Assembly: GCF_016406125.1 (NCBI RefSeq)
Contig: NZ_CP066339.1
Span: forward strand, 3,906,001 to 3,970,000
DNA: 64,000 nt
Source of the DNA: Alicyclobacillus sp. SO9
GTDB taxonomy: Bacteria > Bacillota > Bacilli > Alicyclobacillales > Alicyclobacillaceae
Direction of reading: 5' to 3'
Part shown: in pieces, positions 1 to 64,000 of the stretch
How the letters are laid out: the number at the start of each line of letters is the position of its first letter
How positions within the stretch are numbered: position 1 is the stretch's first letter
Translations under genes and position numbers: made by a program
Notes under the pieces: generated by a model
What the model was told of the DNA's origin: nothing
What the model saw: only the letters and a program-made list of their open reading frames with translations
Databases searched by the model: none

Positions 1-438
1 TGTGGCTTGGACAACCATGGAACCAACAGGCAAAATGGAATCCATAATCCCTCCTCGTCGCCAGGAAATCCAGATTCCGAGACCCGTGCCAACGAAAACT
101 GCAATGACGGTCGTACTGCCAACAAGAACCAGGGTCCAGGGAAGACTCCTTTGGATGACCTGTGTGACTGGAGTTGGATAGTACGTATAAGACAAACCCC
201 AGTGACCAGTGACCAAATTTTTCAGGTAAGTAAAATACTGTATTAAAAGAGGCTGTTTGCTGAATCCAAACTGTAACTTTAATGCCTGCAGTGCTTGCGG
301 AGACAAGCTGTTGCTAAACTTGGCGAACATTGCGTCTGCCGGGTCCCCGGGCATCATACGCGGCAGAACAAAGTTGATTGTGACTGCCGCCCATATGGAT
401 ACCACAAAAAAGCCAAGACGGTTTAAAACATACCGCAT
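1..438 (-). CDS. OppB/DppB-type ABC transporter permease, N-terminal part (cut by window edge)
   Basis: Reading leftward from an ATG at 438, about 146 codons remain open to the window edge. The protein begins with a membrane segment and then the MMPGDP sequence, which is typical of the first permease subunit of oligopeptide-type ABC importers. This family also imports beta-glucosides and mannobiose in Firmicutes. A further hydrophobic segment follows around residues 105-125. A GGGAGG ribosome binding site lies just before the ATG. The C-terminal EAA loop, which contacts the ATPase, is outside the window. It is the first visible gene of an operon that runs off the left edge. The substrate cannot be told; a xylo- or other oligosaccharide is a guess from the neighbouring xyl genes. 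Confidence 0.85.
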   Translation of the reverse strand, partial: MRYVLNRLGFFVVSIWAAVTINFVLPRMMPGDPADAMFAKFSNSLSPQALQALKLQFGFSKQPLLIQYFTYLKNLVTGHWGLSYTYYPTPVTQVIQRSLPWTLVLVGSTTVIAVFVGTGLGIWISWRRGGIMDSILPVGSMVVQAT

Positions 439-849
439 AAAATCCCTCCCTCTTGAACGGCTTGTATAACTCTTGCACATGTGCTGCTGCTGTCGACGCA
501 ATCCACAACTAGACTTGTCTTGCCTCCCTGCGTATGCGCTTACAATTCGTTTCTGAATTTTCTTGTATTTCTTACACTACGGAGCACAAACTTTTATCCA
601 TTTTTCTCACCCCATATCTCCTCTCAAATTACTTGACAATTATAATATCAGTCTTGTGGGAGCGTTAACATTCCCAGTTCAAGCCTGTTATTACCCAAAT
701 CGTGCAAACATTCGGTTGGGCAAAACCAGAATTTTTTCCTTGCAGTTTTTACAGAACGACCCATGTATTGTGAGAATAACCCGGCTGCTCCAGCCGGGTT
801 ATTTTGTTTCTCCAATTTCTAAAAACAGTTCATCATCCAATCCAGTAAT
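439..849. other. Intergenic region between permease and xylA
   Basis: No gene is supported here. It must hold the leader and promoter of the leftward permease gene. A TATAAT on the minus strand near 640-650 is a possible -10, but its -35 partner is poor. The strong hairpin at 775-803 is listed separately. Confidence 0.5.
775..803. terminator. Hairpin downstream of xylA
   Basis: A perfect 13-bp stem (AATAACCCGGCTG and its complement) closes a 3-nt loop. The TTTTGTTT tail lies on the plus strand and the minus-strand tail is poor. It sits 47 bp past the xylA stop and probably ends the leftward xyl transcript, possibly in both directions. Confidence 0.7.
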
Positions 850-2160
850 TTATACGGATGCGATATATTGATTCAAAATTGATTTAAGCATTTCCTGACG
901 GCCAGATTCGTTACGAATCTCGTGTTGTAATGCATACTCTTCTAGACTCTTAAAGTTGGCCTTCCCAGCAACAATATCTGCTCCAATTCCTTCCTTGTAG
1001 CTCCGGTAGCGCGTATCGATGAAGTCTTCCAACACTCTGTCTTCGAGCAGCTTCGATGCGACTTGAAGCCCCTTTGCAAAGCTGTCCATCCCTGCAATGT
1101 GCGAGTAGAACAAGTCCTCAGGATCCATCGAAGGCCGACGCGTCTTTGCGTCAAAGTTCATCCCACCACTGTGAAGCCCGCCATTCTGCAGAATTTCGTA
1201 CATCGCAAGCGTTGTCGAGTACAGGTCTGTCGGGAACTCATCCGTGTCCCATCCCAACAGCAGGTCCCCTTGGTTCGCATCCACTGAACCAAGAACCCCG
1301 TTCACCCGGCTCACTCGCAACTCATGTTGGAAAGTATGTCCGGCCAATGTGGCATGGTTCGCCTCAATGTTCAGTTTGAATCTGTCCTTCAATCCATACT
1401 TGTATAAGAATGCGATACTGTTAGCTGCATCGTAATCGTATTGGTGTGTTGTAGGCTCTTTCGGCTTCGGCTCAATCAAGAATTGACCTGTATAGCCAAT
1501 TGCGTCCGCATACTCCAGTGCCATGTGATAGAACCTGCTCAAATTGTCCAGTTCAAGCTCCATGTTTGTGTTCAGCAGCGTATCGTATCCCTCGCGTCCG
1601 CCCCAGAACACATGGTTTTCAGAACCAAGCTCTTTGCCAATTTCCAAGCTCTTTTTCACCTGTGCTGCCGCATACGCAAATACATCCGCATTGGAGGAGG
1701 TGGCAGCACCGTGTACAAACCTTGGGTTTGTGAACATGTTTGCTGTGTTCCACAGCAGTTTTACGCCTGACGTCTTCATATATTCCGCAATCATCGATAC
1801 AATGACGTCCAGATTCCGGTTGGTTTCAGAGAGCGTGTCCCCCTCCGGTGCAATATCCCTGTCGTGAAATGCAAAGTACGGCACACCCAATTTTTCTGCG
1901 AATTCAAAGGCAGCTTCCACTCTTGCCTTCGCCAAATCCATACCAGACAGATGGTTCCAAGTCCGTTTCATTGTTCCGACTCCAAACTGATCGGAGCCGT
2001 TAGCTGTAAACGAATGCCAGTATGCTACAGAGAACCGCAAGTAATCTTCCATTCGCTTTCCTGCTACCACTGCGTCAGGGTTGTAATACTTAAAAGCCAG
2101 GGGATTCTTGGACTGAGGACCCTCATATGCAATCTTCTTTACATGTTCAAAGTATGCCAT
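850..2160 (-). CDS. xylA: Xylose isomerase
   Basis: A 436-residue class II xylose isomerase, the usual length, which converts D-xylose to D-xylulose in the cytoplasm. Visible motifs are the FAFHDRD segment (His99, the catalytic base region), [11 protein letters not shown] (Glu230 and Lys232, metal and substrate binding), [12 protein letters not shown], and VDANQGD near the C-terminus with metal ligands. The start is fixed by TAGGAGGAGAAGAGA directly before the ATG. It lies 113 bp downstream of xylB on the same strand, so the two form one transcript, with the PxylB promoter and XylR operator far upstream at 4034-4095. Nothing is missing or truncated. Confidence 0.98.
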
Positions 2161-2273
2161 TCTCTTCTCCTCCTAAGTTGTTGTGTGACTGTCAATGAGT
2201 GCTTTATACCAAGGACTGCCTTGTGTTTCCACAGCTTTTGTATCGCAGAGTGAGTGTGGATTCTTAGCTGCAT

Positions 2274-3806
2274 TTACCTCGAAAGCTGGTTAAGCTGTGT
2301 AACAATATCCTTCGATGCCGCATAGCCTTGGCGAAAAACCGAATAGAGTGAATCGTAAAACTCGACCCATTCCTCCTTGGGACGGACAGTCTTCCCGGAT
2401 GAGAGCCAAGAGTGAACGGATTCGCTCGTTTCGTCGAGAATCCCAACCCCCTGGGCTGCCAAGATGGCTGCTCCGTAGGCCGGGCCGTGTGAAGCCTGGA
2501 CAATTTCCAACTCCTGTCGAACAACGCTTGCGAAAATTTGCATCCAGATGTCTCCTTGTGCACCGCCTCCTGAAGCCTTCCACTGCGAGGATGTAATACC
2601 GAGTTCGCGGATGATTTCCCAAGCATCCCTCAGACTGAAAGAAACGCCCTCCAGCACGGAGCGTACCAAATGAGACAAGTCATGGCGCCATTGCAATCCA
2701 ATCCAGCCGCCTCGCGCATTTGGATCCAGGTGCGGTGTTCTCTCCCCCAGCAAATAGGGAAGAAACAATAACCCTTCCGCCCCGGGAGCAACCGACTCAG
2801 CTTCGTCCATCAAAAACTCGTAGACATCACGTTTGGATTGATTCGCAGCTAGTTGTTCAACTTGCGCAAACCGATTTCGGTACCACTGAAGCGATCCGCC
2901 TGCTGCCTGAGTAACACCCATGACAAACCAACTGTCCCTCTGCCCATGGCAAAAAGTATGCAACCGGCCTTTGGGATCCCGAAGCGGGGAATCCGTAACA
3001 GCCAGCACCACGCCGGAGGTCCCAAACACTGCAGAAATCGCTCCGGGTTCCAGAACTCCCAACCCGATGGCACCTGCTGCTTGGTCTCCAGCTCCTGCGA
3101 CGACCGGAATACCTCCAGGCAGACCCAGCAGCGCACCGGCTCCATCGGTAAGATGCCCAACCACGTCGTTGGACTCGTAGACAGGTGGAAGCCATTCCTT
3201 TGACACCCCAGTGGCTTGACACATTTCGCTGGACCACTTGCGTTTGGATACATCAAACAGCAGTGTCCCAGACGCATCAGCAACGTCCATGGCATATGAG
3301 CCCGTCAGTTTGTATCGGATATAATCCTTCGGCAGTAGTACACAGCGAATTTGACGATACAAATCCGGTTCATAATCTCTCATCCACAACAGTTTTGTTA
3401 GAGTGAAATTCGGAAGAGGGGGGTTTTGCGTCAATTGAATGATTTGCTCTCTGCCAACCGTCTGCTCCAACGCAATGGATTGTTCTTCAGTTCGCACGTC
3501 ACACCAGATAATAGAAGGTCGCAACACTTCGCCGTCTCTGTTTAAGGGCACCAAACCGTGCATTTGGCCAGAAAACCCAATGGCTTGAACATCAAGGTTG
3601 GTCTTTTTCTCTAGTGCACGCTGCGTGGCCTTAACGGTTGCGTTCCACCAGTCCTCGGGATTTTGCTCTGCCCACCCGAGCTTTGGAGTCGCCATGTCAT
3701 ACGTTTCTGTGGCGGAACCCAGAACCGTACCATCAACTCCTACTACAATCACTTTTGTGCCGGAGGTTCCTATGTCAATTCCCAGCACTGCTTGTTGCAT
3801 AGTCAT
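2274..3806 (-). CDS. xylB: Xylulokinase
   Basis: FGGY-family kinase of 510 residues that phosphorylates D-xylulose to xylulose-5-phosphate, feeding the pentose phosphate pathway. It has the N-terminal phosphate loop GIDIGTSGTK, the QMHGLV substrate segment, WCDVRT, the mid-protein AGAGDQAAG segment and the C-terminal SGGGAQGD adenosine motif. The open frame extends up to 3857, but GGGGAGGT lies 7 nt before the ATG at 3806, so that start is preferred. It is the first gene of xylB-xylA and diverges from xylR. The order and the operator at 4034-4054 match Bacillus-type xylose control. Confidence 0.96.
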   Translation of the reverse strand: MTMQQAVLGIDIGTSGTKVIVVGVDGTVLGSATETYDMATPKLGWAEQNPEDWWNATVKATQRALEKKTNLDVQAIGFSGQMHGLVPLNRDGEVLRPSIIWCDVRTEEQSIALEQTVGREQIIQLTQNPPLPNFTLTKLLWMRDYEPDLYRQIRCVLLPKDYIRYKLTGSYAMDVADASGTLLFDVSKRKWSSEMCQATGVSKEWLPPVYESNDVVGHLTDGAGALLGLPGGIPVVAGAGDQAAGAIGLGVLEPGAISAVFGTSGVVLAVTDSPLRDPKGRLHTFCHGQRDSWFVMGVTQAAGGSLQWYRNRFAQVEQLAANQSKRDVYEFLMDEAESVAPGAEGLLFLPYLLGERTPHLDPNARGGWIGLQWRHDLSHLVRSVLEGVSFSLRDAWEIIRELGITSSQWKASGGGAQGDIWMQIFASVVRQELEIVQASHGPAYGAAILAAQGVGILDETSESVHSWLSSGKTVRPKEEWVEFYDSLYSVFRQGYAASKDIVTQLNQLSR

Positions 3807-4033
3807 CACACGACCTCCCCTTCCAACGCTGGTTTGGATACGACTTTCATATACCATCTCTCAGGGAACAGTCGACGAAGGTTATGTATTCTTCACCAGA
3901 ACCAGAGAGAATGACTTCCTGAATCCGATTGCAAGCCAGTTAAAAGCAACTCCGATGCACACTTGAGCGGACAAACGGCCGAGGAATTTCCGACCCATTT
4001 TTATCGCACATGTGATTTTGCATTACAAGTCAT

Positions 4034-4054
4034 TTTGTTTAAGATATAAACAAA
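4034..4054. promoter_or_regulatory. XylR operator
   Basis: Inverted repeat TTTGTTTA-agata-TAAACAAA, perfect over 8 bp each side. The TTTGTTT/AAACAAA half-sites resemble the known Bacillus XylR operator. It lies about 13 bp downstream of the PxylB -10 box, where a bound repressor would block transcription of xylBA. Confidence 0.8.
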
Positions 4055-4066
4055 TTAATCAAGTCG

Positions 4067-4095
4067 AGTATATTATTTACCTTGTTTTTTTTCAA
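4067..4095 (-). promoter_or_regulatory. xylBA promoter
   Basis: Sigma-A type: TTGAAA (4095-4090), 17-bp spacer, TATACT (4072-4067), reading toward xylB. The XylR operator lies directly downstream. The leader to the xylB start is about 250 nt. Confidence 0.75.
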
Positions 4096-4259
4096 GTCAT
4101 TTTTTCGATAGGTATACTTTCTCTAACCCTATCAAGCAGCTAAACCCTATCAAATACAGCACTATATCTCGGAATTTAAAATCCCGAAACTTCAGATGAA
4201 AATAGGTTGTATCCATAGCAATTTGGGATCACTTGAAGACTAATGATGGGTTTATTTGT

Positions 4260-4288
4260 TTGACACATTACACTAATTCTTCTATAAT
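4260..4288 (+). promoter_or_regulatory. xylR promoter
   Basis: A consensus TTGACA (4260-4265), a 17-bp spacer and a consensus TATAAT (4283-4288), reading toward xylR. The -35 overlaps a TTTGTTT half-site, so weak autorepression is possible. Confidence 0.8.
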
Positions 4289-4448
4289 TATAAGGAATAA
4301 TACTAACCTATTCAGGATTACTTCTTTAAATAACTTTCAGTCTTTTACTTTCCACCCATTTGTATATTAGTATACATGAATGTCAAGTTGCTGCGATAGA
4401 ATGCTCACAGACAACTCTGATGACTCCATTTACGGGCAGGCTTTGTTA

Positions 4449-5615
4449 ATGATACGCACAGGAGATCAAGCTTTTATAAAAGAATTGAACAAGTCCATAA
4501 CCATTAACTTAATCCGAAGAAGAAGTCCTATTTCGCGTTCACAAATTTCCGTGGAAAGCGGCCTTAATAAAGCGACCGTGTCCTCTCTGATTGATGAACT
4601 CATTTCGGAAGGCCTTGTCATTGAATTAGGACCTGGCCATTCATCGGTAGGAAGGCGCCCTGTCATGCTTGGATTCAACGGGAGTGCAGGACATACCATT
4701 GGTGTTGAACTCGGAGTAGACTACGTTCGTGCCCTATCCACTGACTTGGCGGGCAATATTGCTCTCTCAGAAGAGACCAAATCTCCCGATGCTGGGAATA
4801 TTCAAGAAACTATTGCGTCGTTGGCAAACCTAGTGAAGGAAATCATTGCAAAAACCCCTCCTTCAAGACTAGGCATCATTGGAGCCGGCATTGGTGTGCC
4901 TGGTATGGTTGACTTTAGCAACGGTACCGTATTAAATGCGCCAAATCTCGGTTGGTTCAATGTTCCTCTAAAATCCTATCTTGAAACGCACCTGAATATC
5001 CCCATCTTCATTGATAACGAGGCGAACACAGGTACTTTGGCGGAGAAAATGTTTGGACATGGCAAACAGGTGTCGAACTTTATCTATCTCAGCGTGAGTA
5101 CCGGTATCGGGACCGGCATCATGATAAACGACAACCTGGTCCGAGGCAGTCATGGGACCGCCGGGGAGTTTGGTCACATGGTTGTCGAGACGCAAGGGTT
5201 GCGCTGCTCCTGCGGTAATCGAGGCTGTCTGGAAATGTACGCATCTGAGAAGGCACTGGTCACAAAATACCAGCAGCTCTCTGGCAGGACGCTGCCCACT
5301 CCGGAAATCATTTCGCTCTTGTCACAAGGAGACGCCATGGCGTTTCAAAGTGTCCAGTCTGTCGGTCAGTACTTAGGAATTGGCATTAACAATATTATCA
5401 ATGGATTGAATCCCACACTCGTCATTATTGGAAATCACTTTAGTACCCTAGGAAGCTGGGTAATCCCTCAAATCGAACAAATCATCGGCAATTCAACCTT
5501 GAGAACTCCTCCCTCTCAAGTCAGGGTGGAAGTGGCCTCCCTTGGACGTGATGCCACTTCAGTCGGCGCAGCAGCACTTGCGATTAACGAGTATTTTGCT
5601 GGTCCAATACACTGA
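4449..5615 (+). CDS. xylR: ROK-family xylose repressor
   Basis: Predicted xylose-responsive repressor of xylBA. The start at 4449 (388 residues) is chosen because the sequence from there, MIRTGDQAFIKELNK, aligns with the beginning of Bacillus subtilis XylR. The frame is open back to 4380, but no ribosome binding site precedes that ATG, and only a weak GGCAGG precedes 4449. A winged helix-turn-helix (ISRSQISVESGLNKATVSS) is followed by GRRPVML and the ROK sugar-binding domain. That domain carries STGIGTG and the zinc motif GHM...CSCGNRGCLE. It is divergent from xylB, with a XylR-type operator between them. The inducer is xylose by family and context. Confidence 0.92.
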   Translation: MIRTGDQAFIKELNKSITINLIRRRSPISRSQISVESGLNKATVSSLIDELISEGLVIELGPGHSSVGRRPVMLGFNGSAGHTIGVELGVDYVRALSTDLAGNIALSEETKSPDAGNIQETIASLANLVKEIIAKTPPSRLGIIGAGIGVPGMVDFSNGTVLNAPNLGWFNVPLKSYLETHLNIPIFIDNEANTGTLAEKMFGHGKQVSNFIYLSVSTGIGTGIMINDNLVRGSHGTAGEFGHMVVETQGLRCSCGNRGCLEMYASEKALVTKYQQLSGRTLPTPEIISLLSQGDAMAFQSVQSVGQYLGIGINNIINGLNPTLVIIGNHFSTLGSWVIPQIEQIIGNSTLRTPPSQVRVEVASLGRDATSVGAAALAINEYFAGPIH

Positions 5616-5700
5616 CTCAGCTATCTGACTCAAGTATCTGTCGCAATTGTCATGACAAAGCAAACAGAAAGCCTACACGCAAAATCGGCCGGACATAGAG

Positions 5701-5726
5701 GACCTCGCGCAGGAAAGCGCGAGGTC
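5701..5726. terminator. Hairpin between convergent xylR and epimerase-like gene
   Basis: A perfect 10-bp GC-rich stem (GACCTCGCGC) with a 6-nt loop, placed between two convergent genes. T-runs are weak on both sides. Probably a two-way terminator. Confidence 0.65.
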
Positions 5727-5765
5727 GTTCTCATTAAAAAACTACAGCATGTCAGCGGCGGCGAC

Positions 5766-6617
5766 CTAGTCTACAGCAACATACTTGCGCCACACGTGAA
5801 CTGGTTGCCAATTTAATAACTCCTTTGCTTTCTTGTTTGAAAGCAGTGTCTCATAGCCAGACAACTCCTCTCGGAAGTCTGTTACATTCGGATAGCGAGC
5901 TGCCATCAATTCGCGGCTTTTAATGTCCATACTTGTTTCATCGTTCGCAATGTTTAAAGCGACGGCTCCCAAATTATCCGTCTCGATGGCTAGCCTGCAG
6001 GCAGTTCCCGCATCCCGAGCATCAATGTAGCTCCATAAAATACGCTCCCGCTCTACTGCGTCATGGATAAAACCCTTAAAAAGGGGATACATATCAGGTG
6101 TAATCACATTTCCTAGACGGAAGCAGGCAACTTGAATTCCCGTTTTTCTATGAAACATTTCTGCAGTTTTTTCATTTACAATTTTCGAAAGACCATAACT
6201 GTCTTGGGGCAGTTGGGGATGTTCTTCGTCGATTGGAACATATTTGGGCTCCATCGGATGCACCGCAAAGCAGATTCCATAGGAAGATTCACTGGATGCA
6301 ATCACGGCCTTTTGAATTCCAAGGGTCGATGCAGCTTCCAAAATATTATAGGTTGCCATCACGTTGTTTTGAAAGGTGACCTCGTTCGGATGTGAATATG
6401 CTACAGGTATAGCAGCTAAATGAACAACGGCGTCTGCATCACTCAACACTCCGTAGACCTCACCAAGATTTGTTAAATTGGTAAGTACAGTTCTACACAG
6501 AGGCTCTTCAGGCAGTTTTGTGTCAACATTCACCACTTCATAACCGTTATCAACAAATTCCTTGACAACCCATTTGCCTAACTTTCCGCTCCCGCCGGTG
6601 ATGACCACTTTTGACAA
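5766..6617 (-). CDS. NAD-dependent epimerase/dehydratase family protein (extended SDR)
   Basis: A 283-residue Rossmann protein. The nucleotide loop GGSGKLG (8-14) and the catalytic pair Tyr141/Lys145 in DSYGLSK are intact, as is the HLAAIP segment. The first ATG in frame is at 6647, but AGGGGAG sits 8 nt before a TTG at 6617, which starts right at the Rossmann strand, so TTG is preferred. It is the last gene of an operon with an ABC importer and a zinc alcohol dehydrogenase. The general look is like uronate dehydrogenase or nucleotide-sugar epimerase relatives, but the substrate cannot be decided. Its operon place suggests a step in the oxidation or epimerisation of the imported sugar or polyol. 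Confidence 0.85.
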   Translation of the reverse strand: MSKVVITGGSGKLGKWVVKEFVDNGYEVVNVDTKLPEEPLCRTVLTNLTNLGEVYGVLSDADAVVHLAAIPVAYSHPNEVTFQNNVMATYNILEAASTLGIQKAVIASSESSYGICFAVHPMEPKYVPIDEEHPQLPQDSYGLSKIVNEKTAEMFHRKTGIQVACFRLGNVITPDMYPLFKGFIHDAVERERILWSYIDARDAGTACRLAIETDNLGAVALNIANDETSMDIKSRELMAARYPNVTDFREELSGYETLLSNKKAKELLNWQPVHVWRKYVAVD

Positions 6618-6720
6618 TCCCAACACTCCCCTAAGGTTTCTACACACTACTCTTTCTCAGGTCTTCTTCTCGTTTGCAGAGTCCGTTCCCTGCTCGGTAG
6701 ATCTGCCATCAACAGCGATT

Positions 6721-7749
6721 CTAGCGAATCAGTTCAACCTGGACTTTTAATGCGGTTTTATCCTTGGGTTGCGACAGTAACTCAGGGACTTCATCGAGTG
6801 AAATTGTGTGTGTTAAAATCTCCCCAATATCAATTCTGCCTTCTTTAAGAAGTTGAAAAGCGGGTATAAAAGTGTTGTTAATCGCCATCGAACCAAGTAT
6901 GGTCCAGTCCTGATTATAGATTTCAAAGGGATTTACTGTAATCTGTGCTTCCTGGGGAGTTACACCAAATTGCAGAAACTTGCCCGTCTTACCCAGGTAC
7001 TTAAACTCTGTTTGAATAACCTGCGGTATTCCAGTGACATCAACTACGATGTCGAATCCCTTTGGATATGAGTGTGACAGGACCGCCTCTGATGTCTCGG
7101 AAAGTATGCCTCGAGTGGCACCATATTTCAGGGCGGTGTCCAATTTTGTCTGTTCCACATCAACGACGACCAACTCCGAGGCACCTGCATGGGCTAATGC
7201 TTGAATCAATTGAAGTCCCATGGCACCAACCCCAAAAAGTAATACGCTGTCACCCATACGGACCTGTAACCTGTTCATCCCGTGAACAACGCATGCGATG
7301 GGTTCCACGAAAGCACCTTGCTCAAATGTCATCTCATCAGGCATTTTTACGGCGTTTTTTGCCGGTACGGCAACGTACTCCGCTAATGCTCCGTCAGTTG
7401 TATTGCCAATAGCTCCCCAGTGCTCACAGTGATTAAATCGATTGGTCAGACAGTATTCACAACCCCCACAGTACAGCGTTGGATCGACAGATACTCTGTC
7501 ACCGGGTTGAAAGCGGTCCACGCCAGCGCCTACTTCCTCAACTATCCCGGAGAACTCATGTCCCGGAATAATTGGATAGGGTGAAAGAAATTCACCGTCG
7601 AAAATGTGCTGATCGGTTCCACATATACCGACACTGTGCACACGAACAATCATGTCGTGTTCGGATGTCAATGTTGGGTACGGAACTATTTCTACTCTTC
7701 CATCTCGCGGTCCATGGACTACGAAGGCTCTCATTTCTCGTTTGCTCAT
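6721..7749 (-). CDS. Zinc-dependent alcohol/polyol dehydrogenase (MDR family)
   Basis: A 342-residue medium-chain dehydrogenase. Catalytic zinc ligands are Cys43 (GICGTD), His64 and Glu65 (GHEFSG). The structural-zinc cysteines are 94, 97, 100 and 108 (CGGCEYC...C). The NAD fold loop is GVGAMG. This set is typical of sorbitol, xylitol, threonine and butanediol dehydrogenases. GGAG lies 10 nt before the ATG at 7749. Placed directly after two ABC permeases, it most likely oxidises the imported sugar alcohol or sugar. Which one cannot be told from sequence. Confidence 0.9.
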   Translation of the reverse strand: MSKREMRAFVVHGPRDGRVEIVPYPTLTSEHDMIVRVHSVGICGTDQHIFDGEFLSPYPIIPGHEFSGIVEEVGAGVDRFQPGDRVSVDPTLYCGGCEYCLTNRFNHCEHWGAIGNTTDGALAEYVAVPAKNAVKMPDEMTFEQGAFVEPIACVVHGMNRLQVRMGDSVLLFGVGAMGLQLIQALAHAGASELVVVDVEQTKLDTALKYGATRGILSETSEAVLSHSYPKGFDIVVDVTGIPQVIQTEFKYLGKTGKFLQFGVTPQEAQITVNPFEIYNQDWTILGSMAINNTFIPAFQLLKEGRIDIGEILTHTISLDEVPELLSQPKDKTALKVQVELIR

Positions 7750-7787
7750 TCATCTCACACTCCGTTTACGTATAGTAGTGCTTCTCC

Positions 7788-8603
7788 TTAACCTTTGACG
7801 GCACCCATACTTAATCCCCGCACCAGCTGCTTCTGAGCGATCCAACCGAAAATGACCGGAGGCAGAACCGCAATCGTGCCAATGGCACTTAATTTGGACC
7901 AAAACAGTCCCTCACTAGTCATAAACGAAGAGACCAATATGGGAAGCGTAGCTGCATGCGTATCGGTAATGTTTAATGCAAAGAAGAATTCATTCCACGA
8001 AAACACAAGACATAACAGTGACGTTGCAAATAGACCAGGACGTACTAGCGGCAGTATAATTCTCCAAATCAGGGCAAAACCATGTGCACCATCGACCTGA
8101 CTCGATTCAATCACAGAATACGGAATATCTGTGAAGAAGGACCGCATCATCCAAACTACAATCGGCGTATTCATGCCAATATAGAGAAGTGAAAGACCAT
8201 AGAGTGTATCGAGCATGTTCAAATCCCGAAACATAATGTATACAGGCACAATGACACCGACAGACGGAAGAATCTTCGTTGTAATAAACCAGAAAAAGAT
8301 GTCATCTCCGTGCTTCGGTTTGTAAATCGCCAGGGCGTATGCCGCTGGCACACCGATAGCCAGCGCAATTATGGTCGATCCGATTGCAGCAATCAGTGAA
8401 TTGCCCAAATACGAGAAGACCCCCGAAGAAAAAACGAGTTGGTAGTTGTGCAAAGTGGGATGGAAAACGAGACTTGGGGGCATGTGCACAGCCTGCTGCT
8501 CGGTTTTAAAACCATTCAGGAACATGACGAGAATGGGGTAAAAGTAGACAATGGCTACAAGCCAAGCTACGATACCAATTACTGCCTTCTTGGAACGTTT
8601 CAT
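7788..8603 (-). CDS. Carbohydrate ABC transporter permease, MalG/AraQ type
   Basis: A 271-residue permease with about six membrane segments. The EAA-type loop SSQVDGAHGFALIWRIILPL contacts the ATPase, and the C-terminus LVRGLSMGAVKG is typical of MalG homologues. Its ATGA start overlaps the stop of the upstream permease by 4 bp (8600-8603), and GGAGAG precedes it, so the two are translationally coupled. With the binding protein at 9645-11057 it forms an importer. No ATPase gene is in the operon. Confidence 0.95.
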   Translation of the reverse strand: MKRSKKAVIGIVAWLVAIVYFYPILVMFLNGFKTEQQAVHMPPSLVFHPTLHNYQLVFSSGVFSYLGNSLIAAIGSTIIALAIGVPAAYALAIYKPKHGDDIFFWFITTKILPSVGVIVPVYIMFRDLNMLDTLYGLSLLYIGMNTPIVVWMMRSFFTDIPYSVIESSQVDGAHGFALIWRIILPLVRPGLFATSLLCLVFSWNEFFFALNITDTHAATLPILVSSFMTSEGLFWSKLSAIGTIAVLPPVIFGWIAQKQLVRGLSMGAVKG

Positions 8604-9568
8604 CGTAGGGTCTCTCCAAACCGATTGCGAATATTTTTAAACAAGAATGACAATCCAACCACTGTTAGAACAACGAATAAAACGGACACAGACGACGCAA
8701 GTCCATAGTGATAGTTCTGTACTTGGGTTCGATAAACCAGGTAGGACAGATTCGTGGACGCAAGCCCAGGTCCGCCCTGCGTTGTCACATAAATGGTGCC
8801 AAATGTCTGCAAGATAAAGATCAACCCAAGGAAAATTGCAACTTCCATGTAGCGCATCAGATGAGGAATGACCAAAGAGAAAAACCTTTGGATACCATTT
8901 GCACCATCTAATTGCCCGCTTTCATGTAGTTCTTCCGGAAACGACTGTAATCCGGCCAGCAGAATCAGCATAAAGAACGGGATCCAACGCCATGACAACA
9001 CCAGAATAATGAGAATCATAGGATCACTTTGAGCTACCGCAACGGGATGCATACCAATATGACGCATCGCCCACGCGAACAAGCCAAAACTCGGATCGAA
9101 AATGATATCTTTCCATATAATCCCGGATACTGTTGACATCACGAAAAATGGCGTAATAATCAGCGACCGAACAATACCTCTCCCCCAAAATGGTTGGTTC
9201 AACAGTAAGGCGAGCAACATACCAATGCCAAGACAAATCACTAAAGTAAACAACGTGATGACCACTGTGTTTAACGTTGCATGATAGAATTGCATACTGC
9301 TAAGCTCTCGTGCGAAGTTTGAAAAGCCAATAAATTTTATACCCTGGCTTGGACGCAGCAAGTTCCAGCGAAAGAACGAGAGATACAAAGTGCCTAGAAA
9401 CGGGATTTGCGTCAGGACTCCGACAACAATCATCCCCGGGAGTATTAAGCGCATATAACGCTGTTTTGGATGTTGATGAGAAGCCCGAGTCGTTACACGC
9501 CTCCCCCTTCCCGTCGTCATCCGAGACTGAATGTTTTCCAACGCAATCAATGCCTCCGTCCACTTCAA
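8600..9568 (-). CDS. Carbohydrate ABC transporter permease, MalF/AraP type
   Basis: Partner permease with six predicted membrane segments and the EAA-type loop ESGQLDGANGIQRFFSLVIPHL. The start is uncertain. The frame opens with a TTG at 9568 that has only a weak ribosome binding site. GGAGG lies 11 nt before a TTG at 9541, and an ATG lies at 9520. The membrane-spanning part begins well after all three, so function does not depend on the choice. Downstream it overlaps the second permease by 4 bp. Confidence 0.92.
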   Translation of the reverse strand: MKWTEALIALENIQSRMTTGRGRRVTTRASHQHPKQRYMRLILPGMIVVGVLTQIPFLGTLYLSFFRWNLLRPSQGIKFIGFSNFARELSSMQFYHATLNTVVITLFTLVICLGIGMLLALLLNQPFWGRGIVRSLIITPFFVMSTVSGIIWKDIIFDPSFGLFAWAMRHIGMHPVAVAQSDPMILIILVLSWRWIPFFMLILLAGLQSFPEELHESGQLDGANGIQRFFSLVIPHLMRYMEVAIFLGLIFILQTFGTIYVTTQGGPGLASTNLSYLVYRTQVQNYHYGLASSVSVLFVVLTVVGLSFLFKNIRNRFGETLR

Positions 9569-9644
9569 GATTCACAAGGTGCTTATCCTGTCAAATGTTT
9601 ACCGCGGAAGGCCCCACAGGGGGACCCTCCACCCTTAAACACAA

Positions 9645-11057
9645 CTATTTCTGATAACCATTTGTCTTCGCCATTTGATTTGCTTCTTTCTGTGACTGCT
9701 TCAGTGCCGCTGCCACACTCTCTTTTCCGGAGATAGCATTTGCAATGTTCTGAGAAACTTTGTTGCCCAGAGACTGAAATTCTGGAATACCTACAAACTG
9801 CACGCCTTTGTATGGAACAGGATTTTTTGTAGGGTGGTTTGGCGTCGCACTCTGAATTGCGTTTAAAACCAGTTTGGCAAAGGGCGCAGCCTTTGTGTAA
9901 TTCGGATTCTTATAAGTTGATACCCGCGTGCCGGGAGGGACTACGCTCCACCCTTCCTTTTGCCCAACAAGCTTGATATACTGCTTGCTTGTTGCCCAAG
10001 TAATAAACTTGAAAGCTGCCTGCTTATGTTTGGATGCGCTCTCCACCCCCAAAGCCCACGTGTACAGCCAATTGTGACCGTTCTTTGTTGTCTCAACGGG
10101 AGCCGGGGCGAAACCGATGTCTTTCGCATACTTGGAGTTGCTCTTATCACTCAAGTATCCTGCCGCAACCGTTGAGTCGTACCACATTGCACCTTTACCG
10201 TTTGCCATGTCGGTTTCCAATTCGGTAAATCCAGACGATGTTGCACCAGGTTCACCGTACTGTTTAAGAAGATTCACGTAGAAATCAACGGCTTTTGACG
10301 TAGCCGGACTTGTTAGTTGTGCTTGCCATTTCTGATTAAACCATTCACCGCCAAAGGTGTTAATGACAGTGTCGAGGGATGCAAGACTTTCGCCCCACCC
10401 CTGTTCACCCCGAAGCAGAATACCTGCGGTATTCTTTGAAGGATTGTTTAGCTTCTTAGCGTAACTCTCAATTTGATTCCACGTCGGATGTGCCGGCATC
10501 GTGATTCCGGCCTTTTTAAACAAGTCTTTTCTGTAGTAGAGCATTGAGGACTCTCCATAAAAGGGTAGTGCATAAAGTTGACCTTGGGCTGTCAAAGACT
10601 TCCTAATAGGCTGTAGAATATCCTGGAGATCGTACTTCTGCTTTGCAGAACTACTCATTTTGTTGAACATTGGTGTGAGTGCTGACAACCACTTGTCTTT
10701 CGCCCAGATTGGTGTGGTGTAGTTCGAGACTGTGACAACGTCAAACTTACCGGTCTTCGTAGCGACGTCTTGAGTTACTTTGTTCCGCAACTGGTCTTCA
10801 GGGAGTGTCACAAAGTTGACCTTAATCCCAGTTTGCTTTGTGAAATTCGGAGTCAGTTTCTCCATGATTTTCATGTCAGGATTGTTAACGGTAGCTACGG
10901 TAATTGTGGTCCCGGAGCCGTTTCCCGAGCCTCCTGAAGTTGTCGTATTCCCGCTGCCTGAACCGCTTACATTACTGTTCGCGGTATTGCACCCCGAGAC
11001 GGCTGCCAGTGTTAAAAGAACGGCACTGGTTGAGAAGACCCACCTTGATTTCTTCAA
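9645..11057 (-). CDS. Sugar ABC transporter substrate-binding lipoprotein (family 1)
   Basis: A 470-residue binding protein with a lipoprotein signal peptide: positively charged start, hydrophobic core, and lipobox AVSGC with Cys around residue 23. A Ser/Gly/Thr-rich linker follows. The mature part has the usual features of the sorbitol/maltose-binding class, including YALPFYGESSMLYYRKDLFKKAG. It starts at a TTG with GGGGGAGG close upstream. It is first in the operon of binding protein, two permeases, dehydrogenase and epimerase-like protein, driven by the promoter at 11145-11173. A polyol or hexose substrate is inferred from the dehydrogenase. Confidence 0.94.
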   Translation of the reverse strand: MKKSRWVFSTSAVLLTLAAVSGCNTANSNVSGSGSGNTTTSGGSGNGSGTTITVATVNNPDMKIMEKLTPNFTKQTGIKVNFVTLPEDQLRNKVTQDVATKTGKFDVVTVSNYTTPIWAKDKWLSALTPMFNKMSSSAKQKYDLQDILQPIRKSLTAQGQLYALPFYGESSMLYYRKDLFKKAGITMPAHPTWNQIESYAKKLNNPSKNTAGILLRGEQGWGESLASLDTVINTFGGEWFNQKWQAQLTSPATSKAVDFYVNLLKQYGEPGATSSGFTELETDMANGKGAMWYDSTVAAGYLSDKSNSKYAKDIGFAPAPVETTKNGHNWLYTWALGVESASKHKQAAFKFITWATSKQYIKLVGQKEGWSVVPPGTRVSTYKNPNYTKAAPFAKLVLNAIQSATPNHPTKNPVPYKGVQFVGIPEFQSLGNKVSQNIANAISGKESVAAALKQSQKEANQMAKTNGYQK

Positions 11058-11144
11058 TATTCCTCCCCCTTTTTGCTTACATTCAAAACGAGTGACTGAG
11101 AATGAGTGACTGTATTCTTGTAAGAAGAGTTTGATATATTAGGT

Positions 11145-11173
11145 AGTGTAGTTCTCAATTTTAATCATGTCAA
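11145..11173 (-). promoter_or_regulatory. Promoter of the ABC/dehydrogenase operon
   Basis: TTGACA (11173-11168), 17-bp spacer, TACACT (11150-11145), reading toward the binding protein gene. Confidence 0.7.
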
Positions 11174-11195
11174 ATCATTTTCAATCAAATAATTT
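11170..11195. promoter_or_regulatory. Putative DeoR-type operator (direct repeats)
   Basis: TCAAATCATTT (11170-11180) and TCAAATAATTT (11185-11195) form a direct repeat with 15-bp periodicity at and upstream of the -35 box of the operon promoter. DeoR-family proteins often bind direct repeats. A second direct repeat, GAGTGACTG, lies at 11090-11098 and 11104-11112 in the leader. Confidence 0.45.
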
Positions 11196-11254
11196 CATTT
11201 ATAGACATAGATACAACAAACTACAGCAATAAAGTGCAGTATCAGTCGATTTTA

Positions 11255-11283
11255 TTGCAAATCTATACTAAAATAAGTAATAT
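11255..11283 (+). promoter_or_regulatory. Promoter of the DeoR gene
   Basis: TTGCAA (11255-11260), 17-bp spacer, TAATAT (11278-11283), about 43 bp before the ATG at 11326. Confidence 0.6.
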
Positions 11284-11325
11284 CAAGTCACATTCGCGCA
11301 CCTATGAACACAAGGAGAGGTAGCC

Positions 11326-12087
11326 ATGTTACCGGTCGAGAGAAAAAGGCGCATTGTAGAGCTAGTGACGCGAAAGAGCATTGCTTCCATCACAGCATTG
11401 TCTAAAGAACTTGGTGTGTCGGAAGCTACGATTCGTCGAGATATTGCGGAAATTGAGCAGGAAGGTTTGTTAAAAAGAACATATGGCGGCGTCTTTGTAG
11501 ACCGAAGTGCCAATATTGAACCCCCATTCCCGGAGCGAGTGGAGAATGAAGTGGAGCAAAAGATGCGCATAGCGCAGAAAGCTGCAGAAATGATTGATGA
11601 CGGCGACCACATTATTTTGGACTCGGGGACAACAACACCATTCATAGCCAAAAACATTGTAAACCGAAGAGATATCATTGTAGTTACGCCGGACATGAAT
11701 GTGGCTATCCAGCTTCGGGAAGCAACCGGAATCAAAGTCATTGTTACAGGAGGAGTCTTGTACCGGTCTGGATACGTATTAAACGGTATGCCTGCACTGG
11801 AGTTTCTCAACACCGTTCACGTGCAAAAACTTTTTTTGGGCGCCCAAGCCGTACATCCTACTTATGGCATAACACAGACAGAGTCTGAACTCGTCCAATC
11901 TAAGCAAGCCATGATTAAGGCAGCGCAGCAAACGGTCTTATGCGCCGACCACACCAAAATTGGAAAGGTCACACTTCATACCGTCGCACAAATGCAGGAG
12001 ATTCATACTTTCATCACAGGAACTGAAGCACCCACGGAACAACTCATAGAATTCAGAGACAATGGTGTACGAGTGGTGACTGCATAG
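11326..12087 (+). CDS. DeoR-family transcriptional regulator
   Basis: A 253-residue DeoR/GlpR-type regulator. The N-terminal helix-turn-helix (SITALSKELGVSEATIRRDI) is followed by LKRTYGGV and the C-terminal sugar-phosphate sensor domain with LDSGTTT and the KLFLGAQAV segment. AAGGAGAGG precedes the ATG. It is divergent from the ABC/dehydrogenase operon and is its likely regulator. The effector is expected to be a phosphorylated sugar, perhaps made by the FGGY kinase at 12154-13653. Confidence 0.92.
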   Translation: MLPVERKRRIVELVTRKSIASITALSKELGVSEATIRRDIAEIEQEGLLKRTYGGVFVDRSANIEPPFPERVENEVEQKMRIAQKAAEMIDDGDHIILDSGTTTPFIAKNIVNRRDIIVVTPDMNVAIQLREATGIKVIVTGGVLYRSGYVLNGMPALEFLNTVHVQKLFLGAQAVHPTYGITQTESELVQSKQAMIKAAQQTVLCADHTKIGKVTLHTVAQMQEIHTFITGTEAPTEQLIEFRDNGVRVVTA

Positions 12088-12153
12088 CGGTCACCAGAGT
12101 TTCCCAGGCCCTTTCGAATTCATATGATGTAAATACCATTGCGTGTCCTCCCG

Positions 12154-13653
12154 CTAGCTTTTCGACTGGTGTGACCAATCTAAAAGATGAGAAATAGCAG
12201 AACTTCTGTGTTGGTATGCATCCTTGTATAAGTGTGAGAGTTCTTGACGAGGAAAGACTTCCGTTGCGTCCAGGGAAAACGCACGTGGCATTTTAGATGC
12301 ATTCGGCCAGACTCCCACACCCAGACCTGCCAACAGAGCTACACCATAGGAAGCTCCACCACTCGCTTTCGGGACGCGAAGAGGTGTTCCTAGAACATTT
12401 CGGAGTATATTGAGCCAAAGTCGACTTCGAACAACGCCACCCGTTATTGTAACCGCATTCATAGGGCCAACTGATTGCGATAGAAGTGAGACACCATCTG
12501 AAATCGAATAGGCGACACCTTCAACAACAGCTCGCGTAAAATGCGATTTGTGGTGATGCACGTCAATCCCGATGAAGGCCGCGCGAATCTTGTCAGAATT
12601 AAGCGGGGTCCGTTCGCCAGTCAGGTATGGCAGGTAGACGAGACCGTCGCTGCCCGGCGGTGCGCTGGCTGCAACTGCCATCATGTCATCATAAGATGCG
12701 CCTTGTTCAAACACATCCCGAAACCACCGGAGAGAACCGCCTGCGGACAGTGTCACAGCCATTGCATACCATCTTCCGGACAAAGCATGACAAAAGACAT
12801 GAAGTGTAGGATTTTGCTTGGATGCTTGTTCCGCAGTGGGCGGCTCATCCAGAGGACAAAGAACAACCCCGGAAGTGCCTACAGATATCATACCTTGACC
12901 AGGTTCAGATATGTTGAGACCAACGGCTGCAGCCGCATTGTCTCCGGCCCCCGCTATGACTGGAATACCAGGTCTCAATCCAGTCACCTCAGCCGCAGAT
13001 TTTGTTACGTAACCGATGACATCGCTGCTTTCTCGAACTGCAGGGAACCAATCTCTTGGAAACTCCAACTGCTCAATCATTTCATCATTCCAAGTCCTTG
13101 TCCGGATATTAAAGAACCCGGTTCCGCTTGCATCTGAAACATCCGCAGATCTTACACCCGTCAGCCGAAAATTGACATAGTCCTTGGGCATCATAACAGT
13201 CTTAATCCGACAGTAGGCATCGTAGACGTTGTTTCTCATCCAAACCAACTTTCCTGCCGTAAATCCGGGTAACAGCGAATTCCCAGTTTCACTCTGATAC
13301 TTCTCGGCCCCCACATTGTTTAAGATGTGCTCGCAAATTGGGTGCGTCCTTGTGTCATTCCAGAGAATGCTTGGATGAACGGGAATACCGTCTCCATCAA
13401 CGCAAACGGAGGAGTGCATCTGCCCCGCAACGCCAATTCCAACGACTTGGTGAGGGTTGATTCTATTCCAAATATCATGAAGCACGTTTCGAACCGCCTG
13501 CCACCAGACATCCGGATTCTGCTGGGTCCACCCGCTGCGAGGCGTATCAAATCGATAAGTAGAATAAGACTCGGCAATGATCTCCCCCTCTGAATTTATC
13601 GCGAGTGCCTTCGTTCCTTCGGTACCCACGTCAATTCCGAGTACGATTGGCAT
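12154..13653 (-). CDS. FGGY-family carbohydrate kinase (xylulokinase-like)
   Basis: A 499-residue FGGY kinase with the phosphate loop GIDVGTEGTK, GQMHSSV, WNDTRTH, the AGAGDNAAAAVG segment and the C-terminal TGGVVRSRLW adenosine region. It resembles xylulokinases and is clearly a paralogue of xylB at 2274-3806. GTGGAGG lies 8 nt before the ATG. It is the third gene after NIF3-like and SDR genes on the same strand, so a dehydrogenase-plus-kinase route (polyol to ketose to ketose phosphate) is likely. Whether the sugar is xylulose, ribulose or another ketose is open. Confidence 0.9.
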   Translation of the reverse strand: MPIVLGIDVGTEGTKALAINSEGEIIAESYSTYRFDTPRSGWTQQNPDVWWQAVRNVLHDIWNRINPHQVVGIGVAGQMHSSVCVDGDGIPVHPSILWNDTRTHPICEHILNNVGAEKYQSETGNSLLPGFTAGKLVWMRNNVYDAYCRIKTVMMPKDYVNFRLTGVRSADVSDASGTGFFNIRTRTWNDEMIEQLEFPRDWFPAVRESSDVIGYVTKSAAEVTGLRPGIPVIAGAGDNAAAAVGLNISEPGQGMISVGTSGVVLCPLDEPPTAEQASKQNPTLHVFCHALSGRWYAMAVTLSAGGSLRWFRDVFEQGASYDDMMAVAASAPPGSDGLVYLPYLTGERTPLNSDKIRAAFIGIDVHHHKSHFTRAVVEGVAYSISDGVSLLSQSVGPMNAVTITGGVVRSRLWLNILRNVLGTPLRVPKASGGASYGVALLAGLGVGVWPNASKMPRAFSLDATEVFPRQELSHLYKDAYQHRSSAISHLLDWSHQSKS

Positions 13654-13743
13654 GTGTATTCCTCCACATAAACATTTCAGATAATTATATCGTACCTCGA
13701 AATTCCGTAAATAACTATTAGATGAAGGCGCTTATTGACCTCA

Positions 13744-14511
13744 TTAAACGTATCCATACGCCAAGAAGCCGCCGTCCACAATTAGTGTTGTACCTGTCAT
13801 GTAGTCTGAATCGCTGGACGCCAGGAAAACTGCCGGCCCAGCGATGTCGTCAACTTTTCCCATACGCCTTGCAGGAATCTTCGCAATCATCTTGTCCGGA
13901 TTATGAACACCCTGTTTTATGTACTCCTCAACAATCTCCGTAATAATGAAACCAGGGCTAATTGAATTCACTTGCACGTTGTGCTTTGCCCATTCCACCG
14001 CCAAATTCTGCGTTAATTGTTTAACCCCTCCTTTACTTGCAGCGTAAGCCGCTCGTTCTGGAATTGCTGCGTGAGAAACGATAGAAGTAATGTTGATGAT
14101 CTTGCCCCCGTTCCCCGTCTCTATCAGATGTCTTCCAACTGCCTGGCAGTAAAAAAACGTACCATTCAGATTGATATCCAAGCAACGCTTCCAATCCTCA
14201 TAGGCTAAGGCTTCGGACGCACCAGCCGCCGATATGCCTGCACAGTTCACCAGGATATCCACTTTGCCCATGGAAGTTACAGCTTTAGATACGCTCTCTT
14301 CGACTTCTTCTGGATTGCTGACATCCGCGACAAAACTCTTCGCATTAGCACTCGTATGTGACCTAACCCAGTTACACTGTTGCTGCAACTCTGTATCTGT
14401 GCGACTCACTAGAAAAACATCCGCACCTTCTTGTGCCATCCGTCGTGCAATCGCTCCGCCAATACCTCGCCCCGCACCTGTTATTAAGGCTGATTTGTTT
14501 TGCAAACGCAT
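13744..14511 (-). CDS. Short-chain dehydrogenase/reductase
   Basis: A 255-residue classical SDR with cofactor loop TGAGRGIG (11-18), NCAG at 89-92 and catalytic Tyr156/Lys160 in YAASK. The C-terminus VDGGFLAYGYV is family typical. A GTG at 14520 is in frame, but GGGAGA overlaps it and gives good spacing to the ATG at 14511. It lies between the NIF3-like gene and the FGGY kinase in one operon, which suggests oxidation of a polyol or reduction of a keto-sugar before phosphorylation. The substrate is unknown. Confidence 0.9.
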   Translation of the reverse strand: MRLQNKSALITGAGRGIGGAIARRMAQEGADVFLVSRTDTELQQQCNWVRSHTSANAKSFVADVSNPEEVEESVSKAVTSMGKVDILVNCAGISAAGASEALAYEDWKRCLDINLNGTFFYCQAVGRHLIETGNGGKIINITSIVSHAAIPERAAYAASKGGVKQLTQNLAVEWAKHNVQVNSISPGFIITEIVEEYIKQGVHNPDKMIAKIPARRMGKVDDIAGPAVFLASSDSDYMTGTTLIVDGGFLAYGYV

Positions 14512-14590
14512 TTTCAACACTCTCCCAACTTATCATTCTCAAGTTTAAGCACAGTACTTTTTTGTTATAAAATGAGTCTGCCCAAGGTGT

Positions 14591-15400
14591 TCACACCAGT
14601 TGAAACGGCGGGTCCTCAGCAATAAATTGCACAGGTAATAATGGAAACATCGACTTAACGGATTCTGCTAGATACTTCATACCAGATTCTTCGCTCCTTA
14701 AATGTCCGATAATAATCAGGGCCTTGTGCATGCCCACAGCGATAGCATCGCGGACATACTCCGGAGTTTCCCATTCTGGACCCTCCCCAATAATCACTAG
14801 ATCTAAATTTTCTCGGCGAAGAAAAGGAATAGCCAACTCACCACCCCCCGTATAACCTGGTAAGACGCCAACACGTGAACACTGCATGGAAAGATTTCCG
14901 ACAACTTTCACATAGGATACATCCAGCTTCCTCTTTACATACTCAGCCACAGCTTTCAGGCTGATGGCTGGAATGGACAATGGCGGAGTGTTCAGCGGGA
15001 GCAGCCCCTCGATACTCGGCTGGACGATATACTTAGACCAATCCAGGTCCTGAATCAGCCCTTGAACAATTCCATCCGGGTTATTTCGGTGCATGTGGTC
15101 GTGTAACCGAAAAATAGACATTTCTTTCTTTTCAATAAGGTTTTGCTTTCTCCGAAACACAATGTCATCTTCCAACATCTCGACTTTATCCATGTGGTGA
15201 TAAAAAGGCGCCTCATGTGCAATCACCAAATTTGAACCAAGTTGGGCTGTTTGCAGAAGTACGCTATAAGACGGCATGAAAGTCGTCACGATACCTTTGA
15301 CTTCTGCTTCCGTACTTCCCGACTTGAGCGTATCAACCCTACTCTCGACAGGACCAAGCCATCCAGTTACCTTGCGAATCACTTCTCCAACCGTTGGCAT
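14591..15400 (-). CDS. NIF3/DUF34-like dinuclear metal-binding protein
   Basis: A 269-residue protein of the NIF3 (DUF34) family. It has VIAHEAPFYHH (59-69) in place of the usual ITHHP metal site, then LHDHMH (99-104) and, near the C-terminus, GHLRSEESGMKYLAE, the second half of the metal site. Family members bind two metal ions and form hexameric rings. Their biochemical role is poorly known. GGAG lies upstream of the ATG. It heads an operon with an SDR and an FGGY kinase and diverges from the alpha-glucuronidase, an unusual setting. It may act as a sugar-related hydrolase or metal-dependent enzyme, but nothing in the sequence proves that. Confidence 0.8.
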   Translation of the reverse strand: MPTVGEVIRKVTGWLGPVESRVDTLKSGSTEAEVKGIVTTFMPSYSVLLQTAQLGSNLVIAHEAPFYHHMDKVEMLEDDIVFRRKQNLIEKKEMSIFRLHDHMHRNNPDGIVQGLIQDLDWSKYIVQPSIEGLLPLNTPPLSIPAISLKAVAEYVKRKLDVSYVKVVGNLSMQCSRVGVLPGYTGGGELAIPFLRRENLDLVIIGEGPEWETPEYVRDAIAVGMHKALIIIGHLRSEESGMKYLAESVKSMFPLLPVQFIAEDPPFQLV

Positions 15401-15517
15401 GACGAATCATCACTCCATCCCTGACTGAACCGCTCGATTTGTCCCAAACAAAACGACTAGACAGGAGTTATTTACATGTTACGGCCGTGCATACACCTCA
15501 CAACCTTACAAAGACAT

Positions 15518-15546
15518 TTGAACATGTACACGACATTTACTATAAT
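15518..15546 (+). promoter_or_regulatory. aguA promoter
   Basis: TTGAAC (15518-15523), exactly 17 bp, consensus TATAAT (15541-15546), reading toward the alpha-glucuronidase. Confidence 0.75.
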
Positions 15547-15560
15547 TCTAAGAGAGACTT

Positions 15561-15574
15561 GAATACTAGTATAT
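15561..15574. promoter_or_regulatory. Putative GntR operator at aguA
   Basis: GAATACTAGTATAT, with the palindrome ATACTAGTAT inside, just downstream of the aguA transcription start. It matches similar sites at 23402-23415 and 25675-25688 (shared NNATACTWGYATAY). Confidence 0.6.
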
Positions 15575-15608
15575 ACACAATAATGATTGTACAATGGAGG
15601 ACATACTC

Positions 15609-17699
15609 ATGCAATATTCGAGCAATCCCGCTAGCACATCCACTGAAACCGGTTACGAGGCTTGGCTCCGCTATACTCCCGCAGATCTCGAGTCGAACGC
15701 CAGGGAGATTCAGGAGTACTGTCGGCATATCGCGCTGCCCAAGAGCTCTCTGGTCTTGCAAACTGCAGTATCTGAGTTAAGTAGGGGAATTGCCTCTATG
15801 TTCAAGTTTGAACCGATGATTGCCAACACGCGTCAAAATGGGCACGGGCTCGTACTGGGATTGTTACAAAGCGATGGGCTAGTAAGCAGTTTGATAGACA
15901 TTCCAAACCCAGAGTCCTTGACACCGGATAGCTATGTAATTCAAGCAGTAAAGACAGAACATTCAGCAGCGATAGTACTGGCAGGCGCAAGTGATGCCGG
16001 TTGTTTGTATGCAGTATTCCACTTTCTAAAAATGCTTCAGACTGGCCAACAGTTCACTGACATTTCTGTGCTAGAAACGCCAAAGAATCGACTGCGGATG
16101 ATTAATCATTGGGATAACATGGATGGAAGTATCGAAAGAGGGTACGCCGGCAAATCCATCTTTTATCAGGACAACGAGTTCACAGCTGACTTTGACCGCA
16201 TACAAGACTATGCGCGTTTACTAGCATCAATCGGGATTAATGCGATTTCCCTTAACAATGTAAATGTGCACGACACTGAAACAAGGCTCATTACCAAGAG
16301 GTATTTACCAGATGTAGCCCGAGTTGCAACTGTATTTAGAAAGTATGGCATTCGTATTTTCCTCAGCATCAACTTTGCCAGCCCGATTCAGATTGGGTCC
16401 CTGACTACAGCCGATCCCGCTGAGCCTGAGGTACAAAGATGGTGGTCCACAAAAGCGGAAGAAATTTATGGATACATACCTGATTTTGGAGGATTTCTCG
16501 TAAAAGCAGATTCGGAGTTTAGACCGGGACCGTTTACCTATGGAAGGACTCATACAGATGGTGCGAACGCACTGGCAAATGCTTTAAAACCCTTTGGCGG
16601 TACCGTCATCTGGCGCTGCTTTGTCTACGACTGTCTGCAAGACTGGAGAGACCGCACCACAGACCGCGCCAAAGCTGCTTACGAACACTTTAGACCACTT
16701 GACGGACAGTTCAAAGATAACGTCATATTACAGATTAAGAATGGTCCAATGGATTTCCAAGTGAGGGAACCAGTCTCTCCCTTGCTGGGAGGACTCATGT
16801 CGACAAACCAGTTATTAGAATTGCAAATTACACAGGAGTACACAGGACAACAGAAACACCTTTGCTATCTGGTTCCCCAATGGAAGGAAATCATTAGTTT
16901 TGACACCTACGCAACAGGAGAGGGCTCGACTGTAGATAAGATCGCCAGCGGAGACTTGTTCAACAGGCCCCTAGGTGGATTTGCGGCAGTATCGAATGTA
17001 GGAGACGACAGCAATTGGACAGGGCATCTACTAGCTCAAGCAAACTTGTTTGGGTACGGCAGACTGTCCTGGAATCCCGAATTGAGTTCCGAACAAATCA
17101 CAGACGAATGGGTCCGTCTCACCTTTGGTCACAATCCAACTGTTGTTAGTACTGTGACCAGAATGTTGTTAAGTTCCTGGTTTGTCTATGAAAATTACAC
17201 GGCCCCGTTAGGGGTAGGATGGATGGTTAACCCAAGCCATCACTATGGTCCAAATGTAGACGGTTACGAATACTCAAAATGGGGAACCTACCACTTCGCA
17301 GACTGCAGCGGAATTGGGGTAGACAGAACCAGTGAGTCAGGTACAGGATTTACCGCGCAGTACTTCTCTCCAAACAAGGAAAACTACAATTCTCTTTCTT
17401 CATGCCCGGATGAGTTGCTCCTTTTTTTCCACCATGTTCCCTACGACCATCAACTCAAGTCAGGTAAAACGGTCATTCAACACATTTACGATTCCCATTT
17501 TCAAGGAGCGGACGAAGCCCAGGCTCTCTTGGAGCAATGGAACTCACTGTCACAAGCAGTTGACTATCAGCGGTTTAGGCAAGTGCAAAGAAAGCTGCAA
17601 GAACAAGCGGAACACGCTAAAGAATGGCGGGACATCATCAACACATACTTCTACCGAAAATCGGGAACGAAGGATGAAAAGGGGCGACATATTTATTAA
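15609..17699 (+). CDS. aguA: GH67 alpha-glucuronidase
   Basis: A 696-residue cytoplasmic enzyme without signal peptide. It removes 4-O-methylglucuronate from the non-reducing end of aldouronic acids derived from glucuronoxylan. Family-specific segments are [28 protein letters not shown] (Glu303), PLDG (Asp365) and [11 protein letters not shown] (Glu387), then [21 protein letters not shown]. These acidic residues are candidates for the catalytic carboxylates by family comparison. An ATG at 15594 is in frame, but ATGGAGG there is the ribosome binding site for the ATG at 15609 (8-nt spacing), which is taken as start. The promoter and the GntR-type site upstream link it to uronate control. Confidence 0.96.
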
Positions 17700-17724
17700 T
17701 TAATCCACCTTTGCTGCCCCACTC

Positions 17725-17754
17725 GAAAGCCGGCCCCTGCTGAGGCCGGCTTTC
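17725..17754. terminator. Terminator after aguA
   Basis: A perfect 11-bp stem GAAAGCCGGCC with an 8-nt loop, followed on the plus strand by TGCTGTTTTC. It lies between convergent aguA and the Gfo/Idh gene and probably works both ways. Confidence 0.75.
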
Positions 17755-17815
17755 TGCTGTTTTCTGATATATGCCCAGTTCAAGTACCACTCATCAAATT
17801 AAATTGCCAATGCCT

Positions 17816-18892
17816 CTAGTTTTCGACAACAATGGCTTGCATCTGAGCCTGAACACTCAGTTCAGCAGCCTTTAACGTATGTTCCTGAGACATTGCTCTG
17901 TCCGTACGGTGCAGACAGTCGAGAATTAAATCACCAAAGTAAGGATACCCCACCTTCCCCTTCACAGGTATGTGGTATTCTCCCTCGTCGTTTGCGAGAT
18001 AGACGTGATCGCCGTCAGGGTCTCTCCCGATATCAATATATTTTCGTAACTCTATGTAGCCTTTCGTGCCCAGGATAAACGTACGGCCGTCCCCCCAAGT
18101 GCCGAGTCCGTCGGGAGTGAACCAGTCCACTCGAAAATAATTGGTTGCTCCGTTGTCGGCCACAAGAGTCGCATCTCCAAAGTCTTCAAAATTGGCATAC
18201 TGCTTGTGGTTGTAGTTCGCAATTTTGCTAGAAATCACTTCAGCATCACTTGCACCGCTGAAGTATAGAAATTGTTCAATTTGATGACTTCCAATATCGC
18301 ACAAGATTCCGCCGTAACGTTCCCGCTCAAAGAACCACTTCGGTCTGCTCGGCGCATTCATCCGGTGCGGACCGGTTCCAAGTACTTGTACGACCCGGCC
18401 AATGGCGTTGTCTTGAATCAATTGCCCTGCAAAGACAGCACTCTCCACATGGAGTCGTTCACTGTAATAGACATGATACTTGCGACTGCTGCGTGAAATT
18501 GCTTGTTTCACACGCTCCAACTGCGTTAGTGTTGTAAGGGGTGCCTTATCGACAAAATAGTCTTTTCCGTGTTCCATCACACGGATCCCGAGTTCCGCCC
18601 GATTGCACGGAATGCAGGCACTTGCCACCAACTGCACATCAGGGTCTTCAAGGACTTGAGATTCGGATAAGGCTGCCCTTGCCTCTGGATACCGCCGTAC
18701 AAAGTCTGCTACTTTTTGCTTATCGTCATCGTAGACCCATTTGATTTGAGCGCCGGCCTCCAACAAGCCATTGGTCATACCGTAGATGTGGCCGTGATGA
18801 AGCCCAACAACGGCCATAACAAACTCTCCCTTTTGACAGACTGGTTTGGGTCTGCCTTGCGGTGCATAGTTCATGCCGTCATTCTTTCCCAT
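17816..18892 (-). CDS. Gfo/Idh/MocA-family oxidoreductase
   Basis: A 358-residue NAD(P)-dependent sugar oxidoreductase-like protein. An N-terminal Rossmann region (MAVVGLHHGHIYGM) lacks the classic GxGxxG; the family's second half is present, with DKAPLTT in place of the usual EKP and the GGILCDIGSHQIEQFLYF segment carrying the conserved aspartate and histidine. The frame opens at 18928, but AAGGAG sits 8 nt before the ATG at 18892. It is the last gene of the aldouronate-type ABC operon. The altered nucleotide loop and the Asp-Lys instead of Glu-Lys-Pro suggest a divergent substrate or cofactor preference; the actual reaction is unknown. Confidence 0.85.
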   Translation of the reverse strand: MGKNDGMNYAPQGRPKPVCQKGEFVMAVVGLHHGHIYGMTNGLLEAGAQIKWVYDDDKQKVADFVRRYPEARAALSESQVLEDPDVQLVASACIPCNRAELGIRVMEHGKDYFVDKAPLTTLTQLERVKQAISRSSRKYHVYYSERLHVESAVFAGQLIQDNAIGRVVQVLGTGPHRMNAPSRPKWFFERERYGGILCDIGSHQIEQFLYFSGASDAEVISSKIANYNHKQYANFEDFGDATLVADNGATNYFRVDWFTPDGLGTWGDGRTFILGTKGYIELRKYIDIGRDPDGDHVYLANDEGEYHIPVKGKVGYPYFGDLILDCLHRTDRAMSQEHTLKAAELSVQAQMQAIVVEN

Positions 18893-18992
18893 CAACAAAA
18901 CTCCTTTGCGCAACGGTAGAGCTTGCAACCGGCTGTCTGCACATCATCTCATTACGAGCAAAGCTCTACGCATCTATAACTGAAGACTCTGC

Positions 18993-20144
18993 CTAATAGT
19001 TCCCCTTCGTGGTAATTTCATTGGCTTCAAAGTCTTTCACTGAGGCAGACTTTTCATAGAAATGAGGAACACTCTCCAGCAGCCCGCGTTTCGTGTAAAA
19101 GGGGTCGTCTGAGTCCAGCGGTAAATCTACCCGTATCCCTCTGGAAGCTGAGGCGTAAATCGCTGTAATAAGTTCCAATGTTCTTCGACCTTCCTCACCC
19201 GTCACCAATAACTCACTTTGTCCGGCAATAGCTGAAAGAACATTCTCAATTTGCCCTGTGTGCCCTTCGTAAGAAACCTCATCCTGGCTGTCGTAAGCCT
19301 CCTGTATCTCCGATTCCAATTGTGCATCTCGTTGTGGAAAGCCGTTCTCCTTTGCAATTGACCCGTACAAGTCCCAAGGTGCCGATAGTTTTCCCCGTTC
19401 GCACTGAAATACCAATTGCTGTTCCTGTCCGTGGTGAACAACTGAACTAGTAATCTGTCCCAAGGCGCCGGACTCAAAGCGTAAGAGCGCCATCGAAATA
19501 TCTTCGACTTCAGCATTTTGATGTGCAACATTGCTCATCATGGCATGGACCTCTGTTGGAAGTCCCATCATCCATTGCAAAGCATCAATGTGGTGAACTG
19601 CGTGGTTAAGAGTACATCCCCCGCCTTCGCTTTCCCAAGTCCCCCGCCACCACAAGTCATAATAACTCAGACCGCGCCACCAGTATGAATTTATCTGAGC
19701 ATGAAGAACTCTCCCTGCTGCTTGCTCATCCAAGAGCTTCTTTAGCTTCATCCAGGAAGACTGGAATCGATTTTGAGCCACAACTGATAAAAGTCTGCCG
19801 TTCTCCTGTGCCGCTGCAATCATCTTATCGCAATCCTCAAGGGATGCTGCCATCGGCTTCTCAACCAACACGTGCTTACCCGCCTCGAGACAAGCAATCG
19901 CAATTTCTGCATGTGTCGAGGGCGGTGTACAAATGGAAACTAAATCGATGGATCGGTCTTCAATTATCGTCTTGTAGTCATCTGACGCCATTGCATCCAG
20001 TTGATTTTCAGAGATGGATTTTTCAGCCTTTGCCAAGTCAATATCCGCAACCCTCTTAATTGTGCACTCCTGCGCAAAGGTAAGGTATGCTTGGAGATGC
20101 CGAGAGGAAATTGCCCCTGTGCCAATTACGGCAACGTTAATCAC
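18993..20144 (-). CDS. Gfo/Idh/MocA-family oxidoreductase
   Basis: A 383-residue oxidoreductase with the usual GTGAISSRH nucleotide loop, the EKPMA catalytic lysine motif and GGGCTLNHAVHHIDALQWMMG, which carries the conserved His. The chosen start is a GTG at 20144 with GGAGG 8 nt upstream; earlier in-frame ATGs (up to 20168) overlap that ribosome binding site. It is fourth in the operon, directly after two permeases, and precedes the second Gfo/Idh gene. Family members oxidise or epimerise sugars such as inositol, glucose or glucosides. The neighbouring aguA and uxuA point to a uronate- or xylo-oligosaccharide-related sugar. Confidence 0.9.
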   Translation of the reverse strand: MINVAVIGTGAISSRHLQAYLTFAQECTIKRVADIDLAKAEKSISENQLDAMASDDYKTIIEDRSIDLVSICTPPSTHAEIAIACLEAGKHVLVEKPMAASLEDCDKMIAAAQENGRLLSVVAQNRFQSSWMKLKKLLDEQAAGRVLHAQINSYWWRGLSYYDLWWRGTWESEGGGCTLNHAVHHIDALQWMMGLPTEVHAMMSNVAHQNAEVEDISMALLRFESGALGQITSSVVHHGQEQQLVFQCERGKLSAPWDLYGSIAKENGFPQRDAQLESEIQEAYDSQDEVSYEGHTGQIENVLSAIAGQSELLVTGEEGRRTLELITAIYASASRGIRVDLPLDSDDPFYTKRGLLESVPHFYEKSASVKDFEANEITTKGNY

Positions 20145-20171
20145 AATGCATTCCTCCATGTTCATCATTGA

Positions 20172-21017
20172 TTAGCCTTTAAGACCCTGAGTAGTGATAC
20201 CTTCGACAAGATACCGCTGGAAGAAGACAAAGATAAGAAAGACAGGAATCACTGACACGATGGACATCGCAAACAAATCGCCCCATTGTGAATTCCCTAG
20301 ATTATCGAGAAACATATTTAAACCAATGGGCACTGTAAACATGTGAGGGTTGCTGAGATAAATCATTTGCCCAAAGAAGTCGTTCCATGTCCAATAAAAT
20401 GCAAAGATAGATATGGTGATTAAAGCCGGCCGGGTAAGCGGCAGAATGACAGACACAAACAAGCGAAATGTGCCGCAGCCGTCAATGGTAGCCGCCTCAT
20501 CCAAATCCTTTGGTATACCCCTGATAAATTGAACCATTAGATAGATAAAAAATGCATTTACACCAAGGAAACTTGGCAGCGTTAATGGGATAAATGTGTT
20601 AATCAGACTCAACTTGTGGAAAATAATGTACTGTGGAATCAGCAATACCTGAATTGGCAGCATGAGAGTACCCAACATGAAACCAAACAGAAATCGTCGT
20701 AGTGTAAAATCCAATCTCGCAAAGGCAAAACCAGTGAGTGCCGAGCTAAACAGGGAGCCAATCACAACGATAAGCGAAATTTCAAATGAGTGGAGAAACA
20801 TCGGGCCGAAATTCATACCTGCTTTACCTGTTAATCCATCAATGTAGTGTGCGAAGGTCCACGTGGCGGGCCACAGACTGGAATTTGAAAAGATTTGACT
20901 GTCAGGTTTAAAGGAAGCAAAAAACATCCACAAAATCGGATAAATCATCAGAAAAGAAACAATGATTAGCACAACATGACGGAGTATTAACCGCACTCGA
21001 GCATTAGCAGTTCTCAT
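20172..21017 (-). CDS. Carbohydrate ABC transporter permease, MalG/AguG-like
   Basis: A 281-residue permease with six membrane segments and the EAA-type loop LDEAATIDGCGTFRLFVSVILPL. The C-terminus RYLVEGITTQGLKG is typical of MalG homologues. The ATG at 21017 is preferred, with GGTGG upstream; the open frame reaches 21050 but would overlap the previous gene. With the next two genes it resembles the aldotetraouronic acid importer found beside alpha-glucuronidase genes in Geobacillus. Confidence 0.93.
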   Translation of the reverse strand: MRTANARVRLILRHVVLIIVSFLMIYPILWMFFASFKPDSQIFSNSSLWPATWTFAHYIDGLTGKAGMNFGPMFLHSFEISLIVVIGSLFSSALTGFAFARLDFTLRRFLFGFMLGTLMLPIQVLLIPQYIIFHKLSLINTFIPLTLPSFLGVNAFFIYLMVQFIRGIPKDLDEAATIDGCGTFRLFVSVILPLTRPALITISIFAFYWTWNDFFGQMIYLSNPHMFTVPIGLNMFLDNLGNSQWGDLFAMSIVSVIPVFLIFVFFQRYLVEGITTQGLKG

Positions 21018-21028
21018 GACGCACCACC

Positions 21029-21955
21029 CTACACATCGTAGTTCACCCATAGTTTAGATGTCCAAAAAAGGACTCCTGCACAGAGTGCAATGATGAGAAG
21101 CAAGACAATCGACAGTGTTGCAGCGTAGCCCATGTGGAAGAACTGGAACCCTTGCTGGTACAAGTACAACACATAAAACAGTGTGGAGTTTAGAGGACCT
21201 CCGTCCGTAATGACAAAGACTTGCGTGAAGACCATAAATGACGATATGGTTCCCATCAGTAGATTGAAGAAAGTAATCGGAGATAACATCGGCAGCGTGA
21301 CACGAAAGAACCGCTGAATCGTATTTGCCCCGTCAATGGTGGCAGCTTCATAAAGATATCCTGGAATTTGCTTTATTCCAGCAAGAAAGATTACCATTTC
21401 GGACCCAAACTGCCAGACATTTAAGAGAACCAGCACAATGATGGCTGTAGCTGGATTTCCAAGCCAAATCGGTCCATGAATTCCAAAGAGATGAAGAAAA
21501 GAATTAATTGGACCATTTTGACCAAACAGTTTCCTCCATCCTATAGATGCTCCAACGCTGCCGGCAATCATGGATGGGAGATAGATTAATGCTCTGTAAA
21601 TTCCCATACCTCGAATCGGTTTGCTCACCAGTTGTGCCACCAGCAACGCTGCAACAAGCCGGACGGGAACGGATGCTATGACGTAAATAAATGTCACGCG
21701 AATCGCAATCCAAAAGTCCGAGTCCGTCAACAGTCTGTGGAAATTCGCCGCACCGGCAAACTTGGGCGAACTGAGAAGATTGTAATTTGTAAATGCTAAA
21801 TAGAATGTAAACAGCATGGAACCTGCCGTGAGAAACAGCATGCCAAACAGCCACGGGGACATAAAAACATAGGCTGGCCCATTTTGCTTTTTTTGCACTT
21901 TTAACCCTGGCCGTTTTACAGCATCTGTCTTTGCCACGTTCTGGGACAAGCCCAT
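21029..21955 (-). CDS. Carbohydrate ABC transporter permease, MalF/AguF-like
   Basis: A 308-residue permease with the EAA-type loop YLYEAATIDGANTIQRFFRVTLPM and about six membrane segments. AGGAGG lies 7 nt before the ATG at 21955; the longer frame to 22018 would run through the intercistronic hairpin and is rejected. It is separated from the next permease by 11 bp. Confidence 0.94.
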   Translation of the reverse strand: MGLSQNVAKTDAVKRPGLKVQKKQNGPAYVFMSPWLFGMLFLTAGSMLFTFYLAFTNYNLLSSPKFAGAANFHRLLTDSDFWIAIRVTFIYVIASVPVRLVAALLVAQLVSKPIRGMGIYRALIYLPSMIAGSVGASIGWRKLFGQNGPINSFLHLFGIHGPIWLGNPATAIIVLVLLNVWQFGSEMVIFLAGIKQIPGYLYEAATIDGANTIQRFFRVTLPMLSPITFFNLLMGTISSFMVFTQVFVITDGGPLNSTLFYVLYLYQQGFQFFHMGYAATLSIVLLLIIALCAGVLFWTSKLWVNYDV

Positions 21956-21975
21956 TTCAGAACCTCCTAAAAGGT

Positions 21976-22008
21976 GAGGAGCCTGCCAGTGCTTCACACA
22001 GGCTCCTC
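21976..22008. other. Intercistronic hairpin between binding protein and permease
   Basis: A 10-bp perfect stem GAGGAGCCTG with a 13-nt loop and no T-run. Such stems between binding protein and permease genes usually protect or raise the binding-protein message. Comparable ones lie at 51250-51280 and 59883-59916. Confidence 0.6.
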
Positions 22009-22044
22009 GCCAGTGCACTAGCTAGCGGGGTCGATTCGCTTCGA

Positions 22045-23349
22045 CTATTTCTGAGACAACGTTTGATTTGCTTGTTTGATAAATTCTTTCGCACCCTGAG
22101 CAGGTGTTAGTTGCCCAAACATCACCTTTTGTGCAATCGGCTTAAGGACTTTTGTGCTGATTGGCCCTGCATTCGGAGGATCAATCGGCAAAGGAGTCGA
22201 GATTTTCTCCACTTGTGCCATGAACTTGTCCTGAACTTTCGTTACTCCGCCAAGACTCGCTGCATCGGCCGATCTGTTCTTGTTATTCGCTGTTACCCCG
22301 CGGTTGTTCCCAAAGGTCTTCGAGACTTGCGGGTTGTTTTCAAGGAAATTAACTAGTTTCATTGCAGCGGCGGGGTGCTTAGACTTTGATGAAATTGTCC
22401 AGTACATAGCAGGATGGAGAATATACGGTTTACTTGACTGGTTCCAATCCGGGAACAAAACTCTCTGAATGGGTTTACCAAGTAGTTTTTGATAAGTAGG
22501 ACCTTCGCCGATAGGCATATAGGTAAATGCCGCTTTTTTCTTCACAAATGGACTGTCCTGAAGCTTTGAGTGGGTATAAGAGGAACTCTTTTGCGCTGAT
22601 GGTACCCCGCCCTTTTTCTCGAGATTCAACCAGTACTGAAACCAGTTCGTCAGAGTCTGCTGACTCATCCCAATTTTCCCGTTTTTAAACTCCCGCTCAC
22701 CGTGAGAAGTTGCCCAATAGGCGAGTTCTGCTCCCTGCCACACGTTGTTGGTAGACCCATATACGTTAGGAAGTTTGTTGTGAACCTGAATGAGAATATT
22801 GGCAAACTGATTCCAAGTATAATTCTTAGTCGGGTCGAAACTGATTCCTGCTTTTTTCAGCAGGGCAGGGTTGTAAATGTTGCAGAATGTATTAATAGCT
22901 ACCGGGACCGCATACAGTTTCCCATTCACTTTACCTAGGTCTGCAACACTTTTACTGAGACCTGAAGTATCAATAGAAGTGCTAGTGAGATTCTTGAGAG
23001 ACCCCTGGGAGATGTATTGACCTAAATAAGACGCATCCATCTGCATCACGTCAGGTAAATTTCCTCCCGCCGCTTCTGTAGCTAGTTTTTGCCAGTAGCC
23101 GCTCCATGATGCATAGGTCATAGTGACATGAATATTGGGATACTTCTTTTCAAAGAGTTGAACCGCTTTCTTCGTCATTTTCGTTCTTGTAGGCGTCGTC
23201 CACCAGGTAAAAGTAATATTCTCCGTTTTGCCGGAAGACCCAGATGTACCGTTCGTTCCTGAATTGCTGGTTCCGCAACCAGTCACCGTTACTGCCGCGG
23301 CCAAGCCCACACCGGCAATGGATAAAAGCGCTTTCTTGTTACGATTCAT
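22045..23349 (-). CDS. Sugar ABC transporter substrate-binding lipoprotein (aldouronate-type)
   Basis: A 434-residue family 1 binding protein with a lipoprotein signal peptide and lipobox VTGC, then a Ser/Gly/Asn-rich linker. AAAGGGGGC lies before the ATG at 23349; the longer frame to 23394 is not needed. It heads an operon of binding protein, two permeases and two Gfo/Idh oxidoreductases. The position between aguA and uxuA suggests aldouronic acids or another xylan-derived oligosaccharide as substrate. This is inference from context, not from binding residues. Confidence 0.92.
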   Translation of the reverse strand: MNRNKKALLSIAGVGLAAAVTVTGCGTSNSGTNGTSGSSGKTENITFTWWTTPTRTKMTKKAVQLFEKKYPNIHVTMTYASWSGYWQKLATEAAGGNLPDVMQMDASYLGQYISQGSLKNLTSTSIDTSGLSKSVADLGKVNGKLYAVPVAINTFCNIYNPALLKKAGISFDPTKNYTWNQFANILIQVHNKLPNVYGSTNNVWQGAELAYWATSHGEREFKNGKIGMSQQTLTNWFQYWLNLEKKGGVPSAQKSSSYTHSKLQDSPFVKKKAAFTYMPIGEGPTYQKLLGKPIQRVLFPDWNQSSKPYILHPAMYWTISSKSKHPAAAMKLVNFLENNPQVSKTFGNNRGVTANNKNRSADAASLGGVTKVQDKFMAQVEKISTPLPIDPPNAGPISTKVLKPIAQKVMFGQLTPAQGAKEFIKQANQTLSQK

Positions 23350-23401
23350 TGTACTGCCCCCTTTAATGAATGTGCTTGCATTGTCTTCAAACACCTAATT
23401 T

Positions 23402-23415
23402 ACATACTAGCATAC
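23402..23415. promoter_or_regulatory. Putative GntR operator at the aldouronate ABC operon
   Basis: ACATACTAGCATAC lies just downstream of a minus-strand promoter TTGGAC-N17-TATAGT (about 23416-23444). It matches the sites at 15561 and 25675. Confidence 0.55.
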
Positions 23416-23573
23416 TACTATATAACCATGGTGTAAACAGTCCAAGTCAAGATGACTTTAAAGAGTTCCGTGCTATCACATTGTAAGAAAGACGGCGCTT
23501 CCTTCGCTCTTACTTCAGTCTGTGCCTAGCGGCGATATCCGCTCCGGGATTGGGCCAACATGCATGAGTGATA

Positions 23574-24641
23574 TCATAGTTTTGCAAGAGCTTCCCACAT
23601 TCCGTTGAGGTACGTTGCTCCAAGTGCCCTGTCGTACAAGCCATACCCCGGTCTGGAATGCTCGCCCCATATCATTCGACCGTGATCGGGGCGAATGTGT
23701 CCCTGAAAGTCAATGTCACGATAAGCCTTCATAATTTCAAATAAGTCCAGCGACCCAGCTGAGGACAAATGAGACGTCTCGTGAAATGATTTTTCCCCAA
23801 CAAAGCTTAGATTGCGCACGTGGGCAAAGTGGATGCGTCCCATACCTCCAAAGTGTCGAATCATTCCCGGAATGTCATTGTCACGATTTGCTCCCAGGGA
23901 CCCGCTGCAAAGTGTCACGCCGTTGTACTCGCTGTCAACGAGGTTTACAATTTTATCAATACTGTCCTGAGAAGTTACAATTCTAGGAAGTCCGAATAGC
24001 GACCACGGTGGATCATCTGGGTGGATAGCCATCCTGACATCTGCTTCTTCACAGACTGGAATGATTTTCTCGAGAAAGTACTTGAGATTGGCCAGGAGTT
24101 GCTCTTCACTGACAGCTCTGTATTTTTCAAACAGAGCTTGTAGTTCCTTCAGTCGATAAGGCTCCCAACCAGGTAACTCAAAACCGTTAGATGCTAATTC
24201 CATTTCGTGAACCAATTGGTCTGGGCTGAGATTTTTTAGCTCTTCGTGATTGTAGTAAAGCACTTCAGAACCATCCGGCAACTTCCACGCCAAGTCGCTC
24301 CGCAGCCAATCAAACACTGGCATAAAGTTGTAACAGACAACCTTTACGCCCGCTTTCCCTAGGTTCCGGATAGATTCCTGGTAGTTTCGAATGTACAGGT
24401 CTCTGTCAGGCAAACCCAACTTGATATCCTCATGTACATTAACACTCTCAACCACCTCGAATTCCAGGTCAGCACTGTTAATCGAGTGCTTCATAGACAG
24501 AATTTTATCCAACGTCCAGATTTCCCCCACTGGAACGTCGTACAATGCCCCCACAATTCCTGTCACTCCGGGAATTTGGCGAATCTCTTCGAGTTGAATG
24601 CTATCGTTAACTTCACCAAACCAACGAAACGTCATCTTCAC
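23574..24641 (-). CDS. uxuA: Mannonate dehydratase
   Basis: A 355-residue D-mannonate dehydratase that makes 2-keto-3-deoxygluconate in the glucuronate branch. It carries family segments MTFRWFGE at the start, [24 protein letters not shown] and the C-terminal [13 protein letters not shown]; the histidines and aspartates in these bind the metal. The GTG at 24641 gives the usual MKMTFRW start, with AGGAG upstream; the frame is open to 24665. It stands alone between the ABC operon and the GntR gene, on the same strand as both. Fructuronate reductase is not next to it; the SDR at 31327-32097 probably fills that role. Confidence 0.95.
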
Positions 24642-24743
24642 TGATGTGTCATCTCCTGTCCCCATGTTCCAACTTTAGCAAATAACGTAAGCCACATAAC
24701 CATCTCAAGTACCTCAATGAACAGACACACGGTCTCCTGCACG

Positions 24744-24786
24744 ATGAATCCCGCTGCCGAGACGTCCTTTGATTCAGCATGCGGGA
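24744..24786. terminator. Hairpin after the GntR gene
   Basis: A 7-bp stem ATCCCGC / GCGGGAT with a long loop, between the GntR stop and uxuA. Weak evidence; there is no clear T-run. Confidence 0.35.
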
Positions 24787-24899
24787 TAGTCTGTAGAACA
24801 TGTGACACCCATAACGGCTATTTTGTTATATACATATATACTTCCCACACTGAAGTAGGAACCACACCCGTTTCAACTGTCCAGACGCAAAGCGAGAGC

Positions 24900-25607
24900 C
24901 TAGTGCTCAGCAAAATACGAAGGATAAGCCTGCTTCATCACTTTCATGTCGTCGTTTAAGCGGCGCAGATGTTTCGTCAGGATTGCGACCATCTGAGACT
25001 CATCCTTTTCTTTCAAAGCGTCGATGAGTTGTTGATGCTCGTCGGTTAGAGACCCTGCATTTTTCAGTTCTTTTAGGGTCAGGGATCTCACTCGATTGAG
25101 ATGGGACCGCATCTGCGTAACGATTGAAATGAGAGTGTTGTTTCCGGTTACCCCCATTAAAAATCTATGAAAGACCTCATCGAGGCGAAGGAACTCCTCG
25201 AAATCCCCCTCTTCTTCCACTTGCCTCTGCAACTCTAAATTCATTTCCAAATCCCTAAGAAGTCTCTTACAACGAGGCTCGTCACTGCTCCAGCTTCGGA
25301 CAACTCCCCGAATGGACCCTACCTCCAAAAGCTCTCGAACATACCGCGTGTCTTCCACTTTTCGTTCAGATATAAGAGCAATTTTCATTCCGCGTTGAGG
25401 AAGAACTTCAATTAACTCTTCGACAAGAAGAATGCGTACCGCCTCACGAACCGGTGTTCTGCTCATCTCCAGCATGCCCGCCAACTCAGATTCATAAATT
25501 GTCTGTCCCGGTTTCAGACGCAGTGTTAAAATAGAATCTCGAATAGATTCGTAGGCTTGCTCTGACAGGGTCTTTTTGCCGCTTGTGAACATCGTACTCA
25601 TTTGCAT
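24900..25607 (-). CDS. GntR-family regulator (FCD type)
   Basis: A 235-residue regulator of the FadR subfamily. A winged helix (SEQAYESIRDSILTLRLKPGQTI... MSRTPVREAV) precedes the all-helical FCD ligand domain with the metal/ligand residues in DEVFHRFL and the C-terminal DEHQQLIDAL. AAAGGA precedes the ATG. Its promoter (TTGCGG-N17-TACAAT on the minus strand) carries GAATACTTGTATAC in the spacer, the same motif as at aguA and the aldouronate operon. A uronate-pathway intermediate is the likely effector. Confidence 0.92.
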   Translation of the reverse strand: MQMSTMFTSGKKTLSEQAYESIRDSILTLRLKPGQTIYESELAGMLEMSRTPVREAVRILLVEELIEVLPQRGMKIALISERKVEDTRYVRELLEVGSIRGVVRSWSSDEPRCKRLLRDLEMNLELQRQVEEEGDFEEFLRLDEVFHRFLMGVTGNNTLISIVTQMRSHLNRVRSLTLKELKNAGSLTDEHQQLIDALKEKDESQMVAILTKHLRRLNDDMKVMKQAYPSYFAEH

Positions 25608-25674
25608 AAGGGCGTTTTCCTTTCGGTGTCAGATATGACCGATGGTTTGACTAGAGTAATAATTACATTGTACT

Positions 25675-25688
25675 GAATACTTGTATAC
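25675..25688. promoter_or_regulatory. Putative GntR auto-operator
   Basis: GAATACTTGTATAC lies between the -35 (TTGCGG) and -10 (TACAAT) of the GntR gene. It shares ATACTWGYATAY with sites at 15561 and 23402. Confidence 0.6.
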
Positions 25689-25829
25689 ACCGCAAGTCAT
25701 TCAGATACGGCCCAAAATATTGAACGAGTTTCGACAAACACTGTGACAATATCCCTCTATTCCGCAATTTTCGTTATTAGCATTGCTTTTCCGTATTGAA
25801 GGGCTGTACTATAGAAGAGAAAATTTTAC

Positions 25830-25925
25830 ACATACGGATAAAGGCACCCTTGGAGGAAACTCCAAGATACGCAAAGCCACGGAGCTACGGTACATCTTGT
25901 GCTATGCCCGCCGGGTTACCCATGT
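25830..25925 (+). promoter_or_regulatory. Cyclic di-GMP-I (GEMM-I) riboswitch aptamer
   Basis: The conserved skeleton is visible in order: AAAGGCA, a perfect 7-bp stem CTTGGAG/CTCCAAG closed by a GAAA tetraloop, ACGCAAAGCCACGG, CTACGG...CTATG as the second arm with a tetraloop receptor, and GCCGGGTTACC closing. ACAT (25830-25833) can pair with ATGT (25922-25925) as P1. The 3' side of P1 is part of the terminator's left arm. Ligand binding should therefore favour read-through (an ON switch). It controls the PaaK-like gene and the chemoreceptor. Confidence 0.87.
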
Positions 25926-25972
25926 TAGCCGCCAAGGCCGACCACGTCCTGAACATGGGTGTGGTTTTTTTT
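25918..25972 (+). terminator. Riboswitch-controlled intrinsic terminator
   Basis: Stem ACCCATGTT (25918-25926) with AACATGGGT (25952-25960), followed by GTGG and eight T's (25965-25972). The left arm shares bases with the 3' end of the c-di-GMP aptamer. Confidence 0.85.
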
Positions 25973-26006
25973 ATGCCAACAAAGTATCCAGCGGATGAGA
26001 GGAGAT

Positions 26007-26063
26007 ATGAAACTAGCAGATAAAGGAATACAGTTGCATGGAGGACTCTCATGCAGGTGGTAA
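26007..26063 (+). CDS. Possible 18-residue leader peptide
   Basis: ATG to TAA, with AGAGGAG 1-2 nt upstream. It lies after the riboswitch terminator and overlaps the next small frame by 13 nt. No known peptide is recognised; it may be chance. Confidence 0.25.
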   Translation: MKLADKGIQLHGGLSCRW

Positions 26064-26203
26064 CACACAATTCCACTGTGAGTTGTGGTAACAGCCCCAT
26101 TGCATCCAAAATGGGAGTACAACACAGGGTTCGGAGGATGATCTCGTGCATCATCAGTTTATTGAAGCTGCTTTACGGTCCCCTTTCTATCAGAAAAAAC
26201 TAA
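26051..26203 (+). CDS. Possible 50-residue small protein ahead of the PaaK-like gene
   Basis: An ATG with an ideal GGAGG (26040-26044) 6 nt upstream opens a 50-codon frame. It overlaps the first 58 nt of the PaaK-like gene in another frame. The predicted peptide ends in a hydrophobic stretch ([13 protein letters not shown]), but that part comes from the overlap. It could couple translation into the next gene or be spurious. Confidence 0.3.
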   Translation: MQVVTHNSTVSCGNSPIASKMGVQHRVRRMISCIISLLKLLYGPLSIRKN

Positions 26204-27345
26204 ATGGAATTTCACTGGATACATGGGCAGATATTCCGTTCACGGAAAAACACGAGTTGCGAGATGCAGACTCCTTCTCACTCCTCGGAACTGCAGTAGC
26301 CGACATCGCATCCTATCACGAGACCAGCGGCACTACCGGAAAACCTACTTCCAGTTGGTATAGTTTCCGAGATGTAGAGAATGAAAGCAAGCTGGTCAGC
26401 GAATCACACTTAGCTCTTCGGCGGGGAGACCTCTTGCTAAATCGGTTAACCTTCACTGTTGCCGTAGCCTCATTCATTGGCTTATGGGCTACACAGTATA
26501 CAAAATGCGGACACATCAGTTTAGCCAAGTCTGATGTATCGACACCTGTGAGAGTTCTTGACGTCATCAAGCGAACGCAACCAACTGTGTTAATGGAAAT
26601 CCCTTTTCAATTGGAAATCCTCGCTGGCGTCAAACAACGACTAGGATTCCAAACTCCGACTTCACTCAGGGCACTCCTTGCAGCCGGTGAACTGGTTTCT
26701 CCATCTCGACGCAAGTGGTTGCAGTCCCTTTGGAAGGTCCCCGTTTACAATCTTTTTGGCAGTACAGAGACAGGCGGTTTGGTAACATCGTGTCACCAAG
26801 GGCATTTTCACTTGGATAATCCTACTGTCTTATTCGAAGTCGTCGATGACGACGGCCAACCGCTTGGCTTTGAACAGAGAGGGCAATTGGTTCTCTCGAC
26901 GCTTAGACAAGGAATGCCGCTGCTTCGTTTCGCCACCCATGACATTGTTGAGTTAAAACCCGCTGAGATTTGTACCTGCGGAAACTCCCATCCGGTACTC
27001 ATCCATTATGGGAGACAGGAAGATGTAACTCGTATCGGAGGTCACTCCTGGACCCTGTACGACCTGCAAGAAATTGTATACAACTTACCGCGCATTCCAA
27101 TGGCGTGGAAATTCGTCCTCAACAAGGAGTCAGTAGCGTTCCTCTATCAGCCCTTCGTGGAATGTGAATCTCAGTCTGAACAAGATGTACTTAGCGCTGA
27201 ACTTAGTGCAAAACTGCAAGTTCCAGTGGCAGTTTCCTGTACAGAAATTGTGCCTCAAGCATCCTTGCTGCAACAATCCAACACAACGAAGTTTAAGTAT
27301 GTGTCCGAGGTAACGGATGAAGAGTTCGCAGACAAGGCAATTTAA
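26146..27345 (+). CDS. PaaK/CapK-like adenylate-forming enzyme
   Basis: A 399-residue member of the phenylacetate-CoA ligase-like adenylate-forming family. Visible motifs are the ATP loop SGTTGKPT (about 66-73), the adenine motif [20 protein letters not shown], a CTCG pair and GRQEDV near residues 293-298. The C-terminal small domain is present but divergent. It starts at GTG with GGAGG 8 nt upstream. It activates a carboxylic acid as an acyl-AMP, possibly then to CoA; the acid is unknown. It lies behind a c-di-GMP riboswitch and is followed 31 bp later by a chemoreceptor gene, so it is probably not a house-keeping aromatic degradation enzyme. Confidence 0.85.
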
Positions 27346-27376
27346 GTCACCCACTTTGAGACAATGGAGCGAGAAC

Positions 27377-28423
27377 ATGTTGACTTCTGGTAAAATACAC
27401 AAGACACGTACGGCTCTACGGACAATTCGCAAACAACTTGAGACAAACGAACCTTTCAAAGAGCTAGACCAGAATTTACCTTTAGCAGATGAAATCAATG
27501 CCCTGCTGGCAATCATGTTGACTGAGACAGGAGAAAATCAGTCGCGGGACGACTTGCCATTACAGACAGACCCTTTCATTAAAGGGGCTAGTTCATCACA
27601 GGCATCTCTGGAAAGACTAGCCTCAGGCATGCGCGGTTTGGCAGAAGCTGCAGACTCTCAAACGAATTTAGCCATGAAGAGTATTGCTGCCATCGAAGAA
27701 ATTTCAACGGCTGTGCGGCAAGTGGCACTCAGTGCCTCGACAGCCACCAAGATGGCAACACAAGCATCACAGACGGCTGCAAGTGGTACGGCAGAAGTCG
27801 AGACTGTTATGACGAAAATGCACTCTATTAGAGAGACAGTCGAAGACATCACCAATCAAGCCACCAGTCTACGGATGCGCTCAGATGAGATTGGGCAAAT
27901 CACAGAGGTCATTAAGAGTATTTCGTCTCAGACGAATTTGCTAAGCCTCAATGCGGCGATTGAAGCGGCCAGAGCCGGAGAACACGGAAAAGGCTTTGCC
28001 GTGGTCGCAGACGAGGTGAGAAAATTGGCCGATCAAGCCCAACAGTCCACGCAGCAAATTGGAGATGTTATCCAACGCATTCAACAGGACATTGAGAAGT
28101 CTATTCAGGCGACGCAGCAAGGATTGTCGGAGGTACAAGGCGGTATCCACAGCGTTGAACAGATGGGGAATTCATTTGACGCGATATCCACTTCGGTCCG
28201 CCATGTAACAACGCGGATTGAGGAGGTTTCTTCAGTGACGCAAGCAATTACGGCAGGATCTGAAGAAGCGTCTCATCTTGCTGACATTATGAAGCAAGGA
28301 CAGGAACACGGCACAAAAACGATTCGGGACCTAGCTGACATGTCTGAACGCCAACTTTCAGAGTTTACAGACCTAAATCGTCTTGTCACACAAGCTGCTA
28401 ACAGAGAAATCGCATGCAGATAA
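27377..28423 (+). CDS. Soluble methyl-accepting chemotaxis protein
   Basis: A 348-residue chemoreceptor signalling protein without membrane segments, HAMP or a recognised sensor domain. The hairpin tip that contacts CheA/CheW is clear: [20 protein letters not shown] and [15 protein letters not shown] around residues 181-220, flanked by long coiled-coil helices. The first ~90 residues are unassigned and may bind a partner. GGAG lies 7 nt before the ATG at 27377; an earlier ATG at 27317 would overlap the previous gene by 29 bp. It is co-transcribed with the PaaK-like gene under the c-di-GMP riboswitch. Confidence 0.9.
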
Positions 28424-28446
28424 TTGTTAGTAAGTTGCCTGTCTCA

Positions 28447-29205
28447 TTACAGGGACAACTCTCTGTACCTTCTCGGGGAATGATGTGTGACCCGTTTAAA
28501 ATTACGATTAAATGACCGCAAATTGTTGTAGCCGCAGTTCATGGCAATATCGGAAATGGACTGCTGGCTCGTTTTCAGCAGATAGCAAGCCTGTGAAATT
28601 CGATAGTTGATAATGTATTCAGTGAATGTCATGTTCGTCAGTTGGACAAACAGTTTTGACAAATACGCGTAATCATAGCGGAGGTGCTTTGCCACAGTTT
28701 TCAATGTGCAGTTATACATATAGTGTTTGTCTATAAAGAGCAAGGTTTTCTGTAATACCTTCGTTTTGGTTGAGTATTCAACCGGATGGAATGGGGTATG
28801 ACGAACGAGAGAACTACAAATGTCATACAAAAAACTCTTCTGTTTATAAATCGAGTCTAATCCGTCAAAGTCTAGCGGTTGACTTAGATGAAGCACATTA
28901 TTTTCTGGAACATACCCCTTATAATTCATAAAGAAATGGCCGATGAGTTCAGGAGAAAAAATGACGACTGTGATGTTGGAATGGCGAACTGTCCTGAATT
29001 CATGTAATTGGTTGCTAAAAATGAAAGCCAACTGATTGGCACAAAGGACATACTCCTTTTGGTCAATCGTGACGAATAACTCACCTTCGTTGACAATAAT
29101 CAGTTCAAAGGCGCGATGAAAGTGAAGATGAAAACTTTCATTAACTAGCGTGAAGTAAACAAAGGAATCCCTTTCTCGCATTCCGTGATGCTCAAAAAAA
29201 ACCAA
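28447..29205 (-). CDS. AraC-family transcriptional regulator
   Basis: A 252-residue regulator with an N-terminal cupin (LHFHRAFELIIVNEGEL) for sugar binding. The C-terminal pair of helix-turn-helices (LKTVAKHLRYDYAYLSKLF and ISDIAMNCGYNNLRSFNRNFKR) is intact. It starts at TTG with AGGAGG 7 nt upstream. It is divergent from the GH120 gene, with only 116 bp between starts, so it most likely activates that gene in response to xylose or xylo-oligosaccharides. Confidence 0.92.
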   Translation of the reverse strand: MVFFEHHGMRERDSFVYFTLVNESFHLHFHRAFELIIVNEGELFVTIDQKEYVLCANQLAFIFSNQLHEFRTVRHSNITVVIFSPELIGHFFMNYKGYVPENNVLHLSQPLDFDGLDSIYKQKSFLYDICSSLVRHTPFHPVEYSTKTKVLQKTLLFIDKHYMYNCTLKTVAKHLRYDYAYLSKLFVQLTNMTFTEYIINYRISQACYLLKTSQQSISDIAMNCGYNNLRSFNRNFKRVTHHSPRRYRELSL

Positions 29206-29321
29206 AACCTTCCCTCCTGTAAAAACACTAATTTTGTCTTAAATTATACTACGTTTTGGATAGAATCTACTCTCATAAATTCCTATGATGAGGACAGACT
29301 GGCTGCAAAGGAGGACGTAAA

Positions 29322-31244
29322 ATGGCTTTTGAATATCACGTGGCAAAAACTGGATCAGATCTGGGAGAGGGTACCGAACAAAATCCATTCTTAACAATAA
29401 ATAAGGCTGCCTCAGTAGCTGTGGCTGGAGACACCGTGATTGTGCACGAAGGCGAATACCGTGAATGGGTCAAGCCAAAGAATCCTGGGCTGAGCCATAC
29501 TAGAAGAATTACATATCAAGCAGCAGAACAAGAAAGCGTAGTTATTAAAGGTTCTGAACGCATTCAGAACTGGGAGCAAGTTGAAGGAAGCGTCTGGAGA
29601 GCGGTTATTCCAAACAAATTCTTCGGAGACTTTAACCCGTACGTTGAAGAAATATTTGGGGATTGGGTAGTCTACAATCCAGGCCGGCACCTAGGCGATG
29701 TCTATGTAAATGGAATGTCATTTTATGAGACCGAAACCCTCGAGCAGGTACAAAAACCCACCATAAAAACAGAACTACTGGACCATTGGACGAATCAGAC
29801 TGTTCCAGTCCACCATCCGGAACAAACCAAGTATGTATGGTTCACTGAGGTGGATGAGGACAACACAACGATTTATGCTAATTTTCACGACTATGACCCG
29901 AACCAGGAACTTGTTGAAATCAATGTGCGAAAGGCTTGCTTCTATCCTGAGGAAATCGGTATCAATTACATCACAGTAAAAGGTTTCGAAATGGCTCAAG
30001 CAGCGACAGCTTGGGCGCCGCCGACTGCAGATCAACCAGGTCTGCTGGGACCTCATTGGAGTAAAGGATGGGTCATCGAAGACAACGTGATCCACGATGC
30101 CAAATGCAGCGCCGTTAGTATCGGGAAAGAAGCCAGCACAGGGAACAATTATCGTTCAAAGCGAAAAGACAAGCCCGGATACCAGTATCAGTTGGAATCC
30201 GTCTTTCAGGCCAGAAAGATTGGCTGGAGTAAGGAAAAGATAGGGTCACACGTCATCCGTAATAATACAATCTACGATTGCGGTCAAAACGGGATTGTAG
30301 GCCATCTCGGTTGTGTATTCAGCGAGATCTACAACAACCATATTTATAACATCGCATTAAAGCGAGAGTTTTATGGGCATGAGATTGCAGGTATCAAGTT
30401 GCACGCCGCTATCGACGTACAAATCCATCATAACCGCATTCACGATTGTTCACTAGGAACATGGCTAGATTGGCAGACACAGGGAACGAGAGTAAGTAAA
30501 AATCTTTATTATCGAAACAATCGGGACTTGTTTGTTGAAGTGAGCAGCGGTCCATACTTGGTGGACAATAACATTCTGACTGCAGACTATGCATTGGATA
30601 ATCACGCTCAAGGCGGAGCATATGTGAACAACTTGATTCGTGGGAAGATGGTACATCGAAAAATGCTCGATCGCGCAACACCATATCATACACCCCACAG
30701 CACCGATGTAGCAGGATTTGCTGCGACCTATGGCGGTGACGATCGCTTTTATAACAACATCTTCATTGGCGGCGACGCACTAGACGACGTCGGCACCTCA
30801 CACTACAACGGGTACACAGCTTCACTGGAAGAATACATCGAAACTGTTCACCAAGAACCTGGTGACCATAACCGATTCCATAACGTGGAGCAACCTGTAT
30901 ATATTAACCACAATGCGTACTTCAATGGGGCCGAACCATTTGAAAAAGAGAGAGCTAATTATGTGGAGAAGCAATTTAATCCGCAGATGGCGATTGTAGA
31001 AGAAGACACCGCAGTATACCTTGTCATTGATCTCCCGGCAACTTTCGATGAAATGCTCGGTGAAGTCCAAACGACCGAAACGTTACAACGTGTTCGAATT
31101 GTGGATGCGGACTTTGAAAATCCAGACGGAAGCGAAATCGCTGTCGACACCGACCTCTTGGACGAAAAAAGAGGAGCAACAAGCGCATTCGGCCCCGTTA
31201 CTGCATTACAAAAAGGAAAAAACCGCGTGAAAATTTGGGGATAA
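29322..31244 (+). CDS. xylC: GH120 beta-xylosidase
   Basis: A 640-residue right-handed parallel beta-helix enzyme, closely similar along its length to Thermoanaerobacterium GH120 beta-xylosidase XylC as I remember it. Shared segments include YHVAKTGSD, LTINKAASVA, ITVKGFEMAQAATAWAPP and NNHIYNIALKREFYGHEIA. The catalytic pair is visible: Asp383 in TWLDW (nucleophile) and Glu406 in FVEVS (acid/base), matching Asp382/Glu405 of the studied enzyme. There is no signal peptide, so it works in the cytoplasm on imported xylo-oligosaccharides. AAAGGAGG precedes the ATG. Confidence 0.95.
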   Translation: MAFEYHVAKTGSDLGEGTEQNPFLTINKAASVAVAGDTVIVHEGEYREWVKPKNPGLSHTRRITYQAAEQESVVIKGSERIQNWEQVEGSVWRAVIPNKFFGDFNPYVEEIFGDWVVYNPGRHLGDVYVNGMSFYETETLEQVQKPTIKTELLDHWTNQTVPVHHPEQTKYVWFTEVDEDNTTIYANFHDYDPNQELVEINVRKACFYPEEIGINYITVKGFEMAQAATAWAPPTADQPGLLGPHWSKGWVIEDNVIHDAKCSAVSIGKEASTGNNYRSKRKDKPGYQYQLESVFQARKIGWSKEKIGSHVIRNNTIYDCGQNGIVGHLGCVFSEIYNNHIYNIALKREFYGHEIAGIKLHAAIDVQIHHNRIHDCSLGTWLDWQTQGTRVSKNLYYRNNRDLFVEVSSGPYLVDNNILTADYALDNHAQGGAYVNNLIRGKMVHRKMLDRATPYHTPHSTDVAGFAATYGGDDRFYNNIFIGGDALDDVGTSHYNGYTASLEEYIETVHQEPGDHNRFHNVEQPVYINHNAYFNGAEPFEKERANYVEKQFNPQMAIVEEDTAVYLVIDLPATFDEMLGEVQTTETLQRVRIVDADFENPDGSEIAVDTDLLDEKRGATSAFGPVTALQKGKNRVKIWG

Positions 31245-31260
31245 GTTCAACTGTACACTG

Positions 31261-31310
31261 AAGGGGCTGTCCCAAGGTCACGTTCGTAGGAGTGACTGGG
31301 ACAGCCCCTT
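31261..31310. terminator. Two-way terminator between GH120 gene and SDR
   Basis: A long hairpin: 14 bp AAGGGGCTGTCCCA paired with TGGGACAGCCCCTT, extended inside by GTCAC/GTGAC. It separates convergent genes. Confidence 0.8.
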
Positions 31311-31326
31311 GTCATTTGATTTCATG

Positions 31327-32097
31327 TCAGATTGTCATGGCGCCAAAGCCGCCGTCCACGCGAATCAATGCGCCAGTAACAAAACCAGACGCTGATTCAG
31401 ATGCCAACCACACTGCAGCTCCCTGTAGCTCTGATGCTTCCCCGAAGCGCATCATGGGTGTGTGCCGGAGAATGTCCTCAGTACGCTCGGGTGTCAAAAT
31501 CTTGCGGTTTTGCTCCGCTGGGAAAAACCCTGGAACAATCGCGTTCACACGAATTCTCTCTGAAGCAAATTCTCGGGCCAAGTATTGGGTGAGATTGTTA
31601 ATGGCCGCTTTCGAAGCTGAATACGTAACCACTTTTGAGAGAGGCGGGTCTGATGATGCCGAAGAAATGTTAATGACACTGCCTCCGCGGCCGCGTTGTA
31701 TCATGGCTGCACCGAAAACCTGGCATGCCAGCAAGACAGCTTTCAAATTCACATCCATAATATGGTCCCACTCTGTCTCGGTGATTTCAAAAAAGGGTGT
31801 TGTACTGTTGACGCCGGCACTATTCACCAGAATATCAGTTCCACCGCGCCAATCCACGATTTCTCGCTCTAACCTTATCAGTTCTTCCTTGTCCGTTGCC
31901 GAACTCAGAATAAAACTCTTGGCGTCGCCTCCTGTTTGTTCTATCCGGGCCTTAACAGCCTTCGCCTTCTCATTGTCTCGTCCCACAACAACGACAGATG
32001 CACCGTGTCCAGCTAATCCAACTGCAATAGCCGAACCAAGAGTGCTCGTACCACCAATCACAACAGCGTTTTTTTTAGTCAAGTCGAATAAATTCAT
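31327..32097 (-). CDS. SDR oxidoreductase, probable D-mannonate oxidoreductase
   Basis: A 256-residue SDR with cofactor loop GGTSTLGSA (15-23), NSAG, and catalytic Tyr159/Lys163 in YSASK. Its C-terminus, VDGGFGAMTI, is as seen in the SDR-type fructuronate reductases (UxuB/YjmF) of bacilli. GGAGAG precedes the ATG. It is 61 bp after the GH28 gene on the same strand. A reductase converting fructuronate to mannonate is needed for the UxaC-UxuA route, and no other candidate is next to uxuA. The role is inferred; a gluconate-5-dehydrogenase-like function is the alternative. Confidence 0.8.
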   Translation of the reverse strand: MNLFDLTKKNAVVIGGTSTLGSAIAVGLAGHGASVVVVGRDNEKAKAVKARIEQTGGDAKSFILSSATDKEELIRLEREIVDWRGGTDILVNSAGVNSTTPFFEITETEWDHIMDVNLKAVLLACQVFGAAMIQRGRGGSVINISSASSDPPLSKVVTYSASKAAINNLTQYLAREFASERIRVNAIVPGFFPAEQNRKILTPERTEDILRHTPMMRFGEASELQGAAVWLASESASGFVTGALIRVDGGFGAMTI

Positions 32098-32134
32098 GCA
32101 AGTCTCTCCATCCCTAATACTTAAATCTCATAAC

Positions 32135-32164
32135 CCTAGCTCTCATAGTCCTAGCTCTCATAGA
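32135..32164. repeat. 15-bp tandem duplication at the GH28 stop
   Basis: CCTAGCTCTCATAGT occurs twice in a row, with one mismatch at the end of the second copy. It overlaps the stop codon of the GH28 gene. Confidence 0.8.
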
Positions 32165-34482
32165 TGACTCCCATCTAAAAACTCGCTCATCCACCTCCCG
32201 ATTTCCGAGAAACCATTCAGCCATTTCATGTGTGTAGACTGCGAAAAAAGGAAATTAGTCTGTGGATGAGACATGGCATAGTTGTAGATGCGAGCCTCTT
32301 TCATTGTACCAACAAAGTGAGACATACCGCTCGTGTTGGCCCCAAGCACAATTGTCTTGGATACAGATGTCTTTGCAAGGGGGACTATCGCTGAAGCAAC
32401 CCTGCGACCATTAACATACAGTGCGTCCTTACCGGCCGGCGTCCAAATAGCAGTAACATGGCGCCAATGCCCCGGCTTATAACTATGAGTGCTCTCTAGG
32501 GCTACTCTTGTGGTTCCATCTGTAAGCACAAAGTCAATCTTTCCTTGTTTCGTGTACTGAAGGGAAAAACCGGCGTTCCCATTAGTCCCAGCCATAATGG
32601 TCCCGCCCGATTTACTGGGCCTGACCCAACTGGTGATTGAACCTTGGTTACTATTCAGTACGCCGGCAGGCAAAGATACTGTAGTGCTTCCATTGAAAAG
32701 CTTATCACCGTGCAGAAAACCACCAAACTCGCTGTCCGTGAACTGACTGGGTACATTTTTTCCCAAATCGTTTTCGACAGTACTCTGATAAAACCAAAAT
32801 CCGGGGTTCTTTTGATTGTCGATACTCACATTGTCCATTTGGACATCGGACACATTGGAGGCTTCAATGCCTTCTTGAGCATTTGTAATTTTGACGTTTT
32901 TGAAAATAAGGTGTTGAATGTTCATTTCTGTCAATCCACGGAAATACATCGCATGTTTATCGTCATTGTCGGTGATATCCTGGAACAGAATATTTTCGAT
33001 GCGCGGTGTTCCCGCATCAATTTTTCCAGTATAGGCTTCTGGGGCCCCGTTAGACGAGTATCTCTCATCAATATGCACCGCTGCATCTTGAATGTTGTAC
33101 ATGCTGATGTGCTCGAAGACTAAGTCTGAAATGGTACCGCCGCGTCCACGGAGCGACTTCATACGAATGCCTTCCTTGGTACCATTAAAGACGTCATCCC
33201 GCGCCAAAATGTTGTGAACGCCCCCAGACATCTCACTCCCGATTGTCACGCCGCCGTGTCCGTTTTTCATGAGGTTGTTTCGAATGATAATCCCTGAAGC
33301 TGGAATTCCAATTTTACGTCCCTGTGCATCCTTACCAGACTTAATGGCAATGTCATCATCACCGACGTTAAACGTGTTGTTGATAATCTTCATCCCCGTT
33401 ACGGAATCAGGGTCTACTCCGTCGGTGTTATCTGAAGTCGGCGGATTTTCGATATCCAAGTCTGCGAGAGTGACATTTTGTGAGTAAAGCGGATGAATGG
33501 TCCAGGATGGTGAATTTTGAACTGTAACACCTTGAATGAGTACGTTTTTGGAATGAGTAAATTCAATATCTCCGGGCCGGGCATAGGGAATTCCTTTGCT
33601 TAAATCGACCGAGCTTTGTGGTACCAGGTTCACGGCGGGATTCGTCGTAGGTTCTTTGTAATTTGGTGCCCCGTTCTTGCCCCTGGCCCACCAACTTCCA
33701 TATGTCTTCCCGCTGTTGTCCGTGATAGCGGTCTCACCGTTTCCATCAATGGTCCCCTGGCCAGTGATGGTCACGTTTTTTACGTTTTTGCCGTACAGGA
33801 GGCTCTGGTACCTGTACATCTCTATTCCTTCCCATCTGCTCCAAACTGGCTTGTATTGGTCAATGTTACTGCTGCCAAGAAGTTTGGCCCCTTTGGCCAG
33901 ATCTAAGGTCATGTCACTTTTGAGGGTCAAGGGCGCTGTCAGGTAAGTACCAGCAGGAATGTACACCGTACCTCCCGCAGGGACTGCATCTATAGCCTTC
34001 TGAAGAGCAGCCGTGTCGTCTGTCGTGCCATTTCCTGCAGTTCCAAAGGTTTGTACGTTCAATGTTACGCCCCTAGGTTTAGTAGAAACCACCAAAGACC
34101 TACTTGGACGTGACTTGTTACCCAACGTGTCTTTTGCAACTACAGTAAACGTATATTTATGATTGGGTTGCAAGCCCTGCACAGTAAAATTCGATTTACT
34201 AACTGTGCCAATTAATGAACCGTTCTGATAGACATCATAGGACACACCCGATTTGTAAACCGGATTCCAAATCAAATCAATGAGAGAGGAAGTCACAGCG
34301 TAGGTTTGGAGACTTGCCGGCATCTGCAAAGGCGCATTTGACCTATGGTTCGCAATACTTTGCTGTGTCGTTTGAGCAAAACCAGTTGCCGGAAAACCTG
34401 CCATAACGGTTAACCCGCTGCTAACTGCGAGAACGGAGACTACAGAGAAACGTCTCTTCCAGTGACTATTGCTTCCTTTCAT
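32158..34482 (-). CDS. Secreted GH28 polygalacturonase-like protein with Fn3 and LamG domains
   Basis: A 774-residue exported protein. A signal peptide (KRRF then a hydrophobic core ending ATGFAQ) is followed by a fibronectin III domain (about 60-145). A GH28 beta-helix comes next, with NTDGVDPDS (~350), GDDDIAIKSG (~372), HGGVTIGSEMSGG (~408) and GIRMKS (~440), then a LamG/ConA-like C-terminal domain from about 595. The catalytic aspartates and the histidine are present. GGAGG lies before the ATG at 34482; the frame is open to 34581. It likely cuts galacturonan outside the cell and supplies the uronate genes here. It is the only clearly secreted hydrolase in the window. Confidence 0.92.
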   Translation of the reverse strand: MKGSNSHWKRRFSVVSVLAVSSGLTVMAGFPATGFAQTTQQSIANHRSNAPLQMPASLQTYAVTSSLIDLIWNPVYKSGVSYDVYQNGSLIGTVSKSNFTVQGLQPNHKYTFTVVAKDTLGNKSRPSRSLVVSTKPRGVTLNVQTFGTAGNGTTDDTAALQKAIDAVPAGGTVYIPAGTYLTAPLTLKSDMTLDLAKGAKLLGSSNIDQYKPVWSRWEGIEMYRYQSLLYGKNVKNVTITGQGTIDGNGETAITDNSGKTYGSWWARGKNGAPNYKEPTTNPAVNLVPQSSVDLSKGIPYARPGDIEFTHSKNVLIQGVTVQNSPSWTIHPLYSQNVTLADLDIENPPTSDNTDGVDPDSVTGMKIINNTFNVGDDDIAIKSGKDAQGRKIGIPASGIIIRNNLMKNGHGGVTIGSEMSGGVHNILARDDVFNGTKEGIRMKSLRGRGGTISDLVFEHISMYNIQDAAVHIDERYSSNGAPEAYTGKIDAGTPRIENILFQDITDNDDKHAMYFRGLTEMNIQHLIFKNVKITNAQEGIEASNVSDVQMDNVSIDNQKNPGFWFYQSTVENDLGKNVPSQFTDSEFGGFLHGDKLFNGSTTVSLPAGVLNSNQGSITSWVRPSKSGGTIMAGTNGNAGFSLQYTKQGKIDFVLTDGTTRVALESTHSYKPGHWRHVTAIWTPAGKDALYVNGRRVASAIVPLAKTSVSKTIVLGANTSGMSHFVGTMKEARIYNYAMSHPQTNFLFSQSTHMKWLNGFSEIGRWMSEFLDGSHL

Positions 34483-34815
34483 GAACTGACTCCTCCAATC
34501 AATTTTTGTAGTTACTCGGTAATTCAGATAACAATTCGTAAGCGCATACATTGTATTTCGGGTTTCTTGACTCTGCACCATGCCTCCTCATCCAAGTCTG
34601 TGATGTATAGTGACTGATTATGATGACTAATTATCACAAACCATCATAACACCACATTATACTTTCGACCAAATGCGTCAATATATGACGCAGAATTTCA
34701 AGTCTCATTTCACCAAACATAAAAAAGACCACTTTAACAAGTGGTTTCACATGACATCGTGTTGAACTTCTGATTAGCAGCAGACCACGAAGAACATGGT
34801 ATTCCATTGCCACTC
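34483..34815. other. Intergenic region between DeoR gene and GH28 gene
   Basis: Holds the DeoR terminator (34728-34745) and presumably the GH28 promoter. TGACTGATTATGATGACTAATTATC near 34610-34640 is AT-rich with repeated TGA(C/T)TATs, but no clear operator is defined. Confidence 0.5.
34721..34745 (-). terminator. Terminator after DeoR gene
   Basis: Stem ACCACTT / AAGTGGT with a 4-nt loop, followed on the minus strand by CTTTTTT. Confidence 0.75.
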
Positions 34816-35577
34816 CTAATCGACAAAGATAAATGTAGCACCCGTTGCCTCGATGTCGGATAACGTAGAACTCTGTTGAACTCGATTGGTAATAATGGCA
34901 GTGACATCACCTAAACCAGCATATGTCACCAATGCGGCCCGGCCAAGCTTACTTGAATCGGTCACACAATAGACTTTTTGACCGACAGCAATCATTTTGC
35001 GCTTCAGTTCAACTTCGGCCATAGAAGAAGTGGTCAGTCCCTTTTGTTTGCTGACTCCCCCGCTCCCCAGAAAAACGTAATCAACATTGTAACGCCCTAT
35101 ATCATCCTCGCATTCAGGTCCAACCAACGTGTAGCTCCCCTTTTGCAAGGTTCCTCCCAACATGATGAGATTGACTAAAGGAGACGATGACAGTTCCATA
35201 GCAATGCTTAATTCATTCGTAATAACGGTGACGTTCTTGTTCTGAAACTGCCGGGCGATTTCGAGTGTCGTCGAACCACTGTCCAATATGACGGAGCTTC
35301 CGGCCGGAACCATCGACGCTGCAGCTCTAGCCACTAACCGTTTTGCTTCGACTTGCTCCGTGGTTCTCTGGTGAATTGGGGGCACCGCATGGACAACGTT
35401 GTCAAGAACCGCTCCGCCATGGGTTCTGCGCAACAATCCGTCCATTTCAAGTTTGCGCAAATCCCGACGGATTGTTTCCTCTGACACTTGGAAAGAAGTC
35501 GTCAAGTCTCGAATTCGCACAGACTTTTGCTGTTTTAATAACTCCATTAATTTTTGTTGCCGAACTTCGCCTAACAT
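34816..35577 (-). CDS. DeoR-family transcriptional regulator
   Basis: A 253-residue DeoR/GlpR-type regulator with helix-turn-helix VRIRDLTTSFQVSEETIRRDL, THGGAV, and the effector domain LDSGSTTLEIARQ and GLTTSSMAEVELK. It is a close paralogue of the DeoR at 44050-44814: both begin MLGEVRQQK and share most motifs. It follows the FGGY kinase by 54 bp and is probably co-transcribed with it. Its effector is likely the phosphorylated product of that kinase or of uronate catabolism. Confidence 0.92.
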   Translation of the reverse strand: MLGEVRQQKLMELLKQQKSVRIRDLTTSFQVSEETIRRDLRKLEMDGLLRRTHGGAVLDNVVHAVPPIHQRTTEQVEAKRLVARAAASMVPAGSSVILDSGSTTLEIARQFQNKNVTVITNELSIAMELSSSPLVNLIMLGGTLQKGSYTLVGPECEDDIGRYNVDYVFLGSGGVSKQKGLTTSSMAEVELKRKMIAVGQKVYCVTDSSKLGRAALVTYAGLGDVTAIITNRVQQSSTLSDIEATGATFIFVD

Positions 35578-35631
35578 ATCGCCATCCCCAATCAGTGTCT
35601 ACGCAACAATAGCATATACGACTCTCTCTAG

Positions 35632-37161
35632 TTATGTGTAATTGATACCTTGATGCTGCTGTGCAGCCATTCTGTAATTCTGAAAGCCGGTCGACAATTT
35701 TTCCAATTCTCGACTAAGTGACAGATAAAGTTCATAACCATCATCATACAATTGCGTCAGGTTTAAATCTGGATGATAAATCGCATTGGCTGGATTCAGG
35801 CGCTGTCCTTCTTCATACGAGGAGATCCATTGAAGTCGTTTAGCGGCCAATAGAAACGTTCCGAAAGAGGCTGCTTGTACGACCTTTGGAACCGCTATAA
35901 ACCGCTTATAAATATCCGCCTTAATCTGATTCCAAGTCGAAATACGTGTGCCGCCGCCAATCAATCGAACTCGCTGGCTTGTGACCCCGAGTGCCTCATA
36001 ATTATTTAGCGCATAGCGCAGTTCAAACCCAATCCCCTCTAAAATTGCACGACCAATATCTGCAGAAGTGTGCCCTAATGATAACCCTAGAAGAGAACCA
36101 CGTAAATCCGGGTTCCACCTCGGTGCTCTGGCTCCCATAAAAAAAGGAAGCGCTATCACGCCGTTCGAGCCAGGAGGTGTTGCTTCGATAGATTGACTAA
36201 ACTCTGGAATTGAAGTAGCTTCCAGTTGACCAATCCACCAATCAAACACAGCACCTGTTGTGGAGAGCCCTTGTTCAAGCAGCCAATAGTCTGGAACAAC
36301 ATGAACCGAGCAGGCAATACTGGAAGACAATTCAGCAATAGGACGAGAAACGGCACAAGCAATGTTACTGGTTGTGCCCGAGGATTCCATCATTTCATTG
36401 TCTTGAATTCCAGAACCCAGAACTTCGCACGCACGGTCTCCGCCCCCGAGGACAATTGGGATCCCGGTGTCAAGCCCCCATTCCTCGGCCACCGCCCTTT
36501 GCAGAGTTCCTGGTTCTACGGTTGACGGGTAAACCTCTGGAAGCATCTGCGCAGTAATGCCACAGGCATCCAGTAACTCTGTACGCCACTTTAATGTGCG
36601 AATATCAAATAATAGTGTTCTGGACGCCAACGAGTAATCCGTCGCGAGAATGCCAGACATTCGATAAAATAAATAGTCTTTGGCCTGCACAAACCATTTT
36701 GCTGATTTCATCACATCAGGACGTTCCCGTTGCAGCCATAACAATTTTCCTGCCGAATACGTAGCATTCGGAATAAGACCTGTCCATCGTTGCAGGTGTT
36801 CCCCAAATTCTCTCTGCAATTGGCGAACTTCTTCAACTCCTCTAGTATCCATCCATAAAATAGCAGGATGAATTGGACGAAGATTTGCATCAACTGGAAC
36901 AATAGATTCTCGTTGCGAGGAGAGACTGATTGCCCGAACAGTCACGGCATCGAATGACTTCTTCAATTTCCCTACAACTTGTCGTACTGCGTATGTCGCA
37001 GCTTCCCACCAGTCATCTGAGTGTTGTTCTGCTCTCTGTCCGTCCGGTCTCCAAGTCGGATAACCGGCAGAGGATTGGCCCAGTACGGCTCCAACAGGGC
37101 TAAAAGCCATCACTTTACAAGAAGTTGTACCGAGATCGATTGTAAGAATACATTCTTTCAT
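35632..37161 (-). CDS. FGGY-family carbohydrate kinase
   Basis: A 509-residue FGGY kinase. The phosphate loop TIDLGTTSCK, SLSSQRES, WMDTRG, the central GGGDRACE and the C-terminal LIGGGTRISTW adenosine motif are all intact. It resembles gluconokinase and xylulokinase relatives more than glycerol kinase. The start at 37161 begins directly at the conserved core; a weak GGATGGGG precedes it and the longer frame to 37266 is not supported. It is located just after uxaC and before a DeoR gene. No KDG kinase of the PfkB type exists in this window, which makes a sugar-acid substrate worth testing. Confidence 0.88.
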   Translation of the reverse strand: MKECILTIDLGTTSCKVMAFSPVGAVLGQSSAGYPTWRPDGQRAEQHSDDWWEAATYAVRQVVGKLKKSFDAVTVRAISLSSQRESIVPVDANLRPIHPAILWMDTRGVEEVRQLQREFGEHLQRWTGLIPNATYSAGKLLWLQRERPDVMKSAKWFVQAKDYLFYRMSGILATDYSLASRTLLFDIRTLKWRTELLDACGITAQMLPEVYPSTVEPGTLQRAVAEEWGLDTGIPIVLGGGDRACEVLGSGIQDNEMMESSGTTSNIACAVSRPIAELSSSIACSVHVVPDYWLLEQGLSTTGAVFDWWIGQLEATSIPEFSQSIEATPPGSNGVIALPFFMGARAPRWNPDLRGSLLGLSLGHTSADIGRAILEGIGFELRYALNNYEALGVTSQRVRLIGGGTRISTWNQIKADIYKRFIAVPKVVQAASFGTFLLAAKRLQWISSYEEGQRLNPANAIYHPDLNLTQLYDDGYELYLSLSRELEKLSTGFQNYRMAAQQHQGINYT

Positions 37162-37320
37162 GCAAACGCCCCATCCTTGATCGCACCACGACTGCGCTGA
37201 CCCTATCCCACTCATACAATTTGACAATTCTCTTGAAGTATAACAACATCCAGTAACTGAAGACAAAGGAAAGATTCGAACTTATCAATTATCTCTTTTG
37301 TCAATGATTCCCTAGTGTGT

Positions 37321-37358
37321 TGTAAAAGAGCCTCCAACACCGTGAGGTTATGGAGGCT
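37321..37358 (-). terminator. Terminator after uxaC
   Basis: Stem AGCCTCCA / TGGAGGCT (37329-37336 with 37351-37358), followed on the minus strand by CTTTTA. It separates uxaC from the kinase gene. Confidence 0.65.
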
Positions 37359-37385
37359 GAAGCAGCAGTGTTGAAATAAGCGGGC

Positions 37386-38792
37386 CTACTTAAAAAACCC
37401 AAAATACTCTTTGGCGTTGTTATAACATACTCCTTGGACAAGACCGCCCAGAAGCTCTTTGTCATCAGGGGCTTCACCAAGTTCAACCCATTCTCCAATC
37501 ATGCCGCAAAGCAACCGACGAAAGTATTCATGCCTTGTGTATGACAAAAAACTCCTTGAATCCGTCAGCATTCCGGGAAACCGGCTCAGCAGCCCGATAT
37601 CTGCTAGAATACGCATTTGTTCGAGCATACCCGCCTTGGTGTCATTAAACCACCAAGCTGCTCCCAATTGCAATTTTCCCGGGATACCGCCGCCTTGAAA
37701 ACTGCCCATCACAGCTGCCAGAACAGTGAAGTCCTTTGGATTCAACGAATACAAAATCGTCTTCGGCAGAGCATCCGCCCCTTCTAAAGCATTCAGCAAC
37801 CCCGTCAGAGGAACGGCCAATTGTCCGTCGTAAATGGAATCATATCCAGTGTCCGGACCAATACGGTTCAATCCGCGAGTATTGTTGTTGCGATGTGCAT
37901 GCATGTGATATTGCATGACCCAACCAAGACGTGAGTACTGTTTTCCCAAGAAAATAAGTGTAAAGGTCTTATACTTTTGTTCCTCTTCACAACTGACTGC
38001 ATCACCCTGCAACCTTTTCTCGTAAATTCCAGCCGCTTCTTCAAAAGTCACGCTGGCGTAGGGGACTGTATCCAACGCGTGATCCGATACACGACAGCCA
38101 ATTTCATGGAAAAATTCTGTTCGTTCTGTCAACGCATCAAGTAGTGCTTGATAGTTGACCATTTGCTTTCCGATGACATCCTCCAGTTTGTGAATCCAAG
38201 GCAGGAACGTGTCACGATTGATTTCGATAGCCTTATCCGGACGGAACGTGGGAACAACCTTTACAGGAAACGAGTCATCTGCTTTCAGTTTCATGTGATA
38301 CTCCAGGCTGTCTGCTGGATCGTCTGTCGTACAAATGACCTGGACATTCGACTTCACAATCAAGTCACGTGCTCCAAAGCCCTCTCCCTGCAATTTTGTA
38401 TTCGTCTCGTCCCAAATTTCCTGTGCCGTTTCTTCATTTAAAAGTGTATCAATCTCAAAGAAACGTTGGAGTTCCAAGTGTGACCAATGATACAGCGGAT
38501 TACCCACCGTCATCGGAACCGTTTTTGCCCAAGCTACAAACTTGTCGTAGTCATTGGCGTCGCCTGTAATGAATTGTTCCTCAACACCGTTCGCCCGCAT
38601 GAGGCGCCACTTGTAGTGATCTCCTCCAAGCCAGGCGTCCGTGATATTCTTGAAACGCTTATTCTCATAAATTTCTTGTGGGTTAAGGTGGCAGTGATAG
38701 TCAATAATCGGCATGTCTTTTGCGTAATTTTCGTACAGTTTTTTGCCCACTCTATTGTTCAGTAAGAAATCCGAGTCAAGAAATTTGCCCAT
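37386..38792 (-). CDS. uxaC: Glucuronate/galacturonate isomerase
   Basis: A 468-residue uronate isomerase that converts glucuronate to fructuronate and galacturonate to tagaturonate. It belongs to the metal-dependent hydrolase fold; the IIDYHCHL motif near residue 25-30 carries the first metal histidines, and WVMQYHMHAHRNNN is the family signature near the middle. AGGAGG lies 9 nt before the ATG at 38792; an in-frame GTG at 38810 overlaps that site. It follows kdgA by 33 bp, forming uxaA-kdgA-uxaC. Confidence 0.97.
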   Translation of the reverse strand: MGKFLDSDFLLNNRVGKKLYENYAKDMPIIDYHCHLNPQEIYENKRFKNITDAWLGGDHYKWRLMRANGVEEQFITGDANDYDKFVAWAKTVPMTVGNPLYHWSHLELQRFFEIDTLLNEETAQEIWDETNTKLQGEGFGARDLIVKSNVQVICTTDDPADSLEYHMKLKADDSFPVKVVPTFRPDKAIEINRDTFLPWIHKLEDVIGKQMVNYQALLDALTERTEFFHEIGCRVSDHALDTVPYASVTFEEAAGIYEKRLQGDAVSCEEEQKYKTFTLIFLGKQYSRLGWVMQYHMHAHRNNNTRGLNRIGPDTGYDSIYDGQLAVPLTGLLNALEGADALPKTILYSLNPKDFTVLAAVMGSFQGGGIPGKLQLGAAWWFNDTKAGMLEQMRILADIGLLSRFPGMLTDSRSFLSYTRHEYFRRLLCGMIGEWVELGEAPDDKELLGGLVQGVCYNNAKEYFGFFK

Positions 38793-38825
38793 ACCATCGT
38801 TCCTCCTCACAGTGTAAAAATTTGT

Positions 38826-39479
38826 TTACCGAGCCGCCTTAGCCTCATGGACTTCACGCAAAGCAGTTCGCACTCGTGTTTGAATGGCAGCCCAGTCTTG
38901 CCGCGAAATTTCATCAGTCGTGGCCAATGAACTGCCCATACCAACAGCAATTGCACCGGCCTGAATAAAGTCGGCGGCGTTAGTCGCTGTGATGCCGCCA
39001 GTGGGAATAAATTGTTTCCCCTTAAAGGGCCCAAGCAGATCTTTCAAATAAGCTGGGCCAAGGGGGGCTGCTGGAAACAGTTTGAGCGTCTGTGCACCTG
39101 CATGAACTGCTTGAACAACCTCAGTTGGCGTGGCGATTCCAGGTGTCATGGGAACACCTAGCTCGTGTGCCGCAGCCAGCAAGTCCACGTCAAGGTGCGG
39201 GCTCAAAAGAAAGTCTGCTCCTGCGTCAACCGCCTGCGCTATGTCGTCTTTCGTCATTAAGGTTCCTGCGCCAACGACAACATCTGAGGCAAACCGGTCC
39301 CTTATCATCCGTATGGATTCATAAGCGCCTTCGGATTCGACCGTCAATTCAATGGCTCGAATCCCTGCCTCTACTAACGCCTCTGCCAGCGGCGCAATGA
39401 CGGCTGGCGGGAGCTTACGAAAAATGGCAATGACCCCCGCTTCCTCAACACGTTGAGCAATGCTGTTTTCCTCGTTCAC
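38826..39479 (-). CDS. kdgA: KDPG aldolase (2-dehydro-3-deoxy-6-phosphogluconate aldolase)
   Basis: A 217-residue class I aldolase that cleaves KDPG to pyruvate and glyceraldehyde-3-phosphate. Glu44 (AIELT) and the Schiff-base Lys133 (LKLFPAAPLG) are in the same places as in the well-studied bacterial enzymes, with GAGT at 70-73 and TGGI near 155. GGAG sits 9 nt before a GTG at 39479, which is preferred over a TTG at 39494. It is in the middle of uxaA-kdgA-uxaC. Confidence 0.96.
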   Translation of the reverse strand: MNEENSIAQRVEEAGVIAIFRKLPPAVIAPLAEALVEAGIRAIELTVESEGAYESIRMIRDRFASDVVVGAGTLMTKDDIAQAVDAGADFLLSPHLDVDLLAAAHELGVPMTPGIATPTEVVQAVHAGAQTLKLFPAAPLGPAYLKDLLGPFKGKQFIPTGGITATNAADFIQAGAIAVGMGSSLATTDEISRQDWAAIQTRVRTALREVHEAKAAR

Positions 39480-39571
39480 TGTCCGACACTCCAATCTTCT
39501 GAACTGTTTCAGCCCTCGCCATTCATTTTCATCCCATTGTGTTCAATATCTGCTTCCATCTGCAGTGCTCA

Positions 39572-41074
39572 TTACAGGGTCACCCCATCCTTGAAAATAG
39601 CGATTTCACGGAATCCATTGACTTCACTGTGCGTCTGCGACTCTCCGGAGGCTACCGAAATGACTTTCCGGTACAGTGCGGCTGCCGTGTCATCGAAAGA
39701 TGCCCCGTCCACCAGCTTGCCTGCATTAAAGTCAATCCAGTTTTTCTTCCGCTCTGCCAACTCCGTGTTCGTAGCAACCTTAAGGGTAGGAACAGCTGCT
39801 CCCATAGGGGTCCCGCGACCCGTCGTGAACAAAATCATGTGCGCCCCTGAAACGGTCAGGGCAGTGACTGAGACCATATCATTCCCCGGAGACTGGACCA
39901 GATTTAGACCAGGCTTGCTAGCCGTCTCACCATACTGCAAGACATCCATGACCACGGCCGTCCCGCCTTTTTGTGTACAGCCAAGGGACTTTTCCTCCAG
40001 CGTCGTAATACCTCCGTCTTTGTTTCCAGGTGATGGGTTTTCATAAATGGCCTGCCCATGACGGGTGTAATAGTCTTTGAAACCGTTAATCAAATCTACA
40101 ACCTGCGTGAATACAGTTTCGTCCTGTGAACGATTCATTAAGATAGTCTCCGCGCCAAACATCTCTGGAACTTCCGTGAGCAGCGAAGTCCCGCCTCGGG
40201 CTGTAACGAAATCGGATACTTTTCCGACAAGAGGGTTAGCCGTGATTCCAGAGAATCCGTCGGAGCCCCCGCACTTGAGTCCGATCTTCAGTTTCGATAC
40301 AGGCACCTCCTGACGTTTGAACGTCTTTGCGTAGTCAGCAAGTTCTGTGAGCAGTGCCATCCCTTCTTCAAATTCGTCAGACACCTGCTGCACTGCCATA
40401 TAGCGCACTTTCCTCTCGGAAACTTCTGCCAACAGAGGTTTAAATACTTCGAGGCGATTATTCTCGCACCCCAAACCCAAAATCAATACACCTGCTGCAT
40501 TCGGATGTCGAACAAGACCCGCCAACGCTTTCTGCGTATACGTCAAATCGTCACCGAGTTGTGAACACCCGTATGGATGGGCAAAGTGATAGACACCGTC
40601 AATTCCGTCAGTAACCAATTCCTTTTCTGCCATTCTTGCCAAGTTTTCTGCAGTTTTATTGATGCAGCCAACAGTGTTAATAATCCACAGCTCATTTCGA
40701 ATACCAACCTCTCCGTTGTCGCGGATGTATCCTTGAAATGTCCTTGGTAAATCAGGAGAGACGACTGCAGTCTGTGGCTCCGACGGCTGATACGTGTAAT
40801 TCACTTTACCGCGTAAGCTGGTTTTCATGTTATGCGTGTGAAGCCAACTACCCTGCGGCACAGCTTCAGTGGCATGCCCAATCGGATATCCGTATTTAAT
40901 GATGCTCTCGCCAGTCTCAATGTCTCTCGATGAAATTTTATGCCCTCTCGCAATATCCTCGCGAACCGCAATGCTCCCGTTTGGACCTTCAATGATGTCC
41001 CCTGTTGAAAGATCCCTGATTGCAATTAGAACATTGTCTGCTTCGTGAATCCGCAACGATTTGACCGTTGACAT
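39572..41074 (-). CDS. uxaA: Altronate dehydratase
   Basis: A 500-residue altronate dehydratase forming KDG in the galacturonate branch. The N-terminal SAF-like domain (residues ~5-95) is followed by GYIRDNGEVGIRNELWIINTVGC and the HPYGCSQLG, GLGCENNR and LKCGGSDGFSGITANP segments, whose cysteines are conserved in the family. AGGGAG lies 9 nt before the ATG at 41074; the frame is open to 41149. It is the first gene of the uxaA-kdgA-uxaC transcript, with a LacI-type operator over its -10. Confidence 0.96.
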   Translation of the reverse strand: MSTVKSLRIHEADNVLIAIRDLSTGDIIEGPNGSIAVREDIARGHKISSRDIETGESIIKYGYPIGHATEAVPQGSWLHTHNMKTSLRGKVNYTYQPSEPQTAVVSPDLPRTFQGYIRDNGEVGIRNELWIINTVGCINKTAENLARMAEKELVTDGIDGVYHFAHPYGCSQLGDDLTYTQKALAGLVRHPNAAGVLILGLGCENNRLEVFKPLLAEVSERKVRYMAVQQVSDEFEEGMALLTELADYAKTFKRQEVPVSKLKIGLKCGGSDGFSGITANPLVGKVSDFVTARGGTSLLTEVPEMFGAETILMNRSQDETVFTQVVDLINGFKDYYTRHGQAIYENPSPGNKDGGITTLEEKSLGCTQKGGTAVVMDVLQYGETASKPGLNLVQSPGNDMVSVTALTVSGAHMILFTTGRGTPMGAAVPTLKVATNTELAERKKNWIDFNAGKLVDGASFDDTAAALYRKVISVASGESQTHSEVNGFREIAIFKDGVTL

Positions 41075-41133
41075 GAATATCATCTCCCTCATTGGGCGTA
41101 TTGCCGCGTAGTGACATTGACGACTCAAACTTT

Positions 41134-41170
41134 CATCTAAGCCTCTCATCTAAGCCTCTCATCTAAGCCT
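41134..41170. repeat. 13-bp tandem repeat, nearly three copies
   Basis: CATCTAAGCCTCT at 41134-41146 and 41147-41159, and a partial third copy CATCTAAGCCT at 41160-41170, in the uxaA leader. Confidence 0.85.
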
Positions 41171-41204
41171 TTGCTTAAGCGGTCATGACAAGACTATTAA
41201 TAAC

Positions 41205-41219
41205 ATGTTATTATAACAT
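41205..41219. promoter_or_regulatory. LacI-type operator at uxaA
   Basis: ATGTTA-tta-TAACAT, palindromic. It covers the TATAAT of the leftward uxaA promoter and matches the site at 41402-41418. Confidence 0.65.
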
Positions 41220-41384
41220 TAAGTCCATTGCAGACCACACAGGTATACTTTTGTGAATCAGCCAAGGACAGAACTTTTCTGTACTGTTCCTGCAATGATT
41301 AAAGTATACAAAAGTCTGCAATCTACCGATGGCACAAGAAAATTACTTCTAAGAAGAATTGTTATCCTGTCATCACGTTACCGA

Positions 41385-41412
41385 TTTCAAACATAATCGT
41401 CAATGTTATAGT
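41385..41412 (+). promoter_or_regulatory. lacI-type gene promoter
   Basis: TTTCAA, 16-bp spacer, TATAGT (41407-41412). The -10 is inside the operator at 41402-41418. Confidence 0.5.
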
Positions 41413-41418
41413 AACATT
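41402..41418. promoter_or_regulatory. LacI-type operator at the regulator's own promoter
   Basis: AATGTTA-tag-TAACATT, a perfect 7-bp inverted repeat with a 3-bp centre, 47 bp before the start codon of the LacI gene. Predicted autoregulation. Confidence 0.7.
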
Positions 41419-41464
41419 CAAACAAGTTTAATTTCTATAAGACGTGACCTGAAGGAGCGACATC

Positions 41465-42478
41465 ATGGCCAAAATGGAAGACGTCGCAAGACACGCCAGC
41501 GTATCAAAAATGACCGTGTCTCGGTTCATCAATGGAACTGGGCCTGTGAAAGCCGAGACCCGTACTCGAATTCTCCGTGCAATGGAAGAGCTTGATTATC
41601 AACCGAGGCGATTTCATTGCAGTACTGCGATGGCTGCCGAGAGAACACTCATGCTGATTGTTGCGGATATCAGTAATCCATTTTTTAGTCTTATGGCGAG
41701 AGGAGTCGAGCATGTTGCGAACAACAGCGGCTATCATGTCATAGTAGGCAATACTGCTGAAGACGAGACAAAGGAACAAGAGCTTATCAATCTAGCCGTT
41801 TCATACCGAGTTAAGGGAGTTATCTTGACGCCCGTAAGTGACAACTCAGCTGCGAACATTCACTTACTTAAACAGAAAAATATTCCGTTTGCTTTTGTAG
41901 ACAGGGAACTAGACGGGTTTCATGCCGATGTTGTCAAAGGTGATATTGTTCATGCAGCACAGAGCCTCGTCGAGTATCTCATCGGTCTCGGGCATGAACG
42001 AATTGCAGTGGTGACCGGCCCCCTTAACAGTGCAAGCAGTCGGGAGCGTCTGGAAGGCTACAAGCGGGCGCTCGCTCACCACCACATTCCTTATCGGTCC
42101 AACTACGTCAAGCAAGCGCTGATGACACGTGACATGAGCACAAGTTTTGTGCACGAGTTGTTAGACCAACCCAAGCGACCAACGGCGCTGTTTGTCGCTA
42201 ACTTGTTTCAACACGCCCACACAGTATTGGAACTGCGCAAACTACAAATCAGAATCCCCGAAGACTTGAGTATTGTCAGCTTTCGTAACACCGATGACCT
42301 TGCTGCCATCGACTCAAATGTAACCTCCGCCGTACAACCAGCTTACAACTTTGGCTCACTGAGTGCTCAGTTATTAATTGAGCGAATAGAAGGGAAAAGG
42401 CAAGCACCAACTAAGATCGTACTGCAATCGACCATCATTGAAGATGGTTCAACAGGTTCTCCTACCAACATGACATAA
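41465..42478 (+). CDS. LacI-family transcriptional regulator (hexuronate, ExuR-like)
   Basis: A 337-residue LacI/GalR regulator. The helix-turn-helix and hinge (MEDVARHASVSKMTVSRFINGTGPVK) is followed by a periplasmic-binding-like domain with IVADISNPFF, VDRELDG and GHERIAVVTGP. GAAGGAG precedes the ATG. It diverges from uxaA and has a matching palindrome at both promoters, so it most likely represses uxaA-kdgA-uxaC and itself. A hexuronate or KDG-type inducer is inferred from the target genes. Confidence 0.92.
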   Translation: MAKMEDVARHASVSKMTVSRFINGTGPVKAETRTRILRAMEELDYQPRRFHCSTAMAAERTLMLIVADISNPFFSLMARGVEHVANNSGYHVIVGNTAEDETKEQELINLAVSYRVKGVILTPVSDNSAANIHLLKQKNIPFAFVDRELDGFHADVVKGDIVHAAQSLVEYLIGLGHERIAVVTGPLNSASSRERLEGYKRALAHHHIPYRSNYVKQALMTRDMSTSFVHELLDQPKRPTALFVANLFQHAHTVLELRKLQIRIPEDLSIVSFRNTDDLAAIDSNVTSAVQPAYNFGSLSAQLLIERIEGKRQAPTKIVLQSTIIEDGSTGSPTNMT

Positions 42479-42493
42479 ACTAAAATTGTCCCG

Positions 42494-43990
42494 TCAGGCC
42501 CAACCCTTTTTTATTAAATATGCTCTCATACCCAATTGACGGATACCCTGGACTGCGGACACTACATATTGACACAGACCCGGCAATTCTGCGAGTGTAG
42601 TTCCCCAGACCGATTCAAGAGAGAGCAACTTTGTAACGGTTTCCTCAACAGTTTGGTTATCCTCCTCCCAAATTCGCTGGATTTCAGCTACGAGCACGGG
42701 GTCATCTGAAATTATCCATTTTTCTCCTGGCTGGTCTGCATTTTTGTAGAACAATAACGAGGCAGCAAATGAGGCAGCCAAAAGTTTGGGTGAGTCGCCG
42801 AACTTCTCAACATAGTCAAGCAGGGTTGGCAACAAACGTGACTTGATTTTCGCTAGTCCATTTAACGCCAAGGAAGAAATTTGGTGTTGAATAAAGGGAT
42901 TGGAGAAACGTTCCCAGACCTCTTCAGCGAAAGGCTCTGATTCCTTCGTCGTGATTCCCTGACAAGTCAGAGCGGGAACAATTTCTTCAGCGATGATAGT
43001 TCGAATGAAGTGTCCAACGACGCTGTCCTCCACTACTTCTCGAACTGTTTCAATGCCTGCAAAATGCGCTACAGCAGACATGGCCGTATGTGCTCCATTC
43101 AAAATCCTGACTTTTTTCAACTGAAATGGAACAACGTCATCGACAATATGAACGTTTAGACTATTGTCTCCATGAACGCCCAGTAATTGCTTTAAACGGT
43201 CGTCGCCTTGAATTACCCACAAGTAAAAGGGCTCAGCAACCGTTACTAGATTGTCTCTGTAACCAAGACGCGCTTCAATATCTTCCGGGGGGAGGCTAGG
43301 TTTCCCCGTCACGATGCGGTCGACCAGAGTATTGCAAAAACAATTGGCATCGGAGAGCCAGTGGACGAACGCTTGTGACAACTTCCAATCAGCAGCGTAT
43401 TGTAAGACAAGTTCTTTCAATCTCACTCCATTGTCCTCTACCAGCTCGCACGGAATAATCATCATGCCAGCTTCCAAACTCCCGCTGAAACGTTGGTATC
43501 GATGATAGAGATAAGCCGTCAGTCTTGCGGGAAACATGACTTGCGGATTTGACGAGTGAAACGGCTCCGGTTTGTAGGCTAACCCCGCCTCAGTGGTATT
43601 TGAAATGACAATTTGAATGTCAGGAGACTCTGCACACTCCAGGAATGCCCTCCAGTCCTGAGATGGATCTATTCCCCGACTGACAGAAGTAACTATCTCC
43701 GGCTCGTCGATTGTCTTACCCTGTTGCACTCCCCTTAACCACACCGTATACAAGCCGTCTTGATGGTTCAGATTCGTAATATTTTTGCCGCCGTGAGGTC
43801 GTGGGGCAGCCACGACCACCCTTCCTTGAAAACGATTTGTCTGATTGAGCCTGTGTATCACCCAATCAGCGAATGCACGAAGAAAGTTTCCTTCACCAAT
43901 CTGAATGATGCGTTCCGGATACGACAGCGACTGACTGTTCACCCTATCTTGTAAGGGCCCGCTTTCGACAAACTCTTGCGACAGCAACAT
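42494..43990 (-). CDS. uxaB: Tagaturonate reductase
   Basis: A 498-residue polyol-specific long-chain dehydrogenase of the mannitol dehydrogenase family, converting tagaturonate to altronate. It has RIIQIGEGNFLRAFADW at the N-terminus (Rossmann), ISNTTEAGLAY, IPCELVEDNG and the catalytic KKVRILNGAHTAMS segment. GAGGGG precedes the ATG at 43990; the frame is open to 44029. It is the last gene of the TRAP-DeoR-uxaB operon. Fructuronate reductase of the same family is a possible alternative; the SDR at 31327 makes tagaturonate the better guess here. Confidence 0.9.
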   Translation of the reverse strand: MLLSQEFVESGPLQDRVNSQSLSYPERIIQIGEGNFLRAFADWVIHRLNQTNRFQGRVVVAAPRPHGGKNITNLNHQDGLYTVWLRGVQQGKTIDEPEIVTSVSRGIDPSQDWRAFLECAESPDIQIVISNTTEAGLAYKPEPFHSSNPQVMFPARLTAYLYHRYQRFSGSLEAGMMIIPCELVEDNGVRLKELVLQYAADWKLSQAFVHWLSDANCFCNTLVDRIVTGKPSLPPEDIEARLGYRDNLVTVAEPFYLWVIQGDDRLKQLLGVHGDNSLNVHIVDDVVPFQLKKVRILNGAHTAMSAVAHFAGIETVREVVEDSVVGHFIRTIIAEEIVPALTCQGITTKESEPFAEEVWERFSNPFIQHQISSLALNGLAKIKSRLLPTLLDYVEKFGDSPKLLAASFAASLLFYKNADQPGEKWIISDDPVLVAEIQRIWEEDNQTVEETVTKLLSLESVWGTTLAELPGLCQYVVSAVQGIRQLGMRAYLIKKGWA

Positions 43991-44049
43991 GAAACCCCTC
44001 GCTTTGGATTGCTTAAGTCGTAAGCACAATAGTAAATTTGTGGCGTCGT

Positions 44050-44814
44050 TTAAATTGAAACAAATGCGAACTCCGTTCCTTGCTTCTTGAAACCTTCAAC
44101 AATCGCATGCGTGGAATCAGCATCAGTTATGATTCCGTCTATCTCCCCAGGCATGGCATACGAGACCAAAGCTGTCTTGCCGAATTTGCTTGCATCTACA
44201 ACACAATAGGTCTTTTCAGCGGCCTTTATCATTGCCTTCTTGACTTCCGCCTCCGCGCTAGAAGCAGTGGTCAGCCCTGCATTAACACATACACCTCCCG
44301 CACCGAGAAACGCGACATCCACGTGATAGTTCGAGATTTTTTCAATACAGTCGGGTCCAGTGAGCGAATAGCCGCCTTTTTGTTGCATGCCGCCCAATAC
44401 AATGAGTTGGACCGACAGGGACTGAGTTAGCTCTAAAGCAATATTCAAGTCGTTTGTTAAGACAGTCACTTGCCTCACGGACAATTGTCTGGCAAGCTCT
44501 AACGTTGTTGACCCGCTGTCCAGCAGCACAGTCCCGTTTTCTTTAATGAACAGACTGGCCCTCGCGGCGATTTGCTGTTTCTGGAGCAAAAGCAGTCGAC
44601 TTCGAAAGGCAATAGACGGTACCATGTGAACTTCACCACTAACCACTGCCCCTCCGTGAGTGCGCTTCAACACTCCGTCGGCATCGAGTTTTTTTAAATC
44701 GCGCCTCAGTGTCTCTTCCGAAACGTCGAACATGTCACGCAGGTCACTTATCCGTACAGATTTTCTTCGCTCCAACAACTCTATGATTTTTTGTTGGCGA
44801 ACTTCTCCTAGCAT
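44050..44814 (-). CDS. DeoR-family transcriptional regulator
   Basis: A 254-residue DeoR-type regulator, paralogous to the one at 34816-35577 (both start MLGEVRQQK and share THGGAV, LDSGSTTLE and the GLTTxS segment). Helix-turn-helix VRISDLRDMFDVSEETLRRDL. It lies between the TRAP transporter and uxaB on the same strand. It probably controls that operon in response to a galacturonate-derived compound. Confidence 0.92.
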   Translation of the reverse strand: MLGEVRQQKIIELLERRKSVRISDLRDMFDVSEETLRRDLKKLDADGVLKRTHGGAVVSGEVHMVPSIAFRSRLLLLQKQQIAARASLFIKENGTVLLDSGSTTLELARQLSVRQVTVLTNDLNIALELTQSLSVQLIVLGGMQQKGGYSLTGPDCIEKISNYHVDVAFLGAGGVCVNAGLTTASSAEAEVKKAMIKAAEKTYCVVDASKFGKTALVSYAMPGEIDGIITDADSTHAIVEGFKKQGTEFAFVSI

Positions 44815-44899
44815 TTCACTTCACCCTCTCGCTCCGCCAGACAGCCACGAACTTGCAAGCAGGAACGCATTCTGCTGGTTCAACCCAGTTCCGCGCGAA

Positions 44900-46189
44900 T
44901 TACCCACGATGAAGTAAGTGGGGCAAACCAAGTGTGAGATCCGGCACGTACGTAAGCCCCAACAAGACGACGAACATGACGGCGAGAAACGGGATCATCG
45001 ATTTGGCAACGCGTTCAATGGGAATCTCCCCAATGGAACAACCGACGAACAGTGCACTTCCCACAGGCGGCGTCAGTAATCCAATTCCCAGATTGAGCAT
45101 CAATACAATCCCAAATTGGACCGGGTCCATTCCAAATTTTTCGACAACAGGAAGCAGTACCGGTGTGGCTATCAAAATCAAAGGCGCCATGTCCATAATC
45201 AGCCCGAGTGCCAACAGAATCAGATTGACAAGAAAGAAGACAACGAACCGGCTGTGAGATACATCTGACAGACTCTGCAAAACCATTTGCGGAATTTGCA
45301 AGTACGACAAAAACCATGAGAAAGCCGATGAGGCGGAAATTAAGAATAATACAGCCGACAGCTTGGCAAAGGTATTGACAAAAATCTTGTGTGCATGTTT
45401 GATATGCACATCCCGGAAAACCACAAACACCAACAAAAATGCATACAAGACAGCAATTGCAGCAGACTCGTTTGCAGTAAAGATACCGCCCAGCACACCG
45501 CCAATAATGATAACGGCTGTGGTTAAGCTAAGAACTCCTTGCCAAACGATTTTCAGCCACAGACTACGCGGAATCTTCTCTCCCTTGGGATACTTACGAC
45601 GGACGGCTATGATATAACTGACCACCATCAGTGCTAAACCAAGTACAACCCCAGGAATGATGCCAGCCGCGAACAAAGCTGTGATTGAAACTCCGCCGGC
45701 AGCCAAAGCGTACAAAATGACGTTGTGACTTGGCGGGACGATGACACCCTGAATGGAAGCAGTAATTGTCACTCCCACTGAGTAGTCTTTGTCGTACCCT
45801 CGTTTGCGCATCATTGGAATCATGATGGACCCGATTGAAGATGCATCCGCTACGGACGACCCAGTAATACCACCAAAGAACATACTTGCAACAACGTTCA
45901 CCATGGCCAGTCCGCCGCGAAAGCGTCCCACCAATAAGTTCGACATATCAATTAAGCGTTTAGAAATTCCGCCTTCGCCCATGATTTCACCGGCGAGAAT
46001 GAACAACGGAATTGCGAGTAATGAGAATGAATCGAGGCCATCAATCATCTTCTGACCGACCACTTGAAGCGGTACACCCAAGTACAGTCCCGTTAAAATA
46101 GAAGAGATGACAAGGGAAAGTGCGACTGGCACCCTAAAGATCAGAAGGATGACAAAACTGAGGAGCAGAATCACGATTGCCGTAGTCAT
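44900..46189 (-). CDS. TRAP transporter large permease (DctM type)
   Basis: A 429-residue, about 12-helix membrane protein of the DctM family. Signatures are FGGITGSSVADASSIGSIMIP and IVPPSHNVILYALAAGG in the first half, and LNLGIGLLTPPVGSALFVG in the second. The AGGAGG site precedes the ATG at 46189; the ATGA overlaps the small permease stop by 4 bp. It uses the sodium or proton gradient and a binding protein to import an organic acid. The neighbouring uxaB makes a uronate the likely cargo. Confidence 0.95.
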   Translation of the reverse strand: MTTAIVILLLSFVILLIFRVPVALSLVISSILTGLYLGVPLQVVGQKMIDGLDSFSLLAIPLFILAGEIMGEGGISKRLIDMSNLLVGRFRGGLAMVNVVASMFFGGITGSSVADASSIGSIMIPMMRKRGYDKDYSVGVTITASIQGVIVPPSHNVILYALAAGGVSITALFAAGIIPGVVLGLALMVVSYIIAVRRKYPKGEKIPRSLWLKIVWQGVLSLTTAVIIIGGVLGGIFTANESAAIAVLYAFLLVFVVFRDVHIKHAHKIFVNTFAKLSAVLFLISASSAFSWFLSYLQIPQMVLQSLSDVSHSRFVVFFLVNLILLALGLIMDMAPLILIATPVLLPVVEKFGMDPVQFGIVLMLNLGIGLLTPPVGSALFVGCSIGEIPIERVAKSMIPFLAVMFVVLLGLTYVPDLTLGLPHLLHRG

Positions 46190-46665
46190 TGTTTCGTCAC
46201 CTCCTGAACCCCAAATAGCCACATGAATCCATAAATGATGGTCAACAGCCCAGTAATCGGGATGACGATGTACTGAAGACCCTGGGGCATTTGCGTTACC
46301 GGCATGACCGCCTTCCAGGTCATAACGGTGAACCGGTATCCCTCAACCAAAAGCAGCACACCAAAACCAATCACCAGCACATCTACAACCTTTTCCACAA
46401 ACCATTGCACTCGTAACGGCAAATGCGTCACGAGCAGTGAAATAGCCAAGTGTTCTCGCCGCCGAAAGCCAATCACAATACTGAGGAATCCAAACCAAGT
46501 CATCAGCATTAAGACCGTTTCGTCACTCCACGACGGACTTGCGTTGAGCACGTAGCGGCTAAAAACCTGCCATGTAACAATAATCACCATGACGACCATG
46601 AGATAGGCGCCGATCCATTCGACCAGGCGATCCAATACATGGATCGCCCGTGTTAGCCCTTTCAT
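46186..46665 (-). CDS. TRAP transporter small permease (DctQ type)
   Basis: A 159-residue four-helix membrane protein of the DctQ family, with WQVFSRYVLNASPSWSDE near the N-terminus, a hallmark of the family, and HLAISLLV. It overlaps dctM by 4 bp. It is 25 bp after the binding protein gene. Confidence 0.94.
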   Translation of the reverse strand: MKGLTRAIHVLDRLVEWIGAYLMVVMVIIVTWQVFSRYVLNASPSWSDETVLMLMTWFGFLSIVIGFRRREHLAISLLVTHLPLRVQWFVEKVVDVLVIGFGVLLLVEGYRFTVMTWKAVMPVTQMPQGLQYIVIPITGLLTIIYGFMWLFGVQEVTKQ

Positions 46666-46690
46666 CCCTTCACCTCAGCATTCTCAGAAC

Positions 46691-47734
46691 TTAGTTCGTA
46701 TTCTTAATTTGTTGAATGATTGAGCTGTAACTGCTGCCATATTTCTTGTAGAGAGGCTGTACTGCCTTCTGCCAGGTGGCGGAATCAACATTGGTAATCA
46801 CGTTTCCATTCGCCTTAATGGCTTTCAATGCTTTTTGCACTAATGCATTCCAAGCTGTACGCTCCACTTTCTGAGAATCCTGAGCAGCTTGGCGAACAAT
46901 CTTCTGGTCAGCCGGACTCAACTTATTCCAGGTTTTCTGGCTGGCAAGCAAGATTTCGGGAGTGGCCGTATGGTGGTCTAAAGTCAAGTACTTGGCAACT
47001 TTATAGTGATTTGTCGTGTAGTAGCTGGGAATGTTGTTCTCAGCACCGTCAATGACACCGCTCTGCAATGCGTTGAATACTTCGGAATAGGCCATCGGGG
47101 TTGCGTTGCCGCCTAGGGTGTTCACGAGATCGACCATCATGTTGGATTTTTGCACCCGGATTTTCAAACCCTTTAGTTGAGCAGGCGTCTTAACAGCATG
47201 TTTCGAATTGTAGAAATTCCGTTGTCCAGAATCGTAGAATGTCAGTCCAACCATTTTTGCAGTAGTCAAGCTGTTCAACAGGTCTGAACCAACCTTCCCG
47301 TTGTAGACATCCCATTCTTGTTTGGTGCTCTTGAACAGATATGGAAGTTCGAGAACGCCTAGCTTTTTATCGAAGTCCGCAAGAGGCGCTGCGTTAATAC
47401 GACCAAAATCGATAGCCCCCAATTGAATCTGTTGAATCACAGAGTTCTCGGCACCAAGTTGTGCATTTGGATATACCTTGATTTTGATGCGGCCATTTGT
47501 CTTTTGAGACACTTCTTTAGCGAATGCTTCGTCGCCCTTCACTGTTGGATAGGTTGCGGGTTGGTCATCAGCAAGACGGAATGTCATTGTTTTCTGACTG
47601 CCGCTGCTGTGTGACGTATTTCCGGTATTCGAAGCAGAAGAATTATTCCCAGATGTGGAACCACAAGCAGTTAACCCCAATGCCATCACACCTACAGCGC
47701 TTACAAAGAGACCACGACGTAATGAAATCTTCAT
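46691..47734 (-). CDS. TRAP transporter substrate-binding lipoprotein (DctP type)
   Basis: A 347-residue DctP-family binding protein with lipobox LTAC and a Ser/Asn-rich linker. It carries GDEAFAKEVSQKTNGRIKIKVYPN and the LKGLKIRVQKSNMMVDLVNTLGGNATPMAYSEVFNALQSGVIDGAEN core; the Arg in KIRVQ is the carboxylate-binding residue of the family. GGGGGGG precedes two ATGs (47737 and 47734); the second is better spaced. It heads the TRAP-DeoR-uxaB operon. An acidic sugar, likely galacturonate or glucuronate, is the expected ligand. Confidence 0.93.
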   Translation of the reverse strand: MKISLRRGLFVSAVGVMALGLTACGSTSGNNSSASNTGNTSHSSGSQKTMTFRLADDQPATYPTVKGDEAFAKEVSQKTNGRIKIKVYPNAQLGAENSVIQQIQLGAIDFGRINAAPLADFDKKLGVLELPYLFKSTKQEWDVYNGKVGSDLLNSLTTAKMVGLTFYDSGQRNFYNSKHAVKTPAQLKGLKIRVQKSNMMVDLVNTLGGNATPMAYSEVFNALQSGVIDGAENNIPSYYTTNHYKVAKYLTLDHHTATPEILLASQKTWNKLSPADQKIVRQAAQDSQKVERTAWNALVQKALKAIKANGNVITNVDSATWQKAVQPLYKKYGSSYSSIIQQIKNTN

Positions 47735-47858
47735 CATTTCCCCCCCGATTTTCATCACCCCACCGAGAAGTGTGAAGTGACGTTTCCCACGAATCCGTTT
47801 CCACAGGAACTCACATACTTTTGACCGATAATGATGGTTTTCGTGGGTTTATGACCCT

Positions 47859-47888
47859 ATATTAATTCCTCACTGTGGTATCCGTCAA
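47859..47888 (-). promoter_or_regulatory. TRAP operon promoter
   Basis: TTGACG (47888-47883), 18-bp spacer, TAATAT (47864-47859), reading toward the DctP-type gene. Confidence 0.6.
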
Positions 47889-48001
47889 CACTAACTCACA
47901 GACTTTTCACAAATATTAAGAGACGAGAGAGTATTATAAGGAGAAACAGAAGGGAACCAGCACCTAGCGTGCTATAGCATTGCAATACGTTGGGAAAACA
48001 C

Positions 48002-48028
48002 AAAAAAGCTGTCGACTTTATCGACAGC
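48002..48028 (-). terminator. Terminator after the ROK gene
   Basis: Stem GCTGTCGA / TCGACAGC (48008-48028), with TTTTTTG directly after it on the minus strand. Confidence 0.8.
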
Positions 48029-48087
48029 GTGAGTGGCTCGCGGGCGGAAGTTGTATTAGAGACCACGCACATCAAACAATACAGACT

Positions 48088-49332
48088 CTATTTGTTGTGG
48101 GCTTCGGTCGCCCACTCAAAGTTCGTATTTGCTGAGTGCGTGCTGTCCAGCAAAGTGCTTTGAGGGTCAAAGAGCGCTTCCTGGAGAACCAATCGCGAGG
48201 CTCCTCGCACTACTGTACCCGGGCTAGCCAACACCACTTCAACGAATTTGTTTCTTGCAACAGCTCGTTGACTAAGCACTTGTGTGACGGACTCAATCAC
48301 AAAGGAGTAAGCATTTGCAAGCGACCCCCCCAAGAAGATTTTTCCGGGATTTAAGGCATTACAAATATTGGCAATTCCGTAACCCAAGTTCCTTCCCAGT
48401 TCCGAAAACCCTTCAATATAATTTTCGTCCCCTGATTCTGCCTTTGTAATACACTCCGATGTGAAATCAGGGTCGGGAATTCTTCGATTTTGTTCTTCTC
48501 CCCTGTCTTGAAGAAGACGGAGCAAGCCCCTTTCGGATGCGTATTCTTCCCAGCACCCATAGCTTCCGCAGGAACAGCGCAGTCCCATAGCCGAAATCGT
48601 GGTGTGCCCGTATTCTCCAGCAATACCATCCTGGCCTCTGTACAATCTACCGTTTGCTATAATTCCCAGACCTACTCCAATACCTGCATTGACAAAAGCC
48701 AAGTTGTCGGCTTTTGACGACACATATTCTGCCAGCGCTCCGCAGTTGGCATCGTTGTCAATATAGATTGGCATGTTCAGCCGAGCGGCTAATTCAATCT
48801 TTATCGGCCAGTCATGTATTTCTAAATTAGGTAGATAATGTACGTAACCCGTTCTGGCATTCACCATTCCCGGAAGTGCGATTCCTGCACCAAGCACACC
48901 GTGAGGACTATCGGGCACATGGGTTAATGCACTTCTAATTTCCCTCTCCAGATTGTCAGCCAGATTTTCTTTGGTCGACGGAATATCCGCATTATACAAG
49001 GGATGGCGCGTTTGCCATACAATGTCTCCCTTTAATGATAAAACCGCGCAGGTGACATGCGTAATCTGCACGTCAATACTGACAATGTAGGCTGCAGTAT
49101 TGTTCAACTCCAACAGTATGGGCTTACGGCCGCCTTGCGATTCTCCGTAACCAATTTCATTGACGAACCCATTTTGAATTAAGTCGTCCACAATGGACGA
49201 AACAGTAGCCTTATTCATTCCCAAGTCTCTTGAAATTTCAATTCTTGAGATTCGGTCTTCCTCGAAAATTTTTCGAAAAACGCTGACTCTATTCATGCGT
49301 CTCATGGCGTGGGCATCAATAGAACTCGTCAC
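48088..49332 (-). CDS. ROK-family transcriptional regulator
   Basis: A 414-residue ROK repressor. Helix-turn-helix SRIEISRDLGMNKATVSSIV, GGRKPILLEL, and the sugar-binding domain with NAGIGVGLGI and the zinc motif GLRCSCGSYGCWEEYAS. The start is GTG with AAGGAGG upstream. It is the last gene of a binding protein/permease/permease/ROK operon (92 bp gap). It most likely controls that importer in response to the imported sugar. Confidence 0.93.
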   Translation of the reverse strand: MTSSIDAHAMRRMNRVSVFRKIFEEDRISRIEISRDLGMNKATVSSIVDDLIQNGFVNEIGYGESQGGRKPILLELNNTAAYIVSIDVQITHVTCAVLSLKGDIVWQTRHPLYNADIPSTKENLADNLEREIRSALTHVPDSPHGVLGAGIALPGMVNARTGYVHYLPNLEIHDWPIKIELAARLNMPIYIDNDANCGALAEYVSSKADNLAFVNAGIGVGLGIIANGRLYRGQDGIAGEYGHTTISAMGLRCSCGSYGCWEEYASERGLLRLLQDRGEEQNRRIPDPDFTSECITKAESGDENYIEGFSELGRNLGYGIANICNALNPGKIFLGGSLANAYSFVIESVTQVLSQRAVARNKFVEVVLASPGTVVRGASRLVLQEALFDPQSTLLDSTHSANTNFEWATEAHNK

Positions 49333-49424
49333 GAGAATTGTCCTCCTTACGGTTCATTGCCCCTGGCAGGCTCATACTTCAGCTTATGTGTCCTTCCCAG
49401 CGTACAATTTTAGGGGAGTATTAG

Positions 49425-50246
49425 CTATCCCTTGACGGAACCAGCCAGTAACCCTCTTACAAAATATCTTCCTAAAACGAGATAAACAATCAGCGTCGGC
49501 AAGGACGCAATCAGCGTGCTGGACATAAGCACGTTCCACTGGATATGCTGACTGCCCGCAATATTGACGATTGCGACTGTCACTGGTTGGTGCGGCGGAT
49601 CAGTCACGGTGACTCCAAACAAGAAGTCGTTCCAGACTTGTGTAAATTCCCAAATTGCGGCCACAACAAAACCCGGAACTGATAACGGCAGCATGATGTG
49701 TCTAAATATACCCCAATAGCCATTACCATCAATTTGGGCTGATTCAATTAATTCATTTGGAATATCGGCAAAGAAGTTACGGAAGATGAGTGTCATCATA
49801 GGAATTCCGTAAACAATGTGAACTAGTGCCAATCCGGGAATAGTGTCAAACAGCCCTATGGTGTTGAGAACCCGAATTAATGGAATCAACGTGCTTTGAT
49901 ACGGAATAAACATCCCCAGCAAAATCAAGAAATAAATGACGTTCGATCCGCGAAACTTCCATTTCGACAATGCGTAGCCATTAACGGAGCCCAAAATGGT
50001 CACAACCACAGTGGCAGTTACGGCCAAGTAAACGCTATTTAACATATCTGGCCCAACGTGTTGCCACGCTTGAACCAGACCCGTAAGCCCGAGTACATGC
50101 GGGAGAGCCCACATTTGGTCAATACTGATACTGGAATTCGACTTGAGTCCCGTAATGATGAGCAAATAGACAGGAATCAAGAAAATGACTGCAAAAATTA
50201 GTAGGACTACATACAACAGCGTTCTGTTCACAGTACGTGCTGTCAT
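49425..50246 (-). CDS. Carbohydrate ABC transporter permease, MalG type
   Basis: A 273-residue permease with six membrane segments and EAA-type loop LIESAQIDGNGYWGIFRHIMLPL. C-terminus FVRGLLAGSVKG. AAAGGAGG precedes the ATG, which overlaps the upstream permease stop by 4 bp. Confidence 0.95.
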   Translation of the reverse strand: MTARTVNRTLLYVVLLIFAVIFLIPVYLLIITGLKSNSSISIDQMWALPHVLGLTGLVQAWQHVGPDMLNSVYLAVTATVVVTILGSVNGYALSKWKFRGSNVIYFLILLGMFIPYQSTLIPLIRVLNTIGLFDTIPGLALVHIVYGIPMMTLIFRNFFADIPNELIESAQIDGNGYWGIFRHIMLPLSVPGFVVAAIWEFTQVWNDFLFGVTVTDPPHQPVTVAIVNIAGSQHIQWNVLMSSTLIASLPTLIVYLVLGRYFVRGLLAGSVKG

Positions 50247-51226
50247 TTGCTATCCTCCTTTCGAAGGGTTCCAATCAGATACGGAACAATGAAAATCAAA
50301 ACCAGAACCAGCAGCACAGTGGCAATAGCCGCACCCTGAGCAAACTGATTTCCTTTAAACGTTGTGTCAAACATGTTCAATGCAGGAAGATCCGTTACGA
50401 AATTAGCCCCTGGACCCGTCATTGCATACAGAAGGTCAAACACCTTTAGGGACGAGGCCATCAACATAACCACTGCAGTGGTTGTTATTGGTCTGAGTTG
50501 AGGGAGCAAAATGGACCAGAACATTCGAATGCTTCTGGCGCCGTCAATCCGAGCCGATTCTTTAATCTCTTCAGGAATCGCTCTTAAGCCGGCAAGATAC
50601 AACGCCATGGCAAATCCGGACCATTGCCATATGCTCGCAATCAATACCGCGAACATGGCTAGCGGGATACCCCCATTTATCGATGCGATGTGCAAATGCG
50701 GAAGGATGCGCGTTGACAAGTACCATTTTGGGACATTATGAAGGCCAAACGCGTGCAAAATCAGGTTCAAACCTGTGTTCGGATTCAACAGCCAACTCCA
50801 AATGACACCTGTTGCTGCGGCTGAAATGGCCATAGGATATAGAAACACACTGCGGAAGAATCCCTCTGCTTTGATGTGCTGATCTACAAGAAGAGCAAGA
50901 AATAGGCCGAGAACGAGAGTACCAATCATAAAGAAAGCTGTAAAATAGACCATATTCCTTAAGTCAGATTGAAAACGGAAGGATTTAAAAATGTCAACGT
51001 AGTTTTGGAAACCATTAAGGTGCATGTTCTGAATGAAACTGTGCCATTTCGTAAATGAAACATAACCTGTCCAAAAAATGAAGTAATACACAAATACACC
51101 TAAGAGAATGATGGAGGGAATGAGCGTAACCATTGCCCAAACCTTTTCGGTTCGAATCCGAGGCCGACGGTTCGGCACAGTTACCGCGGCTGCACTAGCG
51201 TCCATTCCTTCCCTTGTCTGCTTCAT
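50243..51226 (-). CDS. Carbohydrate ABC transporter permease, MalF type
   Basis: A 327-residue permease with a cytoplasmic N-terminus of about 30 residues, six membrane segments and EAA-type loop IKESARIDGARSIRMFWSILLPQL. GGGGAGG precedes the ATG. It is preceded by the hairpin at 51250-51280. Confidence 0.95.
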   Translation of the reverse strand: MKQTREGMDASAAAVTVPNRRPRIRTEKVWAMVTLIPSIILLGVFVYYFIFWTGYVSFTKWHSFIQNMHLNGFQNYVDIFKSFRFQSDLRNMVYFTAFFMIGTLVLGLFLALLVDQHIKAEGFFRSVFLYPMAISAAATGVIWSWLLNPNTGLNLILHAFGLHNVPKWYLSTRILPHLHIASINGGIPLAMFAVLIASIWQWSGFAMALYLAGLRAIPEEIKESARIDGARSIRMFWSILLPQLRPITTTAVVMLMASSLKVFDLLYAMTGPGANFVTDLPALNMFDTTFKGNQFAQGAAIATVLLVLVLIFIVPYLIGTLRKEDSK

Positions 51227-51249
51227 GATTGACCTCCCCTGTCATAGTA

Positions 51250-51280
51250 AGACCAGACGGACCGACCGTCCGTCTGGTCT
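51250..51280. other. Intercistronic hairpin between binding protein and permease
   Basis: A perfect 13-bp stem AGACCAGACGGAC with a 5-nt loop and no T-run on either strand. Likely stabilises or partly ends the binding-protein message. Confidence 0.7.
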
Positions 51281-51319
51281 CAACGACAAAATTCTGTGTC
51301 GCAAGCCCTTCAGAACTGC

Positions 51320-52639
51320 TTATTTTAAAGGATTTTGCTGTGCGGCACTTTGCAACGATGACTCAAAGCCCTTCACGTTTTTGCTGCTAATTAACTGAGT
51401 CATTGCGTTCTCCAATGCCGTCGTAAATCCAGGGTTGACGGCCCCTTGACCCGGAGTCAGAACCAGCTTGTCGTGCTGATAGGACTTCATCGCACTCTGG
51501 CCATAGGCGTTATAATCTGAAGGTTTGGCATCAAGGCGCGGTGAAATCGTCCCTTTAAGGGTATTAAATTCTTTTTGACCCTTGGCCGAACCCAAGACCT
51601 TCAAGAAGTTTGTAGCATTTGTTTTGGTCTGTCCCTTCAGCTTGGACGGCAATCCAAACACGTCAGACACGGCTGCAAAAATACCTTTTGTTCCCGGCGT
51701 TGGCGCCCAGCCAAAGTCAACGTTTGGTTTCAAATGCGCCGTTGTCGTAAAGTAGCCTTGAGCCCAATCTCCCTGAACATTCATTGCAGCTTTACCTTTT
51801 GCAACCAAGCCATCAGCCTGAGCCCAATGCAATGAATTGTAATCAGAGTTGGTGTATTGCAGCATTTTCAAAAATGTTTGAGATGCCTTAGTCACACCCG
51901 GGCTGTTCCAAGCCAGCTTTCCTGTCATTAATTCATTGTACTTTGTATACCCAACTGTTCCCAGGAGTACATCGCTCCACAGAATTGTTGTCTCCCAGTT
52001 TCCGTGGTTCGCAAGGGCCAGTGGTGTAATTCCGTGCGACTTCAAAACCTTTGCATCCTTGAAGAACTCAGAGAATGTCGAGGGAGGTGTCAAATTATAC
52101 TTTTTGAAAATTTTCGTATTGTACCATAAGACGTTGTCGCGCTGCATATCAACTGGTACAGCATAGATCTTCCCATTAAACGTGACTAAGTTCAAAAGAG
52201 ATTTTGGGAAGACCTTATCCCATCCCATTTGCTTGTAAAGAGAATTCAGCGGAGTCATATCCCCAGCTTCGACCCAGGATTTTAAGCTTCCCCGTCCTGC
52301 GTGAACTTGGAAAGTCGCAGGCGGCTTACCCGCTTCCATTCGACTTGCAAGAACCGCCTTTGCATTCGAACCCGCTCCGCCAGAGACGGCTGCATTAATC
52401 ACTTTTACCCCAGGATATTTTTGCTCGTAAATGTTGAAAAATTGTTTTAAAGCCTTACTGCTTGCTACACCAGTCCACCAACTGAAAATCTCCACAGAAC
52501 CGCTCTTGCCAGAACCACCGGCGCTGTTTCCCGTATTCCCAGTTGCACTATTGTTCGCTGTTCCGCATCCCGCTAACAGTGCTCCCATGGTTGCAACACT
52601 CAATACTGAGATCCCGGTTTTCTTTGTAATTCCTTTCAA
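51320..52639 (-). CDS. Sugar ABC transporter substrate-binding lipoprotein
   Basis: A 439-residue family 1 binding protein with lipobox LLAGC and a Ser/Gly/Asn-rich linker. FQVHAGRGSLKSWVEAGDM and GDWAQGYF resemble the glucose/mannose or monosaccharide-binding group. It starts at TTG with AGGAGG upstream. Promoter at 52733-52761 with a near-cre site, so catabolite control is possible. It sits just downstream of galK but has its own promoter; a galactoside or hexose substrate is only a guess. Confidence 0.93.
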   Translation of the reverse strand: MKGITKKTGISVLSVATMGALLAGCGTANNSATGNTGNSAGGSGKSGSVEIFSWWTGVASSKALKQFFNIYEQKYPGVKVINAAVSGGAGSNAKAVLASRMEAGKPPATFQVHAGRGSLKSWVEAGDMTPLNSLYKQMGWDKVFPKSLLNLVTFNGKIYAVPVDMQRDNVLWYNTKIFKKYNLTPPSTFSEFFKDAKVLKSHGITPLALANHGNWETTILWSDVLLGTVGYTKYNELMTGKLAWNSPGVTKASQTFLKMLQYTNSDYNSLHWAQADGLVAKGKAAMNVQGDWAQGYFTTTAHLKPNVDFGWAPTPGTKGIFAAVSDVFGLPSKLKGQTKTNATNFLKVLGSAKGQKEFNTLKGTISPRLDAKPSDYNAYGQSAMKSYQHDKLVLTPGQGAVNPGFTTALENAMTQLISSKNVKGFESSLQSAAQQNPLK

Positions 52640-53025
52640 ATTGCCCCCTCCTTTGAGTCTGCTTTCAACTAAGATAAGTGAGACACAGAGTCAACTGACA
52701 TACGTTGCTGGGTCAATCTCACCTTGGTTTGGAGTATAAACTTATAAGAAAGCACTTTCAAGTACCTCTTAATAATATTTTCATATATGATCTCATTTTA
52801 TCTTCAAATTTCATCACTGACCCTAATCAAATCACATTTTACGCATTAATAGCAATGGTTGGTCATATAAATGTCCAAGCCGAACCCGCAAAAATGGATC
52901 CAACTGACTTGAAGTCACTTATTAATTCAATATTTAAATTAAGTTGTGAACTGAAGCTACAGTGCTGCATTAACGACAACAGAGTGAAGTCTCTCTGCTA
53001 CCGTTCAAAGCCTTCAGCCGTAATC
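52640..53025. other. Intergenic region between binding protein gene and galK
   Basis: Carries the binding-protein promoter and the near-cre site. The part next to galK (52800-53025) is AT-rich; no terminator hairpin for galK was found and no gene is supported. Confidence 0.55.
52733..52761 (-). promoter_or_regulatory. Promoter of the 49-52 kb ABC operon, with near-cre site
   Basis: TTGAAA (52761-52756), 17-bp spacer, TATACT (52738-52733). A cre-like sequence, TGAAAGTGCTTTCT on the minus strand, spans 52760-52747 inside the promoter. It differs at two positions from the CcpA consensus. Confidence 0.6.
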
Positions 53026-54249
53026 TCAGCGAGCTACCTCCTCAGTCACATCCCGAACTCCGTCACCTGCTTCTGTTACATAAAATGAGGGCTCGTAGCC
53101 GATTCGATTTAAATATGCTCGTCTTACTTTCTCCTCAAACAATTCAACAGCATCTGTCTGAACCAAACTTACAGTGCATCCGCCAAACCCTGCACCCGTC
53201 ATACGCGACCCTAGACAGCCTTTTACGGACCACGCCGCTTCTGCCAATGTATCTAATTCTAAACCAGTCACCTCGTAATCGTCCCGAAGCGAAATGTGAG
53301 ATTCATTCATCATTTGTCCAAAGCGTTGCAGGTCGCCTTCGCGCAGAACCCTTGGTGCACACTTGGCCCGTTCATTTTCAAACACTACATGGCGCGCACG
53401 CCTGCGTATCGTCGAGTCGGAAATGCAACCCTCCAATTGACTCCACCTGTTACTCTGCACATCTGCCAAGGTTTTAATGCCAGACTGGCACTTCTGCAAC
53501 TCCAAGAAAGCCTGCTCACATTCCCGCCTCCTGTCGTTATACTTGGAGTCCGCCAAGCCGCGCCGCTTGTTTGAATTCGAAATCACAATCGATAGTCCAC
53601 TCATTTGCAGTGGCACTAAACGATAATTCAAAGTATCACAATGAAGTGAAACTGCGTTGCCCATTTGACCTACAGCAACCGAAAATTGGTCCATTATTCC
53701 ACATTGCACTCCCACAAACGCATTCTCTGCAGTTTGTGACAAGACAGCAATGTCTTCGCGTGACAAACCTGCATTTAAAAAGTGGTTGAGCATCCAGGCT
53801 GTGGCCACTTCTACAGAGGCAGAGCTGGACAGTCCAGCTCCATTGGGTAAATTACCATAATAAAAAATGTCCAAACCAGGAACGTCGAATCCGCGTTTTT
53901 GAAACTCCTTGACAACACCTTTAGGGTAGTTCGCGTAATCATCGGCCGGATCATAAGTAATCCCCCGGACAGAGACATCGACGACTTTCGAAAAAGATGA
54001 CGAGCCAAAGCGAAGCCTTGTATCAGACCGCTTACGCACAAACAACCATGTCCCTAAATTAAGGGCAGCCGGCAATACATAGCCACCGTTATAATCAGTG
54101 TGCTCACCAATAAGATTTACCCGACCCGGTGCAAAGAATGCATGCATGGACGGCGAGTTGGAGTCGGACGGAGAAAACGCCAGAAATTGTTCTAAACCCT
54201 CGTGTGCCTCACGTCGCCACCGCTTTTCGCCACTATTCATCAGTCTCAT
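53026..54249 (-). CDS. galK: Galactokinase
   Basis: A 407-residue GHMP kinase making galactose-1-phosphate. The galactokinase signature GRVNLIGEHTDYNGG (42-56), the ATP loop LPNGAGLSSSAS and C-terminal GSRMTGAGFGGC are intact. Start ATG 54249 overlaps the galT stop by 17 bp; an ATG at 54240 is an alternative. AGGAAGGA lies just before. It is translationally coupled to galT. Confidence 0.97.
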   Translation of the reverse strand: MRLMNSGEKRWRREAHEGLEQFLAFSPSDSNSPSMHAFFAPGRVNLIGEHTDYNGGYVLPAALNLGTWLFVRKRSDTRLRFGSSSFSKVVDVSVRGITYDPADDYANYPKGVVKEFQKRGFDVPGLDIFYYGNLPNGAGLSSSASVEVATAWMLNHFLNAGLSREDIAVLSQTAENAFVGVQCGIMDQFSVAVGQMGNAVSLHCDTLNYRLVPLQMSGLSIVISNSNKRRGLADSKYNDRRRECEQAFLELQKCQSGIKTLADVQSNRWSQLEGCISDSTIRRRARHVVFENERAKCAPRVLREGDLQRFGQMMNESHISLRDDYEVTGLELDTLAEAAWSVKGCLGSRMTGAGFGGCTVSLVQTDAVELFEEKVRRAYLNRIGYEPSFYVTEAGDGVRDVTEEVAR

Positions 54250-55222
54250 ATTCCTTCCTGTTGTCTAGTATTGCTTGTCTTAGCACGACCGCTGTATCTT
54301 CGACTGTCAACGGATTGCAAGGAGCCCAAGCTCCCGTCTCTGAAGAAGCCAAGTACTTTATACGGTCCTTGCTACGCAGCGGAGGATAAAATTCGATATG
54401 AAAGTGATAGTAGGTATCGGCTTCGTCGGAAGACTGATTCACTGGAGATTGATGTATGACCATCATATAAGGAAAGGCGCGTTGAAACATTGCATCCATT
54501 CCTGCAGTGACCCATTTCAACATTCGCGCCAGATCGTCCCGTTCTTCATCAGTAAATTCAAGGAGTGTTCTTTTGTGGACTTTACTGGAGATAAAGGCGC
54601 CGTATGGGTAGTCAGTAAAGAATGGAACATAGCTCACAAACGAATCGTTTTCCACCAACATTCGTTGCTGAAAAGCCTGTTCTTCCTTGTTTATGTCACA
54701 AATGAGACAGTGACCCGTCTTGTCGTGATGAATCTGACAGGAGTCCAGTTCTGTCCGAATTTTCTGAGGGACATAGGGATACGCATAAATTTGACCGTGG
54801 GGATGGGGCATTGTTACCCCTACTTCCGGTCCGCGGTTTTCAAATATAAATACATACTTATGTTTTTCGTCACGTGATAGTTCTGCGAACCGTTCAGTCC
54901 ACAAGTCTACAACTTTTCGGATCTGCGAAACAGGCAATTCCGGCAGTGTTATCTCATGTTTTGGTGAATACAAAATCACCTCACATTTCCCGTAAGCCTC
55001 CGCCACTTCATAGAGATTCGTTGCAACATTATCCGGCTGAGGCGGTGATGGTGAAAGGGCCGGAAAGTCATTGTCATACTTATAAACATCATAGCTGTCA
55101 GGTACTTTCCCGGAACCCGGGCAAAATGGACAGTAGTTCTTCGGCATATCGGGACGATTCTGCCTGTTGGCGGCAACCATCGTCCAGTCTCGCAGCAGCG
55201 GGTTAAATCTCAATTCTGCCAT
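54233..55222 (-). CDS. galT: Galactose-1-phosphate uridylyltransferase
   Basis: A 329-residue class I GalT of the HIT superfamily. It carries ENRGPEVGVTMPHPHGQIYA, with the HPH triad at 140-142 (His142 is the nucleophile), and zinc-site cysteines CPFC at 31-34. GGAGGAAG precedes the ATG. It lies between the DeoR gene and galK. No galE is in the window, so UDP-galactose must be epimerised by a gene elsewhere. Confidence 0.97.
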   Translation of the reverse strand: MAELRFNPLLRDWTMVAANRQNRPDMPKNYCPFCPGSGKVPDSYDVYKYDNDFPALSPSPPQPDNVATNLYEVAEAYGKCEVILYSPKHEITLPELPVSQIRKVVDLWTERFAELSRDEKHKYVFIFENRGPEVGVTMPHPHGQIYAYPYVPQKIRTELDSCQIHHDKTGHCLICDINKEEQAFQQRMLVENDSFVSYVPFFTDYPYGAFISSKVHKRTLLEFTDEERDDLARMLKWVTAGMDAMFQRAFPYMMVIHQSPVNQSSDEADTYYHFHIEFYPPLRSKDRIKYLASSETGAWAPCNPLTVEDTAVVLRQAILDNRKEYETDE

Positions 55223-55240
55223 CTCATCTTCCTCCTCGAC

Positions 55241-56032
55241 TTAGTCTTCCGTTTGCGGATGAACCAGGTGTAGGTCAATGCCTGTTTGACGAAGTGCATC
55301 CCAATCTGCGTCACTGTTTTCCGTCTCATTTGTCACGATTGCATCCACCTCATCTAGATTTGCTTGGTGCGCCAATGCACGAATACCCCATTTTGTGTGA
55401 TCGAAGGCTAATACAACTCTCTCCGTGTTCTCCATCAGTATCCGATTGATAGCAGATTCCTGCAGGTTGGGCGTACTTAAGCCAAATCCTGCATCAATCC
55501 CGTGAACCCCGAGACACAGCAAATCTGTATGCAACTTTCTTGCACTTTCTTCCGCCAGGGGCCCGACCAAAGCGTCTGAAGGAGTGCGAAACTGACCACC
55601 TGTTAGGTGAATATCGTTCCATCCGTTCTGTTTTAATACTGTTGCAACGTTTGTAGAGTTGGTCACAAAGGTGAGATCATCCAGGCTGTGATGATTTGAT
55701 TTTAATTTTTGCGCTACGGTCCACGTTGTTGTACCTGCAGACAAACCAATTGTCATTCCTGGCTCTATCAGCGTCAGTACTTCACTGGCAATAGCGGCTT
55801 TCTCTGCCCGCTGCAGCACGCGCTTGTTCATAAACGTCGGTTCTGCAGCACTCTTGCTGATTTGTCCCCCGCCAACAACCTTTTCCACAACTCCTTGCCG
55901 GTGCAGCCGATTCAAGTCTCGACGAATCGTTATTTCTGAAACGCTTAATGCATCGGCAAGGTCCTGAATGGAAATGAATCCCTTTTGCGCGAGTAAATCC
56001 ACCAATTTTCGCTGTCGCTCAGCCGGGTACAT
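55241..56032 (-). CDS. DeoR-family regulator of the gal operon
   Basis: A 263-residue DeoR-type regulator: helix-turn-helix FISIQDLADALSVSEITIRRDL, then VVEKVVGGG and the effector domain with LSAGTTTWTVA. GGAGG precedes the ATG at 56032; the frame is open to 56065. It is first in the DeoR-galT-galK transcript, 18 bp before galT. It differs clearly from the other three DeoR proteins here. Confidence 0.92.
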   Translation of the reverse strand: MYPAERQRKLVDLLAQKGFISIQDLADALSVSEITIRRDLNRLHRQGVVEKVVGGGQISKSAAEPTFMNKRVLQRAEKAAIASEVLTLIEPGMTIGLSAGTTTWTVAQKLKSNHHSLDDLTFVTNSTNVATVLKQNGWNDIHLTGGQFRTPSDALVGPLAEESARKLHTDLLCLGVHGIDAGFGLSTPNLQESAINRILMENTERVVLAFDHTKWGIRALAHQANLDEVDAIVTNETENSDADWDALRQTGIDLHLVHPQTED

Positions 56033-56237
56033 GATTGAGACCTCCAAGTTTCCAATTATAATCATATCTTATCACATTTTAATCAATATGTAGATTTATA
56101 TTTGATTACACCGAGCATAATAGAAGCGAATGGAACCACAACTACATCGTTGTAATGAACGTTCGCGTTAGCAATTTTTCACACCATTGCCACTAGACAA
56201 GTATCGACATTTATCTCATGATGTTATTTAGACTTTT

Positions 56238-56326
56238 ATGTTACATAGGCACACCAATGGAAACATTGGGCCGCAAAGCCATTGGATCTAAGGGACTCTG
56301 ACCTATGATAGCCAGGCTGCCGCAAG
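56238..56326 (+). promoter_or_regulatory. Cyclic di-GMP-I (GEMM-I) riboswitch aptamer
   Basis: All hallmarks appear in order: ATAGGCA, stem CCAATG/CATTGG closed by the GAAA loop, CCGCAAAGCCATTGG, then CTAAGG...CCTATGATAGCC (tetraloop receptor) and AGGCTGCCG at the 3' end. It is a separate copy from the one at 25.8 kb, with different stem bases, so pairing is conserved rather than sequence. It precedes a terminator and a membrane chemoreceptor gene. Confidence 0.9.
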
Positions 56327-56337
56327 ATTTGCGTGTG

Positions 56338-56359
56338 GCGCCTATGAAGGCGCTTTTTT
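56338..56359 (+). terminator. Riboswitch-controlled intrinsic terminator
   Basis: Stem GCGCC / GGCGC with a 6-nt loop, followed by six T's (56354-56359). It lies 12 nt after the aptamer. The overlap needed for switching is less clear than at 25.9 kb. Confidence 0.8.
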
Positions 56360-56447
56360 GTTTTGCAATTTGCACCCGTTTTGTTGCATACCGAAGAGTT
56401 CACACGTTGCTTGTCACCATCACGATACTGTAGGGGGACGTCTCTTA

Positions 56448-58178
56448 ATGGCCAGACTTCGAAGGATTTTGGGCTTTTTCTACGCCCGCGGCGGATTATC
56501 TCTTGCGCAAAAACTGATTTATTCTTTTATTGCGTTAAACGTTGTGCTTATTGGTCTTGGGGGCATCGGAATTATCAATCTCAGGATGACCCAACAAATG
56601 ACTCATTCTATCGTAGCAAGTCGTCTCGCACCGCTTGAATCATTAACGCAAATACAAGACAGGCTGCGAAACATACAGTTGGATCTGTATCAAATTAAAC
56701 TGACTAGTTCTGTGAGTCAACAGGTGAACTACCAGTCAGATATCCAGAAAATAGAGACCCAAATTGATAAGAATCTAGGGGTACTCTCTAAGACAAGTAT
56801 AGCGAGCACAGACCAGCGCCAGTGGAGCACTTTTGCCAACGACTTAAGTAATTCTACCGTAGCGATTTACAATGACTTCAGCAATCTTAGGGCCAAAAGT
56901 TCAGTCAAGCTGACGTCGACGAAGAGCGTCAGTCAAACGCTGTCTGATCTCAACAAGCTCATTGCCTTTGAAACGCATGCCGCGAACCAAACTGTAAGTC
57001 ACGCGCACAACGTCTACGTCAGGGCACTTTTTATCTCGTTAATTGTCATTGCAGCAGCCTTGCTGTTAAGTGTACTCTTGGCGATTTTTACTCTCAGAGC
57101 TACGCTGCGACCTGTCCGAATGATAACTTCAGAAATGAAACGAATTGCACAAAACTCGGGGGATTTAACAAAAAGACTGCAAATTCGTTCCAGAGATGAA
57201 TTTGGTCAATTGGCGGATTCTTTCAATGAGATGATTGGAAGCATTCAAAACATCGTCAGAACCATTTCGGACAGCACCGACCAAATGGCAGCAACTTCAC
57301 AGGAACTTGTTGCTACATCAGGAGAAGTAACCAGTATTTCTGTTCAAATTGCTGAGCGAACTCAAGGTATCTCTTCCGGCGCAGCCTCGCAACAAAAAGC
57401 AACACAAGACGCCATGAATATGGTTACAAGTATGAACGAGCATATTCAAACACTTCGTAGGAATGCCGAGCAAGTGTCGACTTCGTCCGCCGGCTCCAAA
57501 TCCACCGTCGAGCGCGGTCACAAGGCTATTAAGGAGACCTCTACACAAATCACAACGGCTGCCAATTCCATTAACACACTGAGTGAACAAGTCGACTCTT
57601 TGGGAGGACAAGTGGAACAAATCAATTCCATTGTCAATCTCATCAGCGGCATCGCAGATCAAAGCAACCTTCTGGCCTTAAATGCATCTGTTGAAGCTGC
57701 GAGGGCAGGAGAGAACGGTCGCAGTTTTGCAGTAGTGGCAAACGAAATGCGTAAGATGTCACAGAACTCCAAAGATGCAGCCTTGCAAATTCAAAAAATA
57801 GCACAGCACATTCAGGCGGAAATGAGCAGTGTTTTAACGCAAATGCACAACAGTAAAAAAACTATGGACACTGGGCTAGAAACCATGGACACCTCTGCAG
57901 TTTCGTTTAACGAAATTGCAATTCACGTCGATGGGGTTCATCACCAGATTGAAGAAGCTTTGAGTGAAATCACCGAACTAGCTGCAAGTGCTACAAACGT
58001 CAATAAGTCGGTAGCAGAAGTATTGACAATTGCTGAAGGTTTCTCGCGCAGTACAGAAGAGGTAGCAGCGGCAACAGAGGAACAATCGGCAACAATGGAG
58101 GAAGCTGCCGCAGGCATCGAGCACATCACTCAGCATGCGGAATCCTTAACCGTACTAATTGGAGAATTCACTTACTAA
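56448..58178 (+). CDS. Membrane methyl-accepting chemotaxis protein
   Basis: A 576-residue chemoreceptor. TM1 (~17-40) and TM2 (~193-216) enclose a ~150-residue helical ligand domain of the four-helix-bundle type. HAMP (~217-270) and the signalling hairpin with [20 protein letters not shown] (~400-420) follow; the tip sequence is well conserved. AGGGGG lies 10 nt before the ATG at 56448. The longer frame to 56358 starts inside the terminator and is rejected. It is placed under a c-di-GMP riboswitch. The ligand is unknown; the surrounding sugar genes make a sugar or uronate plausible. Confidence 0.94.
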
Positions 58179-58225
58179 CGTACATCACAGTGCATAGTGT
58201 TTGATAGTCGGCACAGGAACTATGA

Positions 58226-58252
58226 AAGCAGGTCATCCAGACCTGCTTTTTT
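58226..58252 (+). terminator. Terminator after the chemoreceptor gene
   Basis: Stem AAGCAGGTC / GACCTGCTT with a 5-nt loop, followed by TTTT. Confidence 0.85.
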
Positions 58253-58371
58253 GGTTGCATGACACGTAGTAGCTTTAATCAAACGGATTGAAATAATCCT
58301 AGGTATTTAGGTGCACCATCAAGAAAGTCATCAGCCCAAATATTGCCCAAGTGAGTCAGTATTCGAGGTGC

Positions 58372-59727
58372 TCAATTCGCATCAAGTGCATTGCAACGAA
58401 TGACATTCCGATACCAATACGCACTAGCCTTGAGGGTTCTCTCCTGGGTCTCGTAATCCACATGAACGAGGCCAAAGCGCTTTGAGTAACCAAAAGCCCA
58501 TTCATAGTTATCCATCAGAGACCACACATAATACCCGCGTAATGGACCGCCCTCTTGAATAAAACGATGGGCGGCTTCAAAATACCGCTGAAGATAGTTT
58601 ATACGGTTGTCATCCGGTACACGTCCTTTAATGACGGTATCGGAAAAAGCTGCCCCATTTTCTGTGATGTACAGTGGAAGAGCCCCGGTATAATCAGACT
58701 GGACTCTCTTCAGCACGCGGTACAGCCCCTCCGGATAAATATCCCATCCCATATCTGTTTTGGGCCGGTCTGTTTCGGAGTGCACTGCCTGGACAATCGG
58801 TGTGTTTTTGTCTGCCTTGACTGGGCCCCCTGTGTAATTGTTAATCCCGAGAAAGTCAATTGGCTGTGATATGGTTTCCAAATCACTGCTCTGAATAAAC
58901 CCCCAATCAGAAACAAACTCGTCGAACACGGTATTTTGCTGAAAATGCGGGTAGTGCCCAGCAAAGAGAGGGTCAAGAAACCAACGATTTTGGTACATGT
59001 CAAATCTATCAGCAGCCCTCAAATCTTCTTCGGAATTTGATGCCGGATACTCATCATTCAGATTGAGTGTGATCCCAATTTGGGTCGTCAAATTCAATCC
59101 ACGAAACATTTTAACGGCTTCTCCGTGAGACAAAAGCAGGTGGTGTGCTGCTTTCACAGCAGCATTCCAATCCTTTACACCAGGAGCGTGAATTCCGTGT
59201 CCATAGCCCAGAAAAGATACGCACCACGGTTCATTGTGCGTGATCCACCGAGCAACTCGGTTGCCAAAAGTCTCAAACAGAACACGCGCATACTCCAAAT
59301 AATGTTGAATCGTATCACGATTGGTCCATCCTCCTTGTTCTTGAATCCACTGGGGTAAATCCCAGTGGTAAATAGTAGCTACCGGTTCAATACCGCGTTT
59401 CTCCAGCCCTTCTATCAATCGCTTGTAGAAGTCTAAGCCACGGCTCTCGAACTTCCCTTTCTCGGGAAATAAGCGGGGCCAAGCAATGGAAAAGCGATAA
59501 CTCTTTATGCCAAGTGATGTCAACAAGTCTAAATCTTCGTTATATTTATAGTAATGGTTGCAGGCTACGTCCCCAGTCTCAGCGTTATGAACATTGCCCG
59601 GAATCCGCGCGAATCGGTCCCAAATACTCTCTCCGCGACCGTCTTCCCAAGTACCCCCTTCAATTTGGTATGATGCCGTCGCAGTGCCCCAAAGAAAATT
59701 TTCAGGAAACGCCAGTGCTTGGCCCAT
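58372..59727 (-). CDS. GH1 beta-glucosidase
   Basis: A 451-residue GH1 enzyme with the usual (beta/alpha)8 length. Acid/base Glu166 is in THNEP and nucleophile Glu356 in YITENG. The N-terminal FLWGTATASYQIEGG and EWAFGYSKRFGLVHVDY segments are standard. It has no signal peptide and no phosphate-binding signature, so it likely cleaves imported cellobiose or other beta-glucosides. GAAGGG precedes the ATG. It is downstream of a damaged ABC importer operon (permease remnant at 59804-59881, orphan binding protein). Confidence 0.96.
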   Translation of the reverse strand: MGQALAFPENFLWGTATASYQIEGGTWEDGRGESIWDRFARIPGNVHNAETGDVACNHYYKYNEDLDLLTSLGIKSYRFSIAWPRLFPEKGKFESRGLDFYKRLIEGLEKRGIEPVATIYHWDLPQWIQEQGGWTNRDTIQHYLEYARVLFETFGNRVARWITHNEPWCVSFLGYGHGIHAPGVKDWNAAVKAAHHLLLSHGEAVKMFRGLNLTTQIGITLNLNDEYPASNSEEDLRAADRFDMYQNRWFLDPLFAGHYPHFQQNTVFDEFVSDWGFIQSSDLETISQPIDFLGINNYTGGPVKADKNTPIVQAVHSETDRPKTDMGWDIYPEGLYRVLKRVQSDYTGALPLYITENGAAFSDTVIKGRVPDDNRINYLQRYFEAAHRFIQEGGPLRGYYVWSLMDNYEWAFGYSKRFGLVHVDYETQERTLKASAYWYRNVIRCNALDAN

Positions 59728-59803
59728 ATAGCAAATCCCTTCTCAGTTAAAATTCTAAGGATAATTCCTTTACAAACTTCAATCAGAATACGCTGGCAGC
59801 CTG

Positions 59804-59881
59804 TTACTCCTTGACGCTGCCAGCAAATCCGTACATGAAGTACTTTTGCGCCATGCAGCACAAAAAATAGAACACAGAGAG
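59804..59881 (-). pseudogene. C-terminal remnant of a MalG-type permease
   Basis: The minus strand codes for LSVFYFLCCMAQKYFMYG followed by FAGSVKE and a TAA stop. This matches the C-terminal end of MalG-type permeases (AQKYFVxGxxAGxVKG) such as those at 7788 and 49425. No start and no upstream part of a permease remains; the frame runs straight into the hairpin at 59883-59916. Two permease genes that should stand between the binding protein and the GH1 gene have been lost by deletion. Confidence 0.75.
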
Positions 59882-59882
59882 T

Positions 59883-59916
59883 CGTATGCACCCGGGTTCC
59901 CAGCCAGGTGCATACG
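59883..59916. other. Intercistronic hairpin after the orphan binding protein
   Basis: A perfect 10-bp stem CGTATGCACC with a 14-nt loop. It is placed like the hairpins at 21976 and 51250 that follow binding-protein genes. Confidence 0.7.
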
Positions 59917-59927
59917 TAAAACGACAG

Positions 59928-61277
59928 CTATTTGCTTAGGATTGATGAGACTTCAGCGTTCGCCTTTTTTAGTTGATTACTAATTTCGGATTGAGGGAGT
60001 TTGTTTTGCGCAGCATCTGATAAAAGAGTCTTAAGATGCTTTCCAATCGACTGTTCCATTTGGCCTTCGTTTTTAATCAATGGAGTGGGTGCCGCATAAT
60101 TTTTTAATATATTCAAGTAAATCTTGTTTGCTGGTGTTTGAAAGGCTGCATTATTTTCTGCCGACTTGACGGGAGGAAGACTACCGTAGGCTTTATTCAA
60201 TGTGATTTGTGTTTGCTTGCTGGTCATAAATTTTAGAAACTTCAAATCTGCAGTCTGATGCTTCGAAGATTTGAGAATACCAATGTCGATTCCCGCAATA
60301 AAGCTCCCAATTTTATTTTTTCCACTCACTGATTGCTGTCCGTAGGGTACCAATGGAAGTGGAGCCACACCATATTGGCTACGCTTCATACCATCTGCTT
60401 CGATTTGCGGCATGCTGCTGCCTTGACCGAAAATCATTGCCACTTTCCCATTAGCAAAGTTGGAAACGAGTTGACTGTTGTTCCACGCAGCGGAGTCCGG
60501 ATCCATTACTTTATACTTTTTTAGAAGGTCCGTGTAAAACTTTGCTGCTTTTTGCGAGTCTTGACTGTCTAGTTGCGCTTTGCCGTTCAGAACTGCTTTC
60601 CCGCCATATTGTCGAAGTAAAATCCAAAAGAGGTGAAAATTGTCCTGCACTTCGGCCCCGTCTACTCCCATGCCATAAGTCCCGTGCCCAGTCATCTTTT
60701 GAGCATCGTTTACAAATTGCGTCCATGTTTTTGGAGGTGTGGTAATACCCGCTTTGTTAAACATCTGCTTGTTGTAAAACATGTTGTAGGCCAGAGACAT
60801 GTACGGCACTGACATTGGCGGTTTTCCAGACAAGCCGGTGACACTCATCGAAGAAGATAGAAATTTCGACTTACCGCCAATTTTCTGTATTTTCTGCGGA
60901 GTTAAAGAAACGAACCCGCCGGTGCCAGCAAAGGTTGAAGCCCAAGTGTTCCCCAAGTCAATGACATCGGGACCATTCCCGCTGGTGATGGCTGTCAGCG
61001 TCTTGTTCCAAAGGTTCGCCCACGTAATGATTTGGTATTTTACGTGAATTCCTGTTTGCTTTTGAAAATTTGCGGTTACTTTGTTTAAAACCTTTTTCTC
61101 CAACGGTATGGAACCGCCTTCTTGAGAAGCCCAATAGGTAATTGTCTGTCCGGATACTTTTTGAGACCCAGCGGTTGAGTTTCCCACGTTACTTCCCGAA
61201 TTATTGGCCGAACCACATCCTGCCAAGATGGTCGTCGCTGCGACCGGAACAAACACCCCAAGTACCGCTTTACGCAT
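59928..61277 (-). CDS. Sugar ABC transporter substrate-binding lipoprotein (orphan)
   Basis: A 449-residue family 1 binding protein with lipobox ILAGC, a Ser/Gly/Asn linker and NTWASTFAGTGGF, WTQFVNDAQKM and FANGKVAMIFGQGSSMPQ segments. GGGAGG precedes the ATG at 61277; the frame is open to 61292. The permeases that should follow are missing except for a short remnant, so it may work with permeases encoded elsewhere or be on the way to loss. Promoter and ROK operator at 61359-61420. Beta-glucoside is a reasonable substrate guess because GH1 follows. Confidence 0.92.
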   Translation of the reverse strand: MRKAVLGVFVPVAATTILAGCGSANNSGSNVGNSTAGSQKVSGQTITYWASQEGGSIPLEKKVLNKVTANFQKQTGIHVKYQIITWANLWNKTLTAITSGNGPDVIDLGNTWASTFAGTGGFVSLTPQKIQKIGGKSKFLSSSMSVTGLSGKPPMSVPYMSLAYNMFYNKQMFNKAGITTPPKTWTQFVNDAQKMTGHGTYGMGVDGAEVQDNFHLFWILLRQYGGKAVLNGKAQLDSQDSQKAAKFYTDLLKKYKVMDPDSAAWNNSQLVSNFANGKVAMIFGQGSSMPQIEADGMKRSQYGVAPLPLVPYGQQSVSGKNKIGSFIAGIDIGILKSSKHQTADLKFLKFMTSKQTQITLNKAYGSLPPVKSAENNAAFQTPANKIYLNILKNYAAPTPLIKNEGQMEQSIGKHLKTLLSDAAQNKLPQSEISNQLKKANAEVSSILSK

Positions 61278-61358
61278 CACACTACCTCCCATGTTTCCTG
61301 ACCACAGAACGCCATCCCCTGCGAGACTACCCCTGGGTCAGTTGCTTACTCTAAAACA

Positions 61359-61401
61359 CAACTACACTTACTTCTGTTCCATTCGAAAGTAAGTGTAGTT
61401 G
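61359..61401. promoter_or_regulatory. ROK operator at the binding-protein promoter
   Basis: A perfect 15-bp inverted repeat (CAACTACACTTACTT / AAGTAAGTGTAGTTG) with a 13-bp spacer. It covers the -10 of the promoter below. Its core CACTTACTT...AAGTAAGTG matches the site at 62680-62706. Confidence 0.7.
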
Positions 61402-61420
61402 AAAATGAATGCGCTGTCAA
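61392..61420 (-). promoter_or_regulatory. Promoter of the binding-protein/GH1 operon
   Basis: Consensus TTGACA (61420-61415), 17-bp spacer, TACACT (61397-61392); the -10 lies in the operator. Confidence 0.75.
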
Positions 61421-61505
61421 CCCTCATTTTTCCTCTATAGTTATTTAGTTGGACACCGTCACAAAATCAATTCGTAACCGCGTTTGCAGGGTCTCTGGTC
61501 GGCTT

Positions 61506-62642
61506 TCATTTAAGGACGTACGTATGGTCATAAATGTCGTAGAGTACTAACATACCCGCACCCAAGGCCACTGCCATCACGTCAAAATTGGTCAAAGTCA
61601 CGTTCTTTCCGGTTCCTTCGTGTAGGGTGACAACCATTTTGTTAAACATGTTGGGAGCTAGAGCGGCGGCATCCAACATGTATTGACCCCCGAGCACGAC
61701 CTCTTCGGGATCGACGATAGCAATAGTACTCATAACAGCAGTTTGCAACGCTTGCAAAGCCGTCTTCGCTATACTGTATTCAGGCTCGTGTCTCTGCTCC
61801 GCCTTCTGCAAAAAATCCCGGAAGTTCTCACTTTTACCAAGCTTTTTTCTGAGCGCATTTTGTATTGCGCCCACCGAACTGTAGGTATTCAAACAGCCTT
61901 GTTTACCGCAGGTACATTTTTCGCCCTCCATATCCACAATGACATGAGCCAACTCTCCCGCAGCGTTTGAGTGCCCGCTCCATATTTGTCCATTGAGCAC
62001 GAGTCCCATACCAAAGCCCATTTCTCCCAAAACAAACATTAATCCATCAGAGGAATTTCGTCCTCCAGACCATACTTCCGAGAGAGCCGCTACATCAGCG
62101 TTATTTGCTAAGTAACATTTGAAACCAAATTCTTCCGATATTAATCTCTCTATTGGTGCGTTAGACCAGGAATGCGGGAAATCCACGAGATTCAGTATGC
62201 TGCCGGTGTTTGAATCAAAGGGACCTGGTACCGCGACTCCGATACCAAGAATGGCACTTTCATCAACAGTACTTTGAAGAAGAAAGTTACGAATGAAGGG
62301 GATAATTTTACGCGGTTCATCCACTTCTTCGGTGGCTATAGAAGCACTTTCATGAATGGAACCAAGTAGATTCAGGAGGACAATGCGTGTGGTTTGTCGA
62401 CCCAACTCTAGGCCCAACGCAAACATAGAAGATGTGTTTATGCCAACTATGCTGGGGGGCCTTCCTCCGGTCGATGTTCCAGTTCCCTTAGCAACTAGAA
62501 ACCCATTTTCAATCAACGAATCAACAAGACGCATGGTAGTTGACATGCCTAGATGAAGCGACTTGGAAATATCCGTTTTAGAGATTTCACCTGTTTCGCG
62601 AACAAGTCTCAGGACTCGGGACTCGTTCATTTGCTTAAGCAT
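61506..62642 (-). CDS. ROK-family transcriptional regulator
   Basis: A ROK repressor of about 378 residues from the ATG at 62642. Helix-turn-helix ISKTDISKSLHLGMSTTMRLV, GGRPPSIVGI, then GEMGFGMGLVLNG and the zinc motif ELAHVIVD...CTCGKQGCLNTYS (Asn where most ROK proteins have Glu). The frame is open to 62873, but 62680-62732 looks like its own promoter and operator, so the first 77 residues are probably not coding. No good ribosome binding site precedes 62642, so the exact start is unsure. Likely controls itself and the binding-protein/GH1 operon. Confidence 0.85.
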   Translation of the reverse strand: MLKQMNESRVLRLVRETGEISKTDISKSLHLGMSTTMRLVDSLIENGFLVAKGTGTSTGGRPPSIVGINTSSMFALGLELGRQTTRIVLLNLLGSIHESASIATEEVDEPRKIIPFIRNFLLQSTVDESAILGIGVAVPGPFDSNTGSILNLVDFPHSWSNAPIERLISEEFGFKCYLANNADVAALSEVWSGGRNSSDGLMFVLGEMGFGMGLVLNGQIWSGHSNAAGELAHVIVDMEGEKCTCGKQGCLNTYSSVGAIQNALRKKLGKSENFRDFLQKAEQRHEPEYSIAKTALQALQTAVMSTIAIVDPEEVVLGGQYMLDAAALAPNMFNKMVVTLHEGTGKNVTLTNFDVMAVALGAGMLVLYDIYDHTYVLK

Positions 62643-62679
62643 AGTTGGTCTATATCGCAAATCAAGCACCCACTCTACC

Positions 62680-62706
62680 CACTTATTTTCTTTCCAAAAA
62701 TAAGTG
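62680..62706. promoter_or_regulatory. ROK auto-operator
   Basis: A perfect 10-bp inverted repeat CACTTATTTT / AAAATAAGTG with a 7-bp spacer, next to and over the -10 of the ROK promoter. Half-sites match those at 61359-61401. Confidence 0.7.
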
Positions 62707-62732
62707 TAAGTCCTGAGCAATGCTGTTGTCAA
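62703..62732 (-). promoter_or_regulatory. ROK gene promoter
   Basis: Consensus TTGACA (62732-62727), 18-bp spacer, TACACT (62708-62703). Confidence 0.65.
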
Positions 62733-62886
62733 TTGATTTGGCGAACCATTGTCCCTTGCCATGTCATTGCCGTCGTTCAGGCTCGTACTCTCACTGGAAG
62801 ACGCAGCGGAGTTCTGCTGGCGACGCTCAATATTTAGTGCCGCGGTCGTCTTGTTCAAAGCTGTTTTCCACAAAGAACAATGTATC

Positions 62887-63999
62887 TTATTGCACCTTTT
62901 TCCGATAAAACACCCGCGAAACCATTACACCGACAGTGCCTATGGCAATAAACAAAATGGCTCTAATCAGCATCGTCACAGCGGGAATGTCAATGAGAAC
63001 CAGTTTACTTAACGTAACAAACAGAAACACAATGCCAAAGCGTCGAAATGATTGGTTCTGAGCTATGACTCCGTACGTAATTGCACCGATAGAATATGCA
63101 ATCCACACCAGGGACAACACCATATGTTTGGTATCTACCGAATGCAAAACGGTCATCGCCTGTGACTCGTGAGTCAGAAAGAGTCCGAGCACAAAGATGC
63201 CAAGCCATGTCCACCACCAGCGAACCATGGCGATGTCATCCCGCAGAAACAGGTATGTGATAACAAAGGTGACTAGGGTGTAGATGGCCCACGTTACGTG
63301 TTCTAACGCCGGGACGCGGTGACTGAGAAATGGACTGTACACCGCCAACAGTATACTTCCTGCAACCAGAAACAGTACATGTCCTTCTATTCTAGCTGCC
63401 GCTTCTCCTAACCATTCACCAACCACCACAGCTATTGCAACAATCAGCACAAATAGAAAGTAGAACGGTTCAGCACGCATAACGCCCCAAGCCGCCAACG
63501 ATAGATAAATCCAGAACGGGCCAACAGTGAGCATGAGAACTGACCGTTTTTGTTTCCACAACACAATGCTCACGACCAACAGCACCCCTGTAACAAGCCA
63601 AAGGAAAGCGTGCAATCCATCCGGAGTCAGTTCTCCAGTCACCCATAGTGTGCCCAGTCCCAGTGATGCCCACGCCGCGTACCGAAGCGCCCACACTAAC
63701 CGATTGGAAACACGCCCGCCAGCATAAGCAGCCGCAACAAACATCAGCACGGCCTGTATCATCACAGGAATGACAAAACTCCGTTCACGCAAGTCCCTTA
63801 GGGCTGACAGGGTTGCAAATGAGAGATGGAGAGTAATCAGTGCTAGTACAGTCAAAACGATATATCTCTTCATCAGCCCATACAGCAAAAAGCCGAGCGA
63901 AGCGAGAGATTCATAGAGAATGAAGACCACAATAGCAGGATGGTGGCTTTTCACGAGGAACGGCACCAGAATTGCCGCGATGAGTGAAATGACTGCCAA
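62887..63999 (-). CDS. DUF2339-like polytopic membrane protein, C-terminal part (cut by window edge)
   Basis: At least 370 residues made of about twelve membrane segments, open to the right edge, so the start is outside the window. The C-terminal part (SLVWIAYSIGAITYGV ... FVTLSKLVLIDI) looks like the end of DUF2339 membrane proteins. Function is unknown. It is not related to the sugar genes by sequence and may mark the right boundary of the catabolic locus. No signal or catalytic residues are seen in this part. Confidence 0.7.
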   Translation of the reverse strand: MAVISLIAAILVPFLVKSHHPAIVVFILYESLASLGFLLYGLMKRYIVLTVLALITLHLSFATLSALRDLRERSFVIPVMIQAVLMFVAAAYAGGRVSNRLVWALRYAAWASLGLGTLWVTGELTPDGLHAFLWLVTGVLLVVSIVLWKQKRSVLMLTVGPFWIYLSLAAWGVMRAEPFYFLFVLIVAIAVVVGEWLGEAAARIEGHVLFLVAGSILLAVYSPFLSHRVPALEHVTWAIYTLVTFVITYLFLRDDIAMVRWWWTWLGIFVLGLFLTHESQAMTVLHSVDTKHMVLSLVWIAYSIGAITYGVIAQNQSFRRFGIVFLFVTLSKLVLIDIPAVTMLIRAILFIAIGTVGVMVSRVFYRKKVQ

Positions 64000-64000
64000 G

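Follow-up and report, generated by a model that had tools for sequence, protein, structure and literature searches.

What does a chemoreceptor respond to when it carries no recognizable sensor domain? The stimulus of such receptors is hard to tell, and a co-inherited enzyme makes the question directly testable. This situation occurs in a 64,000-nucleotide stretch of the Alicyclobacillus sp. SO9 chromosome (hereafter the window; its genome is referred to as G000), where a c-di-GMP-I riboswitch precedes a gene for a PaaK-like adenylate-forming ligase and a gene for a membrane-free chemoreceptor (MCP). Our preferred reading, to which we give an even chance, is an intracellular chemosensory unit of two proteins that is controlled by c-di-GMP: the enzyme would act as the cytosolic sensor, and the MCP would deliver the output.

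Organization of the locus and its leader

The open reading frames and Kyte-Doolittle profiles agree with a preliminary description of this DNA, made from the letters only, in which a GTG-started PaaK-like gene is followed 31 bp later by a membrane-free MCP; its coordinates were right. A GGAGG ribosome site precedes the GTG start, and the 31 bp separate the PaaK-like stop codon from the MCP start (ATG at 27377), with GGAG upstream of the latter; an in-frame ATG at 27317 is a possible alternative MCP start. Between switch and enzyme lies a 50-aa ORF with two cysteines that the preliminary description had missed and whose coding status is putative. No counterpart of this ORF was seen in the one relative inspected (G477). 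A longer, frameshifted PaaK-like start running through this ORF was rejected, since five aligned relatives begin at about the same place.

Features of the locus (positions in the window)
Feature	Position	Strand	Details
c-di-GMP-I (GEMM-I) riboswitch aptamer	25833..25923	+	cmscan RF01051 53.6 bits, gathering 35
Antiterminator-like hairpin	25917..25961	+	25917-25926 pairs with 25952-25961; 5' arm takes in the aptamer 3' end
Intrinsic terminator	25940..25972	+	25940-25949 pairs with 25957-25966, plus U run
Small ORF, coding status putative	26051..26203	+	50 aa; GGAGG site; runs into the PaaK-like start
PaaK-like adenylate-forming ligase gene	26146..27345	+	GTG start, 399 aa, PF00501 match
Membrane-free chemoreceptor (MCP) gene	27377..28423	+	ATG start, 348 aa, PF00015 151.3 bits

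The surroundings of the pair (17816-37266) contain sugar-acid and plant-polysaccharide genes, which encode a UxuA-type mannonate dehydratase, GntR/FCD and AraC regulators, a solute-binding protein, GH120-insertion and GH28 proteins, and an FGGY kinase.

A GEMM-I aptamer upstream of the pair had been proposed, and the covariance search confirmed it (RF01051, 53.6 against 35 bits; E 1.1e-7 for the window); it is the 19th of the 20 c-di-GMP-I matches listed genome-wide. At least 20 such switches are present in the 5.29-Mb genome (150 of 474 candidates scored), and two aptamers above the gathering score lie in the window. The second of these (56238-56324; L006) is stronger at 72.6 bits and precedes an MCP with 4HB and HAMP domains. 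Four of the ten listed MCPs of this genome are located within 4 kb downstream of a listed c-di-GMP-I switch on the same strand. The listed switches (L001-L020) precede, among others, genes for GGDEF proteins (several with PAS), a TadE-like protein, CheX, a fatty acid desaturase, a FapA-like protein, and MCPs, some of these by frame reading only. One switch (L003) precedes a cheX gene followed by CheY-like and CheA-like genes, as judged by reading of frames, and the single long frame with a CheW domain in this genome (803 aa) is located there as well.

Two mutually exclusive hairpins can form in the leader. The hairpin that shares bases with the aptamer stops a few bases short of the U run, whereas the hairpin that abuts the U run (25940-25949/25957-25966) has no bases in common with the aptamer. 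The earlier view of a terminator overlapping the aptamer 3' side therefore holds in that an overlapping hairpin exists, but a different hairpin, the one at the U run, is the terminator. Folding probabilities were obtained with ViennaRNA for RNAs with 3' ends at 25960, 25963, 25966, 25970, 25973, and 25985, either free or with the aptamer held, in a model that holds or blocks bases and leaves out the ligand energy. At these six ends, the antiterminator-like hairpin has probabilities of 0.85, 0.90, 0.24, 0.67, 0.79, and 0.54 in the free RNA and of 0.21, 0.28, 0, 0, 0, and 0 with the aptamer held. The corresponding values for the terminator are 0.00, 0.00, 0.60, 0.19, 0.08, and 0.35 in the free RNA and 0.02, 0.22, 0.86, 0.87, 0.87, and 0.88 with the aptamer held. 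Because the aptamer-end hairpin competes with the U-run terminator, the ligand is predicted to favor termination, and the folding models lean toward an OFF switch rather than the ON switch suggested before. An ON switch as the default was set aside, since the aptamer-end hairpin blocks the U-run terminator in the folding model.

In this leader, the aptamer end finds an exact complement of at most eight bases, a length equalled in 6 of 2000 shuffles. In a relative with the same riboswitch (G1065), an exact nine-base complement overlies the terminator (as long in 5/2000 shuffles), and when the aptamer end is blocked, the terminator probability climbs from 0.11 to 0.98 for one RNA length; in longer RNAs, the terminator prevails regardless of the aptamer end (0.87-0.90 against 1.00). 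The models for G1065 thus lean in the same OFF sense. For G477, the complement in the shuffle test is only four bases long (equalled by 1611/2000 shuffles), a six-base complement that starts slightly further upstream in the aptamer end falls outside that test, and the direction is unclear in the folding models.

Several points run counter to an OFF switch. Even without ligand, the terminator is part of the minimum-energy fold of 25826-25985, and a terminator finder chose the aptamer-overlapping hairpin as the terminator of this leader, matching the preliminary view. Moreover, the Bc1 switch of the Bacillus cereus group, which resembles our locus as a c-di-GMP-I switch before an MCP gene (mcpE) in Bacilli, is reported to turn on in a B. 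subtilis reporter, according to the available part of that paper (PMC11218506). Unlike our locus, Bc1 has two terminators, its downstream genes are described there as unresponsive to c-di-GMP in the cell, and the available text mentions no adenylating enzyme (PMC11218506). As 8 of the 20 listed switches of G000 lack a terminator-like hairpin within 170 nt in the scan, no genome-wide switch sign is claimed.

An adenylate-forming ligase near ClxA and NatL2

The enzyme is nearer to the ClxA (closoxazole) and NatL2 (nataxazole) ligases than to phenylacetate-CoA ligase. Identity with the latter is disfavored by a TIGR02155 (PaaK) score of 78.1 bits, below the equivalog cut-off of 646.3 bits. The top PDB sequence matches are ClxA (the best), NatL2, and AjiA1, and the phmmer alignments span residues 6-387 with ClxA and 6-398 with NatL2, which is near full length. 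The AlphaFold model (mean pLDDT 90.1 from 32 sequences) is also closest to ClxA among solved structures (VIA-align Z 40.6 over 367 residues, 2.5 Å), with PaaK1 in second place at Z 38.7, so near that the fold alone cannot separate a ClxA type from a PaaK type. According to the available parts of two papers, ClxA and NatL2 activate a hydroxybenzoate-type acid as its adenylate and then join it, without CoA, to a second molecule; a lysine in a C-terminal extension, contributed by the other subunit, completes their active sites (PMC7204872, PMC12519233).

Residues of this chemistry are retained in the nine members of the PaaK-like clade described below. K35, R39, the YHE motif, S61, T207, E208, D266, and K382 are kept in all nine. 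The AMP-contact residues T207 and D266 are among these, and the third, H287, is present in all six members aligned there; in our reading of the alignment, the three correspond to ClxA T222, D281, and H301. By the same kind of reading, K382 aligns with the C-terminal-extension lysine (ClxA K393, NatL2 K418) and is the putative catalytic lysine. The structural match to ClxA ends at residue 378, short of K382, and model quality drops over the last 30 residues (block pLDDT 67, 81, and 56). ClxA K140, the proposed lysine for the acceptor carboxylate, likewise aligns in our reading with K128, which is invariant in six aligned members.

The hydroxybenzoate donor contacts are not matched, and in this the enzyme differs from both characterized ligases: NatL2 E235 corresponds to L203 and ClxA N226 to G211, and all nine clade members have L or F at position 203. 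ClxA and NatL2 themselves differ at these positions, and the mismatch appears to bear on the substrate more than on membership. The guesses of 3-hydroxyanthranilate or 3-amino-4-hydroxybenzoate as substrate were dropped because of these differing contacts. Further differences are that the zinc ligands of NatL2 are kept in only five of the nine clade members and lost in four, that the window enzyme is paired with an MCP, and that no amidohydrolase occurs among the nearby window proteins scanned. With its near full-length match, C-terminal lysine, and AMP contacts, the enzyme is a candidate ClxA/NatL2-type ligase, for which CoA-free coupling is predicted. The acyl-CoA product considered in the preliminary description is doubtful, given that the closest characterized relatives make amides or esters from adenylates.

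Conservation and joint inheritance of the pair

At a threshold of E ≤ 1e-60, ten of the 398 genomes searched within the class had a PaaK match. The proteins of G339, G235, and G323 share 44-46% identity with the window enzyme, and an MCP gene adjoins the ligase gene in two of them. Among 150 relatives of G339, four had a match (including G477 and G513), and 8 of 377 genomes of the order had one, with G919, G1065, and G1096 as new members. Further samples gave 7/397, 4/101, 1/398 (the phylum, with G000 as the sole match), and 1/2 matches without a new clade member; the samples overlap and the counts are not additive. The pair is rare, as no clade member besides G000 was found among 150 sampled relatives of this genome.

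The MCP is the next gene in eight of the nine PaaK-like clade members. The ligase gene comes first in G000 and G477, and the MCP gene comes first in G339, G323, G513, G919, G1096, and G1065. The ninth member (G235) is a plasmid copy that matches NZ_CP116888.1 of Aneurinibacillus sp. Ricciae_BoGa-3; no MCP is present in the 13 kb fetched, and the nearest one listed on this replicon is more than 20 kb away. In the control, which covered up to 6 kb on each side of 42 other PaaK-like loci, no MCP was found within 3 kb, although the contigs of four of them (L063, L066, L075, and L087) stop less than 3 kb away on one side; one locus (L079) has an MCP at 4.7 kb. Six genomes contain 7 to 23 MCP matches each. 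The genes around the pair differ between genomes, as judged by eye.

Three of the eight PaaK-MCP operons (G000, G477, and G1065) are immediately preceded by a c-di-GMP-I aptamer, and no such upstream match was found for the pairs of G339, G323, G513, G919, and G1096. The aptamer of G477 (81.3 bits) is located about 158 nt before the PaaK-like gene, and that of G1065 (83.8 bits) about 140 nt before the MCP gene; G477 has at least five c-di-GMP-I switches genome-wide (150 of 349 candidates scored). The switch is thus a recurrent but non-obligatory component of these operons. Had the pair been confined to this strain, the idea of a unit would have suffered; it is present elsewhere, and in two other genomes it likewise follows a c-di-GMP-I riboswitch. 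The order riboswitch-PaaK-MCP recurs in G477, but in G1065 the riboswitch is followed by the MCP and then by the PaaK-like gene.

Phylogenetic analysis placed the nine PaaK-like proteins in one clade apart from 31 others (SH-aLRT 100). This tree took 31 of the 42 control loci; L064, L070, L071, L075, L076, L078, L080, L085, L089, L090, and L091 were outside it, as was G151 (L098). The place of G235 within the clade is weak, and the long-branch warning for this tree names it. The eight linked MCPs likewise fall into a single clade that excludes 23 other MCPs from six genomes (ultrafast bootstrap 98, SH-aLRT 95), a comparison set derived from 30 best-match loci, of which 28 gave ORFs with the motif (all except L121 and L146), minus five copies of linked MCPs. 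When both trees are pruned to the eight pairs, all five splits are common to them. Some of these forks are weakly supported: in the PaaK tree, the value is 16 for the fork joining G1065 to the last three members and 87 for the separation of G477 from G000, which has 89/77 in the MCP tree. In both trees, G323 groups with G339, which is labelled as a member of another family, and away from its genus-mate G1065, suggesting that the PaaK-like and MCP genes travelled together.

These patterns bear on a simpler explanation, in which the two genes share one operon and are useful in the same state with no mechanical coupling of their products. The reversed gene order between lineages and the one clade member without an adjacent MCP (G235) are in its favor. 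However, the adjacency in eight of nine members, the private MCP clade, the matching trees, and the differing surroundings of the pair speak against it, and shared expression as the whole explanation seems distinctly unlikely to us. The adjacency also supports the earlier proposal that enzyme and receptor form one unit. The matching trees would also suit a unit of another kind, in which the enzyme modifies the receptor, its adenylate acylating side chains, or the MCP scaffolds the enzyme in the array. The release of adenylate from the active site of a ClxA variant is discussed as possible in the available part of one paper (PMC12519233), which is consistent with the former. We regard either version as very unlikely.

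A receptor without a known sensor domain and its proposed partner

The window MCP has a clear signaling domain (PF00015, 151.3 bits), the tip of which aligns with linked MCPs of relatives. Its maximum 19-residue Kyte-Doolittle mean is 0.94, which corresponds to no hydrophobic segment, whereas the other seven linked MCPs have strong N-terminal hydrophobic segments (maxima of 2.26 to 3.10) that resemble a membrane hairpin of two helices joined by a short loop. In the Pfam scan, all eight linked MCPs have the signaling domain and none has a HAMP or known sensor (ligand-binding) domain; the few families below the cut-off resemble coiled-coil noise. The window MCP therefore belongs, as a soluble protein, to a receptor group that has no known sensor. 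Its structure predicted alone is of low confidence (pLDDT 69, pTM 0.39) and was used only as an indication that the protein is all helical.

One alternative is that the MCP alone senses a diffusible product of the ligase, be it an amide, an ester, or an adenylate. The adenylation residues kept in all nine clade members and the invariant K128 would fit such a role. Nevertheless, the lack of a known ligand-binding domain in all eight linked MCPs and of any recurrent biosynthetic gene beside the pair (by eye) argues against product sensing, which we consider unlikely.

In the preferred reading of a two-protein unit, the enzyme would stand in for the missing ligand-binding domain of the MCP. The ligase would bind a carboxylic acid and ATP and form an acyl-adenylate, as ClxA and NatL2 do. 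Its state (empty, loaded, or turning over) would be read by the partner MCP via direct contact and relayed to CheA/CheW; genes with CheW domains were found in all six genomes tested, including G000. Weighing against this reading are the G235 enzyme without an MCP beside it, the five operons with no c-di-GMP-I match, the rarity of the pair, the zinc ligands lost in four clade members, and the first ~90 residues of the window MCP, which could bind a ligand themselves. If the folding models are right, c-di-GMP on the leader would free the terminator, and the unit would be made at low c-di-GMP, in motile cells. More tentatively, with a somewhat less than even chance, the pairs may represent a class of bipartite receptors in Bacilli, in which the ligase is a soluble carboxylic acid/ATP sensor that docks onto a dedicated sensor-less MCP and which is c-di-GMP-gated in some lineages. 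We are not aware of any described chemoreceptor to which an adenylating ligase docks. If the enzyme is the sensor, a metabolic ligase can become a chemotactic input in bacteria, and c-di-GMP can decide whether that input exists.

Parts of this arrangement are already known, namely a c-di-GMP-I switch before an MCP gene and sensing via the activity of another protein. The closest likeness for the latter is the transporter-kinase co-sensing of DctA/DcuS, in which an enzyme or transporter serves as the sensor for a signaling protein; the available part of that source mentions no adenylate-forming ligase coupled to a chemoreceptor (PMC6978683). The pairing of a PaaK-like ligase with a chemoreceptor was not found described in the open-access literature, to which the search was confined (subscription papers were outside its scope), and the same literature yielded no paper for 9S3L/9S45 or for this switch in Alicyclobacillus. 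One paper contains the terms PaaK, MCP, and riboswitch, and in its available part paaK is named in an iorAB operon and is not paired with an MCP (PMC2700814).

Apart from the MCP-linked clade, many Bacilli loci among L051-L078 (e.g., L051, L053, and L063), as well as L178, have two tandem PaaK-like ligases. In the four loci read, a DAHP-synthase-like gene follows the tandem ligases by frame reading, possibly as part of a cluster for an aromatic-acid product.
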